64,000 nt of DNA from Methylomarinovum caldicuralii (GTDB lineage: Bacteria > Pseudomonadota > Gammaproteobacteria > Methylococcales > Methylothermaceae). The position numbers and the translations under genes are program-made. Shown piece after piece: positions 1-64,000 of this stretch. The notes beneath the pieces were generated by a model. The model saw nothing but the letters and a program-made list of their open reading frames with translations. It did not search any database and had not been told where the DNA came from. The stretch is from positions 2,062,990 to 2,126,989 of the forward strand of contig NZ_AP024714.1 in the NCBI RefSeq assembly GCF_033126985.1, read 5' to 3'. Position 1 is the first letter of the stretch. Every line of letters begins with the position of its first letter.

Positions 1-284
1 AAGATCCACAACAACCAGGCATTGAAAATGATGTGCAGCCAGCCGCCGTGGAGAAACAGGTTGGCAAGGAAGGGCCAATAATCATTCGGATCGAGCCCGA
101 CCCAGGCGGCCCATTCGGGATGGGTGTAGCGGGCCGGCACCAGACCGTAGAGATAGAGGATCTTGAGGCGGATCTCCTCCGGCAGCCACCACAGGTAAAG
201 GAAGATCGTAACATTGACGCCGATCAGGCACCAGGTCACCCATGGCGTGCGGTGGCAGGGGATCGTGTCGCGCAGCGGGATCAT
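1..284 (-). CDS. Rhomboid-family intramembrane serine protease, N-terminal part (cut by window edge)
   Basis: About 94 codons of a membrane protein are visible; the rest lies left of the window. The start is an ATG at 282-284 that overlaps the stop of the upstream DUF2232 gene (ATGA), so the two are translationally coupled. The N-terminus (MIPLRDTIP) and a first hydrophobic segment at about residues 14-33 match bacterial rhomboids, and the segment with FLHGGWLH near residues 80-87 is the conserved loop leading to the second membrane helix. The catalytic Ser and His would lie in the missing part, so activity cannot be judged. Rhomboids cleave substrates inside the inner membrane; the substrate here is unknown. 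Confidence 0.8.
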   Translation of the reverse strand, partial: MIPLRDTIPCHRTPWVTWCLIGVNVTIFLYLWWLPEEIRLKILYLYGLVPARYTHPEWAAWVGLDPNDYWPFLANLFLHGGWLHIIFNAWLLWI

Positions 285-1168
285 TCGCTCAGGGACTGCG
301 CCGCCCAGGCGCGCAGATCGATGAGGCTGTCCATCGCACCCAGCGTCGCCACGGCGACGAATGCGTACTGGGGCACGAACAACAGCGCTCCGTAAACCAG
401 GATCATCCACAGGCCGCTGGCGTTTTGCAGGTCCAGCAGGCAATGCAGGATCGCCAGCCCCTGAAGGGTATAGACCGCCATGCTCACCAGCAGCAGATCG
501 ACCATCAACACCTTGTCGATATAGCCGGCACCCCAGATCAGAGCGATCGCCAGCGGCAGCAGCCAGCGCGGCAGGCGCAGGTGATAGAACTCCTCGCCGA
601 ACCCGCCGGGATTGTAGCGCAACGCCTGCCACCAGCGGGCCAGGGCCAGAGCGGCGAAGACGCACAGGGTGTACAGCATCGCCACCAGGCCGTTGAGCAG
701 ACGCAGGGTGCCCTCGCGCTCGAAACCGTAAACGGTCGCACCCTTGACATTGGCGACCGCCAACGCCAGCCAGTGCTTCCAGAACGCCGTCACGTCACCG
801 GTCAGGGCATGGGTCAGCCCCACATAGGCGACCATCAGCGCCCACAGGGTCAGCAGCGCAACCCCCTGGGAAAACGTGTTGCGCAACACCAGGGCGACGG
901 GTATCAGTGGCAGCCACAGGGCAAAGGCCAAGGGGAATGGGAAACCGGGACGCGGCGGCAGCCACATGAAACCCAGCCAGGTCAACGCTGCGGCACCGAT
1001 CAGGACCAGCAGCCCCTCCCACAACCCCCGGCGCAGGAGCACCAGTGCGATAACCGCGCCACTGACCACGATCAGGGGAAGGAAATAGACGCCGATCAGC
1101 GCGCAGACAGCGGCTACCGCCATGGCACGCCAGCGGCTGGCCATGATGAAAGCGGCGATTTCTTCCAT
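281..1168 (-). CDS. DUF2232-like multi-pass membrane protein
   Basis: A 295-residue integral membrane protein with about seven or eight hydrophobic segments. The start was set at the ATG at 1166-1168 because GAGGAGA lies just upstream at good spacing; an open frame extends 10 codons further without a better signal. The sequence resembles the DUF2232/YybS family of proteobacterial membrane proteins, whose molecular function is not established. It is coupled by a 4-bp overlap to the rhomboid gene. It follows the xoxF terminator and so is probably an independent unit. Family assignment is by general resemblance. Confidence 0.6.
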   Translation of the reverse strand: MEEIAAFIMASRWRAMAVAAVCALIGVYFLPLIVVSGAVIALVLLRRGLWEGLLVLIGAAALTWLGFMWLPPRPGFPFPLAFALWLPLIPVALVLRNTFSQGVALLTLWALMVAYVGLTHALTGDVTAFWKHWLALAVANVKGATVYGFEREGTLRLLNGLVAMLYTLCVFAALALARWWQALRYNPGGFGEEFYHLRLPRWLLPLAIALIWGAGYIDKVLMVDLLLVSMAVYTLQGLAILHCLLDLQNASGLWMILVYGALLFVPQYAFVAVATLGAMDSLIDLRAWAAQSLSE

Positions 1169-1204
1169 GACGTCTCCTCGCAAAGCCCGGCAGGGCATCA
1201 GTAT

Positions 1205-1246
1205 AAAACAAAAAACCCCGACCGGGCGCGGGCCCGGCCGGGGTTG
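1205..1246 (-). terminator. Rho-independent terminator of xoxF
   Basis: On the minus strand a strong GC hairpin (arms CCCCG-CCGGGC and GCCCGG-CGGGG, about 1216-1244) is followed by a T-rich tract (complement of AAAACAAAAAA at 1206-1215). It lies about 30 bp after the xoxF stop codon and fits an intrinsic terminator. Confidence 0.85.
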
Positions 1247-1277
1247 GCGTCAATGCCGTTTCAGATCCTGAAAGGTC

Positions 1278-3119
1278 TTACTTGGACAGGGTGAAGACGC
1301 TCAGCACGCCACCCAGCTGGGTGACCTTCTCCAGCGAGCGGTAGGCACCCACGGCGCCCAGACCTTCGGTCTCGCCTTCGAGGCCGGCAGCCATGCCGAT
1401 ACCGGCCCAACCACCGAGGCCGGACAGCACGCCGATGTACTGCTTGCCTTCGAACATCCAGGTGTTCGGATTGCCGATGATGCCGGACGGGGTCTTGAAC
1501 TTGTACAGTTCCTTACCGGTCTTGGCATCACGCACCTTCAGGTAGCCTTCCAGGGTGCCGTGAACCACGATGTCACCCTTGGTGGCGAGCACGCCGCTCC
1601 ACACCGAGAAAGGCTCCTTGTAGGACCAGACGATCTTGCCGGTCTTGGCGTCCCAGGCGGTGAACTGGCCCAGGTTGTGGGAGCCGTCCTTCTTGCCGGT
1701 GAACACATCACGGCCGGCCGGGAACATGGTCACGGTGGCGCCCACGTACGGCTGGCCCGGGGTGTATTCCACCTCGAAGGGCTCGTAGTTCATGCACAGA
1801 TGGTTGCCCGGCACGTAGAACAGACCGGTGCGCGGCGAGTAGGCCACCGGGCCCTGGTTCTTGGAACCGAGGGCGGCGGGACAGACTTCCTCGGTGGTCA
1901 CGTCTTCGCCGTTCTCCTCGGTGCTGTACTTGGGATCGACCACCGGGCGGCCGGTTTTCATGTCCACGTACTTGGCCCAGTTGACCGACTTGTCGTACTT
2001 CTCGGCCACCAGCACCTCACCGGTTTCGCGGTCGAGCGTGTAGGCGAAGCCGTTACGGTCGAAGTGGACCAGGGTCTTGCGCATCTTGCCGTTGATCTTC
2101 TGGTCCACCAGCACCATTTCGTTGATGCCGTCGTAGTCCCACTCGTCGTGCGGGGTCATCTGATAGACCCACTTGGCCACGCCGGTGTCGGCATCGCGGG
2201 CCCAGATGGTCATGGACCACTTGTTGTCACCGGGGCGCTGCACCGGATTCCAGGTGCCGGGGTTGCCGGAGCCGTAGTAGATCAGGTTGAGCTGGGGATC
2301 GTAGCTGTACCAGCCCCAGGTGGTACCGCCGCCGATCTTCCACTGGTCCCCTTCCCAGGTCTTGAGGGAGGAATTCTTGCCGACCGGCTGCAGACCCTTG
2401 TCCTTGCCCATCCAGGTCATGGTCTTGTTCGGGTCGAGACCGACTTCGTCGTCGGGACCGGTGCTGTACTTCTTCCACACCAGCTTGCCGTCCTTGAGGC
2501 TGTAGGCGGCGATGAAACCGCGGACCCCGAACTCACCGCCGGAGATGCCGGTCAAAACCTTGTCCTTGACCACCAGCGGGGCGTTGGTGTTGGTCATGCC
2601 CAGCTTGGGATCGCCGTTCTTGACCTGCCAGACCACCTTGCCGGTCTTGGCGTCGAGGGCGGTCAGGGTGGTGTCGGCCTGCTGGACGATGATCTTGCCG
2701 TCGCCGTAGGCCAGACCACGGTTGACCACGTCACAGCACATCACCGGGATGGTGGTGTCGGCGTCCTGGTTGGGAACGTACTGCCAGATGATGGTCTGGG
2801 TCTTGGGGTCGAGGGCGATGACCTTGTTGGGGAAGGGGGTGTGGACATAGAGCACGCCGTTGATGAACAGCGGACCGCCTTCATGGCCCTTCAGCACGCC
2901 GGTGGAGAAGGTCCAGGCGGGCATCAGCTTGGAGGCGTTCTTGTTGTTGATCTGGTCCAGCTCGCTGTAGCGGGTGCCCCAGTAGTTGCCGCCCCAGGTA
3001 GGCCAGTTGGCCGGATTCTTGGACAGCTTGATCACCTCCTGGTTGGCCTGGGCGGCGCTCGCCAGCAGCGCGGTGGCGACGGCGGATGCGATCAGGCCGT
3101 TCTTCAGGGTTTTCTTCAT
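1278..3119 (-). CDS. xoxF: Lanthanide-dependent PQQ methanol dehydrogenase XoxF
   Basis: A 613-residue periplasmic quinoprotein that oxidises methanol, and often formaldehyde, passing electrons to a c-type cytochrome. A signal peptide of about 25 residues ends in AQA. The vicinal disulfide CC is at residues 128-129. The active-site stretch [10 protein letters not shown] (about 324-333) holds the catalytic Asp328 and, two residues later, Asp330, the extra acidic residue that marks rare-earth-binding XoxF enzymes; MxaF in this window has Ala there. The overall sequence is closest to the XoxF5 type. The start has AGGAGG six bases upstream. Formate dehydrogenase genes lie directly upstream on the same strand. 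No xoxJ or xoxG gene is adjacent, so its cytochrome and solute-binding partner must be encoded elsewhere or shared with mxa. Confidence 0.96.
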
Positions 3120-3170
3120 GAGATCCTCCTCGTTGTTTTTGGAAGGTGGTTAGGATCGAATTTTGCGGCC

Positions 3171-3191
3171 GGGCGGGAATTTTTCCCGCCC
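3171..3191 (-). promoter_or_regulatory. Perfect inverted repeat in the xoxF leader
   Basis: Two 9-bp arms, GGGCGGGAA and TTCCCGCCC, separated by 3 bp, form a perfect hairpin about 50 bp upstream of the xoxF start codon and just downstream of the predicted transcription start. No T-tract follows on the minus strand, so it is not a simple terminator. It could be an operator or an RNA stem affecting stability or translation. Confidence 0.55.
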
Positions 3192-3206
3192 ACACCTCGA
3201 AGCGCT

Positions 3207-3235
3207 AAATTGAAGGATTTGCCTCAAAAAGTCAA
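3207..3235 (-). promoter_or_regulatory. xoxF: Candidate sigma-70 promoter of xoxF
   Basis: Minus-strand TTGACT (3230-3235) and CAATTT (3207-3212) are separated by 17 bp and lie in the gap between fdsA and xoxF. The -35 is good and the -10 is weak. It would give a leader of about 80 nt containing the inverted repeat at 3171-3191. Confidence 0.45.
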
Positions 3236-3247
3236 TAGAACACCCCT

Positions 3248-6025
3248 TCAGCAGATCCGGGGCGGCAGCTCGCCACCGGGGCGCACCCTGATAGCGCAGA
3301 ATTTGAATTCCGGGATCTTGGCGTCCGGATCCAATACCTCGTTGGTCAGCAGGTTGGCGGCGGCCTCGTTGTAACAGAAGGCCATGAAGGCCGTCCCCCG
3401 CTGCATGCCGAGATCGGCGCGGGCGTAGGCGCTGACCCGGCCCCGGCGCGACTCCAGCGTCACCAGATCCCCGGGCGCCACCCCCAGGCCGGCCAGATCC
3501 AGAGGATTCATCTGTACCACCGGATACGGTTCGATGGCATCGAGCACGCTGGCGTGGCGGGTCATGGCGCCGGTGTGCCAGTGCTCGAGCTGACGGCCGG
3601 TGATGAAGACGAAGGGATAGTCGTCGTCCGGAAGCTCCGCGGCACGGGTGAATTCCGCCGGCACGAACAGCCCCTTGCCCGTGGTCGTGGGGAAGCTTTC
3701 GGTGAAGATGACCGCCTGCCCCGGGTCGCCCTCCTTCCCGCACGGATAGATGACCGAATCCTCCTTTTCCAGCCGTTCCCAGGTGATGCCGGCGATGTTG
3801 GGCATGGCCCGGCGCATTTCCTCGAACACCTCCCGGGGTCCGGAATAATTCCAGTCCAGTCCCATCCTTCGGGCGATCTCCTGGATGATCCACAGGTCCT
3901 GACGCGCCTCTCCCGGCGGGTCGATGGCCGGGCGGCCGAGCTGGACCCGGCGGTCGGTGTTGGTGAAGGTACCGGTTTTCTCCGGGAAAGCCGAGGCCGG
4001 CAGCACCACGTCGGCGAATCCGGCGGTTTCGGTGAGGAAGATATCCTGCACCACCAGGTGCTCCAGTTTGGCCAGGGCGGCACGGGCGTGGGCGACGTTG
4101 GGATCGGACATGGCCGGGTTCTCGCCCTCGATGTACATGCCGCGGATCTGGCCTTTTTCGATGGCGTGGATCACTTCCACCACGGTCAGGCCCGGCTCCG
4201 GATCCAGCTTGGCGTCCCAGAGCCGTTCGAAGAATTCCCGGACTTTGGGGTCGCCCACCGGCTGGTAATCGGGGAACACCATCGGGATCAGACCGACGTC
4301 GGACGCACCCTGGACGTTGTTCTGCCCCCGCAGCGGGTGCAGGCCAGTGCCGGGACGGCCGATCTGGCCGGTCATCAGCGCCATGGAAATCAGGCAGCGG
4401 GCGTTGTCGGTGCCGTGGACGTGTTGGGAAATGCCCATGCCCCACAGGATCATCGACGCCTTCGAGGTTGCGTACAACCGCGCCACCTCACGGATGGTGT
4501 CGGCGGGGATGCCGCACACCGGGGCCACCCGTTCGGGGGCGTAGTGCTTCAGGTGATGGCGCAGGTTGTCGAAGCCTTCGGTGCGCTTGGCGATGAAGGC
4601 CTGATCGTACAATTCCTCTTCGACGATGACGTGCATGATGCCGTTGAGCAGCGCCACGTCGGTGTCGGGGCGGAACTGCAGGGCGTGGGTGGCGAAACGG
4701 CAGATCTCGGTGCGGACCGGATCGGCGACGATCAGCTTGGCGCCCTGGCGGGCGGCGTTCTTGATCCAGGTGGCCGCCACCGGATGGTTGACGGTGGGAT
4801 TGGAGCCGATGAGGAAGATTACCTCCGCCTGCATCACGTCGGCCACAGGATTCGACACCGCCCCGGAGCCGATGCACTCGAGCAGCGCCACCACCGAGGA
4901 GGCGTGGCACAGGCGGGTGCAGTGATCGACGTTGTTGCTGCCGAAACCGGTGCGCACCAGTTTCTGGAACAGGTAGGCTTCCTCGTTGCTGCCCTTGGCC
5001 GAGCCGAAACCGGCCAGCGCCTTGGGGCCGTACTGGTCACGGATGCGCTTCAGGCCGCCGGCGGCCCGGTCGAGCGCCTCCTCCCAGCTGGCCTCGCGGA
5101 AGACCTCGTGCATCCGCGCCGGGTCGAGCAGCTCGGGGGTCTTGGGCGCCCCTTCGCGGCGGATCAGGGGTTTGGTGAGGCGGTGGGGATGATGGACGTA
5201 GTCGAAGCCGAACCGTCCCTTGACGCAGAGGCGGCTGTGGTTGGTCTCGCCGTCGCGTCCTTCCACGTAGAGAATGCGGTCGCCGCGGACGTTGAAGGTC
5301 AAAAGGCACCCCACCCCGCAATAGGGGCAGGTGGAATCCACTTTCTTGTCCACCGGCAGATGGCCCACATCGCCGACCGGCATCAGGGCCCCGGTGGGGC
5401 AGGCCTGGACGCATTCCCCGCAGGCGACGCAGGTGCTGTCCCCCATGGGATCGTCGAAATCGAAGACGATCTTCGCCTTGGCCCCGCGGAAGGCATAACC
5501 GATGACGTCGTTGGCCTGCTCCTCGCGGCAGGCGCGCACGCAGCGGGTACACTGGATGCAGGCGTCGAGGTTGACCGCCATCGCCGGGTGGGAAAGATCC
5601 GGCGCCGGCTGCGGGCGCTCGGGGAACCGTGGATCAGCCACCCCCAGCTTTTCGGCCCACAGATCCAGTTCGGAATCGTCACGGTAGGGGGACTTGCCCT
5701 GCGCCGGCATGTCGGCAAGCAGCAGCTCCAGCACCAGCTTCTGGGACTTTCGGGCCCGTTCGCTTTCGGCCTGGACCTTCATCCCCTCCTTGGGAGCACG
5801 GCAGCAGGACGGGGCCAGCACCCGCTCGCCCTCGATCTCCACCACGCAGGCGCGGCAGTTGCCGTCGGCGCGGTAGCCCTCCTTGTAGCACAGGTGGGGA
5901 ATCTCGATGCCGTGACGCTTGGCCGCCTGCAGGATGGTCTCCCCCTCGTGGGCGGTGATCTCCCGGCCGTCGAGGGTGAAGGTGACGGTCTTGAGGTCTT
6001 CGATGAATTCGGGATTGGCAGCCAT
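3248..6025 (-). CDS. fdsA: NAD-dependent formate dehydrogenase, alpha (catalytic) subunit
   Basis: This 925-residue subunit oxidises formate to CO2 at a bis-pterin Mo or W centre. An N-terminal 2Fe-2S ferredoxin domain has Cys at about 46, 57, 60 and 74. Ferredoxin-like 4Fe-4S motifs follow: CIQCTRCVRAC (156-166) and CVACGECVQAC (199-209). CPYCGVGC (233-240) binds the cluster next to the cofactor. The metal ligand is Cys373 in RLCHAS, so this is the cysteine, not the selenocysteine, form. It is 3 bp downstream of fdsB, so the two are co-transcribed. It supplies the last NADH-yielding step of methanol oxidation in the cytoplasm. Accessory genes fdsC and fdsD are not seen here. Confidence 0.95.
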   Translation of the reverse strand: MAANPEFIEDLKTVTFTLDGREITAHEGETILQAAKRHGIEIPHLCYKEGYRADGNCRACVVEIEGERVLAPSCCRAPKEGMKVQAESERARKSQKLVLELLLADMPAQGKSPYRDDSELDLWAEKLGVADPRFPERPQPAPDLSHPAMAVNLDACIQCTRCVRACREEQANDVIGYAFRGAKAKIVFDFDDPMGDSTCVACGECVQACPTGALMPVGDVGHLPVDKKVDSTCPYCGVGCLLTFNVRGDRILYVEGRDGETNHSRLCVKGRFGFDYVHHPHRLTKPLIRREGAPKTPELLDPARMHEVFREASWEEALDRAAGGLKRIRDQYGPKALAGFGSAKGSNEEAYLFQKLVRTGFGSNNVDHCTRLCHASSVVALLECIGSGAVSNPVADVMQAEVIFLIGSNPTVNHPVAATWIKNAARQGAKLIVADPVRTEICRFATHALQFRPDTDVALLNGIMHVIVEEELYDQAFIAKRTEGFDNLRHHLKHYAPERVAPVCGIPADTIREVARLYATSKASMILWGMGISQHVHGTDNARCLISMALMTGQIGRPGTGLHPLRGQNNVQGASDVGLIPMVFPDYQPVGDPKVREFFERLWDAKLDPEPGLTVVEVIHAIEKGQIRGMYIEGENPAMSDPNVAHARAALAKLEHLVVQDIFLTETAGFADVVLPASAFPEKTGTFTNTDRRVQLGRPAIDPPGEARQDLWIIQEIARRMGLDWNYSGPREVFEEMRRAMPNIAGITWERLEKEDSVIYPCGKEGDPGQAVIFTESFPTTTGKGLFVPAEFTRAAELPDDDYPFVFITGRQLEHWHTGAMTRHASVLDAIEPYPVVQMNPLDLAGLGVAPGDLVTLESRRGRVSAYARADLGMQRGTAFMAFCYNEAAANLLTNEVLDPDAKIPEFKFCAIRVRPGGELPPRIC

Positions 6026-6028
6026 CGC

Positions 6029-7708
6029 TCAGCCCTCCAGTTCGTGGGGGAAATACTTGAACACGCAGCGGATGGGATTGGGCGCCGCCTGCCCCAGACC
6101 GCAGATGGAGGCATCCGCCATCACCTGACACAGATCGTCCAGGCGCGCCCGGCCCCAGTCGCCGTTTTCCATCAGCAGCGCCGCCTTGGCGGTGCCCACT
6201 CGGCACGGGGTGCACTGGCCGCAGGACTCGTCCTCGAAGAACTTGATGGCGTTGAGGGCCAGATCCTTGGCCTTGTCGTGCTGGGAGAAGACCACCACCG
6301 CCGCCGAGCCGATGAAACACCCGTAGGGGTTGAGAGTGTCGAAGTCCAGCGGGATGTCGCCCAGGGAGGCCGGCAGGATGCCGCCGGAGGCCCCGCCGGG
6401 GAAATAGCCGTAGAATTCGTGGCCGTCGAGCATGCCGCCGCAGTATTCGTCGATCAGCTCCTTGACGGTGATGCCGGCCGGCGCCAGATGCACCCCCGGT
6501 TTCTTGACCCGCCCGGAGACGGAGAAGGAGCGCAGCCCCTTGCGGCCGTGACGGCCGAAGGAGGTGAACCAGTCCGGCCCTTTCTCGACGATGTCGCGCA
6601 CCCAGTGCAAAGTCTCCATGTTGTGCTCCAGGGTCGGACGGCCGAACAGCCCTACTTCCGCCAGATAAGGGGGTCTTAGGCGCGGCATGCCGCGCTTGCC
6701 CTCGATGGATTCGATCATGGCCGACTCCTCGCCGCAGATGTAGGCCCCGGCCCCGCGGCGCAGGTGGATCGGCGGCAGCCAGCCCCTGACCGGGGGATCG
6801 GCCTGCAGCCTGGCCAGTTCGGTCTGGAGGATCTTGCGCGCCGCCGGATACTCGTCACGCAGGTAGATGTAGATGGCCTCGCAACCGACAACCCGGGCCG
6901 CCACCAGCGCCCCCTCGAGGAAGCGGTGGGGATCGGATTCCAGATAATGGCGGTCCTTGAAGGTGCCCGGCTCCCCCTCGTCGATGTTGACCGCCAGATA
7001 CCGCGGCGCCGGTTGCTTTCTGACGATGTCCCACTTGACCCCGGCGGGGAAACCGGCGCCGCCCAGACCGCGCAGGCCGGCGTCCTTGAGGGAGGCGATC
7101 ACGGTTTCCGGATCGCGGTGGCCCTCCACCAGCCCCAACAGCAGCTCGTAGCCGCCCTGGGACCGGTAGGCGTCATAGTCGATGTAATCGGGCACCGGCG
7201 CCTCGACCGCCTTGGCCTCGACCACCGCCCCCACCTTTTCCGGCGTCGCCCGGTCGATGGGATTCTGGCCGACGATGGCCACCGGGGCGTGCTGGCAGCG
7301 GCCCACACACGGCGCCGGCAATACCCGTACCTGATCGCCGAGCCCCTGTTTGAGGGCGTCGATCAGTTCGTGGGCGCCGTTCATCTGGCAGGCCAGGGAT
7401 TCACACACCCGGATGGTCAGGGGCGGTGGCGGGGTTTCGCCTTCCTTGACGACGTCGAAGTGGTGGTAGAAGGTCGCCACTTCGTACACTTCCGCCTGCG
7501 ACAGATTCATCTCGTGCGCCAGGGCCCGCAAGTGCCGGGCGGAGATGTGCCCGTAGGCGTCCTGAATCTTGTGCAGATGTTCGATGAGCAAGTCGCGGCG
7601 CCTGGGTTCGTCCCCCAGCAACGCCCGGATCTCCTCCAGGGCCTTGAGGTCCACCGGCCGCCCCCGGTTGATCCGGACTTTCTTCTTGCGTGCCTGTTCC
7701 GCAGCCAT
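6029..7708 (-). CDS. fdsB: NAD-dependent formate dehydrogenase, fused gamma-beta (diaphorase) subunit
   Basis: The 559 residues combine a NuoE-like and a NuoF-like module. The N-terminal thioredoxin-fold domain carries 2Fe-2S ligands Cys102, Cys107, Cys134 and Cys138. After about residue 190 comes the FMN/NADH domain with the glycine-rich GLGGAGFPAG, and near the C-terminus ESCGQCTPCR with a later Cys for a 4Fe-4S cluster. It receives electrons from FdsA and reduces NAD. The fusion matches the Fdh1 type of methylotrophs, where FdsG and FdsB are one chain. It is the first gene of the fdsBA pair; the gap to fdsA is 3 bp. Confidence 0.94.
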   Translation of the reverse strand: MAAEQARKKKVRINRGRPVDLKALEEIRALLGDEPRRRDLLIEHLHKIQDAYGHISARHLRALAHEMNLSQAEVYEVATFYHHFDVVKEGETPPPPLTIRVCESLACQMNGAHELIDALKQGLGDQVRVLPAPCVGRCQHAPVAIVGQNPIDRATPEKVGAVVEAKAVEAPVPDYIDYDAYRSQGGYELLLGLVEGHRDPETVIASLKDAGLRGLGGAGFPAGVKWDIVRKQPAPRYLAVNIDEGEPGTFKDRHYLESDPHRFLEGALVAARVVGCEAIYIYLRDEYPAARKILQTELARLQADPPVRGWLPPIHLRRGAGAYICGEESAMIESIEGKRGMPRLRPPYLAEVGLFGRPTLEHNMETLHWVRDIVEKGPDWFTSFGRHGRKGLRSFSVSGRVKKPGVHLAPAGITVKELIDEYCGGMLDGHEFYGYFPGGASGGILPASLGDIPLDFDTLNPYGCFIGSAAVVVFSQHDKAKDLALNAIKFFEDESCGQCTPCRVGTAKAALLMENGDWGRARLDDLCQVMADASICGLGQAAPNPIRCVFKYFPHELEG

Positions 7709-7796
7709 GCGCAGTACCTTTACAGTTGGGTGAAATCAGGGCAAATCTAAACCAAGGGCGCCCTGGAATTCAAATGCTAGTGTTGACTGCTTTGTT

Positions 7797-8198
7797 TTAT
7801 TTCACGAAACAATGCGCCTCGGCCTCGGCTTCCGCCTGCTTCAAGCGCTCGCGCAGCACCTTGGACTGGGGCGGATCGCGGAACACCCCGCCGCGCTCGC
7901 CGGGCATCGATTTCAGGTTCTTGAACACCTGCGCCTCGGAATAGGTCTGATAGTCGAGGCGTTTGGCCACCTCGTCCGCCTTGCAGCTGCAGTGGTAGAG
8001 GTTGTCGTAGTTCTGCCCCCCGTGCTCGCGCATGCACTGGAACACGTATTCCACGCGCGCCTGGGTGGGCCAGTCGTTGACCGGCTGCGGCGCGGGGGCC
8101 GCTTCGGCCTGCACCTTGGGACCACCGGACTGTGAGGCGCAACCGGCCAGCAGCGCAAGACCGATCAGCAAGGCGGAACGACGCATCGACACTCCCAT
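7797..8198 (-). CDS. Small cysteine-containing lipoprotein of unknown function
   Basis: 133 residues starting at the ATG at 8196-8198, chosen because AAGGAG lies five bases upstream. Residues 5-20 form a lipoprotein signal ending LLAGCAS, so the mature protein should be lipid-anchored. The mature part has Cys in CMREHGG and CSCKADE, suggesting disulfides, and a charged Ala/Glu-rich C-terminus. I do not recognise a named family. It lies about 90 bp upstream of fdsB in the same direction. Confidence 0.65.
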   Translation of the reverse strand: MGVSMRRSALLIGLALLAGCASQSGGPKVQAEAAPAPQPVNDWPTQARVEYVFQCMREHGGQNYDNLYHCSCKADEVAKRLDYQTYSEAQVFKNLKSMPGERGGVFRDPPQSKVLRERLKQAEAEAEAHCFVK

Positions 8199-8272
8199 GA
8201 CTTCTCCTTGACGTGAATGGTTGGGATACAATGAACTCCAGGAATTCTACCACCGATCCGCGAGGCAGCGTC

Positions 8273-8833
8273 ATGGCAGAACCGGCGAAGCGTCTGGCAA
8301 CCTACGAGGATCTGTGCCGGGTCCCGGAACACCTGGTGGCCGAGATCATCGACGGCGAACTGCTCGTCCACCCCCGCCCGGCGCCCAAACACGCCCGGGC
8401 CGCCTCTTCCCTCGGCATCGAGCTCGGCTCCCCCTTCGACAAGGGCAGCGGCGGCCCCGGCGGCTGGTGGATCCTCGACGAACCGGAGGTCCATCTCGGC
8501 GCCGACGTGGTCGTGCCCGACCTGGCGGGCTGGCGGCGCGAGCGGCTGCCCCGGCTGCCCGACACCGCCTGGTTCGAAACCGCGCCCGACTGGGTCTGCG
8601 AAGTGCTGTCGCCGGCCACCTACAAAACCGACCGCAAGCGCAAGATGCCCCTCTACGCCCGCCACGGCGTGTTCTGGCTGTGGCTGGTGGATCCGGAGAC
8701 CCGCACCCTGGAAGCCTACCGCCGCCAGGATGACCGGTGGCTGCTGCTCCACACCTTCGCCGATCAGGACCCGGTGGCCGCCGAGCCGTTCCAGGCCGTC
8801 GCCTTCGGCCTGGGAAGCCTCTGGGCCGATTAG
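8273..8833 (+). CDS. Uma2/DUF820-family PD-(D/E)XK nuclease-like protein
   Basis: 186 residues from the ATG at 8273; an open frame extends 20 codons upstream but this start fits family members and has a GAGGCAG upstream. Conserved elements include [11 protein letters not shown], an Asp in the VVVPDLAGW stretch, [16 protein letters not shown] and the [14 protein letters not shown] stretch. The family has a restriction-endonuclease-like fold, is multicopy in many bacteria and is of uncertain biological role. It converges on mtnC, with stop codons overlapping by 4 bp. A second paralogue is at 11495-12094. Confidence 0.8.
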
Positions 8834-9504
8834 ACCGCGATCTCGTTGAAATCCCGCACCTGACGGTGACGGGCGCCCTCATCCGGCGCACCGTCGCGCA
8901 CCAGTTGCACCGTCTCCATGCCGGCTTCACGGGCGGCGTCCAGCTCCTCAGGCACATCCGACAGGAACAGGATTTCCGCCGGCGGCAGGCCGATGGCCGC
9001 CGCAATCTTGCGATAGCTTTCCGAATTGCGCTTGGGCCCGGTGCGGGTGTCGAAATAGCCGGAGAACAGCAGCGTCAGATCCCCGTAAGGGGTGTGGCCG
9101 AACAACAATTTCTGGGCCGGCACCGAACCGGAGGAAAAGACGTACAGATCCAACCCCCTCTCCTTCCATTCCCGAAGCTTCGCCGCCGCATCCTCGTAGA
9201 CGTGGCCCTGAAAGTCGCCGCGCCGGTACCCGGCCTCCCAGATCATCCCCTGCAATGCCTTGAGGGGCGGCGCCTTTTCGTCCCGGTCGCTCCAGGCTTC
9301 CAGCTGGGCGATGACCTCGTCCAGGGAAAGATCCCGGCCAACGATACGGCGGACCTCGTCCAGAAGTTCCCGCACTTCGGGCGCGTTTCGCTGCGCCCGC
9401 ACGAAATCCGCCAGACGCCGGCGGGCGTAGGGAAACAGCACGTCCTTGACGAAGCTCAGGGACGAGGTGGTCCCTTCGATATCGGTGAGGATGGCGCGGA
9501 TCAT
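8830..9504 (-). CDS. mtnC: Enolase-phosphatase of methionine salvage (MtnC)
   Basis: 224 residues from the ATG at 9502-9504. HAD-superfamily motifs are present: motif I appears as [10 protein letters not shown] near residue 5-14, FSSGSV is motif II, and LSDVPEEL is motif III. MtnC enolises and dephosphorylates 2,3-diketo-5-methylthiopentyl-1-phosphate to the acireductone. It overlaps the mtnD stop by 4 bp and belongs to the mtnB-mtnD-mtnC unit. A longer open frame upstream is only the overlap with mtnD. Confidence 0.92.
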
Positions 9505-10064
9505 GCCCCGACCTTGGCCAGCCAGTCCTCCAGTCTGGGGAAACGCGCGGCGATGTCGCTGCCGGTGTAATCGGCCTGCCAGCCCTCCGGGGTGGTGAAC
9601 AGGCGGATGCACTTGAGCTCGGGACGCGCACCCATGTCGAACCAGTGACGGGTGCCGGCGGGGACGCTGATGAGATCGCCGGCCTCGCACAGGACGATGT
9701 GGACCCGATCGTCAGGATGGAGATAGAACAGCCCCCGGCCGCCGACGAAGAAACGCACCTCGAAGTCGCTGTGGGTGTGCTCGGCCAGGAACTTGGCCCG
9801 CAGCGCCTCGCGGTCGGGATGGTCCGGGGTGACGGCGATGACGTCGGCGGACTGGAAGCCGTATTGCCGCTTCAGGCGCGCCACCGGTTCGGCGTAGGCG
9901 GCCAGGATGGTCTCGGGATCGGGATCGGCCGGCAGGGGTTGGCCCGCCTCCCAGCGCTCGAACAGCACGCCGATCCGGTCCAGACAGGCGGCGATTTCCT
10001 CGGGATCGGTGATCTTTTCGAACGGCTCGAAGCCGGTCTCGGGGGAAACGGTCAACAGACTCAT
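9501..10064 (-). CDS. mtnD: Acireductone dioxygenase (MtnD)
   Basis: A 187-residue cupin enzyme that cleaves acireductone with O2; the Fe form yields the methionine precursor. The metal site is visible as [11 protein letters not shown] (two His and one Glu) with the fourth ligand His in GTRHWFDMG. It overlaps mtnB upstream and mtnC downstream by 4 bp each, so the three are translationally coupled. Cytoplasmic. Confidence 0.94.
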
Positions 10065-10669
10065 GATCTTACTCCGTACAGTCTTACTTCACAGTCGAAC
10101 ATGAATTCCAGCGCTTCCACCGCCGTCAGCGCCGCCGCCACGCTGCCTCCCCAGGCGTAGAAACCGTGGCCGGCGATGATGTAGGCGTGCAGGCGGCGGT
10201 GACGCTCGATCCACTGATCCACCTTGCGTGCCAGCCGCGGGATGTCCTGGTCGTTGGCGAAGATCGGCACCACCAGGCGGTGGGCGTGGGTGTCGATGCC
10301 GTCGAGGGCCTTGAGCAGCTCGTGGTCTTCCAGCACCAGCTCGCCCTTGAACAGGCGCGAGGCCAGCACCGCCGCCGGGGAATGGGGATGGAGCACGGCG
10401 CGCACCTGGGGAAAGCGGCGGTAGATCCCCAGATGCAGGCCGGTTTCCGCCGACGGACGGCGGCCGTCGAGGGAACGGCCCTCGGCGTCGATGCGCAGGA
10501 TGTCGCCGGCCGTCAGCCTGCCCTTGTGGCGGCCGGAGGCGGTGATGGCGATGGTGCCGTCGTCGAGACGGGCGGAGAAATTGCCGCTGGTGGCCGGCAC
10601 CCAGCCGCGGCGGTACAGTTCCCGCCCGGCCTCGACCAGTTCGGCGGCGAGGGTGTCGAAGTCGCTCAT
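10061..10669 (-). CDS. mtnB: Methylthioribulose-1-phosphate dehydratase (MtnB)
   Basis: 202 residues from the ATG at 10667-10669. It is a class II aldolase-fold protein with the SGNFSARL motif near the N-terminus, HPHSPAAV for zinc binding, and a further His in [11 protein letters not shown]. It dehydrates 5-methylthioribulose-1-phosphate in methionine salvage. It overlaps the panC stop by 4 bp, so panC and the mtn genes form one transcript. mtnA is not visible in the window. Confidence 0.92.
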
Positions 10670-11508
10670 GGCACTTGCAGGTTGTCGATCAGACGGGTCC
10701 GCCCCAGCCAGGCGGCGGCCAGGATCATCAGGGGCCGGTCGTCTGGCCCGGCTTCCCCCAGATCGGGGCGGCGGATCTCGAAATAGTCCGGCCGGAAGCC
10801 GGCTTCCTCCAGGGATTCCCGCTGGCGGCGGCACAAGGCGGCAAAATCCCGCTCTCCTGCGGCGATGGCGTCGCGGGCCTGACACAGGCTGCGGTAGAGC
10901 AGCGGCGCCCTGGCCCGCTCCTCGGGGGTGAGGTAGCCGTTGCGGGAACTCAGCGCCAGACCGTCGGCTTCGCGCACGATGGGCACGCCGACGATCTCCA
11001 CCGGGAAATTGAGGTCGGCCACCAGGCGGCGGATCACCTGAAGCTGCTGGTAATCTTTCTCGCCAAAAACAGCCACATCCGGCTGGACGATATTGAACAG
11101 CTTGGCCACCACGGTGGCAACGCCGCGGAAATGCCCGGGACGGCTGGCGCCGCAGAGGATTTCGGTGATTCCCGGCACCTCGACGAAGGTGGATTCGGCC
11201 AGGGGACGGGGATAGATTTCGGCCACCGGGGGGGCGAACACCAGGTCGGCGCCCCGCGTCTCCAGCTTGGCGCAGTCCGCCTCCAGGGTGCGGGGATAGC
11301 GGTCGTAGTCCTCGCCGGGACCGAACTGGAGCGGATTGACGAAGATGCTCACCACCACCCGGTCGCTGCAGCGGCGGGCGGTGTCCACCAGTTGCAGGTG
11401 ACCTTCGTGCAGGTTGCCCATGGTGGGCACCAGGACGATGCGCTGCCCTGCCCGGCGCCACTCCTCCAGGCAGGCACGCAGGTCGGCGATGCGGTCAAAC
11501 CGGCGCAT
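10666..11508 (-). CDS. panC: Pantothenate synthetase
   Basis: 280 residues from the ATG at 11506-11508, with CAGGAGA upstream. It joins pantoate and beta-alanine using ATP. Signature elements include [12 protein letters not shown] (about 27-38), [18 protein letters not shown] and the KMSKS-like region LSSRNGYL. It overlaps the upstream Uma2 gene by 14 bp and mtnB by 4 bp. Cytoplasmic; first committed enzyme with PanB for coenzyme A. Confidence 0.95.
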
Positions 11509-12094
11509 CGGCGTCTCCTGTCGCCAGGCTGAAATCCACCCCTTCGTACACCGCCGCCAGGGCGCAGCTGAAATCGACGCTGGCCAGCTCCAAGCGCGCG
11601 TCTTCGCCGGCGAAACTGAACAATTCCCAGCGGCCCTGATCGTTGCGGCGGAACACGTCCACGGCGTAACGACGCGGGTCGGCCAGCACGTATTCCCGCA
11701 AAGAGGCAAGCCGCCGGTACCAGGCGAACTTCTCCCCGCGGTCGAAACCCTCGGTGGTCGGCGACAGCACCTCGATCACCAGCAGCGGATGATCCTTGAA
11801 ATAAACCCGCCTGCGGTCTTCGACATCGCAGGTCACCAGCACGTCCGGATAGAAGAACGCCTCTCCCGCGTCGATGCGGACCTTCATGTCGGAGATGTAG
11901 GTGCTGCAGGGCGTTCCGCGCAGGTGGGATTGCAGCAGAAAGCCGAAATTCATGGTCAGTCGCACATGGCCGTCGGCCGCCCCCACCATGGCATACACCT
12001 GCCCCTGGAGGTATTCATGCTTGACCGGGGCGGTCTTCTCCCCCTCGAGGTAAGCCTGCGGCGTCAGCCGCAGGGATTCGGCGCGTACGGACAT
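11495..12094 (-). CDS. Uma2/DUF820-family nuclease-like protein inserted between panB and panC
   Basis: 199 residues with family hallmarks: [15 protein letters not shown] near the N-terminus, [20 protein letters not shown] in the core, and [22 protein letters not shown]. It is embedded in a biosynthetic operon, 12 bp after panB and overlapping panC by 14 bp, so it is transcribed with them. Nothing links it to pantothenate; its placement looks like insertion of a mobile-prone gene family. Function unknown. Confidence 0.8.
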
Positions 12095-12106
12095 CGTTCG
12101 CCCTCC

Positions 12107-12904
12107 TCAGTAGGATTGCTCGGCGGTGGGAAAGCGGCCCTGCCGGACCGCCTCCACGTAAGCGCGCACCGCCTCTTCGATGCCGCCCCCTGCGGCGAGG
12201 AAATCCTGAACGAAGCGGGGCGGCCTGCCCTCGAACCACAGCCCCAGAAGATCGTGAAGCACCAGCACCTGACCGTCGCAGTGGGGCCCGGCGCCGATGC
12301 CGATGGTGGGCACGGCAACCTCGGCGGTGACCGCCTCGGCCAGGGTTGCCGGGATGCACTCGAGCACCAGCAGATCGACACCGGCCTCCTCCAGCAGGCA
12401 GGCGTCCTCCAGCAAACGCTGGGCCGCCTGGGGATCGCTGCCCTGTACCCGGTACCGGCCCAGACGGTGGATCGACTGGGGCAGCAGGCCCAGATGGCCG
12501 CACACCGGTATGCCCTCGGCCACCAGCGCCTTCACCACCTCCAGACGCTGGCGGCCGCCCTCCAGCTTCACCATCTGGGCGCCGGCCCGCACCAGTTCGG
12601 CGGCGCTGGCGACCGCCTGGTGCGGATGCACATAGCTGGCGAAAGGCAGATCCGCCAGCACCAGGGGACGCTCCAGGCCGCGGCGCACGCAGCCGACGTG
12701 ATAGGCCATCTGCTCCAGGGTCACCGCCACCGTGGCCGGCCGCCCCTGGACCACCACGCCCAGGGAATCCCCCACCAAAGCGACATCCACCCCGGACCGC
12801 TCCAGCACCCGGGCGAAGGTGGCGTCGTACACGGTCAGGCAGGCGATCTTGTCGCCCCGGGCCTTGCGCGCGCGCAGTTCGGGAACGGTGATCGGTGCGG
12901 TCAT
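12107..12904 (-). CDS. panB: 3-methyl-2-oxobutanoate hydroxymethyltransferase
   Basis: 265 residues from the ATG at 12902-12904, which overlaps the folK stop (ATGA). It transfers a hydroxymethyl group from methylenetetrahydrofolate to ketoisovalerate, the first step of pantoate synthesis. Signatures include LVGDSLGVVVQG, DLPFASY, KLEGG, and the GHLGLLPQS and GIGAGPHCDGQVLV stretches. The link with folK is logical because both use folate chemistry. Confidence 0.95.
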   Translation of the reverse strand: MTAPITVPELRARKARGDKIACLTVYDATFARVLERSGVDVALVGDSLGVVVQGRPATVAVTLEQMAYHVGCVRRGLERPLVLADLPFASYVHPHQAVASAAELVRAGAQMVKLEGGRQRLEVVKALVAEGIPVCGHLGLLPQSIHRLGRYRVQGSDPQAAQRLLEDACLLEEAGVDLLVLECIPATLAEAVTAEVAVPTIGIGAGPHCDGQVLVLHDLLGLWFEGRPPRFVQDFLAAGGGIEEAVRAYVEAVRQGRFPTAEQSY

Positions 12905-13389
12905 AGGCGCTCCAGCCCCTCGGTGGGGCAACGTCGAACCAGATCGGACAAAGGACCTACATCCGGCACATAGAGATCCGCCGGCGCGATCTCCGCCAGG
13001 GGATGGAGCACGAAACAGCGCTCGGCCAGACCGTAATGGGGCACGGTCAGATCCTCGGTGCGGATGCAGGCGCGGCCGTAAAGCAGAATATCCAGATCCA
13101 GGGTCCTCGGCCCCCAGCGCTCGCCTTCCCGCACCCGTCCCTGGGCGGCCTCGATGGCCTGGAGCGCGGACAACAATTGCATCGCTGGAAGTTCGGTATC
13201 GACCGCCATGACCGCGTTGACGTAGTCGGGCTGATCCTGCGGCCCCATGGGGCGGCTGCGGTAGAGGCTGGAAAAGGCGGCCTCCTTGACCCCTTCCAGG
13301 TTGGCGATCGCGGCCCGCGCCCGTTCGAGCTGGCGCACCGGATCCCCGAGATTGCTGCCGAGGCCGATGTAGGCGCGGATCGCGGTCAT
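12901..13389 (-). CDS. folK: 6-hydroxymethyl-7,8-dihydropterin pyrophosphokinase
   Basis: 162 residues. The N-terminal YIGLGSNLGDP, the central WGPRTLDLDILLYG and the LTVPHYGLAERCFVLHPLAE segment define HPPK. It pyrophosphorylates hydroxymethyl-dihydropterin in folate synthesis. It overlaps pcnB upstream and panB downstream by 4 bp each. The pcnB-folK-panB-panC order is common in gammaproteobacteria. Confidence 0.95.
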   Translation of the reverse strand: MTAIRAYIGLGSNLGDPVRQLERARAAIANLEGVKEAAFSSLYRSRPMGPQDQPDYVNAVMAVDTELPAMQLLSALQAIEAAQGRVREGERWGPRTLDLDILLYGRACIRTEDLTVPHYGLAERCFVLHPLAEIAPADLYVPDVGPLSDLVRRCPTEGLERL

Positions 13390-14747
13390 GATTCGCTGCT
13401 CTCTTTGGATTTGGCGCGGCGGCGGGAACGGTGCCGGCGGCGGCCTCGGGCCGGCCCCTGGATCATCTTGCGGCGCTCGCTGTCGCCGGCCTGCTGGAAG
13501 CGGGTCCACCATTCGGCCAGCTCCGGTTCGATCTCCCCCGCCTCGCTGCGCAGCAGCAGAAAGTCGTAGGCGGCGCGGAAGCGGGGGTGACTCAGCAACC
13601 GCAGCGGCCGGCCGCCCCGGCGGCGCTCGAAGCGGGGCTGCAGGGTCCAGACCTCGCGCATCGGCAGCGCCACCCGCTTGGGAATGGCCACGTGGCGGAC
13701 CTGGGCGCTGAGCACCTCGCTGGCGGCCTCCTGCACCGCCACCACTGGCGCGACGCCCTCGGCCTGACGCCGCAGCGCTTCGAGACGCACCGGCTCCCAC
13801 AGCAACGCCGCGTAGAGGAAATAGGGCGTCACCGGCGCGTCCTCGGCCAGGCGGCGGTCGGTGTTCTCCAGCGCCTTGGCCACCAGGGTCAGGGGGAACC
13901 CGTCGGGCTGCCGGGCCAGGGCCTTCTCGGTGAGCGGGAACAGGGGTTCGAACAGGCCGTAATGGCGCAGCGCCTCGAAAGTCTGCACCGCACAGCCGGA
14001 CAGGAACAGCTTGAGAACTTCCTCGTAGAGGCGGGCCGGGGGAATGTCCTCGAGCAGATGGGCCAGACGCGGCAGCAGCGTCTCACAGGACTTATCGAGC
14101 ACGAAGCCGAGCTTGGTCATGAAGCGGACCGCCCGCAGCATCCGCACCGGATCCTCGCGGTAGCGCACTTCCGGCTCGCCGATCAGGCGCAGCACCCCGG
14201 CTTTCAGGTCTTCCATGCCGCCGACGTAATCGACCACCGAGAAGTCGGCGATGTCGTAATACAGGGCGTTGACGGTGAAATCCCGACGCCAGGCGTCTTC
14301 CTCGATGGTGCCGTAGACGTTGTCGCGCAGAACCCGCCCGGTTTCCTCCTCCCGGGCCCAGTCCCCCGCCCCTTCCGGGGCGGCGGCGCGGAAGGTGGCC
14401 ACCTCGATGATCTCGCGCCCGAAACGCACGTGGGCGAGGCGGAAACGGCGGCCGATCAGGCGGCAGTTGCGGAACAGCTTGCGGATCTGTTCCGGATGGG
14501 CGTCGGTGGCGACGTCGAAATCCTTGGGTTCGCGCCCCAGCAGCAGATCGCGCACGCAGCCGCCCACCAGACAGGCGCGGAATCCGGCCTTGTGCAGCCG
14601 GTACAGCACCTTGAGGGCGCTCGGACTGATCTGGCGCCGGGAAATCGAGTGCTGGGATCGTGGATAGATCCGGGGGCCGGGACGGCCTGCTGCCGGCTTG
14701 GACGTCTCGGGTTTCAGGAGTTTTTTGACCAGATTGAGAATCGGCAA
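13386..14747 (-). CDS. pcnB: Poly(A) polymerase I
   Basis: 453 residues. The nucleotidyltransferase signature LVGGCVRDLLLGREPKDFDV (about 60-79) contains the catalytic Asp pair, followed by the RNA- and ATP-binding region RRDFTVNALYYD and the REDPVRMLRAVRF stretch typical of the PcnB/CCA-adding class II family. A basic C-terminal tail (RGRRRHRSRRRAK) and a basic N-terminus favour poly(A) polymerase over tRNA nucleotidyltransferase. It adds 3' poly(A) tails that promote RNA decay. It heads the folK-pan-mtn run. Confidence 0.93.
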   Translation of the reverse strand: MPILNLVKKLLKPETSKPAAGRPGPRIYPRSQHSISRRQISPSALKVLYRLHKAGFRACLVGGCVRDLLLGREPKDFDVATDAHPEQIRKLFRNCRLIGRRFRLAHVRFGREIIEVATFRAAAPEGAGDWAREEETGRVLRDNVYGTIEEDAWRRDFTVNALYYDIADFSVVDYVGGMEDLKAGVLRLIGEPEVRYREDPVRMLRAVRFMTKLGFVLDKSCETLLPRLAHLLEDIPPARLYEEVLKLFLSGCAVQTFEALRHYGLFEPLFPLTEKALARQPDGFPLTLVAKALENTDRRLAEDAPVTPYFLYAALLWEPVRLEALRRQAEGVAPVVAVQEAASEVLSAQVRHVAIPKRVALPMREVWTLQPRFERRRGGRPLRLLSHPRFRAAYDFLLLRSEAGEIEPELAEWWTRFQQAGDSERRKMIQGPARGRRRHRSRRRAKSKESSES

Positions 14748-14769
14748 GGCTCGTCGTGGCAGGTTGATG

Positions 14770-15039
14770 TCAAATCCCCATGTTGGCCAATGCCACCATG
14801 ATGTCGTTGAGGATGGCGGTCAGGCGGGGGTGTTCCACTTCGAAACGGAGCAGTTCCGCCTCCAGCTCCTTCAGCAGGCTGTCATGGCTTTCCTCGCCGC
14901 CCGCCTCCAGCTGACGCTCGACCCGCCGGGCCAGATCCCCGAGGCGCTGGCGGGTGGCCTCGTCGGCCTCCAGATTCTCGAGTTCCGCCTGCAGGCGTGC
15001 CAGTCCTTCGCTCAAGCGGCGTTTGCTTTCTTCGCTCAT
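14770..15039 (-). CDS. DUF4404-family protein
   Basis: 89 residues, mostly acidic helices with a coiled-coil character. The C-terminus FEVEHPRLTAILNDIMVALA is characteristic of the DUF4404 family of small proteobacterial proteins. Function unknown. It sits 22 bp upstream of pcnB in the same direction. Confidence 0.75.
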   Translation of the reverse strand: MSEESKRRLSEGLARLQAELENLEADEATRQRLGDLARRVERQLEAGGEESHDSLLKELEAELLRFEVEHPRLTAILNDIMVALANMGI

Positions 15040-15125
15040 AAAGGTGCTCCAGCGTTGCGATGCAGGGAAATCCTACCACAGCCCCAGGCCTGCAGCACCT
15101 GAATAAAGGTGCATAAAGGTGCTCG

Positions 15126-15151
15126 CTGACAGGCTCGGATGCCCTTATAAT
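15126..15151 (+). promoter_or_regulatory. Candidate promoter upstream of the 83-residue membrane protein
   Basis: A perfect TATAAT (15146-15151) lies about 60 bp upstream of the start at 15210. The best -35 match, CTGACA (15126-15131), is only 14 bp away, so the -35 is uncertain. Two direct copies of ATAAAGGTGC occur just upstream (about 15103-15122). Confidence 0.4.
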
Positions 15152-15209
15152 GCTAAGCTTGCAGTCGGATTTTCAAAAAAAACCGCCATCTTGAGGAGGA
15201 TGACTACCG

Positions 15210-15461
15210 ATGAACGCCATTTCTGATATTTATAAGATCAAAATCCGTCCCGAGGAGTTCCTGGCCCACCCCGCCCTCACCGCCACCTTCGTGGTCCTGT
15301 TCTTCGGTCTCACCTTCGCCCGCCTGCCCGCCCTGCTGTACATGCTCATGCTGGCGCTGGAGGTTTACATCGCCATGTTCTTCGGTGGCCGTTTCGCCCA
15401 GGGGGACCAGGGCAGCGAGGCCGGCCCCGTCCAGGGCCAACCCAGCGAAGAAACCTCCTGA
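15210..15461 (+). CDS. Small two-helix membrane protein, DUF4389-like
   Basis: 83 residues with two hydrophobic segments at about 23-55 and a polar, Gln/Glu-rich tail. AGGAGG lies nine bases before the ATG. I suspect, without certainty, a relation to small DUF4389-type membrane proteins. It precedes pepA by 13 bp and is likely co-transcribed with it. Confidence 0.55.
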
Positions 15462-15474
15462 TTCAGGTAATGCC

Positions 15475-16962
15475 ATGGAATTCAGCCTTCACACCGCAAG
15501 CCCAAGCAAAAAACCCACCGACTGTCTGATCGTCGGGGTCTACGACAAACGCAAGCTCACCCCCACCGCCCAGCTTGTGGACGAGGCCACCGACGGCCGC
15601 CTGGGCAAGGTGCTCAAGCGCGAGGACTTCAAGGCCAAGCCCGGCGACACCCTGCGCCTGCCCCAGCTCGACGGCTGCCGCGCGGAACGGATTCTGGTGG
15701 TCGGCCTGGGCAAGAAAAAGTCGCTCGACGCCAAAAAATACGCCAAGGCCCTCGACGGTGCCGCCAAGGCGGTGACCGGGATGCCGGTAAGGAAGGCCCT
15801 GTGCGCCCTGCTCGATGCCACTGTCTCCGACCGCGATGCCCGCTGGCAGGCCCGCCAGATCCTGCAGCGCTTCACCGACGCCACGTACCGCTTAACCGAG
15901 CTGAAAAGCGAACCGGGCGACCTGCCCGCCCTGGACCGGATCGATCTCCACCTGGAGGACAAGACCTGCAGCGATGCGGCCGAAGGCGGCGCCCGCGAGG
16001 GGCTGGCCATCGCCGCCGGCATGAAGCTGACCAAGGATCTCGGCAACCTGCCGGGCAACCTCTGCACCCCCGCCTACCTGGCGGAACAGGCCCGGAAACT
16101 GGCTGACCGCCACGGCAAGATCACGGCGACGGTGCTGGAAGAGGGAGACATGGAAAAGCTGGGGATGGGGGCGCTGCTGGCGGTTTCCCGCGGCAGCTGC
16201 CAGCCGGCCAGGCTCATCGTCCTGGAGTACCGCGGCGGCAAGGCCAAAGACCAACCCGTCGCTCTGGTGGGCAAGGGGCTGACCTTCGACGCCGGCGGCA
16301 TCTCCATCAAGCCGTCCCAGAACATGGACGAGATGAAGTACGACATGTGCGGCGGCGCCAGCGTGCTCGGCACCTTCGAAACCGTGGCGCAACTGGGGCT
16401 GCCCATCAACCTGGTGGGCGTCGTCCCCGCCTCGGAGAACCTGCCCGACGGCAACGCCCTCAAGCCCGGCGACATTATCAAGAGCCTGTCCGGCAGGACC
16501 ATCGAGGTGCTCAACACCGACGCCGAAGGCCGCCTGATCCTCTGCGATGCCCTCACCTACGCCGAGCGTTTCCAGCCGCAGGTGGTCATCGACATCGCCA
16601 CCCTGACCGGCGCCTGCATCGTCGCCCTCGGCCGTCACGCCTCGGGGCTTTTGGGCAACGACGACACGCTGTGCCGGCAACTGCTCGACGCCGGGGAAAC
16701 CAGCCTCGACCGCGCCTGGCAACTGCCCCTGTGGGAGGAATACCAGGAACAGCTCAAGTCCAACTTCGCCGACATGGCCAACATCGGCGGTCGTGAGGCC
16801 GGCACCATCACCGCCGCCTGCTTTCTGGCCCGCTATGCCGAAAACTTCCGCTGGGCCCATCTGGACATCGCCGGCACCGCCTGGAACACGGGCCAGAACA
16901 AAGGGGCCACCGGACGCCCGGTGCCGCTGCTGACCCAGTTCCTCCTCAACCGGATCGAATGA
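15475..16962 (+). CDS. pepA: Leucyl aminopeptidase (M17 family)
   Basis: 495 residues from the ATG at 15475; the frame is open further upstream but this start fits the family. The hallmark NTDAEGRL (catalytic metal-binding octapeptide) is at about residues 343-350 and [16 protein letters not shown] holds the catalytic Lys and a metal-binding Asp. The hexameric di-metal enzyme removes N-terminal residues; in gammaproteobacteria PepA can also bind DNA. It overlaps holC by 4 bp, the usual pepA-holC arrangement. Confidence 0.96.
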
Positions 16963-17390
16963 CCCGGGTCGATTTCTACGTCCTGCCGGGCGCCGACGCC
17001 AGCGCCCGGCGGGTGTTCGCCTGCCGTCTGGCGGAGAAAGCCTGGAAGGCGGGGCACAGGGTCTTCATTCGCGTGAACGATACCGCCGAGGCGGGTATTC
17101 TGGACGAGCTGCTCTGGACCTTCCGCCAGGGCAGCTTCGTTCCCCACACCCTGGCGGACAATTACCCCAACGATCCGCTGGCAGACGTATTGATCGGCAC
17201 CGGCGCCGCGCCGGAGGCCTTTCACGATTTCCTCATCGACCTCGCCCCCGGCGTGCCGGAGGACTGGGCCCGGTACCGGCGCATCGCCGAGATCGTCGAT
17301 CAGGACGAGGCGGTGCGTCAGGCCGGGCGGCAAAAATACCGCTTCTATCAGTCCCAGGGCATGGAACCGTCGACCCACAAGATCGACTGA
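16959..17390 (+). CDS. holC: DNA polymerase III subunit chi
   Basis: 143 residues with the chi fold signature: N-terminal [38 protein letters not shown] and a typical [10 protein letters not shown] stretch. Chi links the clamp loader to single-strand-binding protein. The start overlaps the pepA stop. Cytoplasmic. Confidence 0.93.
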
Positions 17391-17394
17391 AGAA

Positions 17395-18198
17395 ATGAAA
17401 ACGAAACTGCATTTCCTGCTGCTTCTTCTGTTGCTGGCACCGGCGCTGCCCGCCGGCGAGCGCCTGCGCCTGGCCACCACCACCAGCACCGACAACACGG
17501 GTCTGCTGGCGGCCATCAATGCGGTCTTCACGGAGCGCACCGGCATCGCCGTGGACGTGATCGCCGTCGGCACCGGCAAGGCGCTGAAACTGGGGCGGAA
17601 CTGCGACGTTGATGCGGTGCTGGTGCACGCCCCCGAAGCCGAGAAGGCGTTCGTCGAGGCCGGTTACGGCATCGACCGTCTGGCGGTGATGCACAACGAT
17701 TTCGTCATCGTCGGCCCCAAAGGCGATCCGGCCGGCGTCCGCCGGGCCAAAACGGCCGCAGAAGCCCTGGGCAAAATCGCCCGGGCACAGGTGCCCTTCG
17801 TCTCCCGCGGCGATGATTCCGGCACCCACAAGAAGGAAAAACAGCTGTGGCGACAGGCTGGCATCGAACCGCAGGGAGCATGGTACTATTCCATCGGTCA
17901 GGGCATGGGGGCGGCGTTGCAGGTTGCCGAGGAAAAACAGGCTTATGTCCTCACCGACCGCGGCACCTGGCTGGCGATGCAGGACAAGCTGCCGGATCTG
18001 ACCGTCGTCTTCGAAGGTGACCCGGCGCTTTTCAACCCCTACCACCTCATCGCCGTCAACCCGAAACGCTGCCCCAACGCCGACTTCGAGACAGCGATGC
18101 AATACGCGGCCTTCCTCACCGGCCCGGTGGGGCAGAAGCTGATCGCAAATTTCAAGGTCGGCGGCAGACCACTGTTCCATCCCGACGTACTGCCCTAG
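17395..18198 (+). CDS. tupA: Tungstate-binding periplasmic protein of an ABC transporter (TupA-like)
   Basis: 267 residues with a signal peptide (about 1-19, ending ALPAG). The mature start LRLATTTSTDNTGLL and the FVSRGDDSGTHKKEKQLW motif are diagnostic of TupA-type tungstate binders and distinguish it from molybdate ModA. No tupB or tupC follows; the next genes run the other way. Tungstate uptake would serve the formate dehydrogenase encoded at 3.2-7.7 kb. It is 4 bp after holC and its stop overlaps the convergent ligase gene by 4 bp. Confidence 0.88.
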   Translation: MKTKLHFLLLLLLLAPALPAGERLRLATTTSTDNTGLLAAINAVFTERTGIAVDVIAVGTGKALKLGRNCDVDAVLVHAPEAEKAFVEAGYGIDRLAVMHNDFVIVGPKGDPAGVRRAKTAAEALGKIARAQVPFVSRGDDSGTHKKEKQLWRQAGIEPQGAWYYSIGQGMGAALQVAEEKQAYVLTDRGTWLAMQDKLPDLTVVFEGDPALFNPYHLIAVNPKRCPNADFETAMQYAAFLTGPVGQKLIANFKVGGRPLFHPDVLP

Positions 18199-19622
18199 CG
18201 GCGCTTCACCTTGCCGCTGGGGGTGAGGGGGATCGCCGGCACCTGCCGCAGCCGCTGGGGCACCTTATAGGTCGACAGGCGGTCGCGGCAGAAATCCCGC
18301 AGCGCCTCGGCATCCAGCACCGCTCCGGGGCGGGCGACCACCTCGGCGCAAACAATCTCCCCCGTCAGGGGATGGGGCTCGCCATAAACCCGCGCCAGGC
18401 CGACATCGGGATGGGCGCCCAGGATCGCCTCGACTTCCTCGGGAAAGACCTTGTTGCCGGCGACGTTGATCACATCCTTCTCGCGCCCGCAGACCACGAG
18501 ACGGCCATCCTCCCGCAGCCGGGCCAGATCCCCGGTGAGGAACCAGCCGTCCGCCAACACGGTTTCCGCCGGCTGCCAGGGGTTCAGGTAGGCATCGAAC
18601 AGCCCCGGCCCGCGAAGCGCCAGACGGCCGCTCTGCCCCGGCGCCACGGGCGAGAGACGATCGTCGAACAAGGCGGCCTCGAATTCGGCGATGGGATAGC
18701 CGACCGTCTCCGGATCGGCTGCCGCCGAAAGCCGGTCGATCAGGGGCAGACCCGCTTCGATCACCCCGTAGGCCTGCACGACGGGAATGCCGTGACGGGC
18801 GGTGAACGCACGGGCCACAGCCGGGGGGATGGCCGAGGAAGTCGATATCACCATCTTCAGGGTCGAAAATGCCCCCTGCGGTGCGGCCGTCAGCATCCGG
18901 ATCGGCATGGGGGAGGCATACAGCAGCGTCGCCCGATGGCGGTTGGCCGCCTCGGTCAGATGGTGCGCCAGCAGATCCCGGGCCAGGACGATGGCCGCCC
19001 CGCTGCGGATGTACACCAGGATGGTCACCAGAAAATGAAACGCCATCGGCAGAATCCAGAGGACGGCGTCCTCCGGGGTCAGCCCCAGCGCCCGGCGCGT
19101 CACCTCGACCCGCTCCAGGATCCGCCGGTGGGAGAGCACCACCCCCTTGCTCCGTCCCGTGGTCCCGGAGGTATAGCGGACGAAGGCCGCATCCGCCAGC
19201 GGGGTCACGGCCCGGTCCGGGGGCACGGCGGTCCGGGAAAAGCGCCACCGGCCGTCGGCTCCGGGCAACGGCCCGCCTCCCGGCAGCGGCTCGATGCCGT
19301 GGCCGTCGTCGAGAATCCCGTGCAGACCGGTGTCCTGGAGGATCCGGGCGATCTCCGCCGCCTTCAGCTGATGCGACAGCGGGAAGACCGTCGCCCCACA
19401 CCCCATCCCGGCGAACATGGCAGCGACGAAATGGCGGCTGTTGCGCCCCATGATTCCCAGGCCCATGCCCGGCCCCATGCCGGCCTGCAGCAGAGCGGCC
19501 TTCAAGCGCCGGCTGTCGCGATACAGCTCCGCATAGCTCACCGCCCCCTCGGCATCCAGGATCGCCGGCCGCTCCGGCCAGGTTTCCGCGGCCAGGGCGA
19601 GAATCTCCTCGACCGACTTCAT
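18195..19622 (-). CDS. AMP-dependent acyl/aryl acid ligase
   Basis: 475 residues from the ATG at 19620-19622, which overlaps the upstream oxidoreductase stop. The frame is open 300 codons further only because of overlap. ANL-superfamily motifs: YTSGTTGRSKGVVLSH (P-loop), VVQAYGVIEAG, and the hinge and lysine region ending TPSGKVKRR. It should activate a carboxylic acid as an acyl-adenylate and load it on CoA or on the carrier protein encoded two genes upstream. The N-terminal domain is slightly short compared with acyl-CoA synthetases. It is the last gene of the five-gene cluster. Confidence 0.85.
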   Translation of the reverse strand: MKSVEEILALAAETWPERPAILDAEGAVSYAELYRDSRRLKAALLQAGMGPGMGLGIMGRNSRHFVAAMFAGMGCGATVFPLSHQLKAAEIARILQDTGLHGILDDGHGIEPLPGGGPLPGADGRWRFSRTAVPPDRAVTPLADAAFVRYTSGTTGRSKGVVLSHRRILERVEVTRRALGLTPEDAVLWILPMAFHFLVTILVYIRSGAAIVLARDLLAHHLTEAANRHRATLLYASPMPIRMLTAAPQGAFSTLKMVISTSSAIPPAVARAFTARHGIPVVQAYGVIEAGLPLIDRLSAAADPETVGYPIAEFEAALFDDRLSPVAPGQSGRLALRGPGLFDAYLNPWQPAETVLADGWFLTGDLARLREDGRLVVCGREKDVINVAGNKVFPEEVEAILGAHPDVGLARVYGEPHPLTGEIVCAEVVARPGAVLDAEALRDFCRDRLSTYKVPQRLRQVPAIPLTPSGKVKRR

Positions 19623-20848
19623 CCCACCACCTGCCTGCGGCGGACGGTTTCGATGCCTGCGCGCCAGTCTCCGCGCTGCAGCCGGGCGGCCGCCAGATCG
19701 CCGGCGGCGTAACCGGTCCCCAGACAGGTGCCGATGACCCGCGCCGACGCCATCGCCATTTCCGTGGCGGAAAACCCGCGCCCGGCGAAGAACAGATTGT
19801 CGAAATCCCGGGAAACCAGCGCCGGCGCTGGAATCAGGTAATGGTCGTCCATGGCGAAACAGCGCATCGTCGGCCGGCGCCCCGCGCTCCAATGCTCCAC
19901 CGGCCAGGCGCCGCAGGCCACCCCGTCCTCCGGCTTGGCGGCCGCCAGTACGGACGCTTCGTCCAGCACCGCCAGCCCCCGGGGGCGCGGACCGGAGCGG
20001 ACGCCCAACTGGGGCGCCATGGCGGCGATCCGCAGGCCAGCCAGGGCGACATCGCTGCCCCGCAGGTAGCGAACGATGTCGTGGCAGAAGGCCCGCGCCG
20101 TCAGCTCGGCCCGGGTGCGATCCCCCACGCCGGGCAATCCCAGTTTCAGCAGGGCGGAATCCCGCACCTGCGAGCCCGGAACCAGGGACAGGCGCTCGCA
20201 TATTGGTTTCAGCCGCCCCTGCGCGACGCCCCGGCGCAAGGCCCGAAGCAATACCAGGGTCAGCGCCGATTCCGGCACTTCCGGCAGACCGGCGACCCGG
20301 AACACGAAGGCGTCGGCCTGGGGCTGCGATCCTGGCAGACAGGCGGCTCCCGCCAGCCGGGACACCAGGGCCTCCCCGCTGCAGTCGACCACCACCTGTG
20401 GGTGAAGCCGGAAGACCCCATCGGCACCATGAACCTGCAGGCAGGCGATGCGCCGCCCGTGGCATTCCACGCCGGCCACTGAACTGTGAAGCCGCAGCTG
20501 GACCCTGTGGCGCTGCAGCCATGCGCACGCTTCCTGATGGAAGGCCTCCACCGCATAGGGCAGGAAATACAGTCCGTCTTTTCCCGCCACCGGCGCGGTT
20601 TCGGACGCCGCCGCCAGACCCTCGGCGAAGGCGCGGGCGAACCCCCGGACCGCATAACGCGGCCCGCCCTCACTACGGTAATACAGGCCGCACACCGTCC
20701 CCACCATGGCGCTGCTCGCCAGGCCGCCGACGAAACCGTAGCGTTCCAGCAGGACCACCCCCAGCCCTGCCTCCGCCGCCGCCACCGCCGCGGCGATACC
20801 GGCCGCCCCGGCACCGACGACCGCCACGTCACAACCGGCCTGTTTCAT
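19619..20848 (-). CDS. FAD-dependent oxidoreductase of the carrier-protein cluster
   Basis: 409 residues. The FAD-binding VVGAGAAGIAAAVAAAEAG is at about residues 10-28 and a second FAD contact, DNLFFAGRGFSATEMAM, lies near 355-371, as in the FAD_oxidored (PF12831-like) family. It overlaps the condensation-like gene by 20 bp and the ligase by 4 bp. Likely to desaturate or oxidise a carrier-bound or free intermediate; the substrate is unknown. Confidence 0.8.
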   Translation of the reverse strand: MKQAGCDVAVVGAGAAGIAAAVAAAEAGLGVVLLERYGFVGGLASSAMVGTVCGLYYRSEGGPRYAVRGFARAFAEGLAAASETAPVAGKDGLYFLPYAVEAFHQEACAWLQRHRVQLRLHSSVAGVECHGRRIACLQVHGADGVFRLHPQVVVDCSGEALVSRLAGAACLPGSQPQADAFVFRVAGLPEVPESALTLVLLRALRRGVAQGRLKPICERLSLVPGSQVRDSALLKLGLPGVGDRTRAELTARAFCHDIVRYLRGSDVALAGLRIAAMAPQLGVRSGPRPRGLAVLDEASVLAAAKPEDGVACGAWPVEHWSAGRRPTMRCFAMDDHYLIPAPALVSRDFDNLFFAGRGFSATEMAMASARVIGTCLGTGYAAGDLAAARLQRGDWRAGIETVRRRQVVG

Positions 20849-22136
20849 CCCCGAGCAGCCTCCGTTTCAGGCCCGCCGGCAGCAAATCGGCCTCCCCGGC
20901 CGCAATAACCCCGTCCATCCAGGCGAAGCTGATCCGCAACGCGCCCCGAAAGCGGCTGAACACGAAGGTCAGGCCCGGCGGATGGACGTTGGGAGGATAA
21001 TGGCAGGCATCGAGCAGCGGCAAACCGAACAGCGCCTGGCAACCGGGGAGCATCTCCCCCGTGTCGGAAAAAGAGCAGGTGCTCATCAGCCCCTGGGTCG
21101 GCGAACGCAGCAGCGCCCGGTACCAGGGGGCGGGCAGACGCTGCAGCAGTCCCATCATCGTCGCATAATACGCCGCCATCCCTGAGCGGATGAACGCCTG
21201 CGCCTGCGCTGACAGCACGCCCGTACAGCGGGCCAGGTCATTCAGCGCCGCGGCGGGAATGCGGTAAAACAGGAAGCTGACCTGATTGCCCACCAGCGGA
21301 CCGGCCGCACCGCGGCGGCGTAGGTCCTGGGGGACCGGTACCAGGGCATCGGCCGGCTCACCGCCCCGCTGCCGCTGCAGCTCAGCGAGCGCACCGGCGA
21401 CGGCCGCCAGATGGAAGGCACTGGCGAGCACCCCGGCGCCGTGGGAACGCGCCCGTTCCCGGATGCATTCGCTTTGCCGGGAGGAGAAGCGCAACACCCG
21501 GTAATGCAACGCCCCGGCGGGTGCATCCGGCCGGTGCAGCGCCAGGAAGGGCGGTTTGGATGCCTCGTACAGCGCCGTTTTCATCCCCCGGGCGATCTCG
21601 CCCCGCTCCCGCAGCGACAAGCCGCAGCGCCCGGGCGGCTGCCACGGCAGCGGCCGCGCCTGGAGATGCCCACCTAGCCAGGAGACCAGAAACTCGCCGC
21701 CGTGGGCGTCCATCAGCGCATGGTGCCAGGTGAAGACCAGGCGGGAAAGCCGCCCCCCGAGGTGCAGCAGGTCGATCTTCAGGGGCGGCTCCCGCCCGAC
21801 GTCCAGGGGCGGCGCCACCAGGGACGGCGGGACGGGCGCCCCTTCATCCAGCGTATGCGCCTGGATGGCTGGCAGACGGGCGTCTCGCCGCCATTGCCAG
21901 CGGCTGTAGCCGAAAGGCCGCCGCACCAGCCGCAGCCGGGCCAGCCAGCGGTAGACGGCATCGCGCTCCAGGCGACGCTGCAGCATGTCCCGCTCAAGAC
22001 GGCCCTCCAGGGTCACGGCGAAGGTGCACACGTTGGCCAGGCCCCTTTGCCGCATCGAACCGTCCAGCTGCAGCAGGAAATGGTCGATGGGATTGAGCGG
22101 GATGCGCCGCGGCAGCGCGGCGTCGATGTCAGTCAT
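20829..22136 (-). CDS. Condensation-domain-like acyltransferase
   Basis: 435 residues, a stand-alone CoA-dependent-acyltransferase fold protein. The catalytic HHxxxD motif is intact as HHALMD at about 138-143, and a downstream GNQVSFLF resembles the wax ester synthase/condensation structural motif. The N-terminus (NPIDHFLLQLDG) resembles WS/DGAT-like or NRPS condensation enzymes. It could transfer a group from the ACP encoded just upstream (8-bp overlap) to an acceptor. Product unknown. Confidence 0.75.
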   Translation of the reverse strand: MTDIDAALPRRIPLNPIDHFLLQLDGSMRQRGLANVCTFAVTLEGRLERDMLQRRLERDAVYRWLARLRLVRRPFGYSRWQWRRDARLPAIQAHTLDEGAPVPPSLVAPPLDVGREPPLKIDLLHLGGRLSRLVFTWHHALMDAHGGEFLVSWLGGHLQARPLPWQPPGRCGLSLRERGEIARGMKTALYEASKPPFLALHRPDAPAGALHYRVLRFSSRQSECIRERARSHGAGVLASAFHLAAVAGALAELQRQRGGEPADALVPVPQDLRRRGAAGPLVGNQVSFLFYRIPAAALNDLARCTGVLSAQAQAFIRSGMAAYYATMMGLLQRLPAPWYRALLRSPTQGLMSTCSFSDTGEMLPGCQALFGLPLLDACHYPPNVHPPGLTFVFSRFRGALRISFAWMDGVIAAGEADLLPAGLKRRLLGDETGRL

Positions 22137-22383
22137 CCACGGGCAGATGGGCGGCGCAATAATGGCTGAGGGCGGCGACGCTGGCGAGATGCTCCGGCAC
22201 CAGCGCCTCCGGCGGCAGCACCAGGCCGTAACGGCGTTCGACGAACAGAATCAACTCCATCAACGCGAACGAATCCACCCCGATGTCCTCCAGCGGCGTC
22301 TCCGGCGTCACCGCCACGCCGGGAGCCAGAATCCGCTCGTGCAGGAATTCGCACAACTCGGCGGCGATGGTCTCGGTCTGCAT
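22129..22383 (-). CDS. Acyl carrier protein (stand-alone)
   Basis: 84 residues from the ATG at 22381-22383. The phosphopantetheine site is Ser38 in GVDSFALME. The acidic helical protein resembles specialised ACPs more than the housekeeping AcpP (DSLDT-type). Located between the truncated flavin oxidoreductase and the condensation-like gene, it is the natural carrier for the ligase product. Confidence 0.88.
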   Translation of the reverse strand: MQTETIAAELCEFLHERILAPGVAVTPETPLEDIGVDSFALMELILFVERRYGLVLPPEALVPEHLASVAALSHYCAAHLPVDD

Positions 22384-22403
22384 CTTCTTCCTCGATGAAG
22401 GTT

Positions 22404-23348
22404 TCAATGGATGCGGTATTTCCCTGGATCCCGGCCGTAAAGGCCGAAACGCGCATCCACCAGAAAGCGCAGCAGTCCCAGGTTGAAACGGTCGGTGGTC
22501 GCGGCGCCGATCACGATGGCGGCGATGCGCCGGCTGACCCACGGCAGCAACAGCCGGCCGGCCAGGCCATCGGCCATCTCCCGGCCGCGCTCGATGCTGG
22601 TCATCAGGCGGCCGTCGTAATAATAACCGACGATTTCGAACCAGGCGCGCAGATGGGCCTTGACCGCCTGCTCATAGCGCGCCAGCGGCACGCCCTCACC
22701 CAGGGCCTGCGCCAGCTGATAGGCGCCCTTCATGGCCACCAGCAGACCGCTGGAGAACACCGGGTCGACGAAGCCGGCGGAATCCCCCAGCATTACCCAG
22801 TTCTCCCCCACCAGGCGGGAGGAAAGGGATTGGTAATTGTCGAAACGCAACACCGGCGTCAGGCGCCGGGCTTTGGGCGCCAGTCGCCGCAGCACCGGAT
22901 CGGCCCGCAACAGACGGTCGTACTGGGCATCCGGCGAATCGCCATGCCCGTCGGCGTATTCCCGGGGTACCACCAGACCCAGCGACACCCGCCCCGGCAG
23001 CGGGATGCGCCAGCACCAACCGCGGTCGATGCGGTCGTTGTGGACGTAACCGGGATCGACCAGCTCGGTCTCATCCACATGGGCGAACAACGCCACATCC
23101 CGCCGTGGTCCCGGCTGCATGGGGATATCCAGCGCCCGGCCGACAAGATTGGCGCGGCCGGTGGCATCGACGATCAGATCCGGCCCCTCCCCCTCCCAAC
23201 AATCCGAGGCAGCCTGTAACGAGTCCTCATCGAGACGGACCCGGTCGCCCCCGTCCAGCCGCGTCAGCCGCACCCGGCGTTCGATCAGCCGCGCGCCGGC
23301 CCTGCGGGCGTTCTCCAGCAGGACGGCGTTGAAGCGCGCGCGGACCAC
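22404..23348 (-). pseudogene. N-terminally truncated tryptophan-halogenase-like flavin oxidoreductase
   Basis: The visible reading frame gives 314 residues. The C-terminal two thirds of a flavin-dependent halogenase/geranylgeranyl-reductase-type protein are clear: RARFNAVLLENARRAGA, VDATGR, and GENWVMLGDSAGFVDPVFSSG, the second FAD signature. The N-terminal Rossmann segment with GxGxxG is missing. Homology continues in frame upstream (ADKVFAFRFADN, to about 23420) and then stops where an hsdR fragment on the other strand begins. The only starts are a GTG at 23346-23348 or remote non-homologous codons. A rearrangement probably removed the gene head and the operon promoter. Without the FAD-binding N-terminus it should be inactive. 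Confidence 0.75.
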
Positions 23349-23420
23349 GTTGTAGGCATATTTGGGAGTGCCGGGCGGATTGTCGGCGAAGCGGAATGCG
23401 AAAACTTTGTCGGCGTCGTA

Positions 23421-23738
23421 GGTGTCAAGCCCCGGCTGATCGACATCATCAACGAGCGCTTCGGTGCGGAATTGACCGAGGCCGACCAGCTCTTTTTCGA
23501 CCAGATCGCCGAGGCGGCGGCCCAGGATGATGCGTTGCGCGATGTGGCAAAAGCCAACCCCCTGGAAAAGTTTCAGCTGGTTTTTCAGCAGGCACTGGAA
23601 TCACTGTTCATCGAGCGCATGGAGCTGAACGAAGAGCTGTTCTCGGAATTCATGGGCAACCAGGAGATGCAGAATCTGATCGCCAAGACGCTCGGCAGCC
23701 AAGTCTATACCCGTCTACAGCGCCACAATGACCGCTGA
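23421..23738 (+). pseudogene. Remnant: C-terminal end of a type I restriction enzyme R subunit (hsdR)
   Basis: About 105 codons read GVKPRLIDIINERFG, then a stretch with EADQLFFDQIAEAA and LEKFQLVFQQALESLFIERM, ending at a TGA at 23736-23738. This matches the extreme C-terminal helical domain of HsdR proteins. The motor and nuclease domains are absent; the fragment begins at the same place where the opposite-strand flavin oxidoreductase loses homology. No hsdM or hsdS is nearby. A TTG at 23472 could start a shorter frame but a function is unlikely. Confidence 0.7.
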
Positions 23739-23778
23739 GGGAAGTCCTATGCGTATTGCCCCAGGGATTCATCTTGAG

Positions 23779-23808
23779 AGGGGGAAATATTCCGGTAGCC
23801 TTCCCCCT
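23779..23808 (+). promoter_or_regulatory. Inverted repeat upstream of the first kinase gene
   Basis: Perfect 8-bp arms AGGGGGAA (23779-23786) and TTCCCCCT (23801-23808) frame a 14-bp AT-rich centre containing ATATTCC, 23 bp before the kinase start. It could be an operator or leader hairpin. The paralogous kinase at 51 kb has a related but non-identical GGAAATTCCCCC (about 51097-51108). Confidence 0.4.
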
Positions 23809-23830
23809 GTCCATCTTGGACAATACCCCG

Positions 23831-25186
23831 ATGCTCGCCCGTTTCAGCCTCAAGACCCGGATCAACCTCGTCATCGCTGCCATCCTGCTGGTCATCACCC
23901 TCATCGGCAGTGGCCTGGTCATCCGCCACGTGCGCGAGTCGGTGGCCGGGGAAACCCGTTCGGCCCTGCAGCTGGCCCGGGAGATGGTGGAAGCCAGCCA
24001 CCTGCAGGGACCCCTGCCGGACGAACAGGCCGCCGCCTGGCGGGCAATGCTGGAACGCCTGGGGCAGTTGCGTCACGTCCGCCTGTTCATACTTCGGGAC
24101 GGCACACCCCTGCCCCCGTCCCCCTCCCGGCCGCCCCCTGACGTGCCGGTCTGGTTCGCCCGCCTGGTGGAGCCGCCGCCGGCCATCCTGGAACAGGCCA
24201 TCCCCACCCGACAGGGCGGGGTGCTGCGGGTGCGGCTGGTGGCCGATCCCGCCGACGAAATCGCCGAAGCCTGGGAGGAGACCCAATTGTTCCTCGGCCT
24301 GATCCTGTTCCTGGCCGGCGGCTGTTTCCTCGCGGTGTACCAGGTGCTGGGACGCGCCTTCCAACCGGTGGAGGCAGTGCTGACCGGGCTGGTGGCCCTG
24401 GAGCGGGAAGCCTACGACCACCGCCTGCCGGACTTCCCCCAGCCGGAGTGGAACCGCATCGCCCGGGCCTTCAACCACTGCGCCGAGGTGCTTCAGCAGA
24501 CCCGCCACGACAACCGCAGCCTGACCCGGCAACTGCTGAAGGTGGAGGAGGAAGAGCGCCGGGCCCTGGCGCGGGAGCTGCACGACGAGCTGGGGCAAAC
24601 CCTGAGCGGCATCAAGATGCTGGCCCAATCGATCCGGAACAACCCCCAGGCCGAGGCGGCCGAGCGCGCCGCCGGGCTGATCGCCGCGCAGGTCGATCAC
24701 CTGTTCGCCCTCCTGCGCGCCATGATCCACCGCCTGCGCCCCCTGATGCTCGACGACCTGGGGCTGTGCGCCGCCCTCGACGCCCTGACCGACGGCTGGC
24801 GGCAAAAACACGCCGGCATTGCCATCGACCTGCGCTGCGATCCCGCCGTGGAGCGGCTGGCGGCGGAACACCAGATCCACGTTTACCGCATCGTCCAAGA
24901 GGCCCTCACCAACGCCTTCAGGCACGCCCGTCCCCGGCAAATCGCCATCCGCCTGGAACCCCGTCAGGACTGGCTTCGGATCGAGATCCGCGACGACGGC
25001 GCCGGCGCCGAACCGTCCCGGCTGCAGCAGCGGGGATATGGCCTTCGGGGCATGCGCGAACGGGCGGAAAGCTTAGGAGGCCGTTTTCAGGTGACCACCG
25101 CGCCGGGAGCGGGATTTACGTTGACGATTCTGCTGCCTTTCGAGGAGGAGGAGGCCCATGACCATCCGTGTCATGCTGGCGGATGA
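23831..25186 (+). CDS. NarX/DegS-type sensor histidine kinase (copy 1)
   Basis: 451 residues from the ATG at 23831, matched to the start of its paralogue. One membrane helix lies at about 10-32, a periplasmic domain of roughly 110 residues follows, then a second helix (about 151-175) and a HAMP-like linker. The HisKA_3 box is EEEERRALARELHDELGQTL, with the phospho-acceptor His in RELHDELGQ, and the ATPase N-box is IVQEALTNAFRHA; the G-boxes DDGAGA and GYGLRGMRERA follow. It overlaps its response regulator by 29 bp. A close paralogue of the pair lies beside mxaF (51168-53148). Next to an aldehyde dehydrogenase gene, it may sense an alcohol, aldehyde or related signal. The ligand is unknown. 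Confidence 0.88.
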   Translation: MLARFSLKTRINLVIAAILLVITLIGSGLVIRHVRESVAGETRSALQLAREMVEASHLQGPLPDEQAAAWRAMLERLGQLRHVRLFILRDGTPLPPSPSRPPPDVPVWFARLVEPPPAILEQAIPTRQGGVLRVRLVADPADEIAEAWEETQLFLGLILFLAGGCFLAVYQVLGRAFQPVEAVLTGLVALEREAYDHRLPDFPQPEWNRIARAFNHCAEVLQQTRHDNRSLTRQLLKVEEEERRALARELHDELGQTLSGIKMLAQSIRNNPQAEAAERAAGLIAAQVDHLFALLRAMIHRLRPLMLDDLGLCAALDALTDGWRQKHAGIAIDLRCDPAVERLAAEHQIHVYRIVQEALTNAFRHARPRQIAIRLEPRQDWLRIEIRDDGAGAEPSRLQQRGYGLRGMRERAESLGGRFQVTTAPGAGFTLTILLPFEEEEAHDHPCHAGG

Positions 25187-25799
25187 CCACGCCGTGGTCC
25201 GCGCCGGCCACCGGTTTCTGCTGGATCAGAGCGACGACATCCACATCATCGCCGAGGCCGAGGACAGCGACGGCGCCTACCGGGGCTATTTCGCCCACCG
25301 CCCCGACGTGCTGGTGCTCGATCTGTCCCTGCCGGGCGCCGGCGGGCTGACCGTCATCCGCCGTATCTGCAGCCGCGATCCCGAGGCCAAGATTTTGGTG
25401 TTCACCATGCACGAGGAAGCCCTTTACGCCAAACGGGCCCTGGAAGCCGGCGCCAAGGGCTACATCGCCAAGAACGCCGATCCCGACATCCTGCCGGCGG
25501 CGATCCGCCGCATCGCCAGGGGGCAGATTTACGTGCTCGACGCCATCGCCGACCAACTGGAGAACCGCAATCTGGGCAACGGCGACCCCGGCAGTCCGCT
25601 TGCCCGCCTCACCCAGCGGGAATTCGAGATCTTCTGCCTTGCCGCCCAGGGACTGTCGGTACCGGAGATCGCCGCCCGGCTGTACATCAGCCACAAAACC
25701 GCCGCCAATCACATGACCCAGATCAAACGCAAGCTCGGGGTCGCCACCCTCGGCGAACTGGTGCGCCTGGCCTATCGGCACAACCTCGCCACCGATTGA
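25158..25799 (+). CDS. LuxR/NarL-type response regulator (copy 1)
   Basis: 213 residues. The receiver domain has the acidic pair Asp9-Asp10, phospho-acceptor Asp55 in VLVLDLSLPG, and Lys in KGYIAKN. The C-terminal LuxR HTH (LTQREFEIFCLAAQGLSVPE onward) ends with a typical recognition helix KTAANHMTQIKRKL. It overlaps the kinase gene by 29 bp, the same overlap seen in copy 2, so the pair was duplicated as a unit. It lies 71 bp upstream of the aldehyde dehydrogenase gene. Confidence 0.9.
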   Translation: MTIRVMLADDHAVVRAGHRFLLDQSDDIHIIAEAEDSDGAYRGYFAHRPDVLVLDLSLPGAGGLTVIRRICSRDPEAKILVFTMHEEALYAKRALEAGAKGYIAKNADPDILPAAIRRIARGQIYVLDAIADQLENRNLGNGDPGSPLARLTQREFEIFCLAAQGLSVPEIAARLYISHKTAANHMTQIKRKLGVATLGELVRLAYRHNLATD

Positions 25800-25870
25800 C
25801 ACCTTCCACTTGGGCGACCGACAAGCGACAATAACCGGCGATTTTCAAACGATCACAAAGGAGGCCCAAA

Positions 25871-27391
25871 ATGCTGTATGCCCGACCCAACACCGATGGG
25901 GCAAAGGTCAGTTTCCGCCCCCGCTACGACAACTACATCGGCGGCCAGTGGACCCCGCCGGTCAAGGGGCAGTACTTCGAGGACGTCACCCCGGTCACCG
26001 GCCAGCCCTTCTGCGAGGTGGCCCGTTCCACGGCCGAAGACGTGGAAAAGGCCCTCGACGCCGCCCATGCCGCCAAGGATGCCTGGGGCAAGACCCCGCC
26101 GGCCGAACGCGCCAACCTGCTGCTCAAGATCGCCGACCGCATGGAAGAAAACCTGGAGGCCCTGGCTGTGGCGGAAACCTGGGACAACGGCAAGCCGATC
26201 CGTGAGACCCTGGCCGCTGACATCCCTCTGGCCATCGACCATTTCCGCTATTTCGCCGCTGCCGTCCGCACCCAGGAGGGCGCCATCAGCGAACTGGACG
26301 ACAGGACCGTCGCCTACCACTTCCACGAGCCTTTGGGCGTGGTGGGCCAGATCATCCCCTGGAACTTCCCCCTGCTGATGGCCGCCTGGAAGCTGGCCCC
26401 GGCGCTGGCGGCGGGTAACTGCGTGGTCCTCAAACCGGCCGAGCAGACCCCGGCCTCCATCGGCGTCTGGCTCGATCTGGTGGGGGATCTGATCCCGCCC
26501 GGGGTGGTCAACGTGGTCCAGGGCTTCGGGGTCGAGGCTGGCAAGCCCCTGGCCCAGAGCCCCAGAATCGCCAAGATCGCCTTCACCGGCGAGACCACCA
26601 CCGGGCGCTTCATCATGCAATACGCCTCGGAAAACATCATCCCGGTCACCCTGGAGCTGGGCGGCAAGTCCCCCAACATCTTCTTCGAAGACGTGATGAC
26701 CAATGGCGAGGAATATCTCGACAAGGCCCTGGAAGGCTTTACGATGTTCGCCCTCAATCAGGGGGAGGTCTGCACCTGCCCGTCGCGGGCCCTGATCCAG
26801 GCCTCCATCTACGACGACTTCGTCCCCCGGGCCATCGAGCGCGTCAAGGCCGTCAAGGTGGGCGATCCCCTCGACACCGAAACCATGATGGGGGCCCAGG
26901 CCTCCAGCGAGCAGAAGGAGAAGATCCTCTCCTACATGGACATCGCCCGCCAGGAAGGGGCTGAATGCCTGGTGGGCGGCGGCCCGCTGGAAATGCCCGG
27001 GGACCTGGCCGGCGGCTACTACATCCAGCCGACCGTGTTCAAGGGCCACAACAGGATGCGCATCTTCCAGGAGGAGATCTTCGGCCCGGTGCTGGCGGTG
27101 ACGACCTTCCAGGACGAAGACGAAGCCCTCAAGATCGCCAACGACACCCTCTACGGCCTCGGCGCCGGGGTCTGGACCCTGAACGCCAACCGCGCCTACC
27201 GCACGGGACGGGGCATCCAGGCCGGGCGGGTGTGGACCAACTGCTACCATCTCTACCCGGCCCACGCCGCCTTCGGAGGCTACAAGCAGTCCGGCATCGG
27301 CCGCGAAACCCACAAGATGATGCTGGACCACTACCAGCAGGTAAAAAACCTCCTGGTGAGCTACGACACCAAACCGCTGGGATTCTTCTAA
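25871..27391 (+). CDS. NAD-dependent aldehyde dehydrogenase (AcoD/ExaC-like)
   Basis: 506 residues of the aldehyde dehydrogenase superfamily. The catalytic Cys is residue 301 in GEVCTCPSR, the general base is Glu262 in LELGGKSPN, and the Rossmann region has [20 protein letters not shown]. The close match to acetaldehyde dehydrogenases that occur with a DUF779 gene, as here, favours short-chain aldehydes; formaldehyde is possible but not shown. AAAGGAGG precedes the start. It follows the two-component pair and is probably its target. Confidence 0.93.
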
Positions 27392-27406
27392 GGCATCCAT
27401 CCCGAC

Positions 27407-27433
27407 CCCGGCCCCGCCGGGCTCTTTCCTTTT
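27407..27433 (+). terminator. Weak hairpin after the aldehyde dehydrogenase gene
   Basis: CCCGGC and GCCGGG arms (27407-27412, 27416-27421) with a 3-nt loop are followed by a pyrimidine-rich CTCTTTCCTTTT. It may reduce transcription into the DUF779 gene rather than stop it. Confidence 0.4.
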
Positions 27434-27447
27434 CAGGAGGTGAGACC

Positions 27448-27828
27448 ATGACCGAAACCGTCCCGCGCGTGATCGCCACCGAGGCGGCCCTGGAACTGAT
27501 CGAAAAGCTCAAGGGAAAACACGGCCCGCTGATGTTTCACCAGTCCGGCGGCTGCTGCGACGGCTCCTCGCCCATGTGCTATCCCCAAGGAGAGTTCAGG
27601 GTGGGCGAGCAGGACGTGCTGCTGGGGGAGATTGGCGGTTGCCCCTTCTACATCAGCCGGCCCCAGTTCGAATACTGGCAACACACCCAGCTCATCATCG
27701 ATGTGGTGCCCGGACGCGGCGGCATGTTCTCCCTGGAGGGGCCGGAGGGAGTCCGCTTCCATACCCGCTCGCGTCTGTTCACCGACGAGGAGCTGCAGCG
27801 CCTGCACCCGGTGGACGCCCCGCCTTAG
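27448..27828 (+). CDS. DUF779-family protein
   Basis: 126 residues from the ATG at 27448 with AGGAGG upstream. The N-terminal FHQSGGCCDGSSPMCYP motif, rich in Cys, and the C-terminal GRGGMFSLEGPEG are typical of DUF779. The family is found next to ExaC/AcoD-type aldehyde dehydrogenases and is thought to assist them; the mechanism is unknown. The clustered cysteines suggest metal or thiol chemistry. Confidence 0.85.
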   Translation: MTETVPRVIATEAALELIEKLKGKHGPLMFHQSGGCCDGSSPMCYPQGEFRVGEQDVLLGEIGGCPFYISRPQFEYWQHTQLIIDVVPGRGGMFSLEGPEGVRFHTRSRLFTDEELQRLHPVDAPP

Positions 27829-27894
27829 GGAACATCTGCGCCTTCCGGTCTTCCAATGGCAGAGATACCGGAACCCACGAGAGGAGGACACCTG

Positions 27895-28155
27895 ATGAGT
27901 CCCGGAACCGTTCGCCTTCTGACCCTCTTCTTCCTGCTGTTCATGGTGGCTTTCAGCTTTCTGCCGGTCCCTGGCACCACCCTGATCATGCTCTACGTGG
28001 TGCTGTTCCGTCCCCGCTGGTTCAAGCGCCTGGTGGACTTGATCTATGGGGAGGCAGGGCAACCTGCGCTCCTGGCGGCATCGACCTATGACGTCCCACC
28101 GGAAAAGAAGGATAAAGACCGGGACACTCGGCAGGGTAACGCCGAAACCCCCTGA
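27895..28155 (+). CDS. Small two-helix membrane protein, unknown
   Basis: 86 residues from the ATG at 27895 with GAGGAGG nearby. A hydrophobic stretch at about 6-40, interrupted by VPGTT, suggests two short membrane helices, then a basic RPRWFKRLVD and a charged tail ending in KKDKDRDTRQG. I do not recognise a family. It may be the last gene of the kinase-regulator-dehydrogenase-DUF779 run. Confidence 0.5.
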   Translation: MSPGTVRLLTLFFLLFMVAFSFLPVPGTTLIMLYVVLFRPRWFKRLVDLIYGEAGQPALLAASTYDVPPEKKDKDRDTRQGNAETP

Positions 28156-28169
28156 CGAGGCTTTACGGA

Positions 28170-28658
28170 ACGGAACTCAAGGCGTTTTTCCGCAGGATGC
28201 GGAACTGGCGCCAATCCCCCTGCCGCGGCGCCTTCATCTCGGCGGCGTAAGTCTCAAGCTCCTCCAGGGAGCGGAAGACAGGCTGGTCAGCACGTTGCTG
28301 CGCTGTCCCAGCCAGCCGGCACCGTCGACAGGTTCCATGGAGACGAAATAGCCCTGCTCACGGTAGTCGCAGGGCAGCAGGGCCTATCCCTTAAGCTGGC
28401 GCCAGATGTTCTTGGCCACGTGACGCCCCTTGCGGATCGCCACCTGGGCGCTCAGGACGTTGCTGCCTTCGCCGTCAAGGAAAAATCCACCCGACAACAG
28501 GTCTCCGGGCGGCGGATACGCTCGTGCAGCCGAGTACGGATGACATGATGGGAACGGGCATCGAGCAGGGTGAGATCGGCCTCGGGAAGCCGCTCCCGCA
28601 AGGTCACCAACGCCGCAAGACCGGCGAAACCGCCGCCGATCACCGCGATCCTGGCCAT
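28170..28658 (-). pseudogene. Decayed FAD/NADH dehydrogenase (NDH-2-like) gene
   Basis: From an ATG at 28656-28658 the minus strand reads MARIAVIGGGFAGLAALVTL, a dinucleotide-binding N-terminus of the type II NADH dehydrogenase family, up to about residue 50. Another frame then gives LSAQVAIRKGRHVAKNIWRQ, the conserved C-terminal FAD-contact region of the same family, directly followed by a stop, and further fragments (CDYREQGYFVSMEP, RSLEELETYAAEM) lie in shifted frames. The centre of the protein is deleted and the end is frameshifted. It is divergent from the light-response remnants at 28793. Confidence 0.6.
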
Positions 28659-28709
28659 CGAAACGCACCGTTACGGGTCGAGGAAAAGACTGTCATCGTT
28701 GTTACAGGT

Positions 28710-28768
28710 TGTACAAAATCGGAGGGGTTATTGTACACCTGCCTTTGAGAATGTAAAATTCCTGTACA
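28710..28768 (+). promoter_or_regulatory. Promoter with three TGTACA operator-like sites
   Basis: TGTACA occurs at 28710-28715, 28732-28737 and 28763-28768, spaced 22 and 31 bp, close to two and three helical turns. A promoter overlaps them: TTGTAC (28731-28736), 17 bp, TAAAAT (28754-28759). LitR/CarH-type light-responsive MerR regulators bind T(G/A)TACA-type half-sites, and a LitR-like gene is at 38248. The site lies between the divergent NDH-2 remnant and the FAD/CFA chimera. Confidence 0.6.
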
Positions 28769-28792
28769 AAAAACGATTAAAGGCGGGCTTTC

Positions 28793-29329
28793 ATGACGAA
28801 GACAGGCCCAATCGCGGTGATCGGCGGTGGTGTTGCCGGCTTGGTCAGCGCCTGGCTGCTGGCAGAGCGCTACCCGGTCACCCTGTTCGAGCGCAACGAC
28901 TACCCCGGAGGACACACCTGCACCGTGGAGGTGCCCGGTCCAGGAGGATCGCTGGCGGTGGATACCGGTTTCATCGTCTACAACGTCCCCAATTATCCGC
29001 GCCTGACCCGGCTGTTCGCGCATTTGGGAATCGAATTCCTGCGGCTTTGGGAGTATTATCTGGCCTACTGTTACGCCGGTTTTGTCACCGGCAAGGTGGA
29101 TGTCAACGCTTTCGTCCTGACCTGCCCTTGGACCAGCGGATGTCACTGCCACAACTGCTCGCTTACGGGCTGCCGGGGCTGCCTTTGGCCGTATTGGGGC
29201 TGCCGCTGTACGTTTACCTCGCCACCTTCTACGCCCGCGACCTGCTGCTGGGAACCGGGACCGTGGGCGCAATCCTGCTTGTGGCGCGGCTGTTCGACGT
29301 GGTCACCGACCCCCTGGCGGGTTATGTGA
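28793..29329 (+). pseudogene. Deletion chimera: FAD oxidoreductase head joined to cyclopropane-fatty-acid-synthase-like tail
   Basis: Residues 1 to about 81 (MTKTGPIAVIGGGVAGLVSA, then ERNDYPGGHTCTVEV and VDTGFIVYNVPNYPRLTRLF) are the N-terminus of the amine-oxidase-like FAD protein found in light/singlet-oxygen operons. From residue 82 the sequence changes to LRLWEYYLAYCYAGF, the C-terminal signature of CFA-synthase-like SAM methyltransferases. The middle of the usual operon (rest of the FAD protein, DUF1365 and the methyltransferase body) appears deleted. After about residue 116 the frame runs out of phase into the MFS gene. The product is unlikely to work. Confidence 0.65.
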
Positions 29330-30455
29330 GCGACCACTGGCCCCGGCAGGACTGGCGCCGCCGCGGACCCATGGTGCTGGGCATGCCCTGGCTGCTGCTC
29401 GGCATCTGGATGCTGTTTCTTCCCCCGCCCGGGATCGGCGGCGGCTGGCTGCTGCTGGGGACGCTGCTGGCCTATCTGGGCTGGACCCTGGTCAGCATTC
29501 CCTATGCCGCCTGGGGCGCGGAGCTGAGCGACGACTACCACGAACGCAGCCGGCTGGCGGCCAGCCGGGAGGGCTTTCAGGCCCTCGGCGTGCTGCTGGC
29601 CCTGGTCCTGCCAACTTGGGCCGGCATCGCCGAGAACGCGGGCGCCAGCCTGCGGCTGCTGTTCTTCGCGGTGCTGCTGACCCTGGTGCCCACGGTCCTT
29701 CTCGCCGTCCGCCTGCTGCCGGAGTCGGTGCAGCTTTTCGGGGGCCGGCTTTCATGGCCGGACTGCGTCTCCTTGGCGCCAACCGCCCCCTAAGGCTGCT
29801 GCTGATCGCCTACCTGGCCAACGGCCTGCCGGCAACGCTGTTTCTGCTGTTCGTGGGGGAACGCCTGCAGAACCCCGAGGCCACAGGGCCGCTGCTGATC
29901 CTGTATTTCGGGGCCGGGGTGGCGGCGCTGCCGGCCTGGCTTTGGCTGTCGCGCCGGATCGGCAAGCACCGGGCCTGGGCGGTGTCGATGGGGCTGGCGG
30001 CCCTGTCCTTCGTGCCCGTGCCCTGGCTTGGGCCGGAAGATTTCTGGATCTTCACCGTCACCGTCGCCCTCACCGGTCTGACCCTGGGAGCCGACATGAC
30101 CCTGCCGACAGCGATGCAGGCCGACGTGGTGGACGTGGACACCGCCGGGGGCGGCGGCGGCCGGGCCGGGCTGCTGTTCGGCATCTGGGGGATGGCGACC
30201 AAGCTCGCCCTGGCTCTGGCGGTGGGGATCGCCTTCCCGCTGCTGGGGCTGGCCGGCTACGACCCCACCTTGCAGGCCCAGCCCCACGCCGCCCTCACCG
30301 GCCTGGGTTTCCTCTATGCCGGATTGCCGGTGCTGCTCAAACTCCCCTGCATCCTTATCGCCTGGCGCTTTCCCCTGGACGCCGCCGCCCAAGCCCGGCT
30401 CCAGACACAGATTCACCGACAATACGATCGCGGAGGTGCCGATGAAACCCCTTAA
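29140..30455 (+). pseudogene. Frameshifted MFS (GPH/MelB-like) transporter
   Basis: Two overlapping frames together make one 12-helix transporter of about 438 residues. The first runs from an ATG at 29140 (MSLPQLLAYGLPGLPLAVLG, then SDHWPRQDWRRRGPM) to a TAA at 29791-29793. The second continues from about 29740 (AGLRLLGANRPLRLLLIAYL) to 30455. The switch falls around a run of five G at 29738-29742 and corresponds to loss of one base. The transporter is the usual partner of FAD/CFA/DUF3833 genes in light-responsive operons. It could be a sequencing or assembly indel, phase variation, or true decay. Confidence 0.7.
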
Positions 30456-30495
30456 GCTGACCCTGTTTCTGCTGCTGGCGCTTCTGGCAACGTAG
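30442..30495 (+). pseudogene. DUF3833-like lipoprotein stub (signal peptide only)
   Basis: An ATG at 30442 with GGAGG upstream starts MKPLKLTLFLLLALLAT and then meets TAG at 30493-30495. Position directly after the MFS gene and the signal sequence fit the DUF3833 lipoprotein that normally follows; the mature protein is missing. Confidence 0.45.
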
Positions 30496-30576
30496 TGCAT
30501 TGGAATTCCTTGGAGCATTCCGGCGGATGCAGCGGGGACTGGTATGATGATCGAACCGGATTCAAGAGGAAAAACC

Positions 30577-31059
30577 ATGTTGGAAAATCCCGAAAACTGG
30601 CTGACGCTGGGCGTCGCCGCGCTTGGTCTGGTCTTCGCCGGGTTGTTGGCCCTGGCCCGGCTGGCCTCCGCCTCGCCCGATCTGGCACCGGCGGACGGCA
30701 AGCTACCGCCCTGCCCCAGCTCCCCCAACTGCGTCTCCAGCCAGGCCGATCCGAGGGACGAGACCCACTACTTGCCGCCGCTGCGCTTTCAGGGGGATCC
30801 AGGGGCCGCGTGGCAACGTCTGGAGGCGATCGTGGCGCGCCAGCCGCGGGTGACGGTCCGCAGCCGCCGGCCCGGCTATCTCCACGCCGAGTTCCGCTCC
30901 AAGATTTTCGGCTTTGTGGATGACGTCCAGTTCCTGCCCGACCCCGAGCGGCGGCTGATCCACTTCCGCTCGGCATCGCGCGCCGGCTACAGCGACCTGG
31001 GAGTCAACCGCAGGCGGATCGCGGCCATCCGCGCCGCGTTCCAGGAGGCTGCCCCGTGA
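30577..31059 (+). CDS. DUF1499-family protein
   Basis: 160 residues from the ATG at 30577 with AAGAGGAA upstream. One membrane helix (about 9-29) is followed by the DUF1499 core: PCPSSPNCVSSQ, then HYLPPL, and FGFVDDVQFLPDPERRLIHF. DUF1499 proteins are membrane-associated and of unknown function; they occur in stress and light-related loci. The stop overlaps the BLUF gene start by 4 bp, so the two are coupled. Confidence 0.85.
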   Translation: MLENPENWLTLGVAALGLVFAGLLALARLASASPDLAPADGKLPPCPSSPNCVSSQADPRDETHYLPPLRFQGDPGAAWQRLEAIVARQPRVTVRSRRPGYLHAEFRSKIFGFVDDVQFLPDPERRLIHFRSASRAGYSDLGVNRRRIAAIRAAFQEAAP

Positions 31060-31580
31060 TCCGCCTCAGCTACATCAGCCAGGCGGCGCGGGCGTTCGGC
31101 GACGAGGAACTGGACGCCATGCTGGAAAAATTCCGCGCCAACAACCGCGCCCGCGACATCAGCGGGGTGCTCTACCAAGGCAACGGCATGTTCATGCAGG
31201 TGCTCGAGGGCCCCAAGGAGGCCGTGGAGGAGACCTTCCGCCGGATCCGCAAGGACCCGCGCCACCACGACGTGCACCTGATCGAGAAGACCCCGATCGA
31301 AAAACGCCGCTTCGGTGATTTCGGCATGGCCTTCAACCGCCTCAGGGACGAGGATTTCCGCACCCTGGCACAGGAAATGGGCGCCTCCGAGAAAATTCTG
31401 AAGCGCCAGCAGACCCTCATCGAGGGAATGTCGCATAAACTGAAGGAGGAGGCCGACAGGCGCGCCAGCCACATGGAGCTTCCCCTGCACCACGAGGACC
31501 GCCTGATCCGCTCGCTGCACCACGTGATCCACGTGGCAGTCAAGGGGCTGGCGGTGCTGATGACCATGGTGATCGTCTGA
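31056..31580 (+). CDS. BLUF blue-light sensor domain, first half of an interrupted BLUF-PsiE protein
   Basis: Starts with GTG at 31056, overlapping the DUF1499 stop. Residues 1-95 form a BLUF flavin photosensor. The three key residues sit at Tyr6 (LSYIS), Asn30 (RANNR) and Gln48 (MFMQVLEG), with the same mutual spacing as Tyr21/Asn45/Gln63 of AppA. An amphipathic linker follows, then VIHVAVKGLAVLMTMVIV, a membrane helix cut by TGA at 31578-31580. Reading through the TGA, the frame continues directly into the PsiE-like frame at 31593. The light-sensing part looks functional; the membrane output is broken unless the stop is read through. Confidence 0.85.
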   Translation: MIRLSYISQAARAFGDEELDAMLEKFRANNRARDISGVLYQGNGMFMQVLEGPKEAVEETFRRIRKDPRHHDVHLIEKTPIEKRRFGDFGMAFNRLRDEDFRTLAQEMGASEKILKRQQTLIEGMSHKLKEEADRRASHMELPLHHEDRLIRSLHHVIHVAVKGLAVLMTMVIV

Positions 31581-31592
31581 GGGGTCTTCGAC

Positions 31593-31931
31593 GTGGTGTG
31601 GGTGCTGTACCAGAGATTCCTGACGCCGCCGCTGGGCCTGCTCGAGGTCGGCGACATCATCGCCGTGTTCGGTGCCTTCATCGCCGTGCTCATCGCCATC
31701 GAGATCTTCATCAACATCACCCTTTATCTGCGCAGCGATGTGATGCCGGTGCGGCTGGTAGTGGCCACCGCCCTCATGGCCATTGCCCGCAAGGTCATCA
31801 TCCTCGATTTCAAGAAGCTCGACTGGCCCTATGTGGCCGCCACCGGCGTGGTGGTGCTCGCCCTGGGGGTGACCTACTGGCTGCTGCACCGGATGGAAAC
31901 CGGTGTGGGGAAGGAGGAATGGAAGAAATAA
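31593..31931 (+). CDS. PsiE-like membrane domain, second half of the interrupted BLUF-PsiE protein
   Basis: 112 residues if started at GTG 31593, in the same frame as the BLUF gene and four codons after its TGA. Three hydrophobic segments, with MPVRLVVATALMAIARKVII and DFKKLDWPYVAATGVVVLAL between them, match the phosphate-starvation-inducible PsiE family. There is no ribosome-binding site before the GTG, so independent translation is doubtful. The natural product would be one 291-residue BLUF-PsiE protein in which the TGA replaces an expected residue such as Trp. Its last codons overlap the LOV gene start. Confidence 0.75.
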   Translation: MVWVLYQRFLTPPLGLLEVGDIIAVFGAFIAVLIAIEIFINITLYLRSDVMPVRLVVATALMAIARKVIILDFKKLDWPYVAATGVVVLALGVTYWLLHRMETGVGKEEWKK

Positions 31932-32326
31932 CCACCACCCTGCTGCGGCAAGCCCTGGATTCGACCCGGGACGGACTGACCATCGCAGAGGTCCGAGACA
32001 ACGACCATCCCCTCATCTATGTCAACTCGGCCTTCGAGCGGCTTACCGGCTACAGCCGCCTTGAAGTCCTCGGCAGGGACTGCCGCTTCCTACAGGGGCC
32101 TGAAACCGACCGCCGAACCGTTGATCTTCTCAAGGCCGCCTTGATCGAAGGCAGGCCCGCCTGCGTCATCCTGCTCAATTACCGCAAGGACGGAAGTGCC
32201 TTTTGGAATGAGCTGTCGGTTGCCCCGATTCGCGGCGCAGCTTTGGGCGGGTTTCGCTGCCATCCTCAACCTTCAAATCTGGCTGCTGAATCGATAGGCC
32301 GCACCGACCCCTGCCCCTGGATATAG
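31919..32326 (+). CDS. Short LOV-domain blue-light sensor (C-terminally altered)
   Basis: 135 residues from the ATG at 31919; AAGGAGGA lies five bases before it. The LOV signature GRDCRFLQGPETD contains the adduct-forming Cys55, preceded by YVNSAFERLTGYSRLEVLG and followed by FWNELSVAPIRGA. The domain stops there: the last beta strand (normally reading like HFIGVQ and the DIT motif) is replaced by ALGGFRCHPQPSN and an unrelated tail, consistent with a deletion or frameshift near 32235. Flavin binding may persist but signalling is doubtful. Short LOV proteins partner with class II LitR regulators in pseudomonads; a LitR-like gene is 6 kb away. Confidence 0.8.
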   Translation: MEEITTTLLRQALDSTRDGLTIAEVRDNDHPLIYVNSAFERLTGYSRLEVLGRDCRFLQGPETDRRTVDLLKAALIEGRPACVILLNYRKDGSAFWNELSVAPIRGAALGGFRCHPQPSNLAAESIGRTDPCPWI

Positions 32327-32332
32327 ATTAGT

Positions 32333-32372
32333 TATACAAAATTCTTGACAGCGCCCAAGCATAATGTACAAT
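32333..32372 (+). promoter_or_regulatory. Promoter of the sigma factor gene with TGTACA-like sites
   Basis: TTGACA (32345-32350) and TACAAT (32367-32372) are 16 bp apart. TATACA (32333-32338) and TGTACA (32365-32370) flank and overlap the promoter, 32 bp apart (about three turns), and fit the T(G/A)TACA pattern also present at 28710-28768. The -10 overlaps the second site, as expected for repression. Confidence 0.55.
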
Positions 32373-32402
32373 TAAAGTCCAATTTTTCTTGGGCGTCTGT
32401 GC

Positions 32403-33308
32403 ATGTATCGAAACACTTCCGGCGACAGCCAGGTTCTGACGGACGAAGAGACGCCGGCATCCCGATGGGACGGCCACGGCAGGCGGCGGATCTCCATTCT
32501 GGAGGACTATCTCGACCGGATCGGCCGGTTTCCCCTCCTGAGCCCGAGACAGGAGCAAGAACTGGGACGCCGCATTCAACGCTGCACCCGCCGCCTCGAG
32601 GCGCGCCGGGGCGATACCGAAGACAGGCGGCAGTCCGGCGCCCGGGGTGATCCCGGAACGCCAAAAAGCGATGCAGAAATTGTACATATATCCGAGGGAT
32701 TGCAGCAGGCCATCTGCAAGCTGGTGGAACACAACCTGCGTCTGGTTGTCCGGGAAGCCTGTCGCTACCGGCGCCAGCGCGATTCCCTGCTGCTCGATCT
32801 GATTCAGGAAGGCAACCTCGGCCTGTTGCGCGCCGCCCGCAAATTTGACCCCGGGCGCGGCGGGCGTTTCTCCACGTATGCCGTCCATTGGATCCGCCTG
32901 TTCATCGACCGCGCCGCCCACCGCATCAGCACCCCCCTGACCATGTCGCTGGACGAGGCCGGAAGAAGGCGCCGTGAAGGGCGGACGATCCCCAGCCTGT
33001 CACTCGACGATCCCAGGGCTCCTGAGAATTTGGGCGAATTGCTGCGTACCGACGACACGGCGCTGTGGGCCGATCTCGACCGGGCCCGGCTGGCCGCCCT
33101 GATTGAGCAGGGGCTGGACACCCTGAACCGGCGGGAGGCGGAAATCCTGAAGCTGCGCTTCGGCCTCAAGGACGAGCAAATCAGAACCCTGCAGCACATC
33201 GCCGACCGCCTGGGGGTCAGCCGCGAACGGGTCCGCCAAATCGAGAAGGCCGCACTCGAAAAGCTGCGGCGCAAGTTCCACAACCAGTGGCAATCCCTTT
33301 TGCCCTGA
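32403..33308 (+). CDS. Sigma-70 family (group 2/3) RNA polymerase sigma factor
   Basis: 301 residues. Region 1.2 is ILEDYLDRIGRFPLLSPRQE; regions 2.1-2.4 run from LVEHNLRLVVREACRYRRQR through LIQEGNLGLLRAARKFDPGR to FSTYAVHWIRLFIDRAA; region 4 ends ADRLGVSRERVRQIEKAALE. Region 3 is short. It is smaller than RpoD or RpoS and resembles the alternative primary-like sigmas of light and stress circuits. TGTACA-like sites overlap its promoter, so it may be light-controlled. Another TGTACA occurs inside the gene at 32681-32686. Confidence 0.88.
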   Translation: MYRNTSGDSQVLTDEETPASRWDGHGRRRISILEDYLDRIGRFPLLSPRQEQELGRRIQRCTRRLEARRGDTEDRRQSGARGDPGTPKSDAEIVHISEGLQQAICKLVEHNLRLVVREACRYRRQRDSLLLDLIQEGNLGLLRAARKFDPGRGGRFSTYAVHWIRLFIDRAAHRISTPLTMSLDEAGRRRREGRTIPSLSLDDPRAPENLGELLRTDDTALWADLDRARLAALIEQGLDTLNRREAEILKLRFGLKDEQIRTLQHIADRLGVSRERVRQIEKAALEKLRRKFHNQWQSLLP

Positions 33309-33338
33309 ACCCGCCAGAGGAGAACAAAGGAGGTCATC

Positions 33339-34484
33339 ATGCTAGGCAACAAAAACCCGGGACAGCCGGAAAAAAACAAACCCGGACCTTACTTCGATTA
33401 CAAACAGTGGTGGGCGACCATCGGGTCCGAGTGGTTCGAACGCCAGGCGGTGCGTTTGCGCCATATCAGACTCGACCGGGCGCTGAAGTACGGCGCCGCC
33501 ACTGCCCTCTGTGCCTGGCTGGCCACGGGTTTTTACATCGTCAACGCCGGAGAGCGCGGCGTAGTCACCCGGTTTCTCGCCTACCGAGAAACCGCCGAGC
33601 CTGGTCCCCACTGGCACTGGCCGGCACCGATCGAGCAGGTGCACAAGATCAACGTCGAACGCCAGCGTTTTCTGGAAGTCGGCTACCGTAGCGGCAGCGG
33701 CCGGCAGGTTCCCGTTCCCAGCGAGGCCAGAATGCTGACAGGTGACGAAAACATCGTCGATCTCCACCTGGCGGTGCAGTACCGGATCGAAAACCCGGCC
33801 GATTACCTGTTCAACATCCAGGCACCCGAAGACATCCTGAAGCAACTCACCGAAAGCGTCACCCGCAGCGTGGTGGGGCAGCAAAACATGGATTATGTGC
33901 TAACCGAAGGGCGCAGCGAGATCGTCGCCCGCATCGAGAAGGAACTGCAGCGGATTCTCGACGAGCATCGGTCCGGCATCCGCATCGCCGGCGTCAACCT
34001 TCAGGATGTCCAGCCGCCCGAGGAGGTACAACAGGCCTTCGAGGATGCGATCAAGGCCCGTGAGGACCGCGAACGCCTCATCAACGAGGCCCAGGCTTAT
34101 GCCAACGAGATCGTTCCCAAGGCGCGCGGTGAAGCCGCCCGGTTGATCGCCGAAGCCGAGGCGCACCTGCAAACCGTGACCGCGAGGGCCAAGGGTGAGG
34201 CCGACCGATTCCGCCGTGTTCTGGCTGAATACCGCAAACATCCGGACATTACCCGCCGCCGCCTGGCCATTGAAACCATGGAGGAAATCCTGACCCGCAC
34301 CGATTCGGTGGTGGTGGATCTCGAGGGCAGCGGCAACGTGGTCTATCTGCCGCTCAATCCTGGCCAGTCCGGACCGATCCGCGGCAACGAGCCGGCAACC
34401 GCCGGGGCAAAACCGCAAGCATCCACTGCCGAACGCCCCATCCGCAACACCCTGCGCCGTGGCCGTTCAATCAGAGGAGAATGA
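33339..34484 (+). CDS. hflK: HflK-like SPFH protein
   Basis: 381 residues. A membrane helix at about 50-67 precedes the SPFH/prohibitin domain (VNAGERGVVTRFLAYRETAE onward, DENIVDLHLAVQYRIENPAD) and a long Ala/Glu-rich helix. HflK and HflC form a periplasmic cage that regulates the FtsH protease. AAAGGAGG lies seven bases before the start. Unlike classical HflK the N-terminus is not Gly/Pro-rich, and the gene is not beside hflX or hfq, so this is probably a second, specialised set. It overlaps the hflC region. Confidence 0.88.
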   Translation: MLGNKNPGQPEKNKPGPYFDYKQWWATIGSEWFERQAVRLRHIRLDRALKYGAATALCAWLATGFYIVNAGERGVVTRFLAYRETAEPGPHWHWPAPIEQVHKINVERQRFLEVGYRSGSGRQVPVPSEARMLTGDENIVDLHLAVQYRIENPADYLFNIQAPEDILKQLTESVTRSVVGQQNMDYVLTEGRSEIVARIEKELQRILDEHRSGIRIAGVNLQDVQPPEEVQQAFEDAIKAREDRERLINEAQAYANEIVPKARGEAARLIAEAEAHLQTVTARAKGEADRFRRVLAEYRKHPDITRRRLAIETMEEILTRTDSVVVDLEGSGNVVYLPLNPGQSGPIRGNEPATAGAKPQASTAERPIRNTLRRGRSIRGE

Positions 34485-34486
34485 TC

Positions 34487-35350
34487 ATGAAAACCAATCT
34501 CATCATTTCTTCCGTCTCCGCGCTCTTATTGTTCGCTTCCCTCTGGCTGGCGGTCTTCGCCGTCCCGCAGAATCACGAAGCGATCCGGTTCCGCCTGGGG
34601 CGGATCGTGGCGGCCGATTATGACCCTGGCCTCCATTTCAAGCTGCCGCTGCTGGAATCGGTCAAGCGCTTCGACCGGCGCATCGTCAGTCTGGACCTAC
34701 CCCCGGAGCGCTTCCTGACTGCGGAGAAGAAGAACGTCATCGTCGATGCCCTGGCCCTGTGGCGCATCGACGACGTGGTGCGCTTCTACACCTCGGTCCA
34801 GGGTGACCGCCAGTCGGCCAATCTGCGCCTGGGGCAGATTCTCAAGGATGTCATGCGCGGTCAGTTCGGCCGCCGCCAGATCCGGGAACTGGTGGCCGAG
34901 GACCGGACCAGGCTGCGCGACCTCCTGCTGGCCGAGGCCCAGGAAGCTGCGACCGACCTGGGAATCCGGCTGGTGGATTTGCGGATCAAGCGCATTGATC
35001 TGCCCGAGGAAGTCAGCGCCTCGGTTTTCCGGCGTATGGAAGCGGAACGCTCCCGGGTCGCCAAGGAACTGCGCTCCCAAGGCGCCGAGGCGGCGGAAAG
35101 GATCCGCGCCGATGCCGACAAGCAGCGGCAGATCCTGCTCGCCGAGGCCTACCGCCAATCCCAGCGCCTCAAGGGCATCGGTGATGCCCGTGCCACCGAA
35201 ATCTATGCCACGGCCTATGCCGAAGATCCCAAGTTTTTTGCTTTCCTCCGCCGTCATCAAGCCTACCGCAGGGGGCTGGTTCAGCCCGGCGACAAGCTGG
35301 TGTTGAAACCGGATGCCCCGTTCTTTCGTGATTTCGCCAAGGATGAGTGA
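34487..35350 (+). CDS. hflC: HflC-like SPFH protein
   Basis: 287 residues from the second ATG (34487), seven bases after GAGGAG; an upstream ATG at 34481 overlaps the hflK stop. One N-terminal membrane helix (about 5-24) is followed by the SPFH domain with RFRLGRIVAADYDPGLHFKL, typical of HflC, and a helical Ala/Arg/Glu region. It partners HflK and FtsH in membrane protein quality control. Confidence 0.9.
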   Translation: MKTNLIISSVSALLLFASLWLAVFAVPQNHEAIRFRLGRIVAADYDPGLHFKLPLLESVKRFDRRIVSLDLPPERFLTAEKKNVIVDALALWRIDDVVRFYTSVQGDRQSANLRLGQILKDVMRGQFGRRQIRELVAEDRTRLRDLLLAEAQEAATDLGIRLVDLRIKRIDLPEEVSASVFRRMEAERSRVAKELRSQGAEAAERIRADADKQRQILLAEAYRQSQRLKGIGDARATEIYATAYAEDPKFFAFLRRHQAYRRGLVQPGDKLVLKPDAPFFRDFAKDE

Positions 35351-35372
35351 AGATGTCCTGTCTCTGAACTTT

Positions 35373-35397
35373 GGCGGCAGGGACGCCGTCTTTTTTT
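35373..35397 (+). terminator. Rho-independent terminator after hflC
   Basis: GGCGGC and GCCGTC arms (one G-T pair) enclose AGGGAC and are followed by seven T (35391-35397). It divides hflKC from the two unknown membrane genes and ftsH, possibly as a partial terminator. Confidence 0.6.
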
Positions 35398-35408
35398 AAG
35401 GGGAAAAC

Positions 35409-35816
35409 ATGCAAAATCTGATTCGATTCAATTTTTATCTGGCCGTGTTGGTTTCCGTGGTCGGCGGCATTGCCGTCCTGTTCAAACCTTCACTGGTATT
35501 TCCGCAACTGTTACAGAGCTATGGTCCGTTAGCCCGCAATCTTCTGCTGATCGTCTTTTACCTTGTCGTCATCCAGCTGATAATGTGGGCTTTTCGCTAT
35601 CGCCACAGCGGCTATCTGGAGGCGCTTTTCATGGGCTGTCTGATGCTCATGGCGGCGGTGGGCATTCCCTTCTACTCAGAAATCAACGGCCTGCCCCGGA
35701 GTCCTGTCCTGGTGGGCGCCCTGACCTACTGCGGGATTTCCCACCTTATTTATTTCATCTATGCCTACCTGTACTGCCGCGACCCGGAGGCAGATTCCAA
35801 CTGTAAGGAGGTGTGA
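35409..35816 (+). CDS. Four-helix membrane protein, unknown
   Basis: 135 residues with hydrophobic segments at about 10-28, 43-61, 71-89 and 98-116 and a short cysteine-containing cytoplasmic tail (YCRDPEADSNCKEV). No family recognised. It starts 9 bp after the hflC terminator T-tract with AAGGGGAAA as a ribosome-binding site, and its stop overlaps the next gene region. Its position between hflC and ftsH suggests a membrane substrate or modulator of the FtsH-HflKC complex. Confidence 0.65.
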   Translation: MQNLIRFNFYLAVLVSVVGGIAVLFKPSLVFPQLLQSYGPLARNLLLIVFYLVVIQLIMWAFRYRHSGYLEALFMGCLMLMAAVGIPFYSEINGLPRSPVLVGALTYCGISHLIYFIYAYLYCRDPEADSNCKEV

Positions 35817-35818
35817 CC

Positions 35819-36274
35819 ATGATGACCAAGAAAATCACCTGGCGCGACTGGTTGCCGGACTGGAAAAGTCTTGGCAAGATCGTTTTCTATGTGGCCCTGC
35901 TTTATGTGCTGCAGGTGTTCGTGATTCTCCCCTTTATGACCTATGTGATCGATTCCGATTTCTTAAGTCCCCGAGGAGCTTTCGAACCGGTCAGCGGCGA
36001 CGCGAAGCAGGGGGCTCAACTGCAGTGCAGTAACTATTTCCGCCAGGAGATGACCACTGAAAGGGTTGAGTTTCCGCTTGGTGGAACCAAAGTTTGGGGC
36101 ATGGGGGACGGACGCTTCCTGGTCAAGGCCAGAGCCATCGTCACCGACGATGCCGAACTGGCCCACAAGATTAATTATGCCTGCTATGTGAAGTTCGAAG
36201 GCGGGGATGCCTTCGAGGCCGGGAACTGGACCCTCAGGGGCCTGGACTGGCGCGATGCCAATACAACTGAATGA
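35819..36274 (+). CDS. Single-span membrane-anchored protein, unknown
   Basis: 151 residues from the ATG at 35819, seven bases after AAGGAGG. One membrane helix at about 19-44 is followed by a soluble domain of about 100 residues with two Cys (LQCSNYF and NYACYVKFEG). No family recognised. It lies 13 bp upstream of ftsH and 2 bp after the four-helix protein, so all three are probably co-transcribed. Confidence 0.65.
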   Translation: MMTKKITWRDWLPDWKSLGKIVFYVALLYVLQVFVILPFMTYVIDSDFLSPRGAFEPVSGDAKQGAQLQCSNYFRQEMTTERVEFPLGGTKVWGMGDGRFLVKARAIVTDDAELAHKINYACYVKFEGGDAFEAGNWTLRGLDWRDANTTE

Positions 36275-36286
36275 TAAGGTGCCAAG

Positions 36287-38221
36287 ATGCATAGTTTCCT
36301 GAAAAACATACTCCTGTGGGTGGTGATCGCCGCGGTGTTGATGTCGGTGTTCAACAACTTCGGTGCCCGCAAGCCTGCGGGTGCGCAGTTGTCGTACACC
36401 CAGTTCATCGAAGCGGTCCACAATGGCCAGGTCAAAGAGGTGGTCATCGAAGGGAAAGCCGTCAAGGGCATCACCAGCGCAGGACAGAAATTCATCACCT
36501 ACAACCCCAACGACCCGCATCTGATCGACGATCTTTTGGAAAACAAGGTCGAGATCAAAGCCGAACCGCCGGAAGGCCAGTCGCTGCTGATGCAGATCTT
36601 CATTTCCTGGTTCCCGATGCTGCTGCTGATCGGGGTGTGGATCTTTTTCATGCGCCAGATGCAGGGTGGCGGCAGTGCCGGCCGCGGGGCGATGAACTTC
36701 GGCAAGAGCAAGGCGCGGCTGATGGAGGAAGACAAGATCAAGGTCACCTTCAGGGACGTGGCCGGCTGTGACGAAGCCATCGAAGAAGTCCAGGAAGTGG
36801 TCGACTTCCTCAAGGACCCGAGCAAGTTCCAGAAGCTCGGCGGCCGCATCCCCAAGGGCATCCTGATGGTCGGCCCGCCCGGGACCGGCAAGACCCTGAT
36901 CGCCCGCGCGATTGCCGGCGAGGCCAAGGTGCCGTTCTTCACCATCTCCGGCTCCGACTTTGTGGAAATGTTCGTCGGGGTCGGGGCTTCCAGGGTGCGC
37001 GACATGTTCGAGCAGGCCAAGAAGCACGCCCCCTGCATCGTCTTCATCGACGAGATCGACGCCGTCGGCCGTCACCGCGGTGCCGGACTGGGCGGCGGCC
37101 ACGACGAGCGCGAACAGACCCTCAACCAGCTGCTGGTGGAGATGGACGGTTTCGAAGGCAACGAAGGCATCATCATCATCGCCGCCACCAACCGTCCCGA
37201 CGTTCTCGACCCGGCGCTTTTGCGTCCCGGCCGCTTCGACCGCCAGGTCACCGTCGGCCTGCCCGACATCCGCGGCCGCGAGCAGATCCTCAAGGTGCAC
37301 CTGCGCAAGGTGCCCACCGCCGACGACGTCGACCCCAAGGTCATCGCCCGCGGCACCCCCGGCTTCTCCGGGGCGGATCTTGCCAACCTGGTCAACGAGG
37401 CCTCGCTGTTTGCCGCCCGCGCCAACAAGAAGCTGGTGGACATGAGCGACCTGGAAAAGGCCAAGGACAAGATCCTCATGGGGGTCGAACGCCGATCCAT
37501 GGTGATGAGCGACGAAGAAAAGCGCATGACCGCCTACCATGAAGCCGGTCACGCCATCGTCGGCCTCAACGTCCCCGAGCACGACCCGGTCTACAAGGTC
37601 AGCATCATGCCTCGGGGGCGGGCTTTGGGGATCACCATGTTCCTGCCCGAGCGGGACCAGTACTCGGCCTCCAGGCGCAAGCTCGAGAGCCAGATCTCCA
37701 GCCTGTTCGGCGGCCGCATCGCCGAAGCCCTGATCTTCGGCAGTGAGGCCATCACCACCGGCGCCTCCAACGACATCGAGCGGGCCACCGACATCGCCCG
37801 CAACATGGTCACCAAATGGGGGCTGTCGGAAAAGCTCGGGCCTCTGGCCTATGCCGAGGACGAAGGCGAAGTGTTCCTGGGCCGCTCGGTGACCCAGCAC
37901 AAGAGCATGTCCGAGGCCACCGCCCGGGAGATCGACGAGGAGATCCGCGCCATCATCGACCGTAACTACGAGCGTGCCGAGCGCATCCTCAAGGAGAATA
38001 TGGACAAGCTCCACCTGATGGCCGAGGCCCTGGTCAAGTACGAAACCATCGACCGCGACCAGATCGATGCCATCATGCGGGGCGAAACCCCGCCGCCCCC
38101 CAAGGACTGGGAGGACAATCCGCCGGCTGCTAAGGGCAAGGCACGCGAGCGTGACGGCGGTAAACTGGCGTCCGGAGCACCAAACCCGACCCCCAGTCCG
38201 GCGGCACGTTCGTACCGATGA
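36287..38221 (+). CDS. ftsH: ATP-dependent zinc metalloprotease FtsH
   Basis: 644 residues. Two N-terminal membrane helices (about 5-22 and 100-121) flank a periplasmic domain; the AAA+ module has Walker A GPPGTGKT (about 193-200), Walker [12 protein letters not shown] and the second region of homology [20 protein letters not shown]; the zinc motif is HEAGH (about 418-422). It degrades membrane and short-lived cytoplasmic proteins. The housekeeping copy usually follows rlmE, not hflC, so this may be a second copy devoted to stress. The C-terminal tail is Pro/Ala-rich. Confidence 0.95.
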
Positions 38222-38247
38222 TTCGGTCAGGAAACTTAAGGTCCAAC

Positions 38248-39144
38248 ATGGACGAACAAAAACAGGAAACCGCGCTGTATCCGATCCGTGAGGTGTCCGA
38301 GCGTACCGGCGTCAACCCAGTCACCCTGCGGGCCTGGGAGCGGCGCTACGGGCTGGTCAAACCCCAGCGCACCGCCAAAGGTCACCGGCTGTATTCGGAA
38401 CAGGACATCGAGTTGATCCAAAAGGTCGTGGCCCTGCTGGAAACCGGAATCCCCATCAGCCGGGTGCGCCAGGTGCTCGAGCGGCCGGCGTCGGCCCCTG
38501 CCGCCCCACAGGCAGAGGAGGATTGGGAACGCCACAGGGAAATCCTCACCGAGGCGGCGTTGTCCCTGAATCCCGGGCGGCTGGATGCGGTCTATCGAGA
38601 GGTGAGCAGCCTGTACCCGGCCTCCGTGCTGGTGCGCCAGGTACTGCGGCCGGCCCTGGAACGACTGGCGCGCCTGGAAGGCCGCGATCCCCTCGCCCGC
38701 CATGCGGCCTCACTGCTGCGTTGTCAACTCTGGGTCCAAGCCGGCCACCATATCTGGCAGCAATCGCTGCGCAACCAGGGACCGCGTCTGCTCTATAGCG
38801 CCCTGCCCGGCGACGGCGAGGATCCCGAAGCGCTCTTCCTGGCATTATTGCTCGTCGAGAACCATCACCGCCTGGTCTGGCTTCCTGACCCCACGCCACT
38901 GCGATATCTGGGAGAAAGCGCCGCCGCGGCCAAGGCGGATGCCATACTACTGTTCGCTGCCGCCACCCCCGGCCAGCCCCTCCTCAACCGGGAACTGCCG
39001 GCCCTGGTGGCGGCCACCGAAGTCCCGGTGGGGGTAGCCGGCCCGGCGGCGGTGCGGCACCAGGCGGCGTTCCGGCAGACCGGCGCCCAGCCACTGCCGC
39101 TGGAGGAAGAACGCCTGCTCCAGGCGCTGAAGGCGCTGGCATGA
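38248..39144 (+). CDS. MerR-family regulator, LitR-like without cobalamin motif
   Basis: 298 residues from the ATG at 38248. The MerR HTH covers about 10-77 (YPIREVSERTGVNPVTLRAW, then RYGLVKPQRTAKGHRLYSEQ). The C-terminal 220 residues have the helical plus Rossmann-like layout of CarH/LitR, but I see no DxHxxG cobalamin motif, so it resembles class II LitR proteins, which sense light through a partner LOV protein. It overlaps the YbgA-like gene by 4 bp, an arrangement known from litR-ybgA-phr loci; no photolyase gene is present here. Likely ligand of the TGTACA sites at 28.7 and 32.3 kb. Confidence 0.8.
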   Translation: MDEQKQETALYPIREVSERTGVNPVTLRAWERRYGLVKPQRTAKGHRLYSEQDIELIQKVVALLETGIPISRVRQVLERPASAPAAPQAEEDWERHREILTEAALSLNPGRLDAVYREVSSLYPASVLVRQVLRPALERLARLEGRDPLARHAASLLRCQLWVQAGHHIWQQSLRNQGPRLLYSALPGDGEDPEALFLALLLVENHHRLVWLPDPTPLRYLGESAAAAKADAILLFAAATPGQPLLNRELPALVAATEVPVGVAGPAAVRHQAAFRQTGAQPLPLEEERLLQALKALA

Positions 39145-40100
39145 GCGACACGTGCGAAAATCAACGCCCGGTCGTCATCGCCAGTGCCTGCCTGCTCGGG
39201 CAGGCGGTACGCTATGACGGCGGCCACAAGCGCGACCGTTATCTGGACATTCTGGCCGAACACCTGGTAATCCGCGCCATCTGCCCTGAGGTGGGGGCGG
39301 GCCTGGGTACGCCACGGCCAGCCATGCACCTGGTCGAGGATGATGGGGAAATCCGACTGCGGGAACGCCGCGACCCGGAGCGTGATCATACCGAGGCGTT
39401 GGAACGCTTCGCCCGCAGCCAGATTCCGCTGCTGGCCCAGGCCGACGGCTTCATCGCCAAGAGCAAATCCCCCAGCTGCGGCATGGCGAGAATTCCGGTG
39501 AAAGACCCTCAGGGGAACTTCCGCCACCACGGCAGCGGCCTGTTCACCCACAGGGTACGCCGCCATCTTCCCTGCCTGCCGGTGGAGGAGGAAGGCCGCC
39601 TGCGCGACCCGGTGCTGCGGGAAAATTTCCTCCAGCGGGTCTTCGTCCACCGGCGCTGGCGCCAGCTTTGCGCCGAAGGACTCACTCCCGCCGGGCTCAT
39701 CGACTTTCACACCCGCCACAAGTACATGGTGATGGCCCACAGCGTGGCCGCCTACCGCCGTCTTGGCCGCCTGCTGGCCCAGGCCGGGAACCTGCCCCTA
39801 AACACCCTGGGGGATGACTATTTCACCGAAATGATGGCCGCCCTCTCCCGACCGGCGCGGCGAGGCAATCACGTCAACGTCCTTCAGCACCTGGCAGGTT
39901 ACTTAAGCCGCCACCTGAGCGCCGCCGACCGCCGGGAATTGGCCGAGGCCATCGAAAGTTACCGCCGCGGCGAGGTCCCCCTGGTGGTGCCCCTTACCTT
40001 GTTGCGCCACCACCAGCAGCGCATCCAGGAACCCTATCTGGCACGCCAGTACTACCTGGCGCCCTATCCCGCCGCCCTGGGGCTGCGCAACGCCATCTAG
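39141..40100 (+). CDS. YbgA-like protein (DUF523 plus DUF1722)
   Basis: 319 residues. The N-terminal DUF523 part has SACLLGQAVRYDGGHKRD, AICPEVGAGLGTPRP and FIAKSKSPSCG; the C-terminal DUF1722 part has FHTRHKYMVMAHS, YLSRHL and VPLTLLRHHQQR. In E. coli ybgA lies upstream of the photolyase gene phr. Function is unresolved but association with photolyase and light regulators is widespread. It is coupled to the MerR gene. Confidence 0.88.
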   Translation: MSDTCENQRPVVIASACLLGQAVRYDGGHKRDRYLDILAEHLVIRAICPEVGAGLGTPRPAMHLVEDDGEIRLRERRDPERDHTEALERFARSQIPLLAQADGFIAKSKSPSCGMARIPVKDPQGNFRHHGSGLFTHRVRRHLPCLPVEEEGRLRDPVLRENFLQRVFVHRRWRQLCAEGLTPAGLIDFHTRHKYMVMAHSVAAYRRLGRLLAQAGNLPLNTLGDDYFTEMMAALSRPARRGNHVNVLQHLAGYLSRHLSAADRRELAEAIESYRRGEVPLVVPLTLLRHHQQRIQEPYLARQYYLAPYPAALGLRNAI

Positions 40101-40102
40101 GA

Positions 40103-40417
40103 TCAGTCTTTCCGGCGCCTTTCCATGCGCTCACGCCAGCGTTCCATGCGCCTGCGCCGCATCTCCTGGAATTTGTCCCACTGCTCGGCCGTCAGCACTT
40201 CTTTGAGACGGCGACGGGTTTCCTCGTGGATGGCGCGGATCTTCTCTCGCTGTTCCCGCAGAATCTCGCGCACCTTGGGCCGCTGCTCCGGGGTCAGCTG
40301 CAGGCGATCCTCCAGGCTCTCGAGGCGTTTCTCCACAGGCGGCAGGCCGGCGGGAGGACGGGCCAGGGCGGCGGTGCAGGCCAGCAGCGAGACGGTCAGC
40401 AGGATCTTGGTTTTCAT
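40103..40417 (-). CDS. Spy/CpxP-like small periplasmic protein
   Basis: 104 residues with a signal peptide (MKTKILLTVSLLACTAALA, about 1-19). The mature chain is a highly charged helix with two LTxxQ-type motifs, LTPEQR and LTAEQW, as in Spy, CpxP and ZraP periplasmic chaperones and metal sensors. An almost identical N-terminus survives as a broken copy at 53355-53457. Convergent with the YbgA-like gene. Confidence 0.8.
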   Translation of the reverse strand: MKTKILLTVSLLACTAALARPPAGLPPVEKRLESLEDRLQLTPEQRPKVREILREQREKIRAIHEETRRRLKEVLTAEQWDKFQEMRRRRMERWRERMERRRKD

Positions 40418-40501
40418 CGGGTTTTCTCCTTGTCACAGAACGCAACATTCAGCCGCCTCCATTCTACCAAACTGACGCCGGAAACGCCAGATGCCTGCGG
40501 C
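40318..40501 (-). repeat. Direct repeat copy 1 flanking the mxa block
   Basis: This segment (start of the Spy-like gene plus its upstream 85 bp) matches two separated pieces at 53360-53480 and 54681-54729 in the same orientation. The piece 40453-40501 differs from 54681-54729 at about four positions in 48. Just upstream of the Spy-like ATG it retains a trace of the end of the nitroreductase-methyltransferase gene (TGCGTTCTG). Confidence 0.7.
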
Positions 40502-40642
40502 GAAGATCACTGCCCCCCATAGAGCCGGTTCCAGCATCAGCAACCGGGCAAGACAGAGCTCGAGCTCAGACTCAAAACTGGACTCCGCGCCCTTCGATCA
40601 GGGGGAAGCGACCAGACACTCCTGACGAACGACCCTGCCAGA

Positions 40643-40666
40643 ATTACCCTTCATTTGAAGGGTAAT
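40643..40666 (+). promoter_or_regulatory. Perfect palindrome upstream of the PepSY gene
   Basis: ATTACCCTTC and GAAGGGTAAT (10-bp arms, 4-bp spacer) end four bases before the -35 box of the PepSY promoter. The position fits an activator or repressor operator. The 40418-40642 stretch otherwise holds repeat copy 1 and nothing recognisable. Confidence 0.6.
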
Positions 40667-40669
40667 GGA

Positions 40670-40698
40670 TTGAAAAGTGGCGTTGAATTTACTATGCT
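40670..40698 (+). promoter_or_regulatory. Promoter of the PepSY gene
   Basis: TTGAAA (40670-40675), 17 bp, TATGCT (40693-40698), about 30 bp before the chosen start codon. Immediately downstream of the palindrome at 40643-40666. Confidence 0.6.
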
Positions 40699-40729
40699 TT
40701 TGCGCCCCCATAACACACGAGCCGACAAC

Positions 40730-41251
40730 ATGAAATACAAATCATCCTTGACCTGTCTGTTTACTCTGGCGGCCTTTTCCGGCGTTGCTACGGCGGCCGA
40801 CAAAGGCATTGATTCCTGCATCGATGCCATCAGCAAGCAACAGGCCGGAGAAATAGTAAAAGTCGAAAAGGTCACCGGTAACGGGAAAACCCTGTACGAA
40901 TTCGAGGTGCGCGATGCCAACGGCTTCGAATGGGAGTTCATGTGCGGGGTGGACAGCGGCAAAATCGTGGAGCAGGAAAGCGAAGTCCGATCCCCTGAAA
41001 GCCTGACTTTCCGTCAGGGCCGCAAATATACCGAGGAAGATGCTGCTGCGGTCGCTTTGAAAAGCTATCCCGGCGTCATCCAGGAAGTGGAATATGAAAT
41101 TGAAGAAGACAGCAGCCCCACCTATGAATTCGACATCGTGGGCAAGGACGGCAAGCAAACCAAGGTGGAAGTGGACGCCAAAAGCGGCAAGATCATCGAA
41201 GTCTGGAACGAGGAGTGGGAAATCGGTCAGGAGCCGGAAGAGCGGCGCTGA
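40730..41251 (+). CDS. Periplasmic protein with two PepSY domains
   Basis: 173 residues from the ATG at 40730 with a signal peptide (about 1-23, ending ATAAD). Two PepSY-like repeats are visible, one around 30-85 and one around 104-160 (YTEEDAAAVALKSYPGVIQE, then FDIVGKDGKQTKVEVDAKSG). PepSY domains bind peptides, metals or proteases; the role here is unknown. It converges on mxaD with a shared terminator between and is the only forward gene between repeat copy 1 and the mxa operon. Confidence 0.8.
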   Translation: MKYKSSLTCLFTLAAFSGVATAADKGIDSCIDAISKQQAGEIVKVEKVTGNGKTLYEFEVRDANGFEWEFMCGVDSGKIVEQESEVRSPESLTFRQGRKYTEEDAAAVALKSYPGVIQEVEYEIEEDSSPTYEFDIVGKDGKQTKVEVDAKSGKIIEVWNEEWEIGQEPEERR

Positions 41252-41275
41252 TTTCCGGCCGTCCCTTAGGAATGA

Positions 41276-41310
41276 AAAGCGCCCCGGCTTCCCGGGGCGT
41301 TTCTTTCTTA
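41276..41310. terminator. Bidirectional terminator between the PepSY gene and mxaD
   Basis: A perfect stem CGCCCCGG/CCGGGGCG (41280-41287, 41292-41299) with a CTTC loop is followed by TTTCTTTCTT on the plus strand and preceded by GAAAAG, giving CTTTTC on the minus strand. It ends both convergent units, including the mxa operon. Confidence 0.85.
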
Positions 41311-41838
41311 GCCTTCAACAGCGGTTTTCAAGCCTTCCAGTCCCTTCTGGATCCATGCATTCATCGCTTTCACCGCCGCCTCGTCATTGAGATGTTGCGG
41401 TGGAAAATTTCCGGTATCGCCGCGGTAATAACGTCCCCGCCAGCGTACCGTAACCGTGCCGTCGCCGTTGTCTTCCACCTGGATGCGGGTGGAATAGGAG
41501 CTGACCGGCAGGGCCTTGACGTTGGGTTCTCCCTGACGCAGATAGACGGTGTGGTTGGCCTCGTTTACTTCCAGAATCGCTTCGCTGAAGCGCTCGCCGC
41601 TTTGCAAATAAAACACCCGCTCCTGTTTGTCGGCATCGTAGTCGCAGCGATCGATCGAGGAATGCCACTGGCAGATGGCCGTGGGTTCCTTGATCGCCTG
41701 CCAAACCTTTTTCAGCGGCGCTTTGATGGTGATGGCGGCATCGGATTTCTGCGGCGTGGGCCCGTGGGCCTGGGCCTGTCCGGCCAGCAGGCATGTCCAC
41801 GCCAAAATCCAGAATAAAGTCGCGATCGACGGTTTCAT
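41308..41838 (-). CDS. mxaD: MxaD, SRPBCC-type methanol oxidation accessory protein
   Basis: 176 residues from the ATG at 41836-41838, eight bases after AAGGAG. A signal peptide ends AQAH; the mature chain has a polyketide-cyclase/START-like (SRPBCC) fold, with KAPLKKVWQAIKEPTAICQW at its start. MxaD is periplasmic and aids electron transfer from methanol dehydrogenase to cytochrome cL. It is the last gene of the mxa operon; mxaE and mxaH, often next, are absent. Confidence 0.88.
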   Translation of the reverse strand: MKPSIATLFWILAWTCLLAGQAQAHGPTPQKSDAAITIKAPLKKVWQAIKEPTAICQWHSSIDRCDYDADKQERVFYLQSGERFSEAILEVNEANHTVYLRQGEPNVKALPVSSYSTRIQVEDNGDGTVTVRWRGRYYRGDTGNFPPQHLNDEAAVKAMNAWIQKGLEGLKTAVEG

Positions 41839-41840
41839 CG

Positions 41841-42845
41841 TCATTTCTCCTTGTTGTCAGTGGAATAAAAACCTGGTTTTGCCAGAGGGGTCCTGCGTTC
41901 CTGCCAACAGACCAAGCCGTATAGTCCGGTCAGCAACAGCAACGCCAACGCCGCAAGCCAGGGGCGCCAGTCCCACGGCTGGGTGGTCAGCCGCTGCACT
42001 CCCAGCCGATCGATCGCTGCCAGCAACTCCGCCACAGTCCGCAGACGGTGAAAGCCCAGACCGGCTTCTTCCCCCAGTTGGCGCAGATAGTCGGCGTGCA
42101 GGAACGACAGATGCTCCTGCCCCAGTACCCACTCGCCGCCGAAAGGGGCATTGCGGGGATGAAACCCCGGCTGGTCCGTGGGCGCCTTGAGCGGTTCCCC
42201 GAAGGTGGAACGGTGGGGCACGTCCTCTGGGCGATAGAAACCCTGGGGCTTGCCGGATTCGTCATATTTGGGCATGGGCGTTGGCGTGTCGCCGCCGACC
42301 CCGACCAAAAACCCCTTGACTTGACCTTTCACGTCATCGAAACGGGTCCGGTAGCGGGGATTGACCGGCGGCGCCTCATGACCGTCGGTGATGAACAGCA
42401 GCCCTGTGCCCTTCAGTTCGGGATACTGCAGCAACCCCATGGCATCGTGGAGCCCTTTGGCGATCCGGCTGTCGGCGGCCCAGGCCATGCGCCAGTCGAT
42501 GCGATCAATGACCCGGCTCAACTCGTAATAGTGACGGCAGACTTCCACAGGCAGCATCAGCAAGGTGCTGCGGCGCTCGGTGAACAATCCCAACCCCAGC
42601 GTCGAACCGCAGGGCAATTGCCGGAGCAACCGGCGCAGCCGGTCCTTGGCAAAGCTCAGCCGGTCCACCTTGCGCCCCCCTAATATCACATCGCGGGTAT
42701 TCATACTGCGGGTGATGTCCAGCACCGCCACCAACGGATAACCGGGCCGCTCCCGCCAGCCGTGAGGACGGATCAGGATCGCAACCATCACCCCGGCCAC
42801 CGTCACAAGCAGCCACATGCGCCAATCTTGCAAGTGCCGCCTCAT
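41841..42845 (-). CDS. mxaL: MxaL, von Willebrand A protein for methanol dehydrogenase maturation
   Basis: 334 residues; start taken at the ATG at 42843-42845, though the ribosome-binding site is weak. A membrane helix at about 13-28 is followed by a VWA domain with the MIDAS motif DITRSMNTRD (a variant DxSxS with Thr) and a C-terminal helix near 302-322. With MxaA and MxaK it is needed for calcium insertion into MxaF. Periplasmic face of the inner membrane. Confidence 0.85.
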   Translation of the reverse strand: MRRHLQDWRMWLLVTVAGVMVAILIRPHGWRERPGYPLVAVLDITRSMNTRDVILGGRKVDRLSFAKDRLRRLLRQLPCGSTLGLGLFTERRSTLLMLPVEVCRHYYELSRVIDRIDWRMAWAADSRIAKGLHDAMGLLQYPELKGTGLLFITDGHEAPPVNPRYRTRFDDVKGQVKGFLVGVGGDTPTPMPKYDESGKPQGFYRPEDVPHRSTFGEPLKAPTDQPGFHPRNAPFGGEWVLGQEHLSFLHADYLRQLGEEAGLGFHRLRTVAELLAAIDRLGVQRLTTQPWDWRPWLAALALLLLTGLYGLVCWQERRTPLAKPGFYSTDNKEK

Positions 42846-42869
42846 TGGGACCCCAACGGCTTGAAAGTA

Positions 42870-42934
42870 CACCGCAGAGACACAGAATGCTCAGAAAATA
42901 ATTTTTCCTCTGTGTTCTCCGCCTGCGGGCGGTG
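42870..42934. repeat. Imperfect inverted repeat between mxaK and mxaL
   Basis: The left arm CACCGCAGAGACACAGAA pairs with a right arm ending CTCTGTGTTCTCCGC and GGGCGGTGG around an AT-rich centre. It fills the only sizeable gap in the mxaC-K-L run. It resembles widespread short palindromic repeats with CTCTGTG and CGCAGAG arms. Possibly a REP-like element or an mRNA processing hairpin. Confidence 0.55.
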
Positions 42935-42948
42935 GAAATCGAACGTGC

Positions 42949-43503
42949 TCACGGCAATCCCCTTGGAAATCCCGGCACCCGGGTCCACAGCGCCTCCTCG
43001 GCAGGTTCCTTGCCTTCCTTGGTTTTCGCTTCAATGCGTTCGATCTCCGGCAACAGACGGATCGCCGCCTCCAGGTTGTAACGCGCCGCCCACAGATCCG
43101 GTTTGCGGCGCAGCGCCCGCCGATAAGCCCCTCTGGCCAGCGCCACCAGCGGGATGGCCTCGTCGAAGGCGGTTTTTTCCACCTGTTCACGGGCACGACG
43201 CAAATACAGGTTTCCCAGGTTGTAATGGATCCAGGGCATCAAACCGGCCGAAGCGGATTCGAGCAGATCGCTGTAGATCGTCAATGCTTCCTCATACCGC
43301 CCCCGTTGAACCAGATGATTGGCCCAAGCCAGGCGTAGCAGGGGAGAGGCATCGGCGTCGGGGGCATGCCCCTGACCTTCGGCCAGCTGCCGGATACGAC
43401 CGGCCTCGGTTGTTTGTTGGCGCCATTGCCAGCCGCTCACCACGGCCAGACCGATACCCGCCAAAAGCAAAAACACACTGATCCGGTAACACCAAGTCGC
43501 CAT
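42949..43503 (-). CDS. mxaK: MxaK, methanol dehydrogenase maturation protein
   Basis: 184 residues from the ATG at 43501-43503, which overlaps the mxaC stop by one base. An N-terminal membrane helix (about 8-26) precedes a TPR-like helical domain (LAWANHLVQRGRYEEALTIY, IHYNLGNLYLRRA, RYNLEAAIRLLPEIE). MxaK is required for calcium incorporation into methanol dehydrogenase. Confidence 0.87.
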   Translation of the reverse strand: MATWCYRISVFLLLAGIGLAVVSGWQWRQQTTEAGRIRQLAEGQGHAPDADASPLLRLAWANHLVQRGRYEEALTIYSDLLESASAGLMPWIHYNLGNLYLRRAREQVEKTAFDEAIPLVALARGAYRRALRRKPDLWAARYNLEAAIRLLPEIERIEAKTKEGKEPAEEALWTRVPGFPRGLP

Positions 43504-44486
43504 CACACCTCCAGCATCTTGACGCCAAGCAATCCCAGAATGCCCAGAAACGCCAGCCAGTACAGCGTTCCGTCCAGTTCCCGTCGGGGTCGGATTTCCA
43601 CATAGTGGAAGGGGCGTTTTTCCAGGCGATCGATGGTGGCGATGGCCCGTTCCAGCATCCTGGGGGTGTCTGCCTCGAAGGCCTGATAAGGCACGCCCAG
43701 CGTCTGAAAGTACTGATGCAGATAATATTCCGGCCGGGCATGGGGATTGTCCTCGGCCGGGTCGGTGGGTTTTTCATGAATACTCGGGTTGTCGGCGCCG
43801 CGCAGGAATATCCAGTACAGCCCCACCTGATGGCGTTTGAAGGCGATGCGCAAATCGTGCTGGACCTTGGGCTCGATCACCGCCGCCCCGTCCGACACCA
43901 GCACCACGGCGCGGGAACCGCTGAGGGGCTGGTCGGCGAAAAAATCCAGCGCCAGGGCCAAGCCTTTGGCCACGTTGGTGTAAGCCAGACCCGGCAAGGC
44001 GACGGTGGCGACCGCCGCCTGGTTGGGGGCGCGGCGACCGGTCAGGGGGCATTGGTACAAAGCGCCGGTGCTGAACCCGGCCACCCCGATCCAGTCGTGG
44101 GGCCGGTGCGCCAGAAAACGGGACAACAACCGCGCCGCCGCCTGGCCTTTGGATTCCTCTTCACCGCTGGGCGCACGGCCAGCGAAAGTATTGTCCATAC
44201 TGTTGCTACGGTCGAGCAACAGCACCAGATGGGCGCCCCGGCCAATGCGCTCCACCGCCCGTTCCGGGAGAGCGGGATCCGCCATGGCCAGTATCAGCGC
44301 GCCCAGCGTCAGGCTCCCTGCCAGAGGCACCAGCCGGGTCAGCCATTTTGAAATCCGATCGCCCGGGAGCAGCGCATTCCAGACGCAGGCCCGAGGCCGC
44401 AGCGGGGATGCCAGCCAGGGCATCAGGATCGCCGGTAACAGCAGCAACCCCAAGGGGTTGCCCAGGTCAACGGACCAGGCCGCCAC
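43503..44486 (-). CDS. mxaC: MxaC, von Willebrand A protein
   Basis: 327 residues. Two N-terminal hydrophobic segments, then a VWA domain with MIDAS residues DRSNSMDN (DxSxS) and the later Asp in VVLVSDGAAV, and a C-terminal membrane helix. It resembles BatA-type proteins that work with MoxR ATPases. It acts with MxaR and MxaS in methanol dehydrogenase assembly. Overlaps mxaA by 20 bp. Confidence 0.88.
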   Translation of the reverse strand: MAAWSVDLGNPLGLLLLPAILMPWLASPLRPRACVWNALLPGDRISKWLTRLVPLAGSLTLGALILAMADPALPERAVERIGRGAHLVLLLDRSNSMDNTFAGRAPSGEEESKGQAAARLLSRFLAHRPHDWIGVAGFSTGALYQCPLTGRRAPNQAAVATVALPGLAYTNVAKGLALALDFFADQPLSGSRAVVLVSDGAAVIEPKVQHDLRIAFKRHQVGLYWIFLRGADNPSIHEKPTDPAEDNPHARPEYYLHQYFQTLGVPYQAFEADTPRMLERAIATIDRLEKRPFHYVEIRPRRELDGTLYWLAFLGILGLLGVKMLEV

Positions 44487-45309
44487 GGCGAAGCTCCTCC
44501 AGCGCCAACCGCCGCGCCAGCCTGCGCAGGCGTTCCAACGGCCACGGTGTCTCCGCCCCGGCGGCGAAAAACAACCCGGCAGAACTGGCGGCGAAGGCTT
44601 TTAATTCATCCGCCAAGCTCCCCCACCCCGGATAGCGCGCCAGCATGTCGTCCAATCTCCCCCACCAGCTTCCTCCCCGGTAGGTGTCCAAGGCCCGGTG
44701 CAGGCAGAGATAGGCCTGCAATCGACCGGCTTCGTCGTCTTCGAAACCGGCCATCCGGATCCAGGCGCGGCAAAACGGCCAGTTCACCTCACGCCGTCCC
44801 CAGAGCCAGTACCATGACAAGCCGCCCAGTCCCAGCCCGACCAGCCCCAGGGCGATCCAGAACCGCTGCCGCAATGGCACGGCCTCCGGCGGCGGCAGGC
44901 GTTCCGGTTGCAGGAACGCTTCTCCCTTGAGGATCTGGATCGGCCGCAGGGGAGCCAGGGTCAAATGCCAGGACGCCAGCGTCAGGGGCTTCTCTCCGTC
45001 ATTCTGCCGCAGGGTCAGGTTCCAGGTCGGAACGGTCACGGTTTCGGTTGTGAACGGGACATAGTCCACCTGGTAGTCGATACACAGCCGATTCCCCTGC
45101 TGGTGAACCCGGATCACCGTCAGCCACCGGCTCAAAGAATGCGGCAGCTCCGGTGTCAGGACCTTCCCAGGTTCCGCCACCCTCCAGCAGCGCGTCAGCA
45201 CATCACCGATGAACCAGCCGTAATCGCGGTATGGAAGCGGCTGTATGGCCTCCCCGGCCATCAAACTGGAGACCGCCAGCAGCATCGTCAATCCCAGACC
45301 ACGCATCAT
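44467..45309 (-). CDS. mxaA: MxaA, methanol dehydrogenase calcium insertion protein
   Basis: 280 residues from the ATG at 45307-45309, overlapping the mxaS stop by 4 bp; an open frame further upstream is shadow. A signal peptide (ending MAGEA) leads to a periplasmic beta domain (TVIRVHQQGNRLCIDYQVDY), one membrane helix near 156-173 and a helical cytoplasmic domain. MxaA is needed to place Ca in the active site of MxaF. Confidence 0.85.
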   Translation of the reverse strand: MMRGLGLTMLLAVSSLMAGEAIQPLPYRDYGWFIGDVLTRCWRVAEPGKVLTPELPHSLSRWLTVIRVHQQGNRLCIDYQVDYVPFTTETVTVPTWNLTLRQNDGEKPLTLASWHLTLAPLRPIQILKGEAFLQPERLPPPEAVPLRQRFWIALGLVGLGLGGLSWYWLWGRREVNWPFCRAWIRMAGFEDDEAGRLQAYLCLHRALDTYRGGSWWGRLDDMLARYPGWGSLADELKAFAASSAGLFFAAGAETPWPLERLRRLARRLALEELRRGGLVR

Positions 45310-46163
45310 CCGGCAAGGGCATGAAAATGGCGTTCGATCCGGCGGGGATCGATAGCGTCTTCCAGCCATAGCGGCTGGCATCCCGATATCCGGAACAGGC
45401 GTTGCAAGGTCCGCCGCCGTTGCCGATAGCGCTCCTGGAGCCGGGGCCGCCAACGCGGATGCAACCAGACCAGAATCTCGCCCCCGGTTTCGGCGTCCAC
45501 CACCCGGCGGATGCCCCAGCGGGGCCAGTCTTCCGTCTCGGCACGGCTCCACAACACCACCGGCACCACCAGATGAGTCCCCAATCGGCCCAGAACCTGC
45601 GGCAGCATCCCGTCAGGCCAGTGAAAATCGGAGACAAGAATCACCAGGCAGCGCCTGGCTGGCAGCCACTGGGCCAGTTGCAAGGCACCCTGGGCGCCCT
45701 CCCCTTGCCAGGGGTGGTCATTCAGGCGCTCGCACCAGCTCCGCACCCAGCCGGTGGCGGTCATCGGGGGCATGACCCAGCCCCGCCGGACCTGGCGGTC
45801 GAAGCCGACAAACCCGAAACGGTCACCCAAACGGCGGGCGCCCATCGCCAGACCTTCAGTCAGGGTCGCCAGCTGGAGCCTCTTGGATCCGGCCGCGATC
45901 ATGGAAGCGCTGAGATCGGCGGCGATCACCACGGTGGCTGCACTGCGACGCTCAAAGATCCGCACATGAAGCCGGCGGAAGGGATCGGTGAAACTGCGCC
46001 GCAGTTCCAATCTCCGAAGATCAGGATGATGGAGAAAATCGGTAACGCCGTAGAACTGCGTCCCGAGGCCGGCCTCCCGGCTCTGGTGGGTACCGGCAAG
46101 ATGCCCTTCGACCCGTCCGGGGATTCGATAGAAAATTTCATTCAGTGGTCGCAACCGGGTCAT
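45306..46163 (-). CDS. mxaS: MxaS, DUF58-family protein
   Basis: 285 residues from the ATG at 46161-46163 (ATGA overlap with the mxaR stop). The DUF58 signature LRRSFTDPFRRLHVRIFERR and the VWA-like AADLSASMIAAGSKR are visible, with VSDFHWPDG later. MoxR-associated DUF58 proteins work as adaptors for the ATPase MxaR. Cytoplasmic. Confidence 0.88.
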   Translation of the reverse strand: MTRLRPLNEIFYRIPGRVEGHLAGTHQSREAGLGTQFYGVTDFLHHPDLRRLELRRSFTDPFRRLHVRIFERRSAATVVIAADLSASMIAAGSKRLQLATLTEGLAMGARRLGDRFGFVGFDRQVRRGWVMPPMTATGWVRSWCERLNDHPWQGEGAQGALQLAQWLPARRCLVILVSDFHWPDGMLPQVLGRLGTHLVVPVVLWSRAETEDWPRWGIRRVVDAETGGEILVWLHPRWRPRLQERYRQRRRTLQRLFRISGCQPLWLEDAIDPRRIERHFHALAG

Positions 46164-47191
46164 GGCAGATCGGGCGTCACTACCTGATCCAGGATGGCCG
46201 TCAGCAGTTGGGGAATCCACCAGTCCCGCTGGGCTTCATAAACCGGTTGCAGGAAAATTCTATGTCTCATGACCGTGGGAAATACGGTCCGGACGTCTTC
46301 CGGCGACACCGCGCCGCGCCCCGCCAGCCAGGCGCGCACCCGGGCCGCCCGGACCAGCGACGCGATACCGCGGGGACTGGCGCCGGCCAGGATCAAGTGC
46401 TCCATCTCCACTTCCGGCAGGGTGATGCCGAACCGGCCGGGATCTTCGCTGGCCCGCCAGAGATCGAGGACATATTTGCGCAGCGCCGGTGTCACCGCCA
46501 CCTGTTCCTGGACGGCCGCCGCCACCTGTCCCAGTTGGCGGTAGTCGAACACCCCTTCCGGCACGGCGGCGACCAGGGTGTCGCTGTCGTAGAAACGCGG
46601 TTCGAATGCCAGACGCTCGCGGCTTTCCTCGTCGCCTGGGGCCTCCATGTTGATTTCCATGAAAAAGCGGTCGCGGGCCGCCGCCGGCAGCTCGAAGGTT
46701 TCCTCCCGCTCGACCCGGTTGCGGTCGGCGAACACCAGCAAATGGGGAAAACGGTATTCCCGCTCGAACGCCCGCACCTGGCGCTCCGCCATGACCCGAA
46801 GCAGCAGGGCATGCACCTGGGGCCGGGCGCGATTGATTTCATTGAAGAAGAACACCGACAAGGACTCGCCGTGCTCCAGCAGCGGACCGGGATCGACCCG
46901 GGGCGTTCCCGATGCATCGAGATACGTGTGGTAGACAAGATCGGTGGGCAGCAGGTCCACGGTCCCTTCGATGCGCTGATAAGGCCCGCCCAACAGGCGC
47001 GCCAAGGCGCGGAGCGTGGTCGTCTTGCCGATGCCGACGCTGCCTTCCAGCAGCACGTGGCCACAGGCGAAGACGGCGACGGTCAATTGATGGATCACCG
47101 TCTGCTGACCGAGAATGACCCGGCCCAGGGCGCCTTCCAGTTCGAGCGCCTGTTGGCGCCAGTTTTCAAGATTTTGGGATATTGGTTTCAC
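46160..47191 (-). CDS. mxaR: MxaR, MoxR-type AAA+ ATPase
   Basis: 343 residues if started at the GTG at 47189-47191; a TTG at 47206 in frame would add five residues but lies in the T-tract of the upstream terminator. The Walker A region reads EGSVGIGKTTTL, Walker B FFNEINRARPQ, and the sensor region FADRNRVE. MoxR ATPases remodel proteins; MxaR with MxaS and MxaC is needed for active methanol dehydrogenase. It starts the maturation half of the operon. Confidence 0.9.
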   Translation of the reverse strand: MKPISQNLENWRQQALELEGALGRVILGQQTVIHQLTVAVFACGHVLLEGSVGIGKTTTLRALARLLGGPYQRIEGTVDLLPTDLVYHTYLDASGTPRVDPGPLLEHGESLSVFFFNEINRARPQVHALLLRVMAERQVRAFEREYRFPHLLVFADRNRVEREETFELPAAARDRFFMEINMEAPGDEESRERLAFEPRFYDSDTLVAAVPEGVFDYRQLGQVAAAVQEQVAVTPALRKYVLDLWRASEDPGRFGITLPEVEMEHLILAGASPRGIASLVRAARVRAWLAGRGAVSPEDVRTVFPTVMRHRIFLQPVYEAQRDWWIPQLLTAILDQVVTPDLP

Positions 47192-47204
47192 AATCGAACG
47201 ATCC

Positions 47205-47230
47205 AAAAAAACGGGAACATCCCTGTTCCC
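47205..47230 (-). terminator. Hairpin with T-tract between mxaI and mxaR
   Basis: A perfect 7-bp stem GGGAACA/TGTTCCC (47213-47219, 47224-47230) with a 4-nt loop is followed on the minus strand by CG and seven T (complement of 47205-47211). It sits directly before mxaR and would let mxaFJGI transcripts end there, with readthrough supplying mxaRSACKLD. The rest of the 120-bp gap has no recognisable gene. Confidence 0.75.
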
Positions 47231-47327
47231 ATCAAGGCTTTCCTAGGGGTTTTCACCCAATCGACCCGCATCGCACCTTTAGAAACCCTTGAACAAATGA
47301 TGTCAGAATGCAGGTCGAATATTTTTG

Positions 47328-47618
47328 TCAACCGCCAATTTCATCCACGTCGTAGACAAACTTGCCGGTTTTCTTGAAGTGCTGCCAGCGCTGGCGGTTG
47401 CGCTTATCCATCGCCTCAATGGCCTGGCGTTGCTTGTCCAGCTCCTTGGGATCGTGCTTGGGGTCGTAGCGGGTGCCTTTGATCTTTTCCGGATAGCCGG
47501 GCTTCGGTTCCCAGCACACCCCCGGCTCCTTGCAGTTGGTGCCGGTATAGGCCTGCGCGGTTGCCGCCAGTCCCAGCCCCATCAAAATACCGATCAATGT
47601 CAGCGCGTGTCGTTTCAT
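47328..47618 (-). CDS. mxaI: Methanol dehydrogenase small (beta) subunit
   Basis: 96 residues with a signal peptide ending AQA (about residue 23). The Cys pair in NCKEPGVCWEPKPGYP, followed by the KIKGTRYDPKHDPKELDKQ stretch and a long Lys/Arg-rich helix, is diagnostic of MxaI. It wraps around MxaF to form the alpha2-beta2 enzyme in the periplasm. GGAGGAG precedes the start. Confidence 0.95.
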   Translation of the reverse strand: MKRHALTLIGILMGLGLAATAQAYTGTNCKEPGVCWEPKPGYPEKIKGTRYDPKHDPKELDKQRQAIEAMDKRNRQRWQHFKKTGKFVYDVDEIGG

Positions 47619-47635
47619 GGTGTCTCCTCCTTTGT

Positions 47636-48178
47636 TCAGGATTGCGGTTTGATATGGATAATGCCTTTCTGCTCGCCACTGGAACCGCCGTCGCCGGCGG
47701 CGTCACAGGTTTTCCATTCGATCTTTCTGGGGTTGCCCTTGTAGATGCTGCGCAGGAAAGCCATGATCTTGAGCATCTCGTCCATGCTCAGGTTGACGTA
47801 TTGCGGCCCCATCATCCCCTGGGCGCCGCCGAAAATGATTTCGAACAAACCCTTGTCGGTCAGGCCCGCCGGATAGGTCCAGTAGTCGTCCGCCAGTCCC
47901 GGCCCCAGTTTGCCTTCCGCTTCGTGACCGTGACAGCCGGAACAGGCCGAAAGAAACAGGCTGTGCCCTTCTTCGACGGCCTTCTTGTCGCAGTTATAGG
48001 GATTGTCGCCGGTTTCCAGAAACTGCTTGACCGTCCCGGAGGGATTCTTGTAGTCCTTGGCTACCGAAAGATCCAGCGGCATGCCTTCCAGGGCGTGGCG
48101 GAAAGTGACTTCCGCCGTGGCTGTCCCTGCCGCCACCGTGACCAGCATCGAAGCCAGGATCATCGTTTTCAATCGCAT
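47636..48178 (-). CDS. mxaG: Cytochrome cL, electron acceptor of methanol dehydrogenase
   Basis: 180 residues from the ATG at 48176-48178; a frame extends nine codons upstream but AAGGAG favours this start. A signal peptide ends TATAE. The haem c site is CSGCH and a Met ligand lies in GMMGPQY. Cytochrome cL takes single electrons from PQQ in MxaF and hands them to cytochrome cH. Third gene of the mxa operon. Confidence 0.93.
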   Translation of the reverse strand: MRLKTMILASMLVTVAAGTATAEVTFRHALEGMPLDLSVAKDYKNPSGTVKQFLETGDNPYNCDKKAVEEGHSLFLSACSGCHGHEAEGKLGPGLADDYWTYPAGLTDKGLFEIIFGGAQGMMGPQYVNLSMDEMLKIMAFLRSIYKGNPRKIEWKTCDAAGDGGSSGEQKGIIHIKPQS

Positions 48179-48208
48179 CTTGGTTTTTCTCCTTAAAATT
48201 TTCATCGT

Positions 48209-49060
48209 TCATCGTGAAGCGGTTTTCTCATCGAGCGGCAACAGGGGAATACCCTCGGCCTCCAAAATGGCGCGGATGGCGCCGCGCCGCTTGTCCAACG
48301 CCCGTTGCAGGGCCTGGCGTAATGCCTCGTCGTCTTTGCGCACCCCCAGGGCCACGCTGTAACGGTGCGGGACCGGCTCGCCGCGGCGGTCGGTCTGATG
48401 ATCGGGTATCAACCGCATCTGCAGGCGGCCGTCGGCGTCCCGCACGTAGCGGGCCGCCTCCGGCGCCCACAGCACCGCAACCTCGGCCTTGCCGGACAAT
48501 ACATCCCCGATCAGGCGTTTCGGTTCCCAGCGCACGTACTTGTTGCGGCGGGATTTGAAGTCCACCAGTTCGTTCATGTAGAAGAACATATCCGCATAAC
48601 GCCCGATCTTGCGCAGCATGATCTCCGCCGGACTGTGAGGCACAAAGGCGATCCGCTCGGCCTGCTGCAGCAACGGATCGTCCCAGTCACGCACCGTCAC
48701 CCCCTTGCGGGTCACGAAAACGTAGCCGGAGCGGTAATAGGGCCGTGTGGTCTTGACCAACGGATTGCCCGCATCGACCCCGATCATCACGTCGCACTTG
48801 CCGGCGTCGAGGTAATTGCGCACCACGAAGCGGGCATCCCGCCACCAGACGAATTCCACCGGCCGTCTCAGGGCTTGTCCCAATTCCCGGGCAATGGCGT
48901 TTTCGAAACCCTCGCCGGCACGGTTGGAATAGGGCAATTCGTTCTCCCCGGCACATACCCTGAGCGCTGGCCCCGGCAGCGCCGCCGCTTCCCTGGCCTG
49001 CTGCCCCTGGCAACCGAGCAGGCACAAACACAACATCCCCCAGCAGCCGATTCGCTTCAC
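48209..49060 (-). CDS. mxaJ: MxaJ, periplasmic solute-binding-like methanol oxidation protein
   Basis: 283 residues beginning with GTG at 49058-49060. A lipoprotein-type signal (LCLLGCQG) suggests anchoring. The mature chain has the type II periplasmic-binding fold: LRVCAGENELPYSNRAGEGF, then DVMIGVDAGNPLVKTTRPYY. MxaJ takes part in methanol dehydrogenase assembly. Located between mxaF and mxaG in canonical order. Confidence 0.92.
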   Translation of the reverse strand: MKRIGCWGMLCLCLLGCQGQQAREAAALPGPALRVCAGENELPYSNRAGEGFENAIARELGQALRRPVEFVWWRDARFVVRNYLDAGKCDVMIGVDAGNPLVKTTRPYYRSGYVFVTRKGVTVRDWDDPLLQQAERIAFVPHSPAEIMLRKIGRYADMFFYMNELVDFKSRRNKYVRWEPKRLIGDVLSGKAEVAVLWAPEAARYVRDADGRLQMRLIPDHQTDRRGEPVPHRYSVALGVRKDDEALRQALQRALDKRRGAIRAILEAEGIPLLPLDEKTASR

Positions 49061-49092
49061 GTGTATTTCACCTTTTTCGTTTGGGATTGGAA

Positions 49093-49116
49093 GCGGGCGG
49101 CCGCACGACCGCCCGC
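49093..49116 (-). other. Perfect hairpin between mxaF and mxaJ
   Basis: GCGGGCGG/CCGCCCGC arms of 8 bp with an 8-nt loop, 27 bp after the mxaF stop and with no T-tract. Such stems after mxaF protect its mRNA and set mxaF expression above the rest of the operon; that role is inferred here. Confidence 0.65.
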
Positions 49117-49143
49117 AGACATTGGTTTGGCAAAATGCACCGA

Positions 49144-50946
49144 TCAGGTTTCGTCCGGAAGGGCGAACACCATCACGCCACCGCCCATCTTGGTGTATTT
49201 GGCCAGTTCCTTGAAGGCGCCCACAGCACCCAGCCCGGCCGAAGGGTCCTTAAGATCGAACACCAGACCAACCCCGGGCCAGCCACCGACGCCATAGTAG
49301 ATGGCAAGGTACTGCTTGCCGTTGTGCTCATAGGTGATGGGATGGCCAATGACACCGGAAGGCAGCTTGAACTTCCATTTCAACTTGCCGTCGCGGCTGT
49401 CGAGGGCCTTGATCCAGCCGTCCAATGTGCCATAGAAGACCAGGTTGCCCTGAGTGGCCAGGGTGCCGCCCCAGACCGAGAACTTCTCCGGTACCGACCA
49501 CTTGAATCGGCCGTTTTTGACATCGTAGGCACGCACGAAGCCCATCACCCCTTTGGGTCCGGGATACATGTTGAGGGTGGCGCCGACGAAGAACTGTCCT
49601 GCCCGGTAGGGCAGCATGAACGGCTCCCAGTCCATGCAGATGTGGTTGAGACCAAAGAAGAACAAGTGTTTTTCGGGATCGTAGGCATCCACCCCCTGGT
49701 TGTGGTAACCCATGGCCGAAGGGCAGATGTTCTTGGCCTGATGGTCCATGCGGGTTCCGTATTCGGGATCGCGCACCGGCTGGCCGGTCTTCAGATCCAC
49801 GTACTTGACCCAGTTGACTGTGTCGTCCAGCTTGTCGGCCCGCACCAGTTCCCCGGTTTCCCGGTTAAGGGTATAGACGATGCCGTTACGATCCGGGTGG
49901 GTCACCAGCTTCACCTTCTTGCCGTCGATGACCTGCTCGGACAACGCCATGTAGTTGACCCCGGCGTAGTCCCATTCGTCGTGGGGGGTCTTCTGGTAGC
50001 CGTAGATGGCCATGCCGTCATCCGGGTCGCGGGCCCACATGGTCATGGTCCACTTGTTGTCGCCCGGGCGCATGGTCTCGTTCCAGGGCGCCGGGTTGCC
50101 GGAACCGTAGTAAATCAAATCGAGATCCGGATCGTAGGCGTACCAGCCCCAGTTGGTACCGCCGCCGATCTTCCAGGCGTCCCCTTCCCAGGTCTTGAGA
50201 CCGAGACCAAAGCGGCCGTATTGTGGCGTTTTCTCGTTGAACTTGTCTGACAGGCGAATATCCTTGTCGGGACCGGTGGCGAACGCCCGCCATTCCATCT
50301 TGCCATCGTTGATGTTGAAAGCGGTCACGTAACCACGCACCCCCAGTTCGGCGCCGGAGCAGCCCACCAATACCTTGTCCTTGACCACGAAGGGGGCCTG
50401 GGTAATGGTGGCGCCGACGCGAATGTCGCACGCCTCCATCTTCCAGATGGGTTCACCGGTCTTGGCGTTCAGGGCCACCAGGTGGCCGTCCAATTGACCG
50501 AGGAAAATCTTGGCCGGCTTGCCCTTCTCCGCCGGGGCGTAGGCCACGCCTCGGTTGACCACGTCACAACAGGCCACCGCGCGGGCGGCCGGATTCTGCT
50601 TGGGTTTGTATTCCCAGACGATCTTGCTGGGGTCGTCCAGATCCAGGGCGTAGACCGTGTTGGGGAACGGGGTGTTGATGTACATGAGGCCATCGACAAC
50701 CAATGGCCCCCCTTCGTGGCCGTGGAGGACACCGGTGGAAAAGCTCCAGGCCACCTGAAGGTTCTTGACGTTGGCGGTATTGATCTGAGCCAGTCTGGAG
50801 TAGTGGGTCGCGCTGTAATCCTTGGTGGGCATCACCCAGTTGGTGTCCTTCCTGGACAGTTCGATCAACTTCTGGTTGGCCTGGGCCACGGTGGCGCTGC
50901 CTGCCAGCATCGCCGTCAGCACCAGGGACAGGGTTTTGTATCGCAT
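49144..50946 (-). CDS. mxaF: Calcium-dependent methanol dehydrogenase large subunit MxaF
   Basis: 600 residues, PQQ beta-propeller enzyme of the periplasm. A signal peptide ends AQAN (about residue 24). The disulfide CC is at 126-127, and [10 protein letters not shown] (about 322-331) has catalytic Asp326 and Ala328, where XoxF enzymes carry the lanthanide-binding Asp. The C-terminus ([20 protein letters not shown]) is typical MxaF. GAGGAG lies seven bases before the start. It is the first gene of the operon and divergent from a two-component system. Confidence 0.97.
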
Positions 50947-51167
50947 GGAACAGCTCCTCTTCCTCTTGCAGGTTGTTCGTGTTGAAGTACGGCTACCATT
51001 GTGATGTCGAAGCCCACCGACGCGTTACGGAGTTTTTCCCGGATCCAGGGGCGTCAAATTCCTGAAACCGGGATGGAATACGTCCGGCCGGCCTTGGAAA
51101 TTCCCCCGCTTCAAGGCAAGGAAGGATTCCTATGGCATCCCGGGTGCGGATGCCTGAGAATGGCGGC

Positions 51168-52535
51168 ATGTTTATGCAGTTGAGCCTGAAGACCCGGGTC
51201 AACCTCATCATCGCCGTCATCCTGACCCTCGTGGTCGCCATCGGCAGCGTGCTGGTCGTCCATCACGTGCGCAAATCAGTGGCAGAGGAAACCCGTTCCG
51301 CCCTACACCTGGCTTGGGAAATGGTGGAAGCCAGTCATCTGCAGGGGCCCTTGCCCGACGAGCAGGCCGCCGCCTGGCGGTCGATGCTGGAACGCTTGGG
51401 ACAATTACGTCACGTCCGCCTGTTTATACTCCAGGACGAGAGGCCCCTACCCCTGCTCCCTTCCCCGGCGCTCCCTGATGTGCCGGCCTGGTTCGCCCGC
51501 CTGGTGCAGCCACCGCCCGCTATTCTGGAACAAACCATCCCTACCCGACAGGGCCGGGGGCTGCAGGTGCGGCTGGTAGCTGATCCGGCCGACGAAATCG
51601 CTGAAGCCTGGCAGGAAACCCGCCTGTTTATGGGGTTGATCCTGCTTCTGGCGGGGGGATGTTTCGCGGCCTTGTATTGGGTGCTGGGACGGGCCTTTCA
51701 GCCGGTGGATGCCGTTCTGGGCGGGCTGGTGGCCCTGGAGCAGGAACGGTATGACCACCGCCTGCCCCAATTCCCGCAACCAGAGTGGCGCCGCATCTCT
51801 CAGGCATTCAACCACTGTGCCGGTGAATTGCAGCAGGCTCGCGCAGACAACTGCCGCCTGACCCGGCAGTTACTCAAAGTGGAGGAAGAGGAACGCCGGA
51901 CTCTGGCACGGGAGCTTCACGATGAACTGGGCCAGGTGCTCAGCGGCATCAAGATGCTGGCTTTGTCGATCAAGCAGCAGCGCCCAGTGGGACCTATACA
52001 CCAGGCAGCCTGCCTGATCGTCGAGCAGGTGGATCACCTGTTCGAAACCATCCGCACCATGATCCACCGCCTGAGGCCGTTGATGCTTGATGATCTGGGT
52101 TTGCGCGCCGCCCTCGATGCCCTCGCCGAGCGCTGGCGGCAACAGCGCCCCCAAGTACGGATCCAGCTCCAATGTGACCCAGGTGCAGACGACTTCCCCG
52201 CTGGACATCAAATCCACGTTTACCGCATCGTTCAGGAAGCCCTGACCAACGCCTTCCGCCATGGCCATCCCCGGCACATTCACGTCCGACTGACGGTAGC
52301 TGATACACCCCGGTCCCGCTGGCTGCACATCACCATCCGCGACGACGGCAGCGGTGCTGCCGTCCCGCTGCTGCGCGGACGCGGTTACGGGTTGAAGGGA
52401 ATGCGGGAGCGGGTCGAGAGTCTGGGCGGCCGGTTTGAGGTCACCACAGCCCTAGGCCGCGGTTTCACCCTATCCATTCAAATGCCTTTCGAGGAGGAGG
52501 AAAACAATGACCATTCGCGTCATGCTTGCCGATGA
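51168..52535 (+). CDS. NarX/DegS-type sensor histidine kinase (copy 2), divergent from mxaF
   Basis: 455 residues from the ATG at 51168, aligned to the start of the copy at 23831. Layout is the same: membrane helix (about 13-34), periplasmic domain of about 110 residues, second helix near 153-177, HAMP, HisKA_3 box EEEERRTLARELHDELGQVL and ATPase motifs IVQEALTNAFRHG, DDGSGA and GYGLKGMRERV. The two proteins are clearly recent paralogues over the full length, including the sensor domain (MVEASHLQGPLPDEQAAAWR in both). Beside mxaF it is a strong candidate regulator of methanol oxidation genes. Confidence 0.9.
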   Translation: MFMQLSLKTRVNLIIAVILTLVVAIGSVLVVHHVRKSVAEETRSALHLAWEMVEASHLQGPLPDEQAAAWRSMLERLGQLRHVRLFILQDERPLPLLPSPALPDVPAWFARLVQPPPAILEQTIPTRQGRGLQVRLVADPADEIAEAWQETRLFMGLILLLAGGCFAALYWVLGRAFQPVDAVLGGLVALEQERYDHRLPQFPQPEWRRISQAFNHCAGELQQARADNCRLTRQLLKVEEEERRTLARELHDELGQVLSGIKMLALSIKQQRPVGPIHQAACLIVEQVDHLFETIRTMIHRLRPLMLDDLGLRAALDALAERWRQQRPQVRIQLQCDPGADDFPAGHQIHVYRIVQEALTNAFRHGHPRHIHVRLTVADTPRSRWLHITIRDDGSGAAVPLLRGRGYGLKGMRERVESLGGRFEVTTALGRGFTLSIQMPFEEEENNDHSRHACR

Positions 52536-53148
52536 CCATCCGGTAGTCCGCGCCGGCCACCGGTTTCTGCTGGAACAGAGCGACGACATCTGTATCGTTG
52601 CCGAGGCCGAGGACAGCGACCGCACCTATCACAGCTACTTCGACCATCGCCCCGACGTGCTGGTGCTGGACCTGTCCATGCCTGGCGCCGGGGGTCTGAC
52701 GGTGCTGCGCCGCATCGTCAACCACGATCCGGAGGCCAATATTCTGGTCTATACCATGCATGAAGAAACCCTGTACGCCAGACGCGCCCTGGAAGCAGGA
52801 GCCAAGGGCTACATCAGCAAGAGCACCGAGCCGGAAATCCTACCCGAAGCGATCCGCACCATCGCCCGCAGGGAACACTACATTGCCGCCACCATCGCTC
52901 AGCAACTGGCCTGGCAGTACGCCAACGGTGAGGAGCAGGAAGGCACTCTGACCTGCCTGACCAACCGCGAATTCGAAATTTTCTGTCTTGCTGCCAAAGG
53001 ACTGTCGGTGAGGGAAATCTCCGACCACCTGTACATCAGCCACAAGACCGCCGCCAATCACATGACCCAGATCAAGCGCAAGCTCGAAGTCAGCACTATG
53101 GGAGAACTGGTGCGCCTGGCCTATATGCAAGATCTGGCCAGCAAGTAA
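52507..53148 (+). CDS. LuxR/NarL-type response regulator (copy 2), candidate mxa regulator
   Basis: 213 residues, the same length as copy 1, overlapping its kinase by 29 bp as in copy 1. Asp9-Asp10, phospho-acceptor Asp55 (VLVLDLSMPG) and Lys in KGYISKS are intact; the LuxR HTH is LTNREFEIFCLAAKGLSVRE to KTAANHMTQIKRKL. MxaB of other methylotrophs is a response regulator of the same kind, but I assign the name only tentatively. The recognition helices of the two copies are identical, so they may share target sites. Confidence 0.9.
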   Translation: MTIRVMLADDHPVVRAGHRFLLEQSDDICIVAEAEDSDRTYHSYFDHRPDVLVLDLSMPGAGGLTVLRRIVNHDPEANILVYTMHEETLYARRALEAGAKGYISKSTEPEILPEAIRTIARREHYIAATIAQQLAWQYANGEEQEGTLTCLTNREFEIFCLAAKGLSVREISDHLYISHKTAANHMTQIKRKLEVSTMGELVRLAYMQDLASK

Positions 53149-53160
53149 TCCCATGCCAGT

Positions 53161-53181
53161 CGGCCCGCATTCAGCGGGCCG
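53161..53181 (+). terminator. Hairpin after the second response regulator
   Basis: CGGCCCGC/GCGGGCCG 8-bp arms around ATTCA begin 13 bp after the stop codon. No T-tract follows, so it may be Rho-assisted or an RNA-stabilising end. The 53182-53354 stretch that follows shows no gene. Confidence 0.5.
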
Positions 53182-53354
53182 CTATCGGAAATTCATGTCA
53201 ACCTCATCAGCCTATCCCCCTGCTGGAGACAGTACCTTCCGCCGGGACCCAACAGTTATGCCACCCCAACCCAAGTGCGTGCCGCGTACCCACCGGTCAC
53301 GGAGGCTGCATGAATTTTGTGCAAAACAGTCTCCAGACATTCGGGGGTTTTGCA

Positions 53355-53457
53355 ATCCTCCAGGCGCTCGAAGCGCTTTTCCACAGGCGGCGGGAGGACG
53401 TGCCAGGGCGGCGGTGCAGGCCAGCAGCGAGACGGTCAACAGGATCTTGGTTTTCAT
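53355..53457 (-). pseudogene. Broken second copy of the Spy/CpxP-like gene
   Basis: The ATG at 53455-53457 starts the same signal sequence as the intact gene at 40417 (MKTKILLTVSLLACTAALA). After RPPA, 8 bp are missing compared with the intact copy (inside GCCGGCCTGCCGCCTG), which shifts the frame; recognisable DNA homology ends near 53360. The rest of the gene is gone. It overlaps the stop of the nitroreductase-methyltransferase gene. Confidence 0.75.
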
Positions 53458-54665
53458 CGGCTTTCCTCCTCGCTTTCCAGAACGCAGAACAGGGCTTTGG
53501 GGGGATTGTCATCCCCGGGTCTTGCGAAGGCCGAGGGACGAATCTCGACGATCCGAAAGGGGCCGGAGAAGATGCGCTGGATGTCTTCCGGGGCGTAGCG
53601 TCCCGGCGGGCCTTCCGGGCGGGTCTCCTCGACGCTGAAGCATTTGAGCAGCAGCAGACCGCCGGGGCGGAGCAGTCGCGAAACCACCGCCAGATAGCGG
53701 CCGTGCGCCTCGGGGGCGAACACGTGGAACACGCCGCGGTCGAGGATCAAATCGAAGGGTCCTTCGAGGCGGGTGGCGAGGATATCGTCCACGAGAAACG
53801 TCACCTCCACCCCTTCCCGCTCCGCCAGCCGCCGGGCCTGCTCCACCGCGGTCGGGGAGACATCGGTGGCCACCACCTGAAAGCCCCGCCTGGCCAGGGC
53901 CACCGCCTGGGTGCCGGGGCCGGTTCCCAGGTCGAGAACCCGTCCGCCCTCTATCCCGAACCGCTCCAGGGCTTCGGCCACGTCCGGATCGAGATCCGGA
54001 TGGTACCAGGGCAGGCGCTCGGGCGGACTTTCCTGGTAGCGGGCCTCCCAGCCGAGAGAGTCCGGTGCCGTGAAGCCAAGGCCCCAGCGGCCGGCAAAGG
54101 CGATCTCCTCCAGGGGTTTGCGCTGGCGGGGTACCAGCTCCCGCTGCCGCATCTCCTCGTCGAGCACCGCGGGGTCTCCGGGATAGCCCAGGGCCAGCAC
54201 GCTCATGGGTTCGAAGTCCCCGGGGATGGCGAAGGCCTGCCGGACCCGATCGGCATCGAAGCCGCCCATCTGGTGGGCCGCCAGCCCCAGGGCGGTGGCC
54301 TGCAGCACCAGGCTCATCATCGCCTGGCCGGTGTCGTATTGGGCCCAGCGGTTGGGCTGGCCATTGTGGCCGAAGCGGGTCGCGGCGCAGGCCAAGATCA
54401 GCACCGGCGCCCTTCGGGCCCAGGTCTGGTTGCCCGGAGACAGACAGTCGAACAAGCGCTGCCAGGCTTCCTCCTCCTGGTGGCTGTCGGCCAGCAGGAA
54501 GCGCCAGGGCTGGTCGTTGTAGCACGACGGCGCCCAGCGGGCTGCCTCCAGGCACGAGGCCAGCTTCTCCACCTCCACCGGCAGCGCCTCGAACACCCGG
54601 GGGCTCCAGCGGGCGGCGATCAGTTCGTGGACGGGGGCCTGTACGTTCAGTCGTTCCCGGCTCAT
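53454..54665 (-). CDS. Nitroreductase-methyltransferase fusion protein
   Basis: 403 residues from the ATG at 54663-54665 with GGAGG six bases upstream. Residues 1 to about 185 are a nitroreductase-family flavoprotein (SPRVFEALPVEVEKLASCLE, ARWAPSCYNDQPWRF, QATALGLAAHQMGGFD). Residues from about 225 form a class I SAM methyltransferase with motif I VLDLGTGPGTQAVALARRG and ATDVSPTAVEQARRLAEREG. The combination would pair reduction with methylation on one substrate; none is known to me. Its upstream region and its 3' end are duplicated at 40.4 kb without the gene body. Confidence 0.85.
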   Translation of the reverse strand: MSRERLNVQAPVHELIAARWSPRVFEALPVEVEKLASCLEAARWAPSCYNDQPWRFLLADSHQEEEAWQRLFDCLSPGNQTWARRAPVLILACAATRFGHNGQPNRWAQYDTGQAMMSLVLQATALGLAAHQMGGFDADRVRQAFAIPGDFEPMSVLALGYPGDPAVLDEEMRQRELVPRQRKPLEEIAFAGRWGLGFTAPDSLGWEARYQESPPERLPWYHPDLDPDVAEALERFGIEGGRVLDLGTGPGTQAVALARRGFQVVATDVSPTAVEQARRLAEREGVEVTFLVDDILATRLEGPFDLILDRGVFHVFAPEAHGRYLAVVSRLLRPGGLLLLKCFSVEETRPEGPPGRYAPEDIQRIFSGPFRIVEIRPSAFARPGDDNPPKALFCVLESEEESR

Positions 54666-54680
54666 TTGCACCTCCTGTTT

Positions 54681-54729
54681 CCGCCTCCATTCAACCAAAC
54701 TGGCACCGGAAACGCCAGATGCCGGCGGC
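54681..54729 (-). repeat. Direct repeat copy 2 (upstream part)
   Basis: Matches 40453-40501 at about 44 of 48 positions in the same orientation. It lies just upstream of the fusion gene and is separated from the Spy-like part of copy 2 (53355-53457) by that gene. Confidence 0.75.
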
Positions 54730-54739
54730 AGTGGCAATG

Positions 54740-55045
54740 CTGCCGATACAGATTCTCAAGCGAAATGTAGAGGGGTCATTCTCCGCGCACACAACCCAAC
54801 CATGGTTGTCGCCGTCGAAGTCCCAATCATCGTCTGGCTCGTCATCCGTGGCCAACCAGTAGTCGGGCTGGACCGTTGCCTGTCCACCTTGCGGCGGCAT
54901 ACTCGGTGCGGCTCTGGCTCTGGTTGCGCAGCTCCGTGTCCAGGGTGTACTTATGGTAGCGGAGAAATTGGCCACCACCTTTTCGCAGTGCATCGCCACG
55001 TCCAGCGCTGTTTGTAGATCGGCAGATGCTCGTAACGCGCCATGA
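54740..55045 (-). pseudogene. Frameshifted avd/four-helix-bundle gene with following remnant
   Basis: From an ATG at 55041-55043 the minus strand reads MARYEHLPIYK, then in a second frame ALDVAMHCEKVVANFS, then in a third frame RYHKYTLDTELRNQS. In that order these are the N-terminal half of a four-helix-bundle protein of the Avd/23S-IVP family, which accompanies diversity-generating retroelements. Two frameshifts and later loss of homology make it dead. Further on, YWLATDDEPDDDWDFDGDNH and FRLRICIG recall DUF1566-like sequence ends. No retroelement reverse transcriptase of the DGR type is in the window. 55046-55376 holds no clear gene. Confidence 0.6.
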
Positions 55046-55384
55046 CTTAACAGGAGTAAAATGTTTTGATATTCCGTCCAGCGGATGGGCAGGGGAAGGG
55101 CTCCCACACACACCGATTTAAGCCATAACTGGTCGATTTTTTTCGCGCATTACCCAGTCCCAGCGCTCTGTAGGCGCCACCAAATCGATCACTGGCACCG
55201 GAAGTGTTTGCAAGGTTCTCTTTCAAGGCCGTTCCATCATGATTTCCGGCATTGTTCGTAGTGTTGTACCTCCCATCTCCAAGGCATCAGGATGGCGGTA
55301 TCGATGGCATGTTTGAGCAGGCGCCAGATTCGCCACCAGGTACCGTGCTACTTTTGATCCAGATGTTGGGTTGGTGGTTACCGT

Positions 55385-56854
55385 TCACGGGCTTGCCACT
55401 GGAAGTGGTTGAGGTTCCGGCAGGGGCAGGCGGAAGGTGACCTCGCCCTCTGCCATGCCCTGGGCGCAGATGGTCCGCAGGGTCTGATAGACGCCGATCT
55501 TGAGGCGCTTGCAGGTTTCGACCAGCGACAGGATCATGGGTCGGAAGCAGTCACCGCGATGCGACTGGCTGAAGAAACTGGTCTTGCGCCAGATGACATA
55601 GGGGCGTAGGGCACGCTCTGCCGTGTTGTTGGTCATCGGTACCCCGGGATGGTCCAGGAAGGTCCAGAACCTGGGAAAATCGTCCAACAACTTGCGGCAG
55701 CTGCGACCGGTTTTGTTGTCGCCATGTCTTTGGGCGGCCTGTTCCAGTTCGCGCCGGAAGAGGGCTTTGAGGCGTTCCAATCGCCTTCGGTAGCGGTCGG
55801 ATGGGTAATGGCTCTGTTGCCAGAGCTTGCCGTAGTGAACCGTCAGGCGGGCGGCCCGGAGCAGGCGTTCGCCATCTTCGCCGGCCTGTCCCTTGCGCCC
55901 GGCGATCCGTTCCAGGTTGCGGATGAGATGCGCCCAGCAGTATTGGTGTGAGTCCTGGGGATGGTCGTTGTAGGCCCCGTGGCGGTCGGTCACCAGGATT
56001 CCCTGGAAATCCCCCAACAGCTCACCGGCCGCACCCTTGCCGCGGGAATAATGGGTCAGGAAATACGCCATCTGATCGGTCGTCAGCGCCCACAGCCAAT
56101 AGATGCTGCGGCCCCGGTAGTGGCGGGTCTCGTCGGCATGGGCGATCAGCGCTTTTCTGACCGCTTCGCCAATCTGGTTGTAGACCGGACCCAGCCACGC
56201 CTGCAGCGGGATCTGGCTCTGGCTGATCGCCCCCAGGCTGAATCTCAGACCCCATTGTTCTTCCAGCAGCGCTTCGACTTCCCGCAGCGACAGGTGATAG
56301 CGCCCCGTCATCAAGCCAATCCACGCCACCAGCCCAGGTCCCATCTGGCCGCGGGGCACCTCATCCGGTAGCCGCCCCTGGTGCTTCTGACCACAACACC
56401 CACAGCGGCCTTCATACACCCGGTGTTCGACCACCCGGTAACGAATCTCGGGCAGGTCGAACACCTGATGGGGACGGAATCCCCGCACCGCCACCGACCC
56501 ACCGCACTCGCAGCGGCCATGGGGAAAGTAATGCCGGACCTCGTCCACTGCTTCTGCCGGAACCAGAGCCCGCTCGTGCCCGGGATGTCCCACCTGCGCC
56601 CCTTTCTTGCGTCCCGTCGGTCGCTTGCCCTTGCGCTCGGCGCGCTTCTTCGGGCTGTCCTGGGAAGGTGGTTGGGAGGAATTGTCGGACCCCAAGGCCA
56701 ACTGTTCCTCCAGTTCTTCCACCCGCGCCTGGATCTGCTGAAATTCTCCCAGCGCCCGCCAAAGCGCTTCGATCACCCGGTGGCATTCCTCCACCGTCTC
56801 GGGCAAGGGAGGTGGGCGGCTCAGGTCCAGATCAAGTCTTTCCATGGCCCGCAT
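55385..56854 (-). CDS. IS66-family transposase (TnpC)
   Basis: 489 residues; a second in-frame ATG at 56845 is an alternative start. Domains in order: a coiled-coil leader (about 20-55), a basic linker, a zinc-finger region with CECGG and CGCCGQ, and the DDE catalytic domain with IAHADETRHYRGRS, LVTDRHGAYN and TNNTAERALRPYVIWRK. No tnpA or tnpB is adjacent, so it is the solo-tnpC type. The frame is intact. A CCTGAA/TTCAGG hairpin overlaps its ribosome-binding site (about 56858-56871). Confidence 0.92.
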   Translation of the reverse strand: MRAMERLDLDLSRPPPLPETVEECHRVIEALWRALGEFQQIQARVEELEEQLALGSDNSSQPPSQDSPKKRAERKGKRPTGRKKGAQVGHPGHERALVPAEAVDEVRHYFPHGRCECGGSVAVRGFRPHQVFDLPEIRYRVVEHRVYEGRCGCCGQKHQGRLPDEVPRGQMGPGLVAWIGLMTGRYHLSLREVEALLEEQWGLRFSLGAISQSQIPLQAWLGPVYNQIGEAVRKALIAHADETRHYRGRSIYWLWALTTDQMAYFLTHYSRGKGAAGELLGDFQGILVTDRHGAYNDHPQDSHQYCWAHLIRNLERIAGRKGQAGEDGERLLRAARLTVHYGKLWQQSHYPSDRYRRRLERLKALFRRELEQAAQRHGDNKTGRSCRKLLDDFPRFWTFLDHPGVPMTNNTAERALRPYVIWRKTSFFSQSHRGDCFRPMILSLVETCKRLKIGVYQTLRTICAQGMAEGEVTFRLPLPEPQPLPVASP

Positions 56855-56879
56855 TCTCCTGAATCTTCAGGCACTTGGC

Positions 56880-58872
56880 AAGACCGGCCGGGTGACCGCG
56901 GGCGATTGCTCACCCGCGGTTCCCACAGATCCGGACGTGCCCGATTAAGGCATCCGGCTCCTCGGACTATGGCGTCGCTACGCAACGGGCAATTCCGTGA
57001 ACCACGCGCGGTGGGGGGAGTGGGTATCGTTTGTACAGCCGCCCAAAATGGTCCCGGTTCATCCGTTCCCGGTTGCGGCGGGACAACCATTTGTACCAGC
57101 GCCGTCTGACCTCGTACAGGAAGCGGGCCAGCGATTGGCTGTTGCCGACGATCCCATAGTAGGCATAATGCCCCTTGAGTTTGCGGCTCAGGGCCGCTTG
57201 TTGGTCTGCAACCGGCCAGTGGCGGTGCATCCGGCACCAGTGGTTGATCGCCTGCAGGGAGCGGCTGAGCCGGGCTTGGGCGGTCTTGCGTTTGACGACC
57301 CAACGCCCTTTCCTTGAGCGTCCCCAGTAGTGGGTGAATCCCAGGTATTGGAAGCTCTGGCCTTTCCGTCCGGGTTTTCTGAAGTCGAGCAGGCGGGTTT
57401 TGTCCGGGTGCAGGCGCAGGCCGTATTTGGCCAGGCGCTTGCCCAGAACGGCCAATACCCGCCGGGCGTCTTCTTCCCGTTCGAACACCAGGACCGCATC
57501 GTCGGCGAACCGGACTTCGAAGGCGCTGCCTTGCAGTCGCGGTTTGACCGTCTGCTCGAACCACAGGTCGAGCACGTGATGCAGGTAGAGGTTGGCCAGC
57601 AGCGGGGAGATCACCCCACCTTGCGGTGTCCCTTGTTCGGGGTAGTGAAGCTGTCCGCTCTCCATGACGCCGGCATTCAGCCATTTACCGATCACGCGGC
57701 AGATCACGCCGTCGCGCACCCTCTGCCCCAGAAAGTTCCGCAGCCGGTCCCGGTCCACATCGTCGAAGAAGTTTTGGATGTCCAGGTCGATGACCCAGCC
57801 ACCGCCCATGGCCATCAGCCCGCCCCATAGCCTCTCCAGGGCCTGGTGGGCACTGCGTCCGGGCCGGAACCCGTAGGCGCAGTCGAGAAAGTCCTGCTCG
57901 AAGATGGGTTCCAGCGCCATCAGCACCGCCCGTTGCAGCACCTTGTCTTCCAGCGTGGGAATGCCGATCGGGCGGGTCTTTCCCGTTCCCGGCTTGGGCA
58001 GGTGGACGCGCCGTACCGCAGGCGCCCGATACCGGCCGGTCTTGAACCGTTCCAGCAGGCGCGTCAGGTTCTCCTCTAAGGCGGCTGCGTATTGGGATGC
58101 AGTCACGCCGTCCACCCCGGCGGCCCCGTCCTTGCGGGTGCGCCGCCAGGCTTCTTCCAGCCACACCACGTCGATGTGGTGGGCAATCGTGGTCAGTTCC
58201 AGCTTCGGTTCGATCCGGGCCAGTTCCACTAGCTTCCGTTGTCGTGTTGAGATGTTCTCCTGGCTCGATGTCCCGGCCATCTGTCCCTCCGAAAGCCCCA
58301 TCGTCCGACCTGCCGCTTCCCTCCATCGGGTCCCTTGGGGCAGGTTCCCCGACTTCCCAGGTACTATCGGCAGGCTCCGATTGCTCGATCACCTTCCCAG
58401 CGCGCTTCGTCGCCTTCGCGCGCCGGTACCCTGCTTCGTGTCCCGTTCGCTCCCATCGGCCGGACACCGCTCCGATGGGCCTGGGCCTTTTCTCACACGG
58501 CGCCCGCACCGCTCTTCCCGCAAGGAGTGATCGAGCCCTCCCAGGTTCCTGGGCGACCCTTGCCCTGCATGCCCCGCTCTTCGACCCCGGCGGAGGGATG
58601 ATGCCAGGCCAGTACAGCACCACCCCTGTTGCCTTCCGTCCGTTCAATAACGTCGGCTCCGCATTCCGTACTTTCGAGGCTCCATCACGCGGCCTACAGG
58701 CCCCCTGTGTACGCTTCGCAGTCGGGATCGCTCCTCGACCACGCAACACTCGGTTCCGGCTGGTGGCCAGCCTTGGCCGGACAGGACTTGCACCTGTCAG
58801 GTCGCTCTGAAGGTTTCAGCGATGTCTTTCCTTCTACATAACTTCCTCCTTCTCCAGGCTTGGCCTGGCGCA
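56880..58872 (-). mobile_element. Group II intron
   Basis: The minus strand has an intron-like 5' region, including GACAGGTGCAAGTCCTGTC near 58785-58803, an RT gene in domain IV, and a domain V hairpin at 56928-56960 beginning GAGCCGGATGCC and ending ACGTCCGGATC, followed by a domain VI stem ACCGCGGG/CCCGCGGT (56895-56920). Exact 5' and 3' splice junctions are not resolved; they lie close to 58872 and 56880. It is inserted between the IS66 end and the transposase start. Confidence 0.75.
56967..58301 (-). CDS. ltrA: Group II intron reverse transcriptase/maturase
   Basis: 444 residues. RT motifs: [32 protein letters not shown], the [18 protein letters not shown] block and the catalytic FADDAVLVF. 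The maturase-like GIIM end ([20 protein letters not shown]) follows. No HNH endonuclease domain is seen, as in bacterial class C and related introns. It aids splicing and retrohoming. The frame is intact. Confidence 0.93.
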
Positions 58873-58964
58873 ATGAACGGTAACGATTTCCATCAGGCGC
58901 CGCATGGCATCAGCACCCCAAACCGCAAATTCACCGAAGGGCTCGCAAGTCCTGCACCGTCATT

Positions 58965-59004
58965 TTGACAATCCGGGGAAATCGGCATAGGCTATGACCT
59001 ATGC
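58965..59004 (+). promoter_or_regulatory. Promoter and palindromic operator of the first VapBC module
   Basis: TTGACA (58965-58970), 17 bp, TAGGCT (58988-58993). A perfect inverted repeat GCATAGG/CCTATGC (58985-58991, 58998-59004) overlaps the -10, as expected for autorepression by the antitoxin-toxin complex. Confidence 0.65.
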
Positions 59005-59028
59005 TTCAACCGCCTTAGGGTGAATAGG

Positions 59029-59274
59029 ATGACAACCGATACAACCCGCCGTCTTTCCCTGTTCCGCAACGGCCGCAACCAGGCCCTGCGCATTCCGCGG
59101 GATTTCGAACTGGACAGCGAGGAGGTCATCCTGCGCAAGGAAGACGGCAGGCTCATCATAGAGCCGGTTCCCCGGAGGAAAAAGCTCAAGGAATTGCTGG
59201 ACGAATGGGAACCGCTGGAAGAGGAATTTCCGGACATAGAGGACGTGCCCGTGAAACCGGAAGATGTTTTTTGA
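59029..59274 (+). CDS. vapB: VapB-type antitoxin
   Basis: 81 residues from the ATG at 59029 (a GTG three codons upstream is an alternative). The AbrB/SpoVT-like N-terminus SLFRNGRNQALRIPRDFELD binds DNA and the acidic C-terminus (PLEEEFPDIEDVPVKPEDVF) should block the toxin. Its stop overlaps the vapC start. Confidence 0.85.
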   Translation: MTTDTTRRLSLFRNGRNQALRIPRDFELDSEEVILRKEDGRLIIEPVPRRKKLKELLDEWEPLEEEFPDIEDVPVKPEDVF

Positions 59275-59684
59275 TGGCCGGTTTTCGCTATCTGCTCGAT
59301 ACTAACATTCTCTCCCATCTGATCCGCCAGCCGCAGGGCCAGGTTCGCGCCCACCTGGATCGGGTGGGGGAAGACACTCTGTGTACCAGCGTGATCGTCG
59401 CCTGTGAGCTGCGTTACGGGGCCCAGCGCAGCGGATCGGAGCGCATCGGCGCCCGGGTTGATGCGTTGCTGCAAATTCTTCCGGTTCTGCCGCTTGAACC
59501 CGAGGTTGCCGAACACTATGCGGACATCCGCACCCATCTGGAAAGCAAGGGGACGCCCATCGGACACAACGATCTTCTGATCGCCGCCCACGCCCGTCAT
59601 CTGAAACTGGTCATGGTCACACACAACGTCCGCGAGTTCCGCCGGGTGCCCGGACTGCCGGTCGAAAACTGGATCGGAGAATAA
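59274..59684 (+). CDS. vapC: VapC-type PIN-domain toxin
   Basis: 136 residues from the ATG at 59274, overlapping the antitoxin stop. PIN catalytic acids are visible in LLDTNILSHL, CELRYGA, GHNDLLIAAHA and THNVREF. The family cleaves tRNA or rRNA to halt growth. Frame and residues intact. Confidence 0.9.
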   Translation: MAGFRYLLDTNILSHLIRQPQGQVRAHLDRVGEDTLCTSVIVACELRYGAQRSGSERIGARVDALLQILPVLPLEPEVAEHYADIRTHLESKGTPIGHNDLLIAAHARHLKLVMVTHNVREFRRVPGLPVENWIGE

Positions 59685-59822
59685 CGTCTTAACAGCCCCT
59701 TCGGCATCAAGAGGAGCAAAACAGCCCGGATTCCCATCTTCTTCCTCCTTCCACCCTCCGCGTGGACATCACTGTGCCTGTCGCTTACCATAAAACCATA
59801 TTACTGGCTGCGAGTAGGAACG

Positions 59823-60098
59823 ATGAAAACCACCGTGGAACTACCGGATGAACTTTACCGGCGGGCGAAAGTGGAAGCGGCGCTGCGTGGGCGAAAACTG
59901 AAAGACCTGATCGCCGAGGGGCTGCGCCGGGTTCTCGAACAACCGGCACCGGAAGCCGAGGGCGGGGAGAAAACCGAAGGCAGTGCCTGGGATCTCATGG
60001 CCGACGGCTGTGGCATCGTTCACAGCGGCAAGGGAGCCCTGGCCACCGACCCCCGCCACTTGGAGGATTTCGGTGAAACGTCCAAAGGCGATCGTTGA
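59823..60098 (+). CDS. Ribbon-helix-helix-type antitoxin of a second toxin module
   Basis: 91 residues. The N-terminus MKTTVELPDELYRRAKVEAA is a ribbon-helix-helix DNA-binding motif; the C-terminal half is acidic and Gly-rich and ends in ALATDPRHLEDFGETSKGDR. It overlaps the next PIN gene by 26 bp. Unrelated in type to the first VapB (AbrB fold). Confidence 0.8.
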   Translation: MKTTVELPDELYRRAKVEAALRGRKLKDLIAEGLRRVLEQPAPEAEGGEKTEGSAWDLMADGCGIVHSGKGALATDPRHLEDFGETSKGDR

Positions 60099-60498
60099 CA
60101 CCGGCCCCCTAGTGGCATTCCTCGATGAGGACGATCGCCACCACGCCTGGAGCGTGGAATGCTTCAAGCAATTGCCGCCACCGCTGTTGACTTGCGAGGC
60201 GGTCATCGCTGAAACCCTGCACCTGCTGCGTGCCTTTCCCATTGCCTGTGACCTGGTCTATCGCTGGATCGAAAACGGTCTGCTGCTGCCTGACTTTTCT
60301 CTGACCGAAGAGGCAGCCTCGGTCCGGTCATTGGTGCAACGATACCGAAACGTGCCCATGTCCCTGGCCGATGCCTGTCTGGTACGGATGGCGGAGCAAC
60401 ACCCGGACCATCTGATTTTTACCCTGGACTCCGATTTCCGCATCTATCGCAAACACCGCAACCGTCCGCTGAAACAGCTCACCCCCGATCCCCGGTAA
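60073..60498 (+). CDS. PIN-domain toxin (VapC family), second module
   Basis: 141 residues from a GTG at 60073-60075 within the antitoxin gene. PIN residues: IVDTGPLVAFLDEDD, CEAVIAETLHLL, MSLADACLVRMAE and TLDSDFRIYRKH. It ends 20 bp inside the convergent RND gene (60479). Complete. Confidence 0.88.
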   Translation: MKRPKAIVDTGPLVAFLDEDDRHHAWSVECFKQLPPPLLTCEAVIAETLHLLRAFPIACDLVYRWIENGLLLPDFSLTEEAASVRSLVQRYRNVPMSLADACLVRMAEQHPDHLIFTLDSDFRIYRKHRNRPLKQLTPDPR

Positions 60499-63400
60499 CC
60501 GTATCGGCCTTGCGCCAGCGCCGCAAACCGTGCTCCAGCAGCGAATACAGCGCCGGCACCACCACCATGGTCAGCAGCGTGGAGCTGACCATGCCGCCCA
60601 CCACCGCCGCCGCCAGGGGGGCGGCGGTGTCGCTGGCGGCTCCCAGCCCCAGCACCGCCGGCAGCATGGTGACGATCACCGTCAGGGATGTCATCAGTAC
60701 CGGCCTGAGGCGCACCGGGCAGGCCTCGCGCAGCGCCTCGTCGATGCCGCGGCCCTGGGCGCGCAGCTGATTGGTCAGGTCCACCAGCAGGATCGAGTTC
60801 TTGGCCACCAGCCCCATGAGCAGCACCAGCCCCATCATGGAGAACATGTTGAGGCTGCGGCCGGTGAGCCACAGGCCCGCCAGGCCGCCCACCACCGCCA
60901 GGGGCTGGGCGGCCATGATGACCAGGGGCTGGAGGAAGGCGTTGAACTGGCTGGCCAGCACCATGTACACCAGCACCACCGCCGCCACGAGGGCGAACAG
61001 CATGTAGCCGGCGGTCTTCTCGAACTCCTCGGCGCGGCCAATCATCTTCACCCGGTAGCCGCGCGGCAACAAACTTGCGGCGATTTGCTTGACGAGGGCG
61101 GCGGCCTCCCCCTCGGAAACCTTGGGGGTGGCGAAGAAATTGCCCGAATAGCGCAGGTCGAAGCGGGTCACCACCGCCGGCCCCACCCTTTCCTCCCAGC
61201 GGGCCACGGTGTCGAGGCGCACCAGACGGCCGCCGCTGGACCGCAGGAAGATCCTGCGCAGGTCGGCCGGGGCGCGGAAGGTTCCCTCGGCGGCCTTGAG
61301 GCGGACGTCGTAGCGCTCGCCGTCGCCGGGTTCGTCGTTGAACTTGGCCACATTGAGACCGCCGGCCAGAACGTTGACCGCCAGGGCCACCTCCCGCGCC
61401 GGCAGGCCCAGCTGGCGGGCGCGGGTGCGGTCCACCCGCAGGCGCAGCTGGGGAAGCTCCAGCTGGAGGTCGAGGTCGATGGTCCCCAGTTCCGGGTGAC
61501 GGCGCAACGCCTGCAGCAGACGCCGGCTCTGTTCGGCCACGCCCGCCACGTCCGGGCCCTGGAGCACGAACTGGAGCGGCTCGCCGCGCTGGCCGCCCAG
61601 GGGCGGGATGGGCGCGGGGAAGGCCTGGAGACCGGGTATCTTTGCCAGCTCGCCGCGCAGCCGGTCGATGAGGCGGTACATGTAGGTGTCCCGCTGCCCG
61701 CGCGGCACCAGGCGCACGAAGACGTCGCCGCGGCTGGCCTGGCCGCTGGCCCCGCCGCCGATCACCGCGAACCAGGAGGCGATCTCGCGGTGGCTAGCCA
61801 GCACCTTTTCCATTTCCCGCAGGCGCCCTTCGGTGTAGCGCAGGCTGGAACCCAGGGGCGCCTTGAAGCTGATGAGAAAACGGCCCTCGTCCTCCTCCGG
61901 CAGAAAGCCCTTGCCCAGCTGGCCCAGGAAGAAGCCACTCGGCAGCACCGCCATCACTGCCAGCACCACCACCCACACCCGGTGGCGCAACGTCCACTCC
62001 AGCAAGCGGCGGTACCCGGACTCCAGGGCCCTGAAACCCCGCTCCAGCCACAGGTAGAGGGGACCGTGGCGGCGCACCACCTCGAGATAACGGGCGCACA
62101 GCATGGGCGTGAGGCTGATGGACACGAACAGGGACACCAGCACCCCCAGGCTCACCACCACCGAGAAGGAGCGGAAAAAGCTGCCGATCACCCCGCCCAT
62201 GAACAGCACCGAAGCGAAGATGGACACCAGGGTCAGGCTCGCCGCCACCACCGCGAACACCACCTGCCGGGTGCCGGCTTCGGCCGCCTCAAAAGGATCG
62301 GTGCCCGGATCTTCCTCGCGGTGGCGGTAGATGTTCTCCAGCACCACGATGGCGTCGTCCACCACGATGCCGATCAGCAGCAGCAGCCCCAGCAGGGTCA
62401 TGGTGTTGAAGGTGAAGCCGGCGAAATACATCACCGCCACCGCCCCAAGGAGCGACACCGGAATCGCCAGAGCGATGATCAGGGTGGCGCGCAGGTTCTT
62501 GAGAAACAGCCACACCACCAGGGCGGTCAGCAGGGTGCCCAGGACCAGATGCTCCTCAAGGGCCCCCACCAACGCCAGGATCAGGGCCAAATCGTCGATG
62601 GCGATGTCGATCCGCAGCCCCGGCGGCAGCTGGGGCAGGATTTCCTCATCGAGGCGCTGCTTGACCCGCTGGATCACCGTCACCGCGTTGGCGCCGGTGA
62701 CCTTGACGATGCCGAGGCCGACGGCGGGGACGCTGTGGCAGGAGCTGGTCCTGGAGGAGGCGTCGGGGAGGACGCCGTGAACCCCTCCCTGGGGGCTTCG
62801 ACGCGGAGTCCCTTCCGCGTAGACCTCCCCGCCACCTCCTCCAGGACTTGGGGAGCTTGGACATTTCCCAAAGCGCGCCAGACGCCGGGCGTCCTCGGTG
62901 CCGTCCTCCACGGTGGCAATATCGCGGAGACGGACCGTCGCCCCTCCACGCGCGGCGACGATCAGTTCCCCGATCTCCGCCGGCTTGTGGAATTCGAGGT
63001 CCAGCTTGATCAGCAGCTCCCGCTCGCGTCCCACCAGAAAGCCCCCCGGCAGCTGGAAGTGTTCCCGGGAAAAGGCGGCGACCACGTCGCCGACGGTGAG
63101 ACCGTAGGCGCTCAGGCGGGCGGGGTCGAGCTGGACCCGGATGGTGCGCTCGCGGCGGCCGCCGAAGCGCACCTCGCCGACCCCGGCGACGTTCTCCAGG
63201 CGCTTCTTGATGTGGAGACGGGCGTACTGGTTGAGCTGTTGCAGGGTGCGGTCGCCGCTCAGGGTCAGCCACAGGATCGGCACCGCTCCGAATTCCACCT
63301 TGGCCACCACCGGGGTTTCGGCGTCGTCCGGCAGCTCGCTCAGCACCTGGTTGACCTTGGCCTGAACCTCGTTGAAGGCCACATCGATGTCCTTTTCCAG

Positions 63401-63688
63401 CTCAAAGGTGATGCGCACCACCGAAGCGCCAGGAAAGGAGTCGGACTGGACGTGCTCGATGCCCGGCACGCTGTTGACGGCGCTTTCGACGACGTTGGTG
63501 ATGCTGGCGTCGATGATGTCCGGATTGGCCCCGGCCAGCACCGTGGTCACCGAGATCATGGGAAAATCGATTCGGGGATAGCGGTCCACGCCGATGCGCT
63601 CGAAAGCCACCCAGCCCGCCAGCACGATCAGGCCGTTGAGCATCCAGGTGAGGACGTGGCGGTGGATGGCCAGGCGGACCCAGTTCAC
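60479..63688 (-). CDS. RND efflux transporter (AcrB/HAE1-like) with an in-frame insertion
   Basis: 1069 residues, inner-membrane proton-driven pump. N-terminal helix, porter domains, VDDAIVVLENIYRHREED in the TM4 region and MGLVAKNSILLVDLTN in the later repeat match the HAE/AcrB class. About 48 extra residues lie at roughly 272-320, inside the sequence that should read ARF followed by VPAVGLGIVK: they derive from a palindromic DNA element and are rich in Gly, Pro and Ser. Without them the length would be about 1021, normal for the family. It overlaps its membrane-fusion partner gene by 4 bp. Confidence 0.92.
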   Translation of the reverse strand: MNWVRLAIHRHVLTWMLNGLIVLAGWVAFERIGVDRYPRIDFPMISVTTVLAGANPDIIDASITNVVESAVNSVPGIEHVQSDSFPGASVVRITFELEKDIDVAFNEVQAKVNQVLSELPDDAETPVVAKVEFGAVPILWLTLSGDRTLQQLNQYARLHIKKRLENVAGVGEVRFGGRRERTIRVQLDPARLSAYGLTVGDVVAAFSREHFQLPGGFLVGRERELLIKLDLEFHKPAEIGELIVAARGGATVRLRDIATVEDGTEDARRLARFGKCPSSPSPGGGGGEVYAEGTPRRSPQGGVHGVLPDASSRTSSCHSVPAVGLGIVKVTGANAVTVIQRVKQRLDEEILPQLPPGLRIDIAIDDLALILALVGALEEHLVLGTLLTALVVWLFLKNLRATLIIALAIPVSLLGAVAVMYFAGFTFNTMTLLGLLLLIGIVVDDAIVVLENIYRHREEDPGTDPFEAAEAGTRQVVFAVVAASLTLVSIFASVLFMGGVIGSFFRSFSVVVSLGVLVSLFVSISLTPMLCARYLEVVRRHGPLYLWLERGFRALESGYRRLLEWTLRHRVWVVVLAVMAVLPSGFFLGQLGKGFLPEEDEGRFLISFKAPLGSSLRYTEGRLREMEKVLASHREIASWFAVIGGGASGQASRGDVFVRLVPRGQRDTYMYRLIDRLRGELAKIPGLQAFPAPIPPLGGQRGEPLQFVLQGPDVAGVAEQSRRLLQALRRHPELGTIDLDLQLELPQLRLRVDRTRARQLGLPAREVALAVNVLAGGLNVAKFNDEPGDGERYDVRLKAAEGTFRAPADLRRIFLRSSGGRLVRLDTVARWEERVGPAVVTRFDLRYSGNFFATPKVSEGEAAALVKQIAASLLPRGYRVKMIGRAEEFEKTAGYMLFALVAAVVLVYMVLASQFNAFLQPLVIMAAQPLAVVGGLAGLWLTGRSLNMFSMMGLVLLMGLVAKNSILLVDLTNQLRAQGRGIDEALREACPVRLRPVLMTSLTVIVTMLPAVLGLGAASDTAAPLAAAVVGGMVSSTLLTMVVVPALYSLLEHGLRRWRKADTVTGDRG
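62748..62847. repeat. Palindromic insertion element inside the RND gene
   Basis: About 24-bp terminal arms (GTCCTGGAGGAGGCG at the left; reverse complement of CCACCTCCTCCAGGAC at the right, two mismatches in 24) enclose three further hairpins: GGCGTC/GACGCC, CCCC/GGGG, and ACGCGGA/TCCGCGT. The element plus flanks keeps the reading frame. Confidence 0.75.
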
Positions 63689-64000
63689 CGGGTCACCTCC
63701 ACCACCGCCCCGTCGGTGAGGAAACCGGCGCCGTCCACGGCCACCGGCTCCCCGGCGGCAAGGCCGTCGAGGATTTCCACCCGGCCTTCCCGCACCAGCC
63801 CGGTGCGCACCACCCGCTGTCTGGCCCGATCATCCTCGATCACATACACCACCTTGCCGGCGGGACGGACCACCACCGCCGCCTCCGGCACCGTCACGGC
63901 ATTTTCGTGGCGCGCCACCTGCAGCATTCCGGTGACGCTCGCACCGGGACGCCAGTCGCCGGGATTGGCGAAATCGACGAGGATCTCGACGGCGCGGCTG
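63685..64000 (-). CDS. RND periplasmic adaptor (membrane-fusion) protein, C-terminal part
   Basis: About 104 C-terminal residues are visible; the gene continues past the right edge. DWRPGASVTGMLQVARHENA is the end of the beta-barrel domain and VPEAAVVVRPAGKVVYVIED begins the membrane-proximal domain of HlyD/AcrA-type adaptors. The stop overlaps the RND gene start, so adaptor and pump are co-expressed. Confidence 0.88.
   Translation of the reverse strand, partial: SRAVEILVDFANPGDWRPGASVTGMLQVARHENAVTVPEAAVVVRPAGKVVYVIEDDRARQRVVRTGLVREGRVEILDGLAAGEPVAVDGAGFLTDGAVVEVTR

Follow-up and report, generated by a model that had tools for sequence, protein, structure and literature searches.

The window analyzed here is a 64,000-nucleotide stretch of the Methylomarinovum caldicuralii IT-9 genome. 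On its forward strand lies an intact DUF1499 gene (30544-31059; Pfam E 6.7e-40), followed by a gene that joins a BLUF domain to a PsiE membrane domain and is interrupted by a premature in-frame TGA at 31578-31580. The 5' half of this gene (31056-31580) encodes 174 amino acids in one open frame, running from a GTG start at 31056 through the BLUF domain, a linker and the first ~16 residues of the first transmembrane helix (TM1) to the TGA. The start is preceded by AGGAGG at 31043-31048, 7 bases ahead of the GTG, and overlaps the end of the DUF1499 gene by 4 nt (GTGA), the stop codon of DUF1499 being a TGA as well. The 3' half (31581-31931, forward strand) carries the remainder of PsiE in the same frame (Pfam E 4.3e-33), which stays open up to the TAA at 31929-31931. 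The TGA is the sole lesion across the 292 codons of the BLUF-PsiE frame.

When the frame is read through, the BLUF domain (PF04940) occupies residues 1-91 (E 1e-29), and PsiE (PF06146) occupies residues 161-281 (E 3e-36), spanning the TGA. The BLUF half alone contains the full domain, profile positions 1-91 of 92 (E 1.3e-30); the part after the stop matched PsiE from profile position 17 onward. As encoded, the first ~16 PsiE profile positions are cut off by the TGA, and the profile is complete only in the read-through frame. The flavin-pocket residues Y6, N30, Q48 and M91 are present with the spacing found in AppA, and are invariant in the alignment with 21 relatives; we take their AppA equivalents to be Y21, N45, Q63 and M106. 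For helix assignment only, we used an AlphaFold2 prediction of the read-through sequence, built on an alignment of 22 sequences (mean pLDDT 71, pTM 0.40). It placed residue 175, i.e., the stop position, within a long helix spanning 149-189; three more helices come after it, at 198-226, 232-249 and 257-281, the region 149-281 being helical overall. The best 50 matches listed in a fold search were all BLUF structures, and none was for PsiE. Solved short BLUF proteins include 1x0p, 2hfn and 6w6z, whereas no solved chain was a convincing match for the PsiE part.

It should be noted that the original prediction placed the TGA within a hydrophobic helix, as the AlphaFold2 model also does, and described a gapless continuation into a PsiE-like domain, which is upheld by the frame being open to the TAA and by the PsiE match after the stop (E 4e-33). 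The prediction also regarded the next downstream GTG as weak and as devoid of a ribosome-binding site; the former description stands, as we find a possible weak reinitiation site (31579-31595, forward strand) that overlaps the TGA, and the latter is slightly off, because GAGGGG at 31579-31584 precedes the GTG at 31593-31595 by 8 nt.

Intact relatives and the codon at the stop

The homologue scan covered 84,980 species genomes and the genomes of the genus. BLUF-PsiE fusions without interruption were found in Methylococcales, Nitrospirales (Nitrospirota), Nitrospinota and Nitrotoga, among them those of Methylohalobius SKW56 (70% identity) and genome G001 (61%). The fusion is uninterrupted in all 21 aligned relatives; among 121 Methylococcales genomes there are 19 full-length copies, and the eight of these that were read from end to end are all open. 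Five full-length Methylococcales hits flagged for internal stops (in G112, G043, G110, G109 and G061) were considered as carriers of similar interruptions, and their frames proved open to the ends. A TGA at this site was absent from all relatives examined (the 21 aligned sequences and the eight Methylococcales copies). Thus the frame is whole in relatives and disrupted in IT-9; since the relatives are uninterrupted, this family is normally fused, and only IT-9 has the stop.

At the site of the TGA, eight of the 21 intact homologues have TGG (Trp), and the others have Leu or Phe codons. The original prediction considered the codon to fit an ancestral TGG and proposed a search for intact homologues and for the residue at this site; the nearest relative and seven others indeed carry TGG, and the fusion was recovered in 21 of 21 relatives. 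Separate BLUF and PsiE genes with their own starts, which would have spoken against the prediction, were not seen in the 21 aligned relatives and the eight Methylococcales copies, all of which are fused.

Comparison of IT-9 with its nearest relatives showed that the third codon position differs most, upstream and downstream of the TGA alike; for the larger part of their history, both halves were therefore constrained at the level of the protein. Lost invariant residues were also considered as a signal of decay. Only two otherwise-invariant residues are changed in IT-9, compared to 0-3 in intact homologues, with no clear excess; because these altered residues fall within the range of the intact homologues, no decay can be seen apart from the stop. 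Together, the codon-position pattern and the small number of altered invariant residues indicate that the gene still encoded protein during most of the time since it separated from its relatives. Judging from these substitution patterns, the TGA is probably recent in origin.

Broken genes in the surrounding 11-kb segment

Comparison with intact homologues revealed at least four further broken genes in the 11-kb segment that holds BLUF-PsiE. An NDH-2-like pseudogene on the reverse strand (28279-28652) has lost ~230 internal codons and contains an in-frame stop, as judged by tblastn with the intact homologues of genomes G001 and G003. On the forward strand, there is a deletion fusion (28793-29140), in which an amine-oxidase N-terminus is joined at about 29033 to what is left of a CFA-type synthase, its final ~30 codons, DUF1365 being missing, and an MFS transporter pseudogene (29128-30455) with a frameshift near 29740, whose two frames match one intact gene of G001/G003. 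Downstream of BLUF-PsiE, a truncated LOV/PAS gene (31919-32324, forward strand; Pfam PAS_9 E 9.5e-17) is followed by a tspO remnant, i.e., the final 17 codons, out of frame, at 32241-32291. The truncated LOV gene has the photo-cysteine motif GRDCRFLQG and a strong SD, and overlaps the end of the BLUF-PsiE frame.

The neighbors that are still open are DUF1499, the sigma factor, HflK/C, FtsH and MerR; the hflK/hflC/ftsH-type genes and the sigma factor lie in the segment beside light genes. All three of the following were identified with Pfam on the forward strand: a sigma-70-type factor (32403-33308), intact and with a relative in G003; an intact MerR-type regulator (38218-39144; MerR_1 E 2.3e-19), with the same neighbor in G001 and G003; and a RudS-type gene (39141-40100) with a 2-thiouracil desulfurase domain and DUF1722. 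The MerR-type regulator may be called LitR-like by context only, and a search of it for B12-binding_2 gave no match at E 0.01. The segment has two promoter regions, and half-sites of the TGTAYA type are concentrated in both: a TGTACA cluster at 28709-28769, and two TGTAYA half-sites at 32333-32372, which flank and overlap a near-consensus sigma-70 promoter-like site (TTGACA-16-TACAAT) before the sigma gene. Their spacing is not N12. Similar half-sites occur upstream of the photolyase in genome L092.

In the sister species, M. tepidoasis IN45, the segment (28165-39141) is absent: positions 28164 and 39142 abut, and 10,977 bases are missing. IT-9 comes from 23 m depth and IN45 from the deep sea, and the two have an average nucleotide identity of 92.94% (PMC10950024). 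The MerR-RudS pair is retained in G001 and G003. It is simpler to assume that IN45 lost the segment, because G001 and SKW56 keep the MerR-RudS neighborhood found at the right-hand end of the segment in IT-9, and from this gene order loss is the likelier direction. BLUF is present in 3 of the 10 genomes of the genus; photolyase in the genus is limited to the two genomes with intact BLUF-PsiE, and none was found in the genome of IT-9 or IN45. Within the genus, the light regulon can be followed from an intact form (G001 and SKW56) through a broken one in the shallow-water IT-9 to its absence from the deep-sea IN45.

Elsewhere in the window, short repeats (40304-40501, 53352-53486 and 54681-54729; 85-92% identical) are also found in IN45. 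Two pairs of stretches appear to represent duplicated genes: 23843-25791 and 51180-53140 (2 kb, 76% identical), and 1920-3053 and 49753-50886 (68% identical).

Fate of the interrupted gene

We consider it very likely that BLUF-PsiE of IT-9 is a recently inactivated gene, i.e., an ordinary pseudogene in a light-response cluster undergoing loss, because the surrounding 11-kb segment holds other broken genes. The intact ancestor would have been a blue-light sensor composed of an FAD-binding BLUF domain, a helical linker and a four-helix PsiE membrane domain, presumably produced within a light-response/photoprotection regulon alongside photolyase, RudS and the MerR-type regulator. One change in IT-9, most likely TGG > TGA, would halt translation in the middle of TM1, and the segment would be in the course of being lost in the genus, with IT-9 part-way and IN45 at the completed stage. 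Both this order of events and the present lack of function are what we infer for the IT-9 gene. The BLUF half, in which the start, the SD and the photoactive residues are all preserved, may nevertheless still be made or working.

A functional truncation, in which the 174-aa short BLUF protein signals and PsiE is lost or separately made via reinitiation at GTG 31593, is unlikely. Such a protein would have a complete domain with Y6, N30, Q48 and M91, a good SD, coupling to the intact DUF1499 gene, and a size comparable to that of PixD or BlsA, structures of short BLUF proteins (those listed above) being available; GAGGGG also lies ahead of the reinitiation codon. However, the product terminates in half a hydrophobic helix, the split form is found in no relative, the photolyase partner is missing, and the adjoining genes are broken. 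That the TGA is a selected switch, yielding a short BLUF protein plus a PsiE form that is separately initiated or made by low-level read-through, appears very unlikely; if true, it would uncouple light sensing from the membrane domain in IT-9.

Decoding of the TGA as Trp or selenocysteine, with production of the full-length receptor, is still harder to credit. The frame is open on either side of the TGA and Trp occupies this position in the nearest relatives, but the TGA is unique to the IT-9 copy, conservation of the stop in relatives, as expected for programmed read-through, is lacking, and the adjacent DUF1499 gene also stops at TGA. The genome search found no SelB over the cut-off; no tRNA-Sec candidate exceeded the cut-off either, the top-scoring one being a tRNA-Ser. 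There is no UCA-anticodon (suppressor) tRNA among the 46 tRNA places, tRNA-Trp having CCA, and the 63 bases from the TGA fold no better than shuffled sequences (z 0.14), so that SelB, tRNA-Sec and a hairpin after UGA, the hallmarks of a selenoprotein, are all missing. Equally remote is the possibility that the TGA stems from an error in sequencing or assembly, or from a mutation that became fixed solely in the laboratory culture: a single substitution would suffice, and the IT-9 culture has been maintained in the laboratory since isolation (PMC10950024), but the genome (AP024714; 2,694,844 bp) was determined at 870x coverage with MiSeq and PacBio data and corrected with Pilon (PMC10950024), which makes a sequencing error unlikely at the TGA, and the independent lesions in adjoining genes would require several separate errors. 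That IT-9 has a membrane photoreceptor still working in split or read-through form is not supported, given at least four broken neighbors, the absence of photolyase, and the lack of any sign of recoding.

Proposed role of the intact protein

In SKW56, a photolyase gene directly precedes BLUF-PsiE, and RudS and MerR genes adjoin; several other lineages have photolyase or RudS no more than 3 kb away from BLUF-PsiE. Among Methylococcales, photolyase is present in 16 of the 19 genomes with the fusion, compared to 57 of the 102 without it (Fisher p 0.022, a value that ignores relatedness). RudS genes, as defined in PMC11417400, are known in light-responsive operons (PMC11417400), and BluF, a BLUF protein of E. 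coli, acts as an antagonist of the MerR-type BluR (PMC3509220). The photolyase/RudS/MerR context, the half-sites and the BluF-BluR precedent suggest that intact BLUF-PsiE is most likely, by analogy, a sensor of blue light that is tethered to the membrane and belongs to a photoprotection regulon. Its output may proceed via the MerR regulator, an interaction that we put forward as a hypothesis, or via PsiE itself, both being candidates.

BLUF-PsiE resembles AppA, BlrP1/BluF (BLUF-EAL) and bPAC/OaPAC (BLUF-cyclase) in its layout, an N-terminal FAD-binding BLUF domain with the conserved Tyr, Asn, Gln and Met residues, then a helical linker and finally an effector; however, its effector is the PsiE membrane domain, and the IT-9 gene is interrupted. 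With E. coli PsiE (PF06146), it shares the membrane domain (E 3e-36) with four predicted helices, but PsiE is stand-alone in many bacteria, whereas here it stands behind BLUF and is tied to light genes; no link of BLUF-PsiE to phosphate was seen. The Pseudomonas class II LitR/short-LOV regulon (PMC9758184) is similar in its MerR-type regulator, photolyase, FAD oxidoreductase, fatty-acid synthase, LOV protein and TGTAYA half-sites; the IT-9 segment differs in containing BLUF-PsiE and in being largely broken. The PplR1/PmlR2 operators of class II LitR have the form T(G/A)TACA-N12-TGTA(C/T)A (PMC9758184), a spacing that the IT-9 half-sites lack. The E. coli BluF-BluR system (PMC3509220) likewise combines a BLUF gene and a MerR-type regulator in one light cluster, although the effector of BluF is a degenerate EAL domain, in place of PsiE.

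We found nothing relevant on BLUF combined with PsiE in the papers searched, and the intact family, often located beside photolyase/RudS genes, appears to be undescribed in this literature. The family spans methanotrophs and nitrite-oxidizer lineages, and outweighs the IT-9 stop itself in importance: it would give PsiE, a domain so far without an assigned function, a testable input, namely light.
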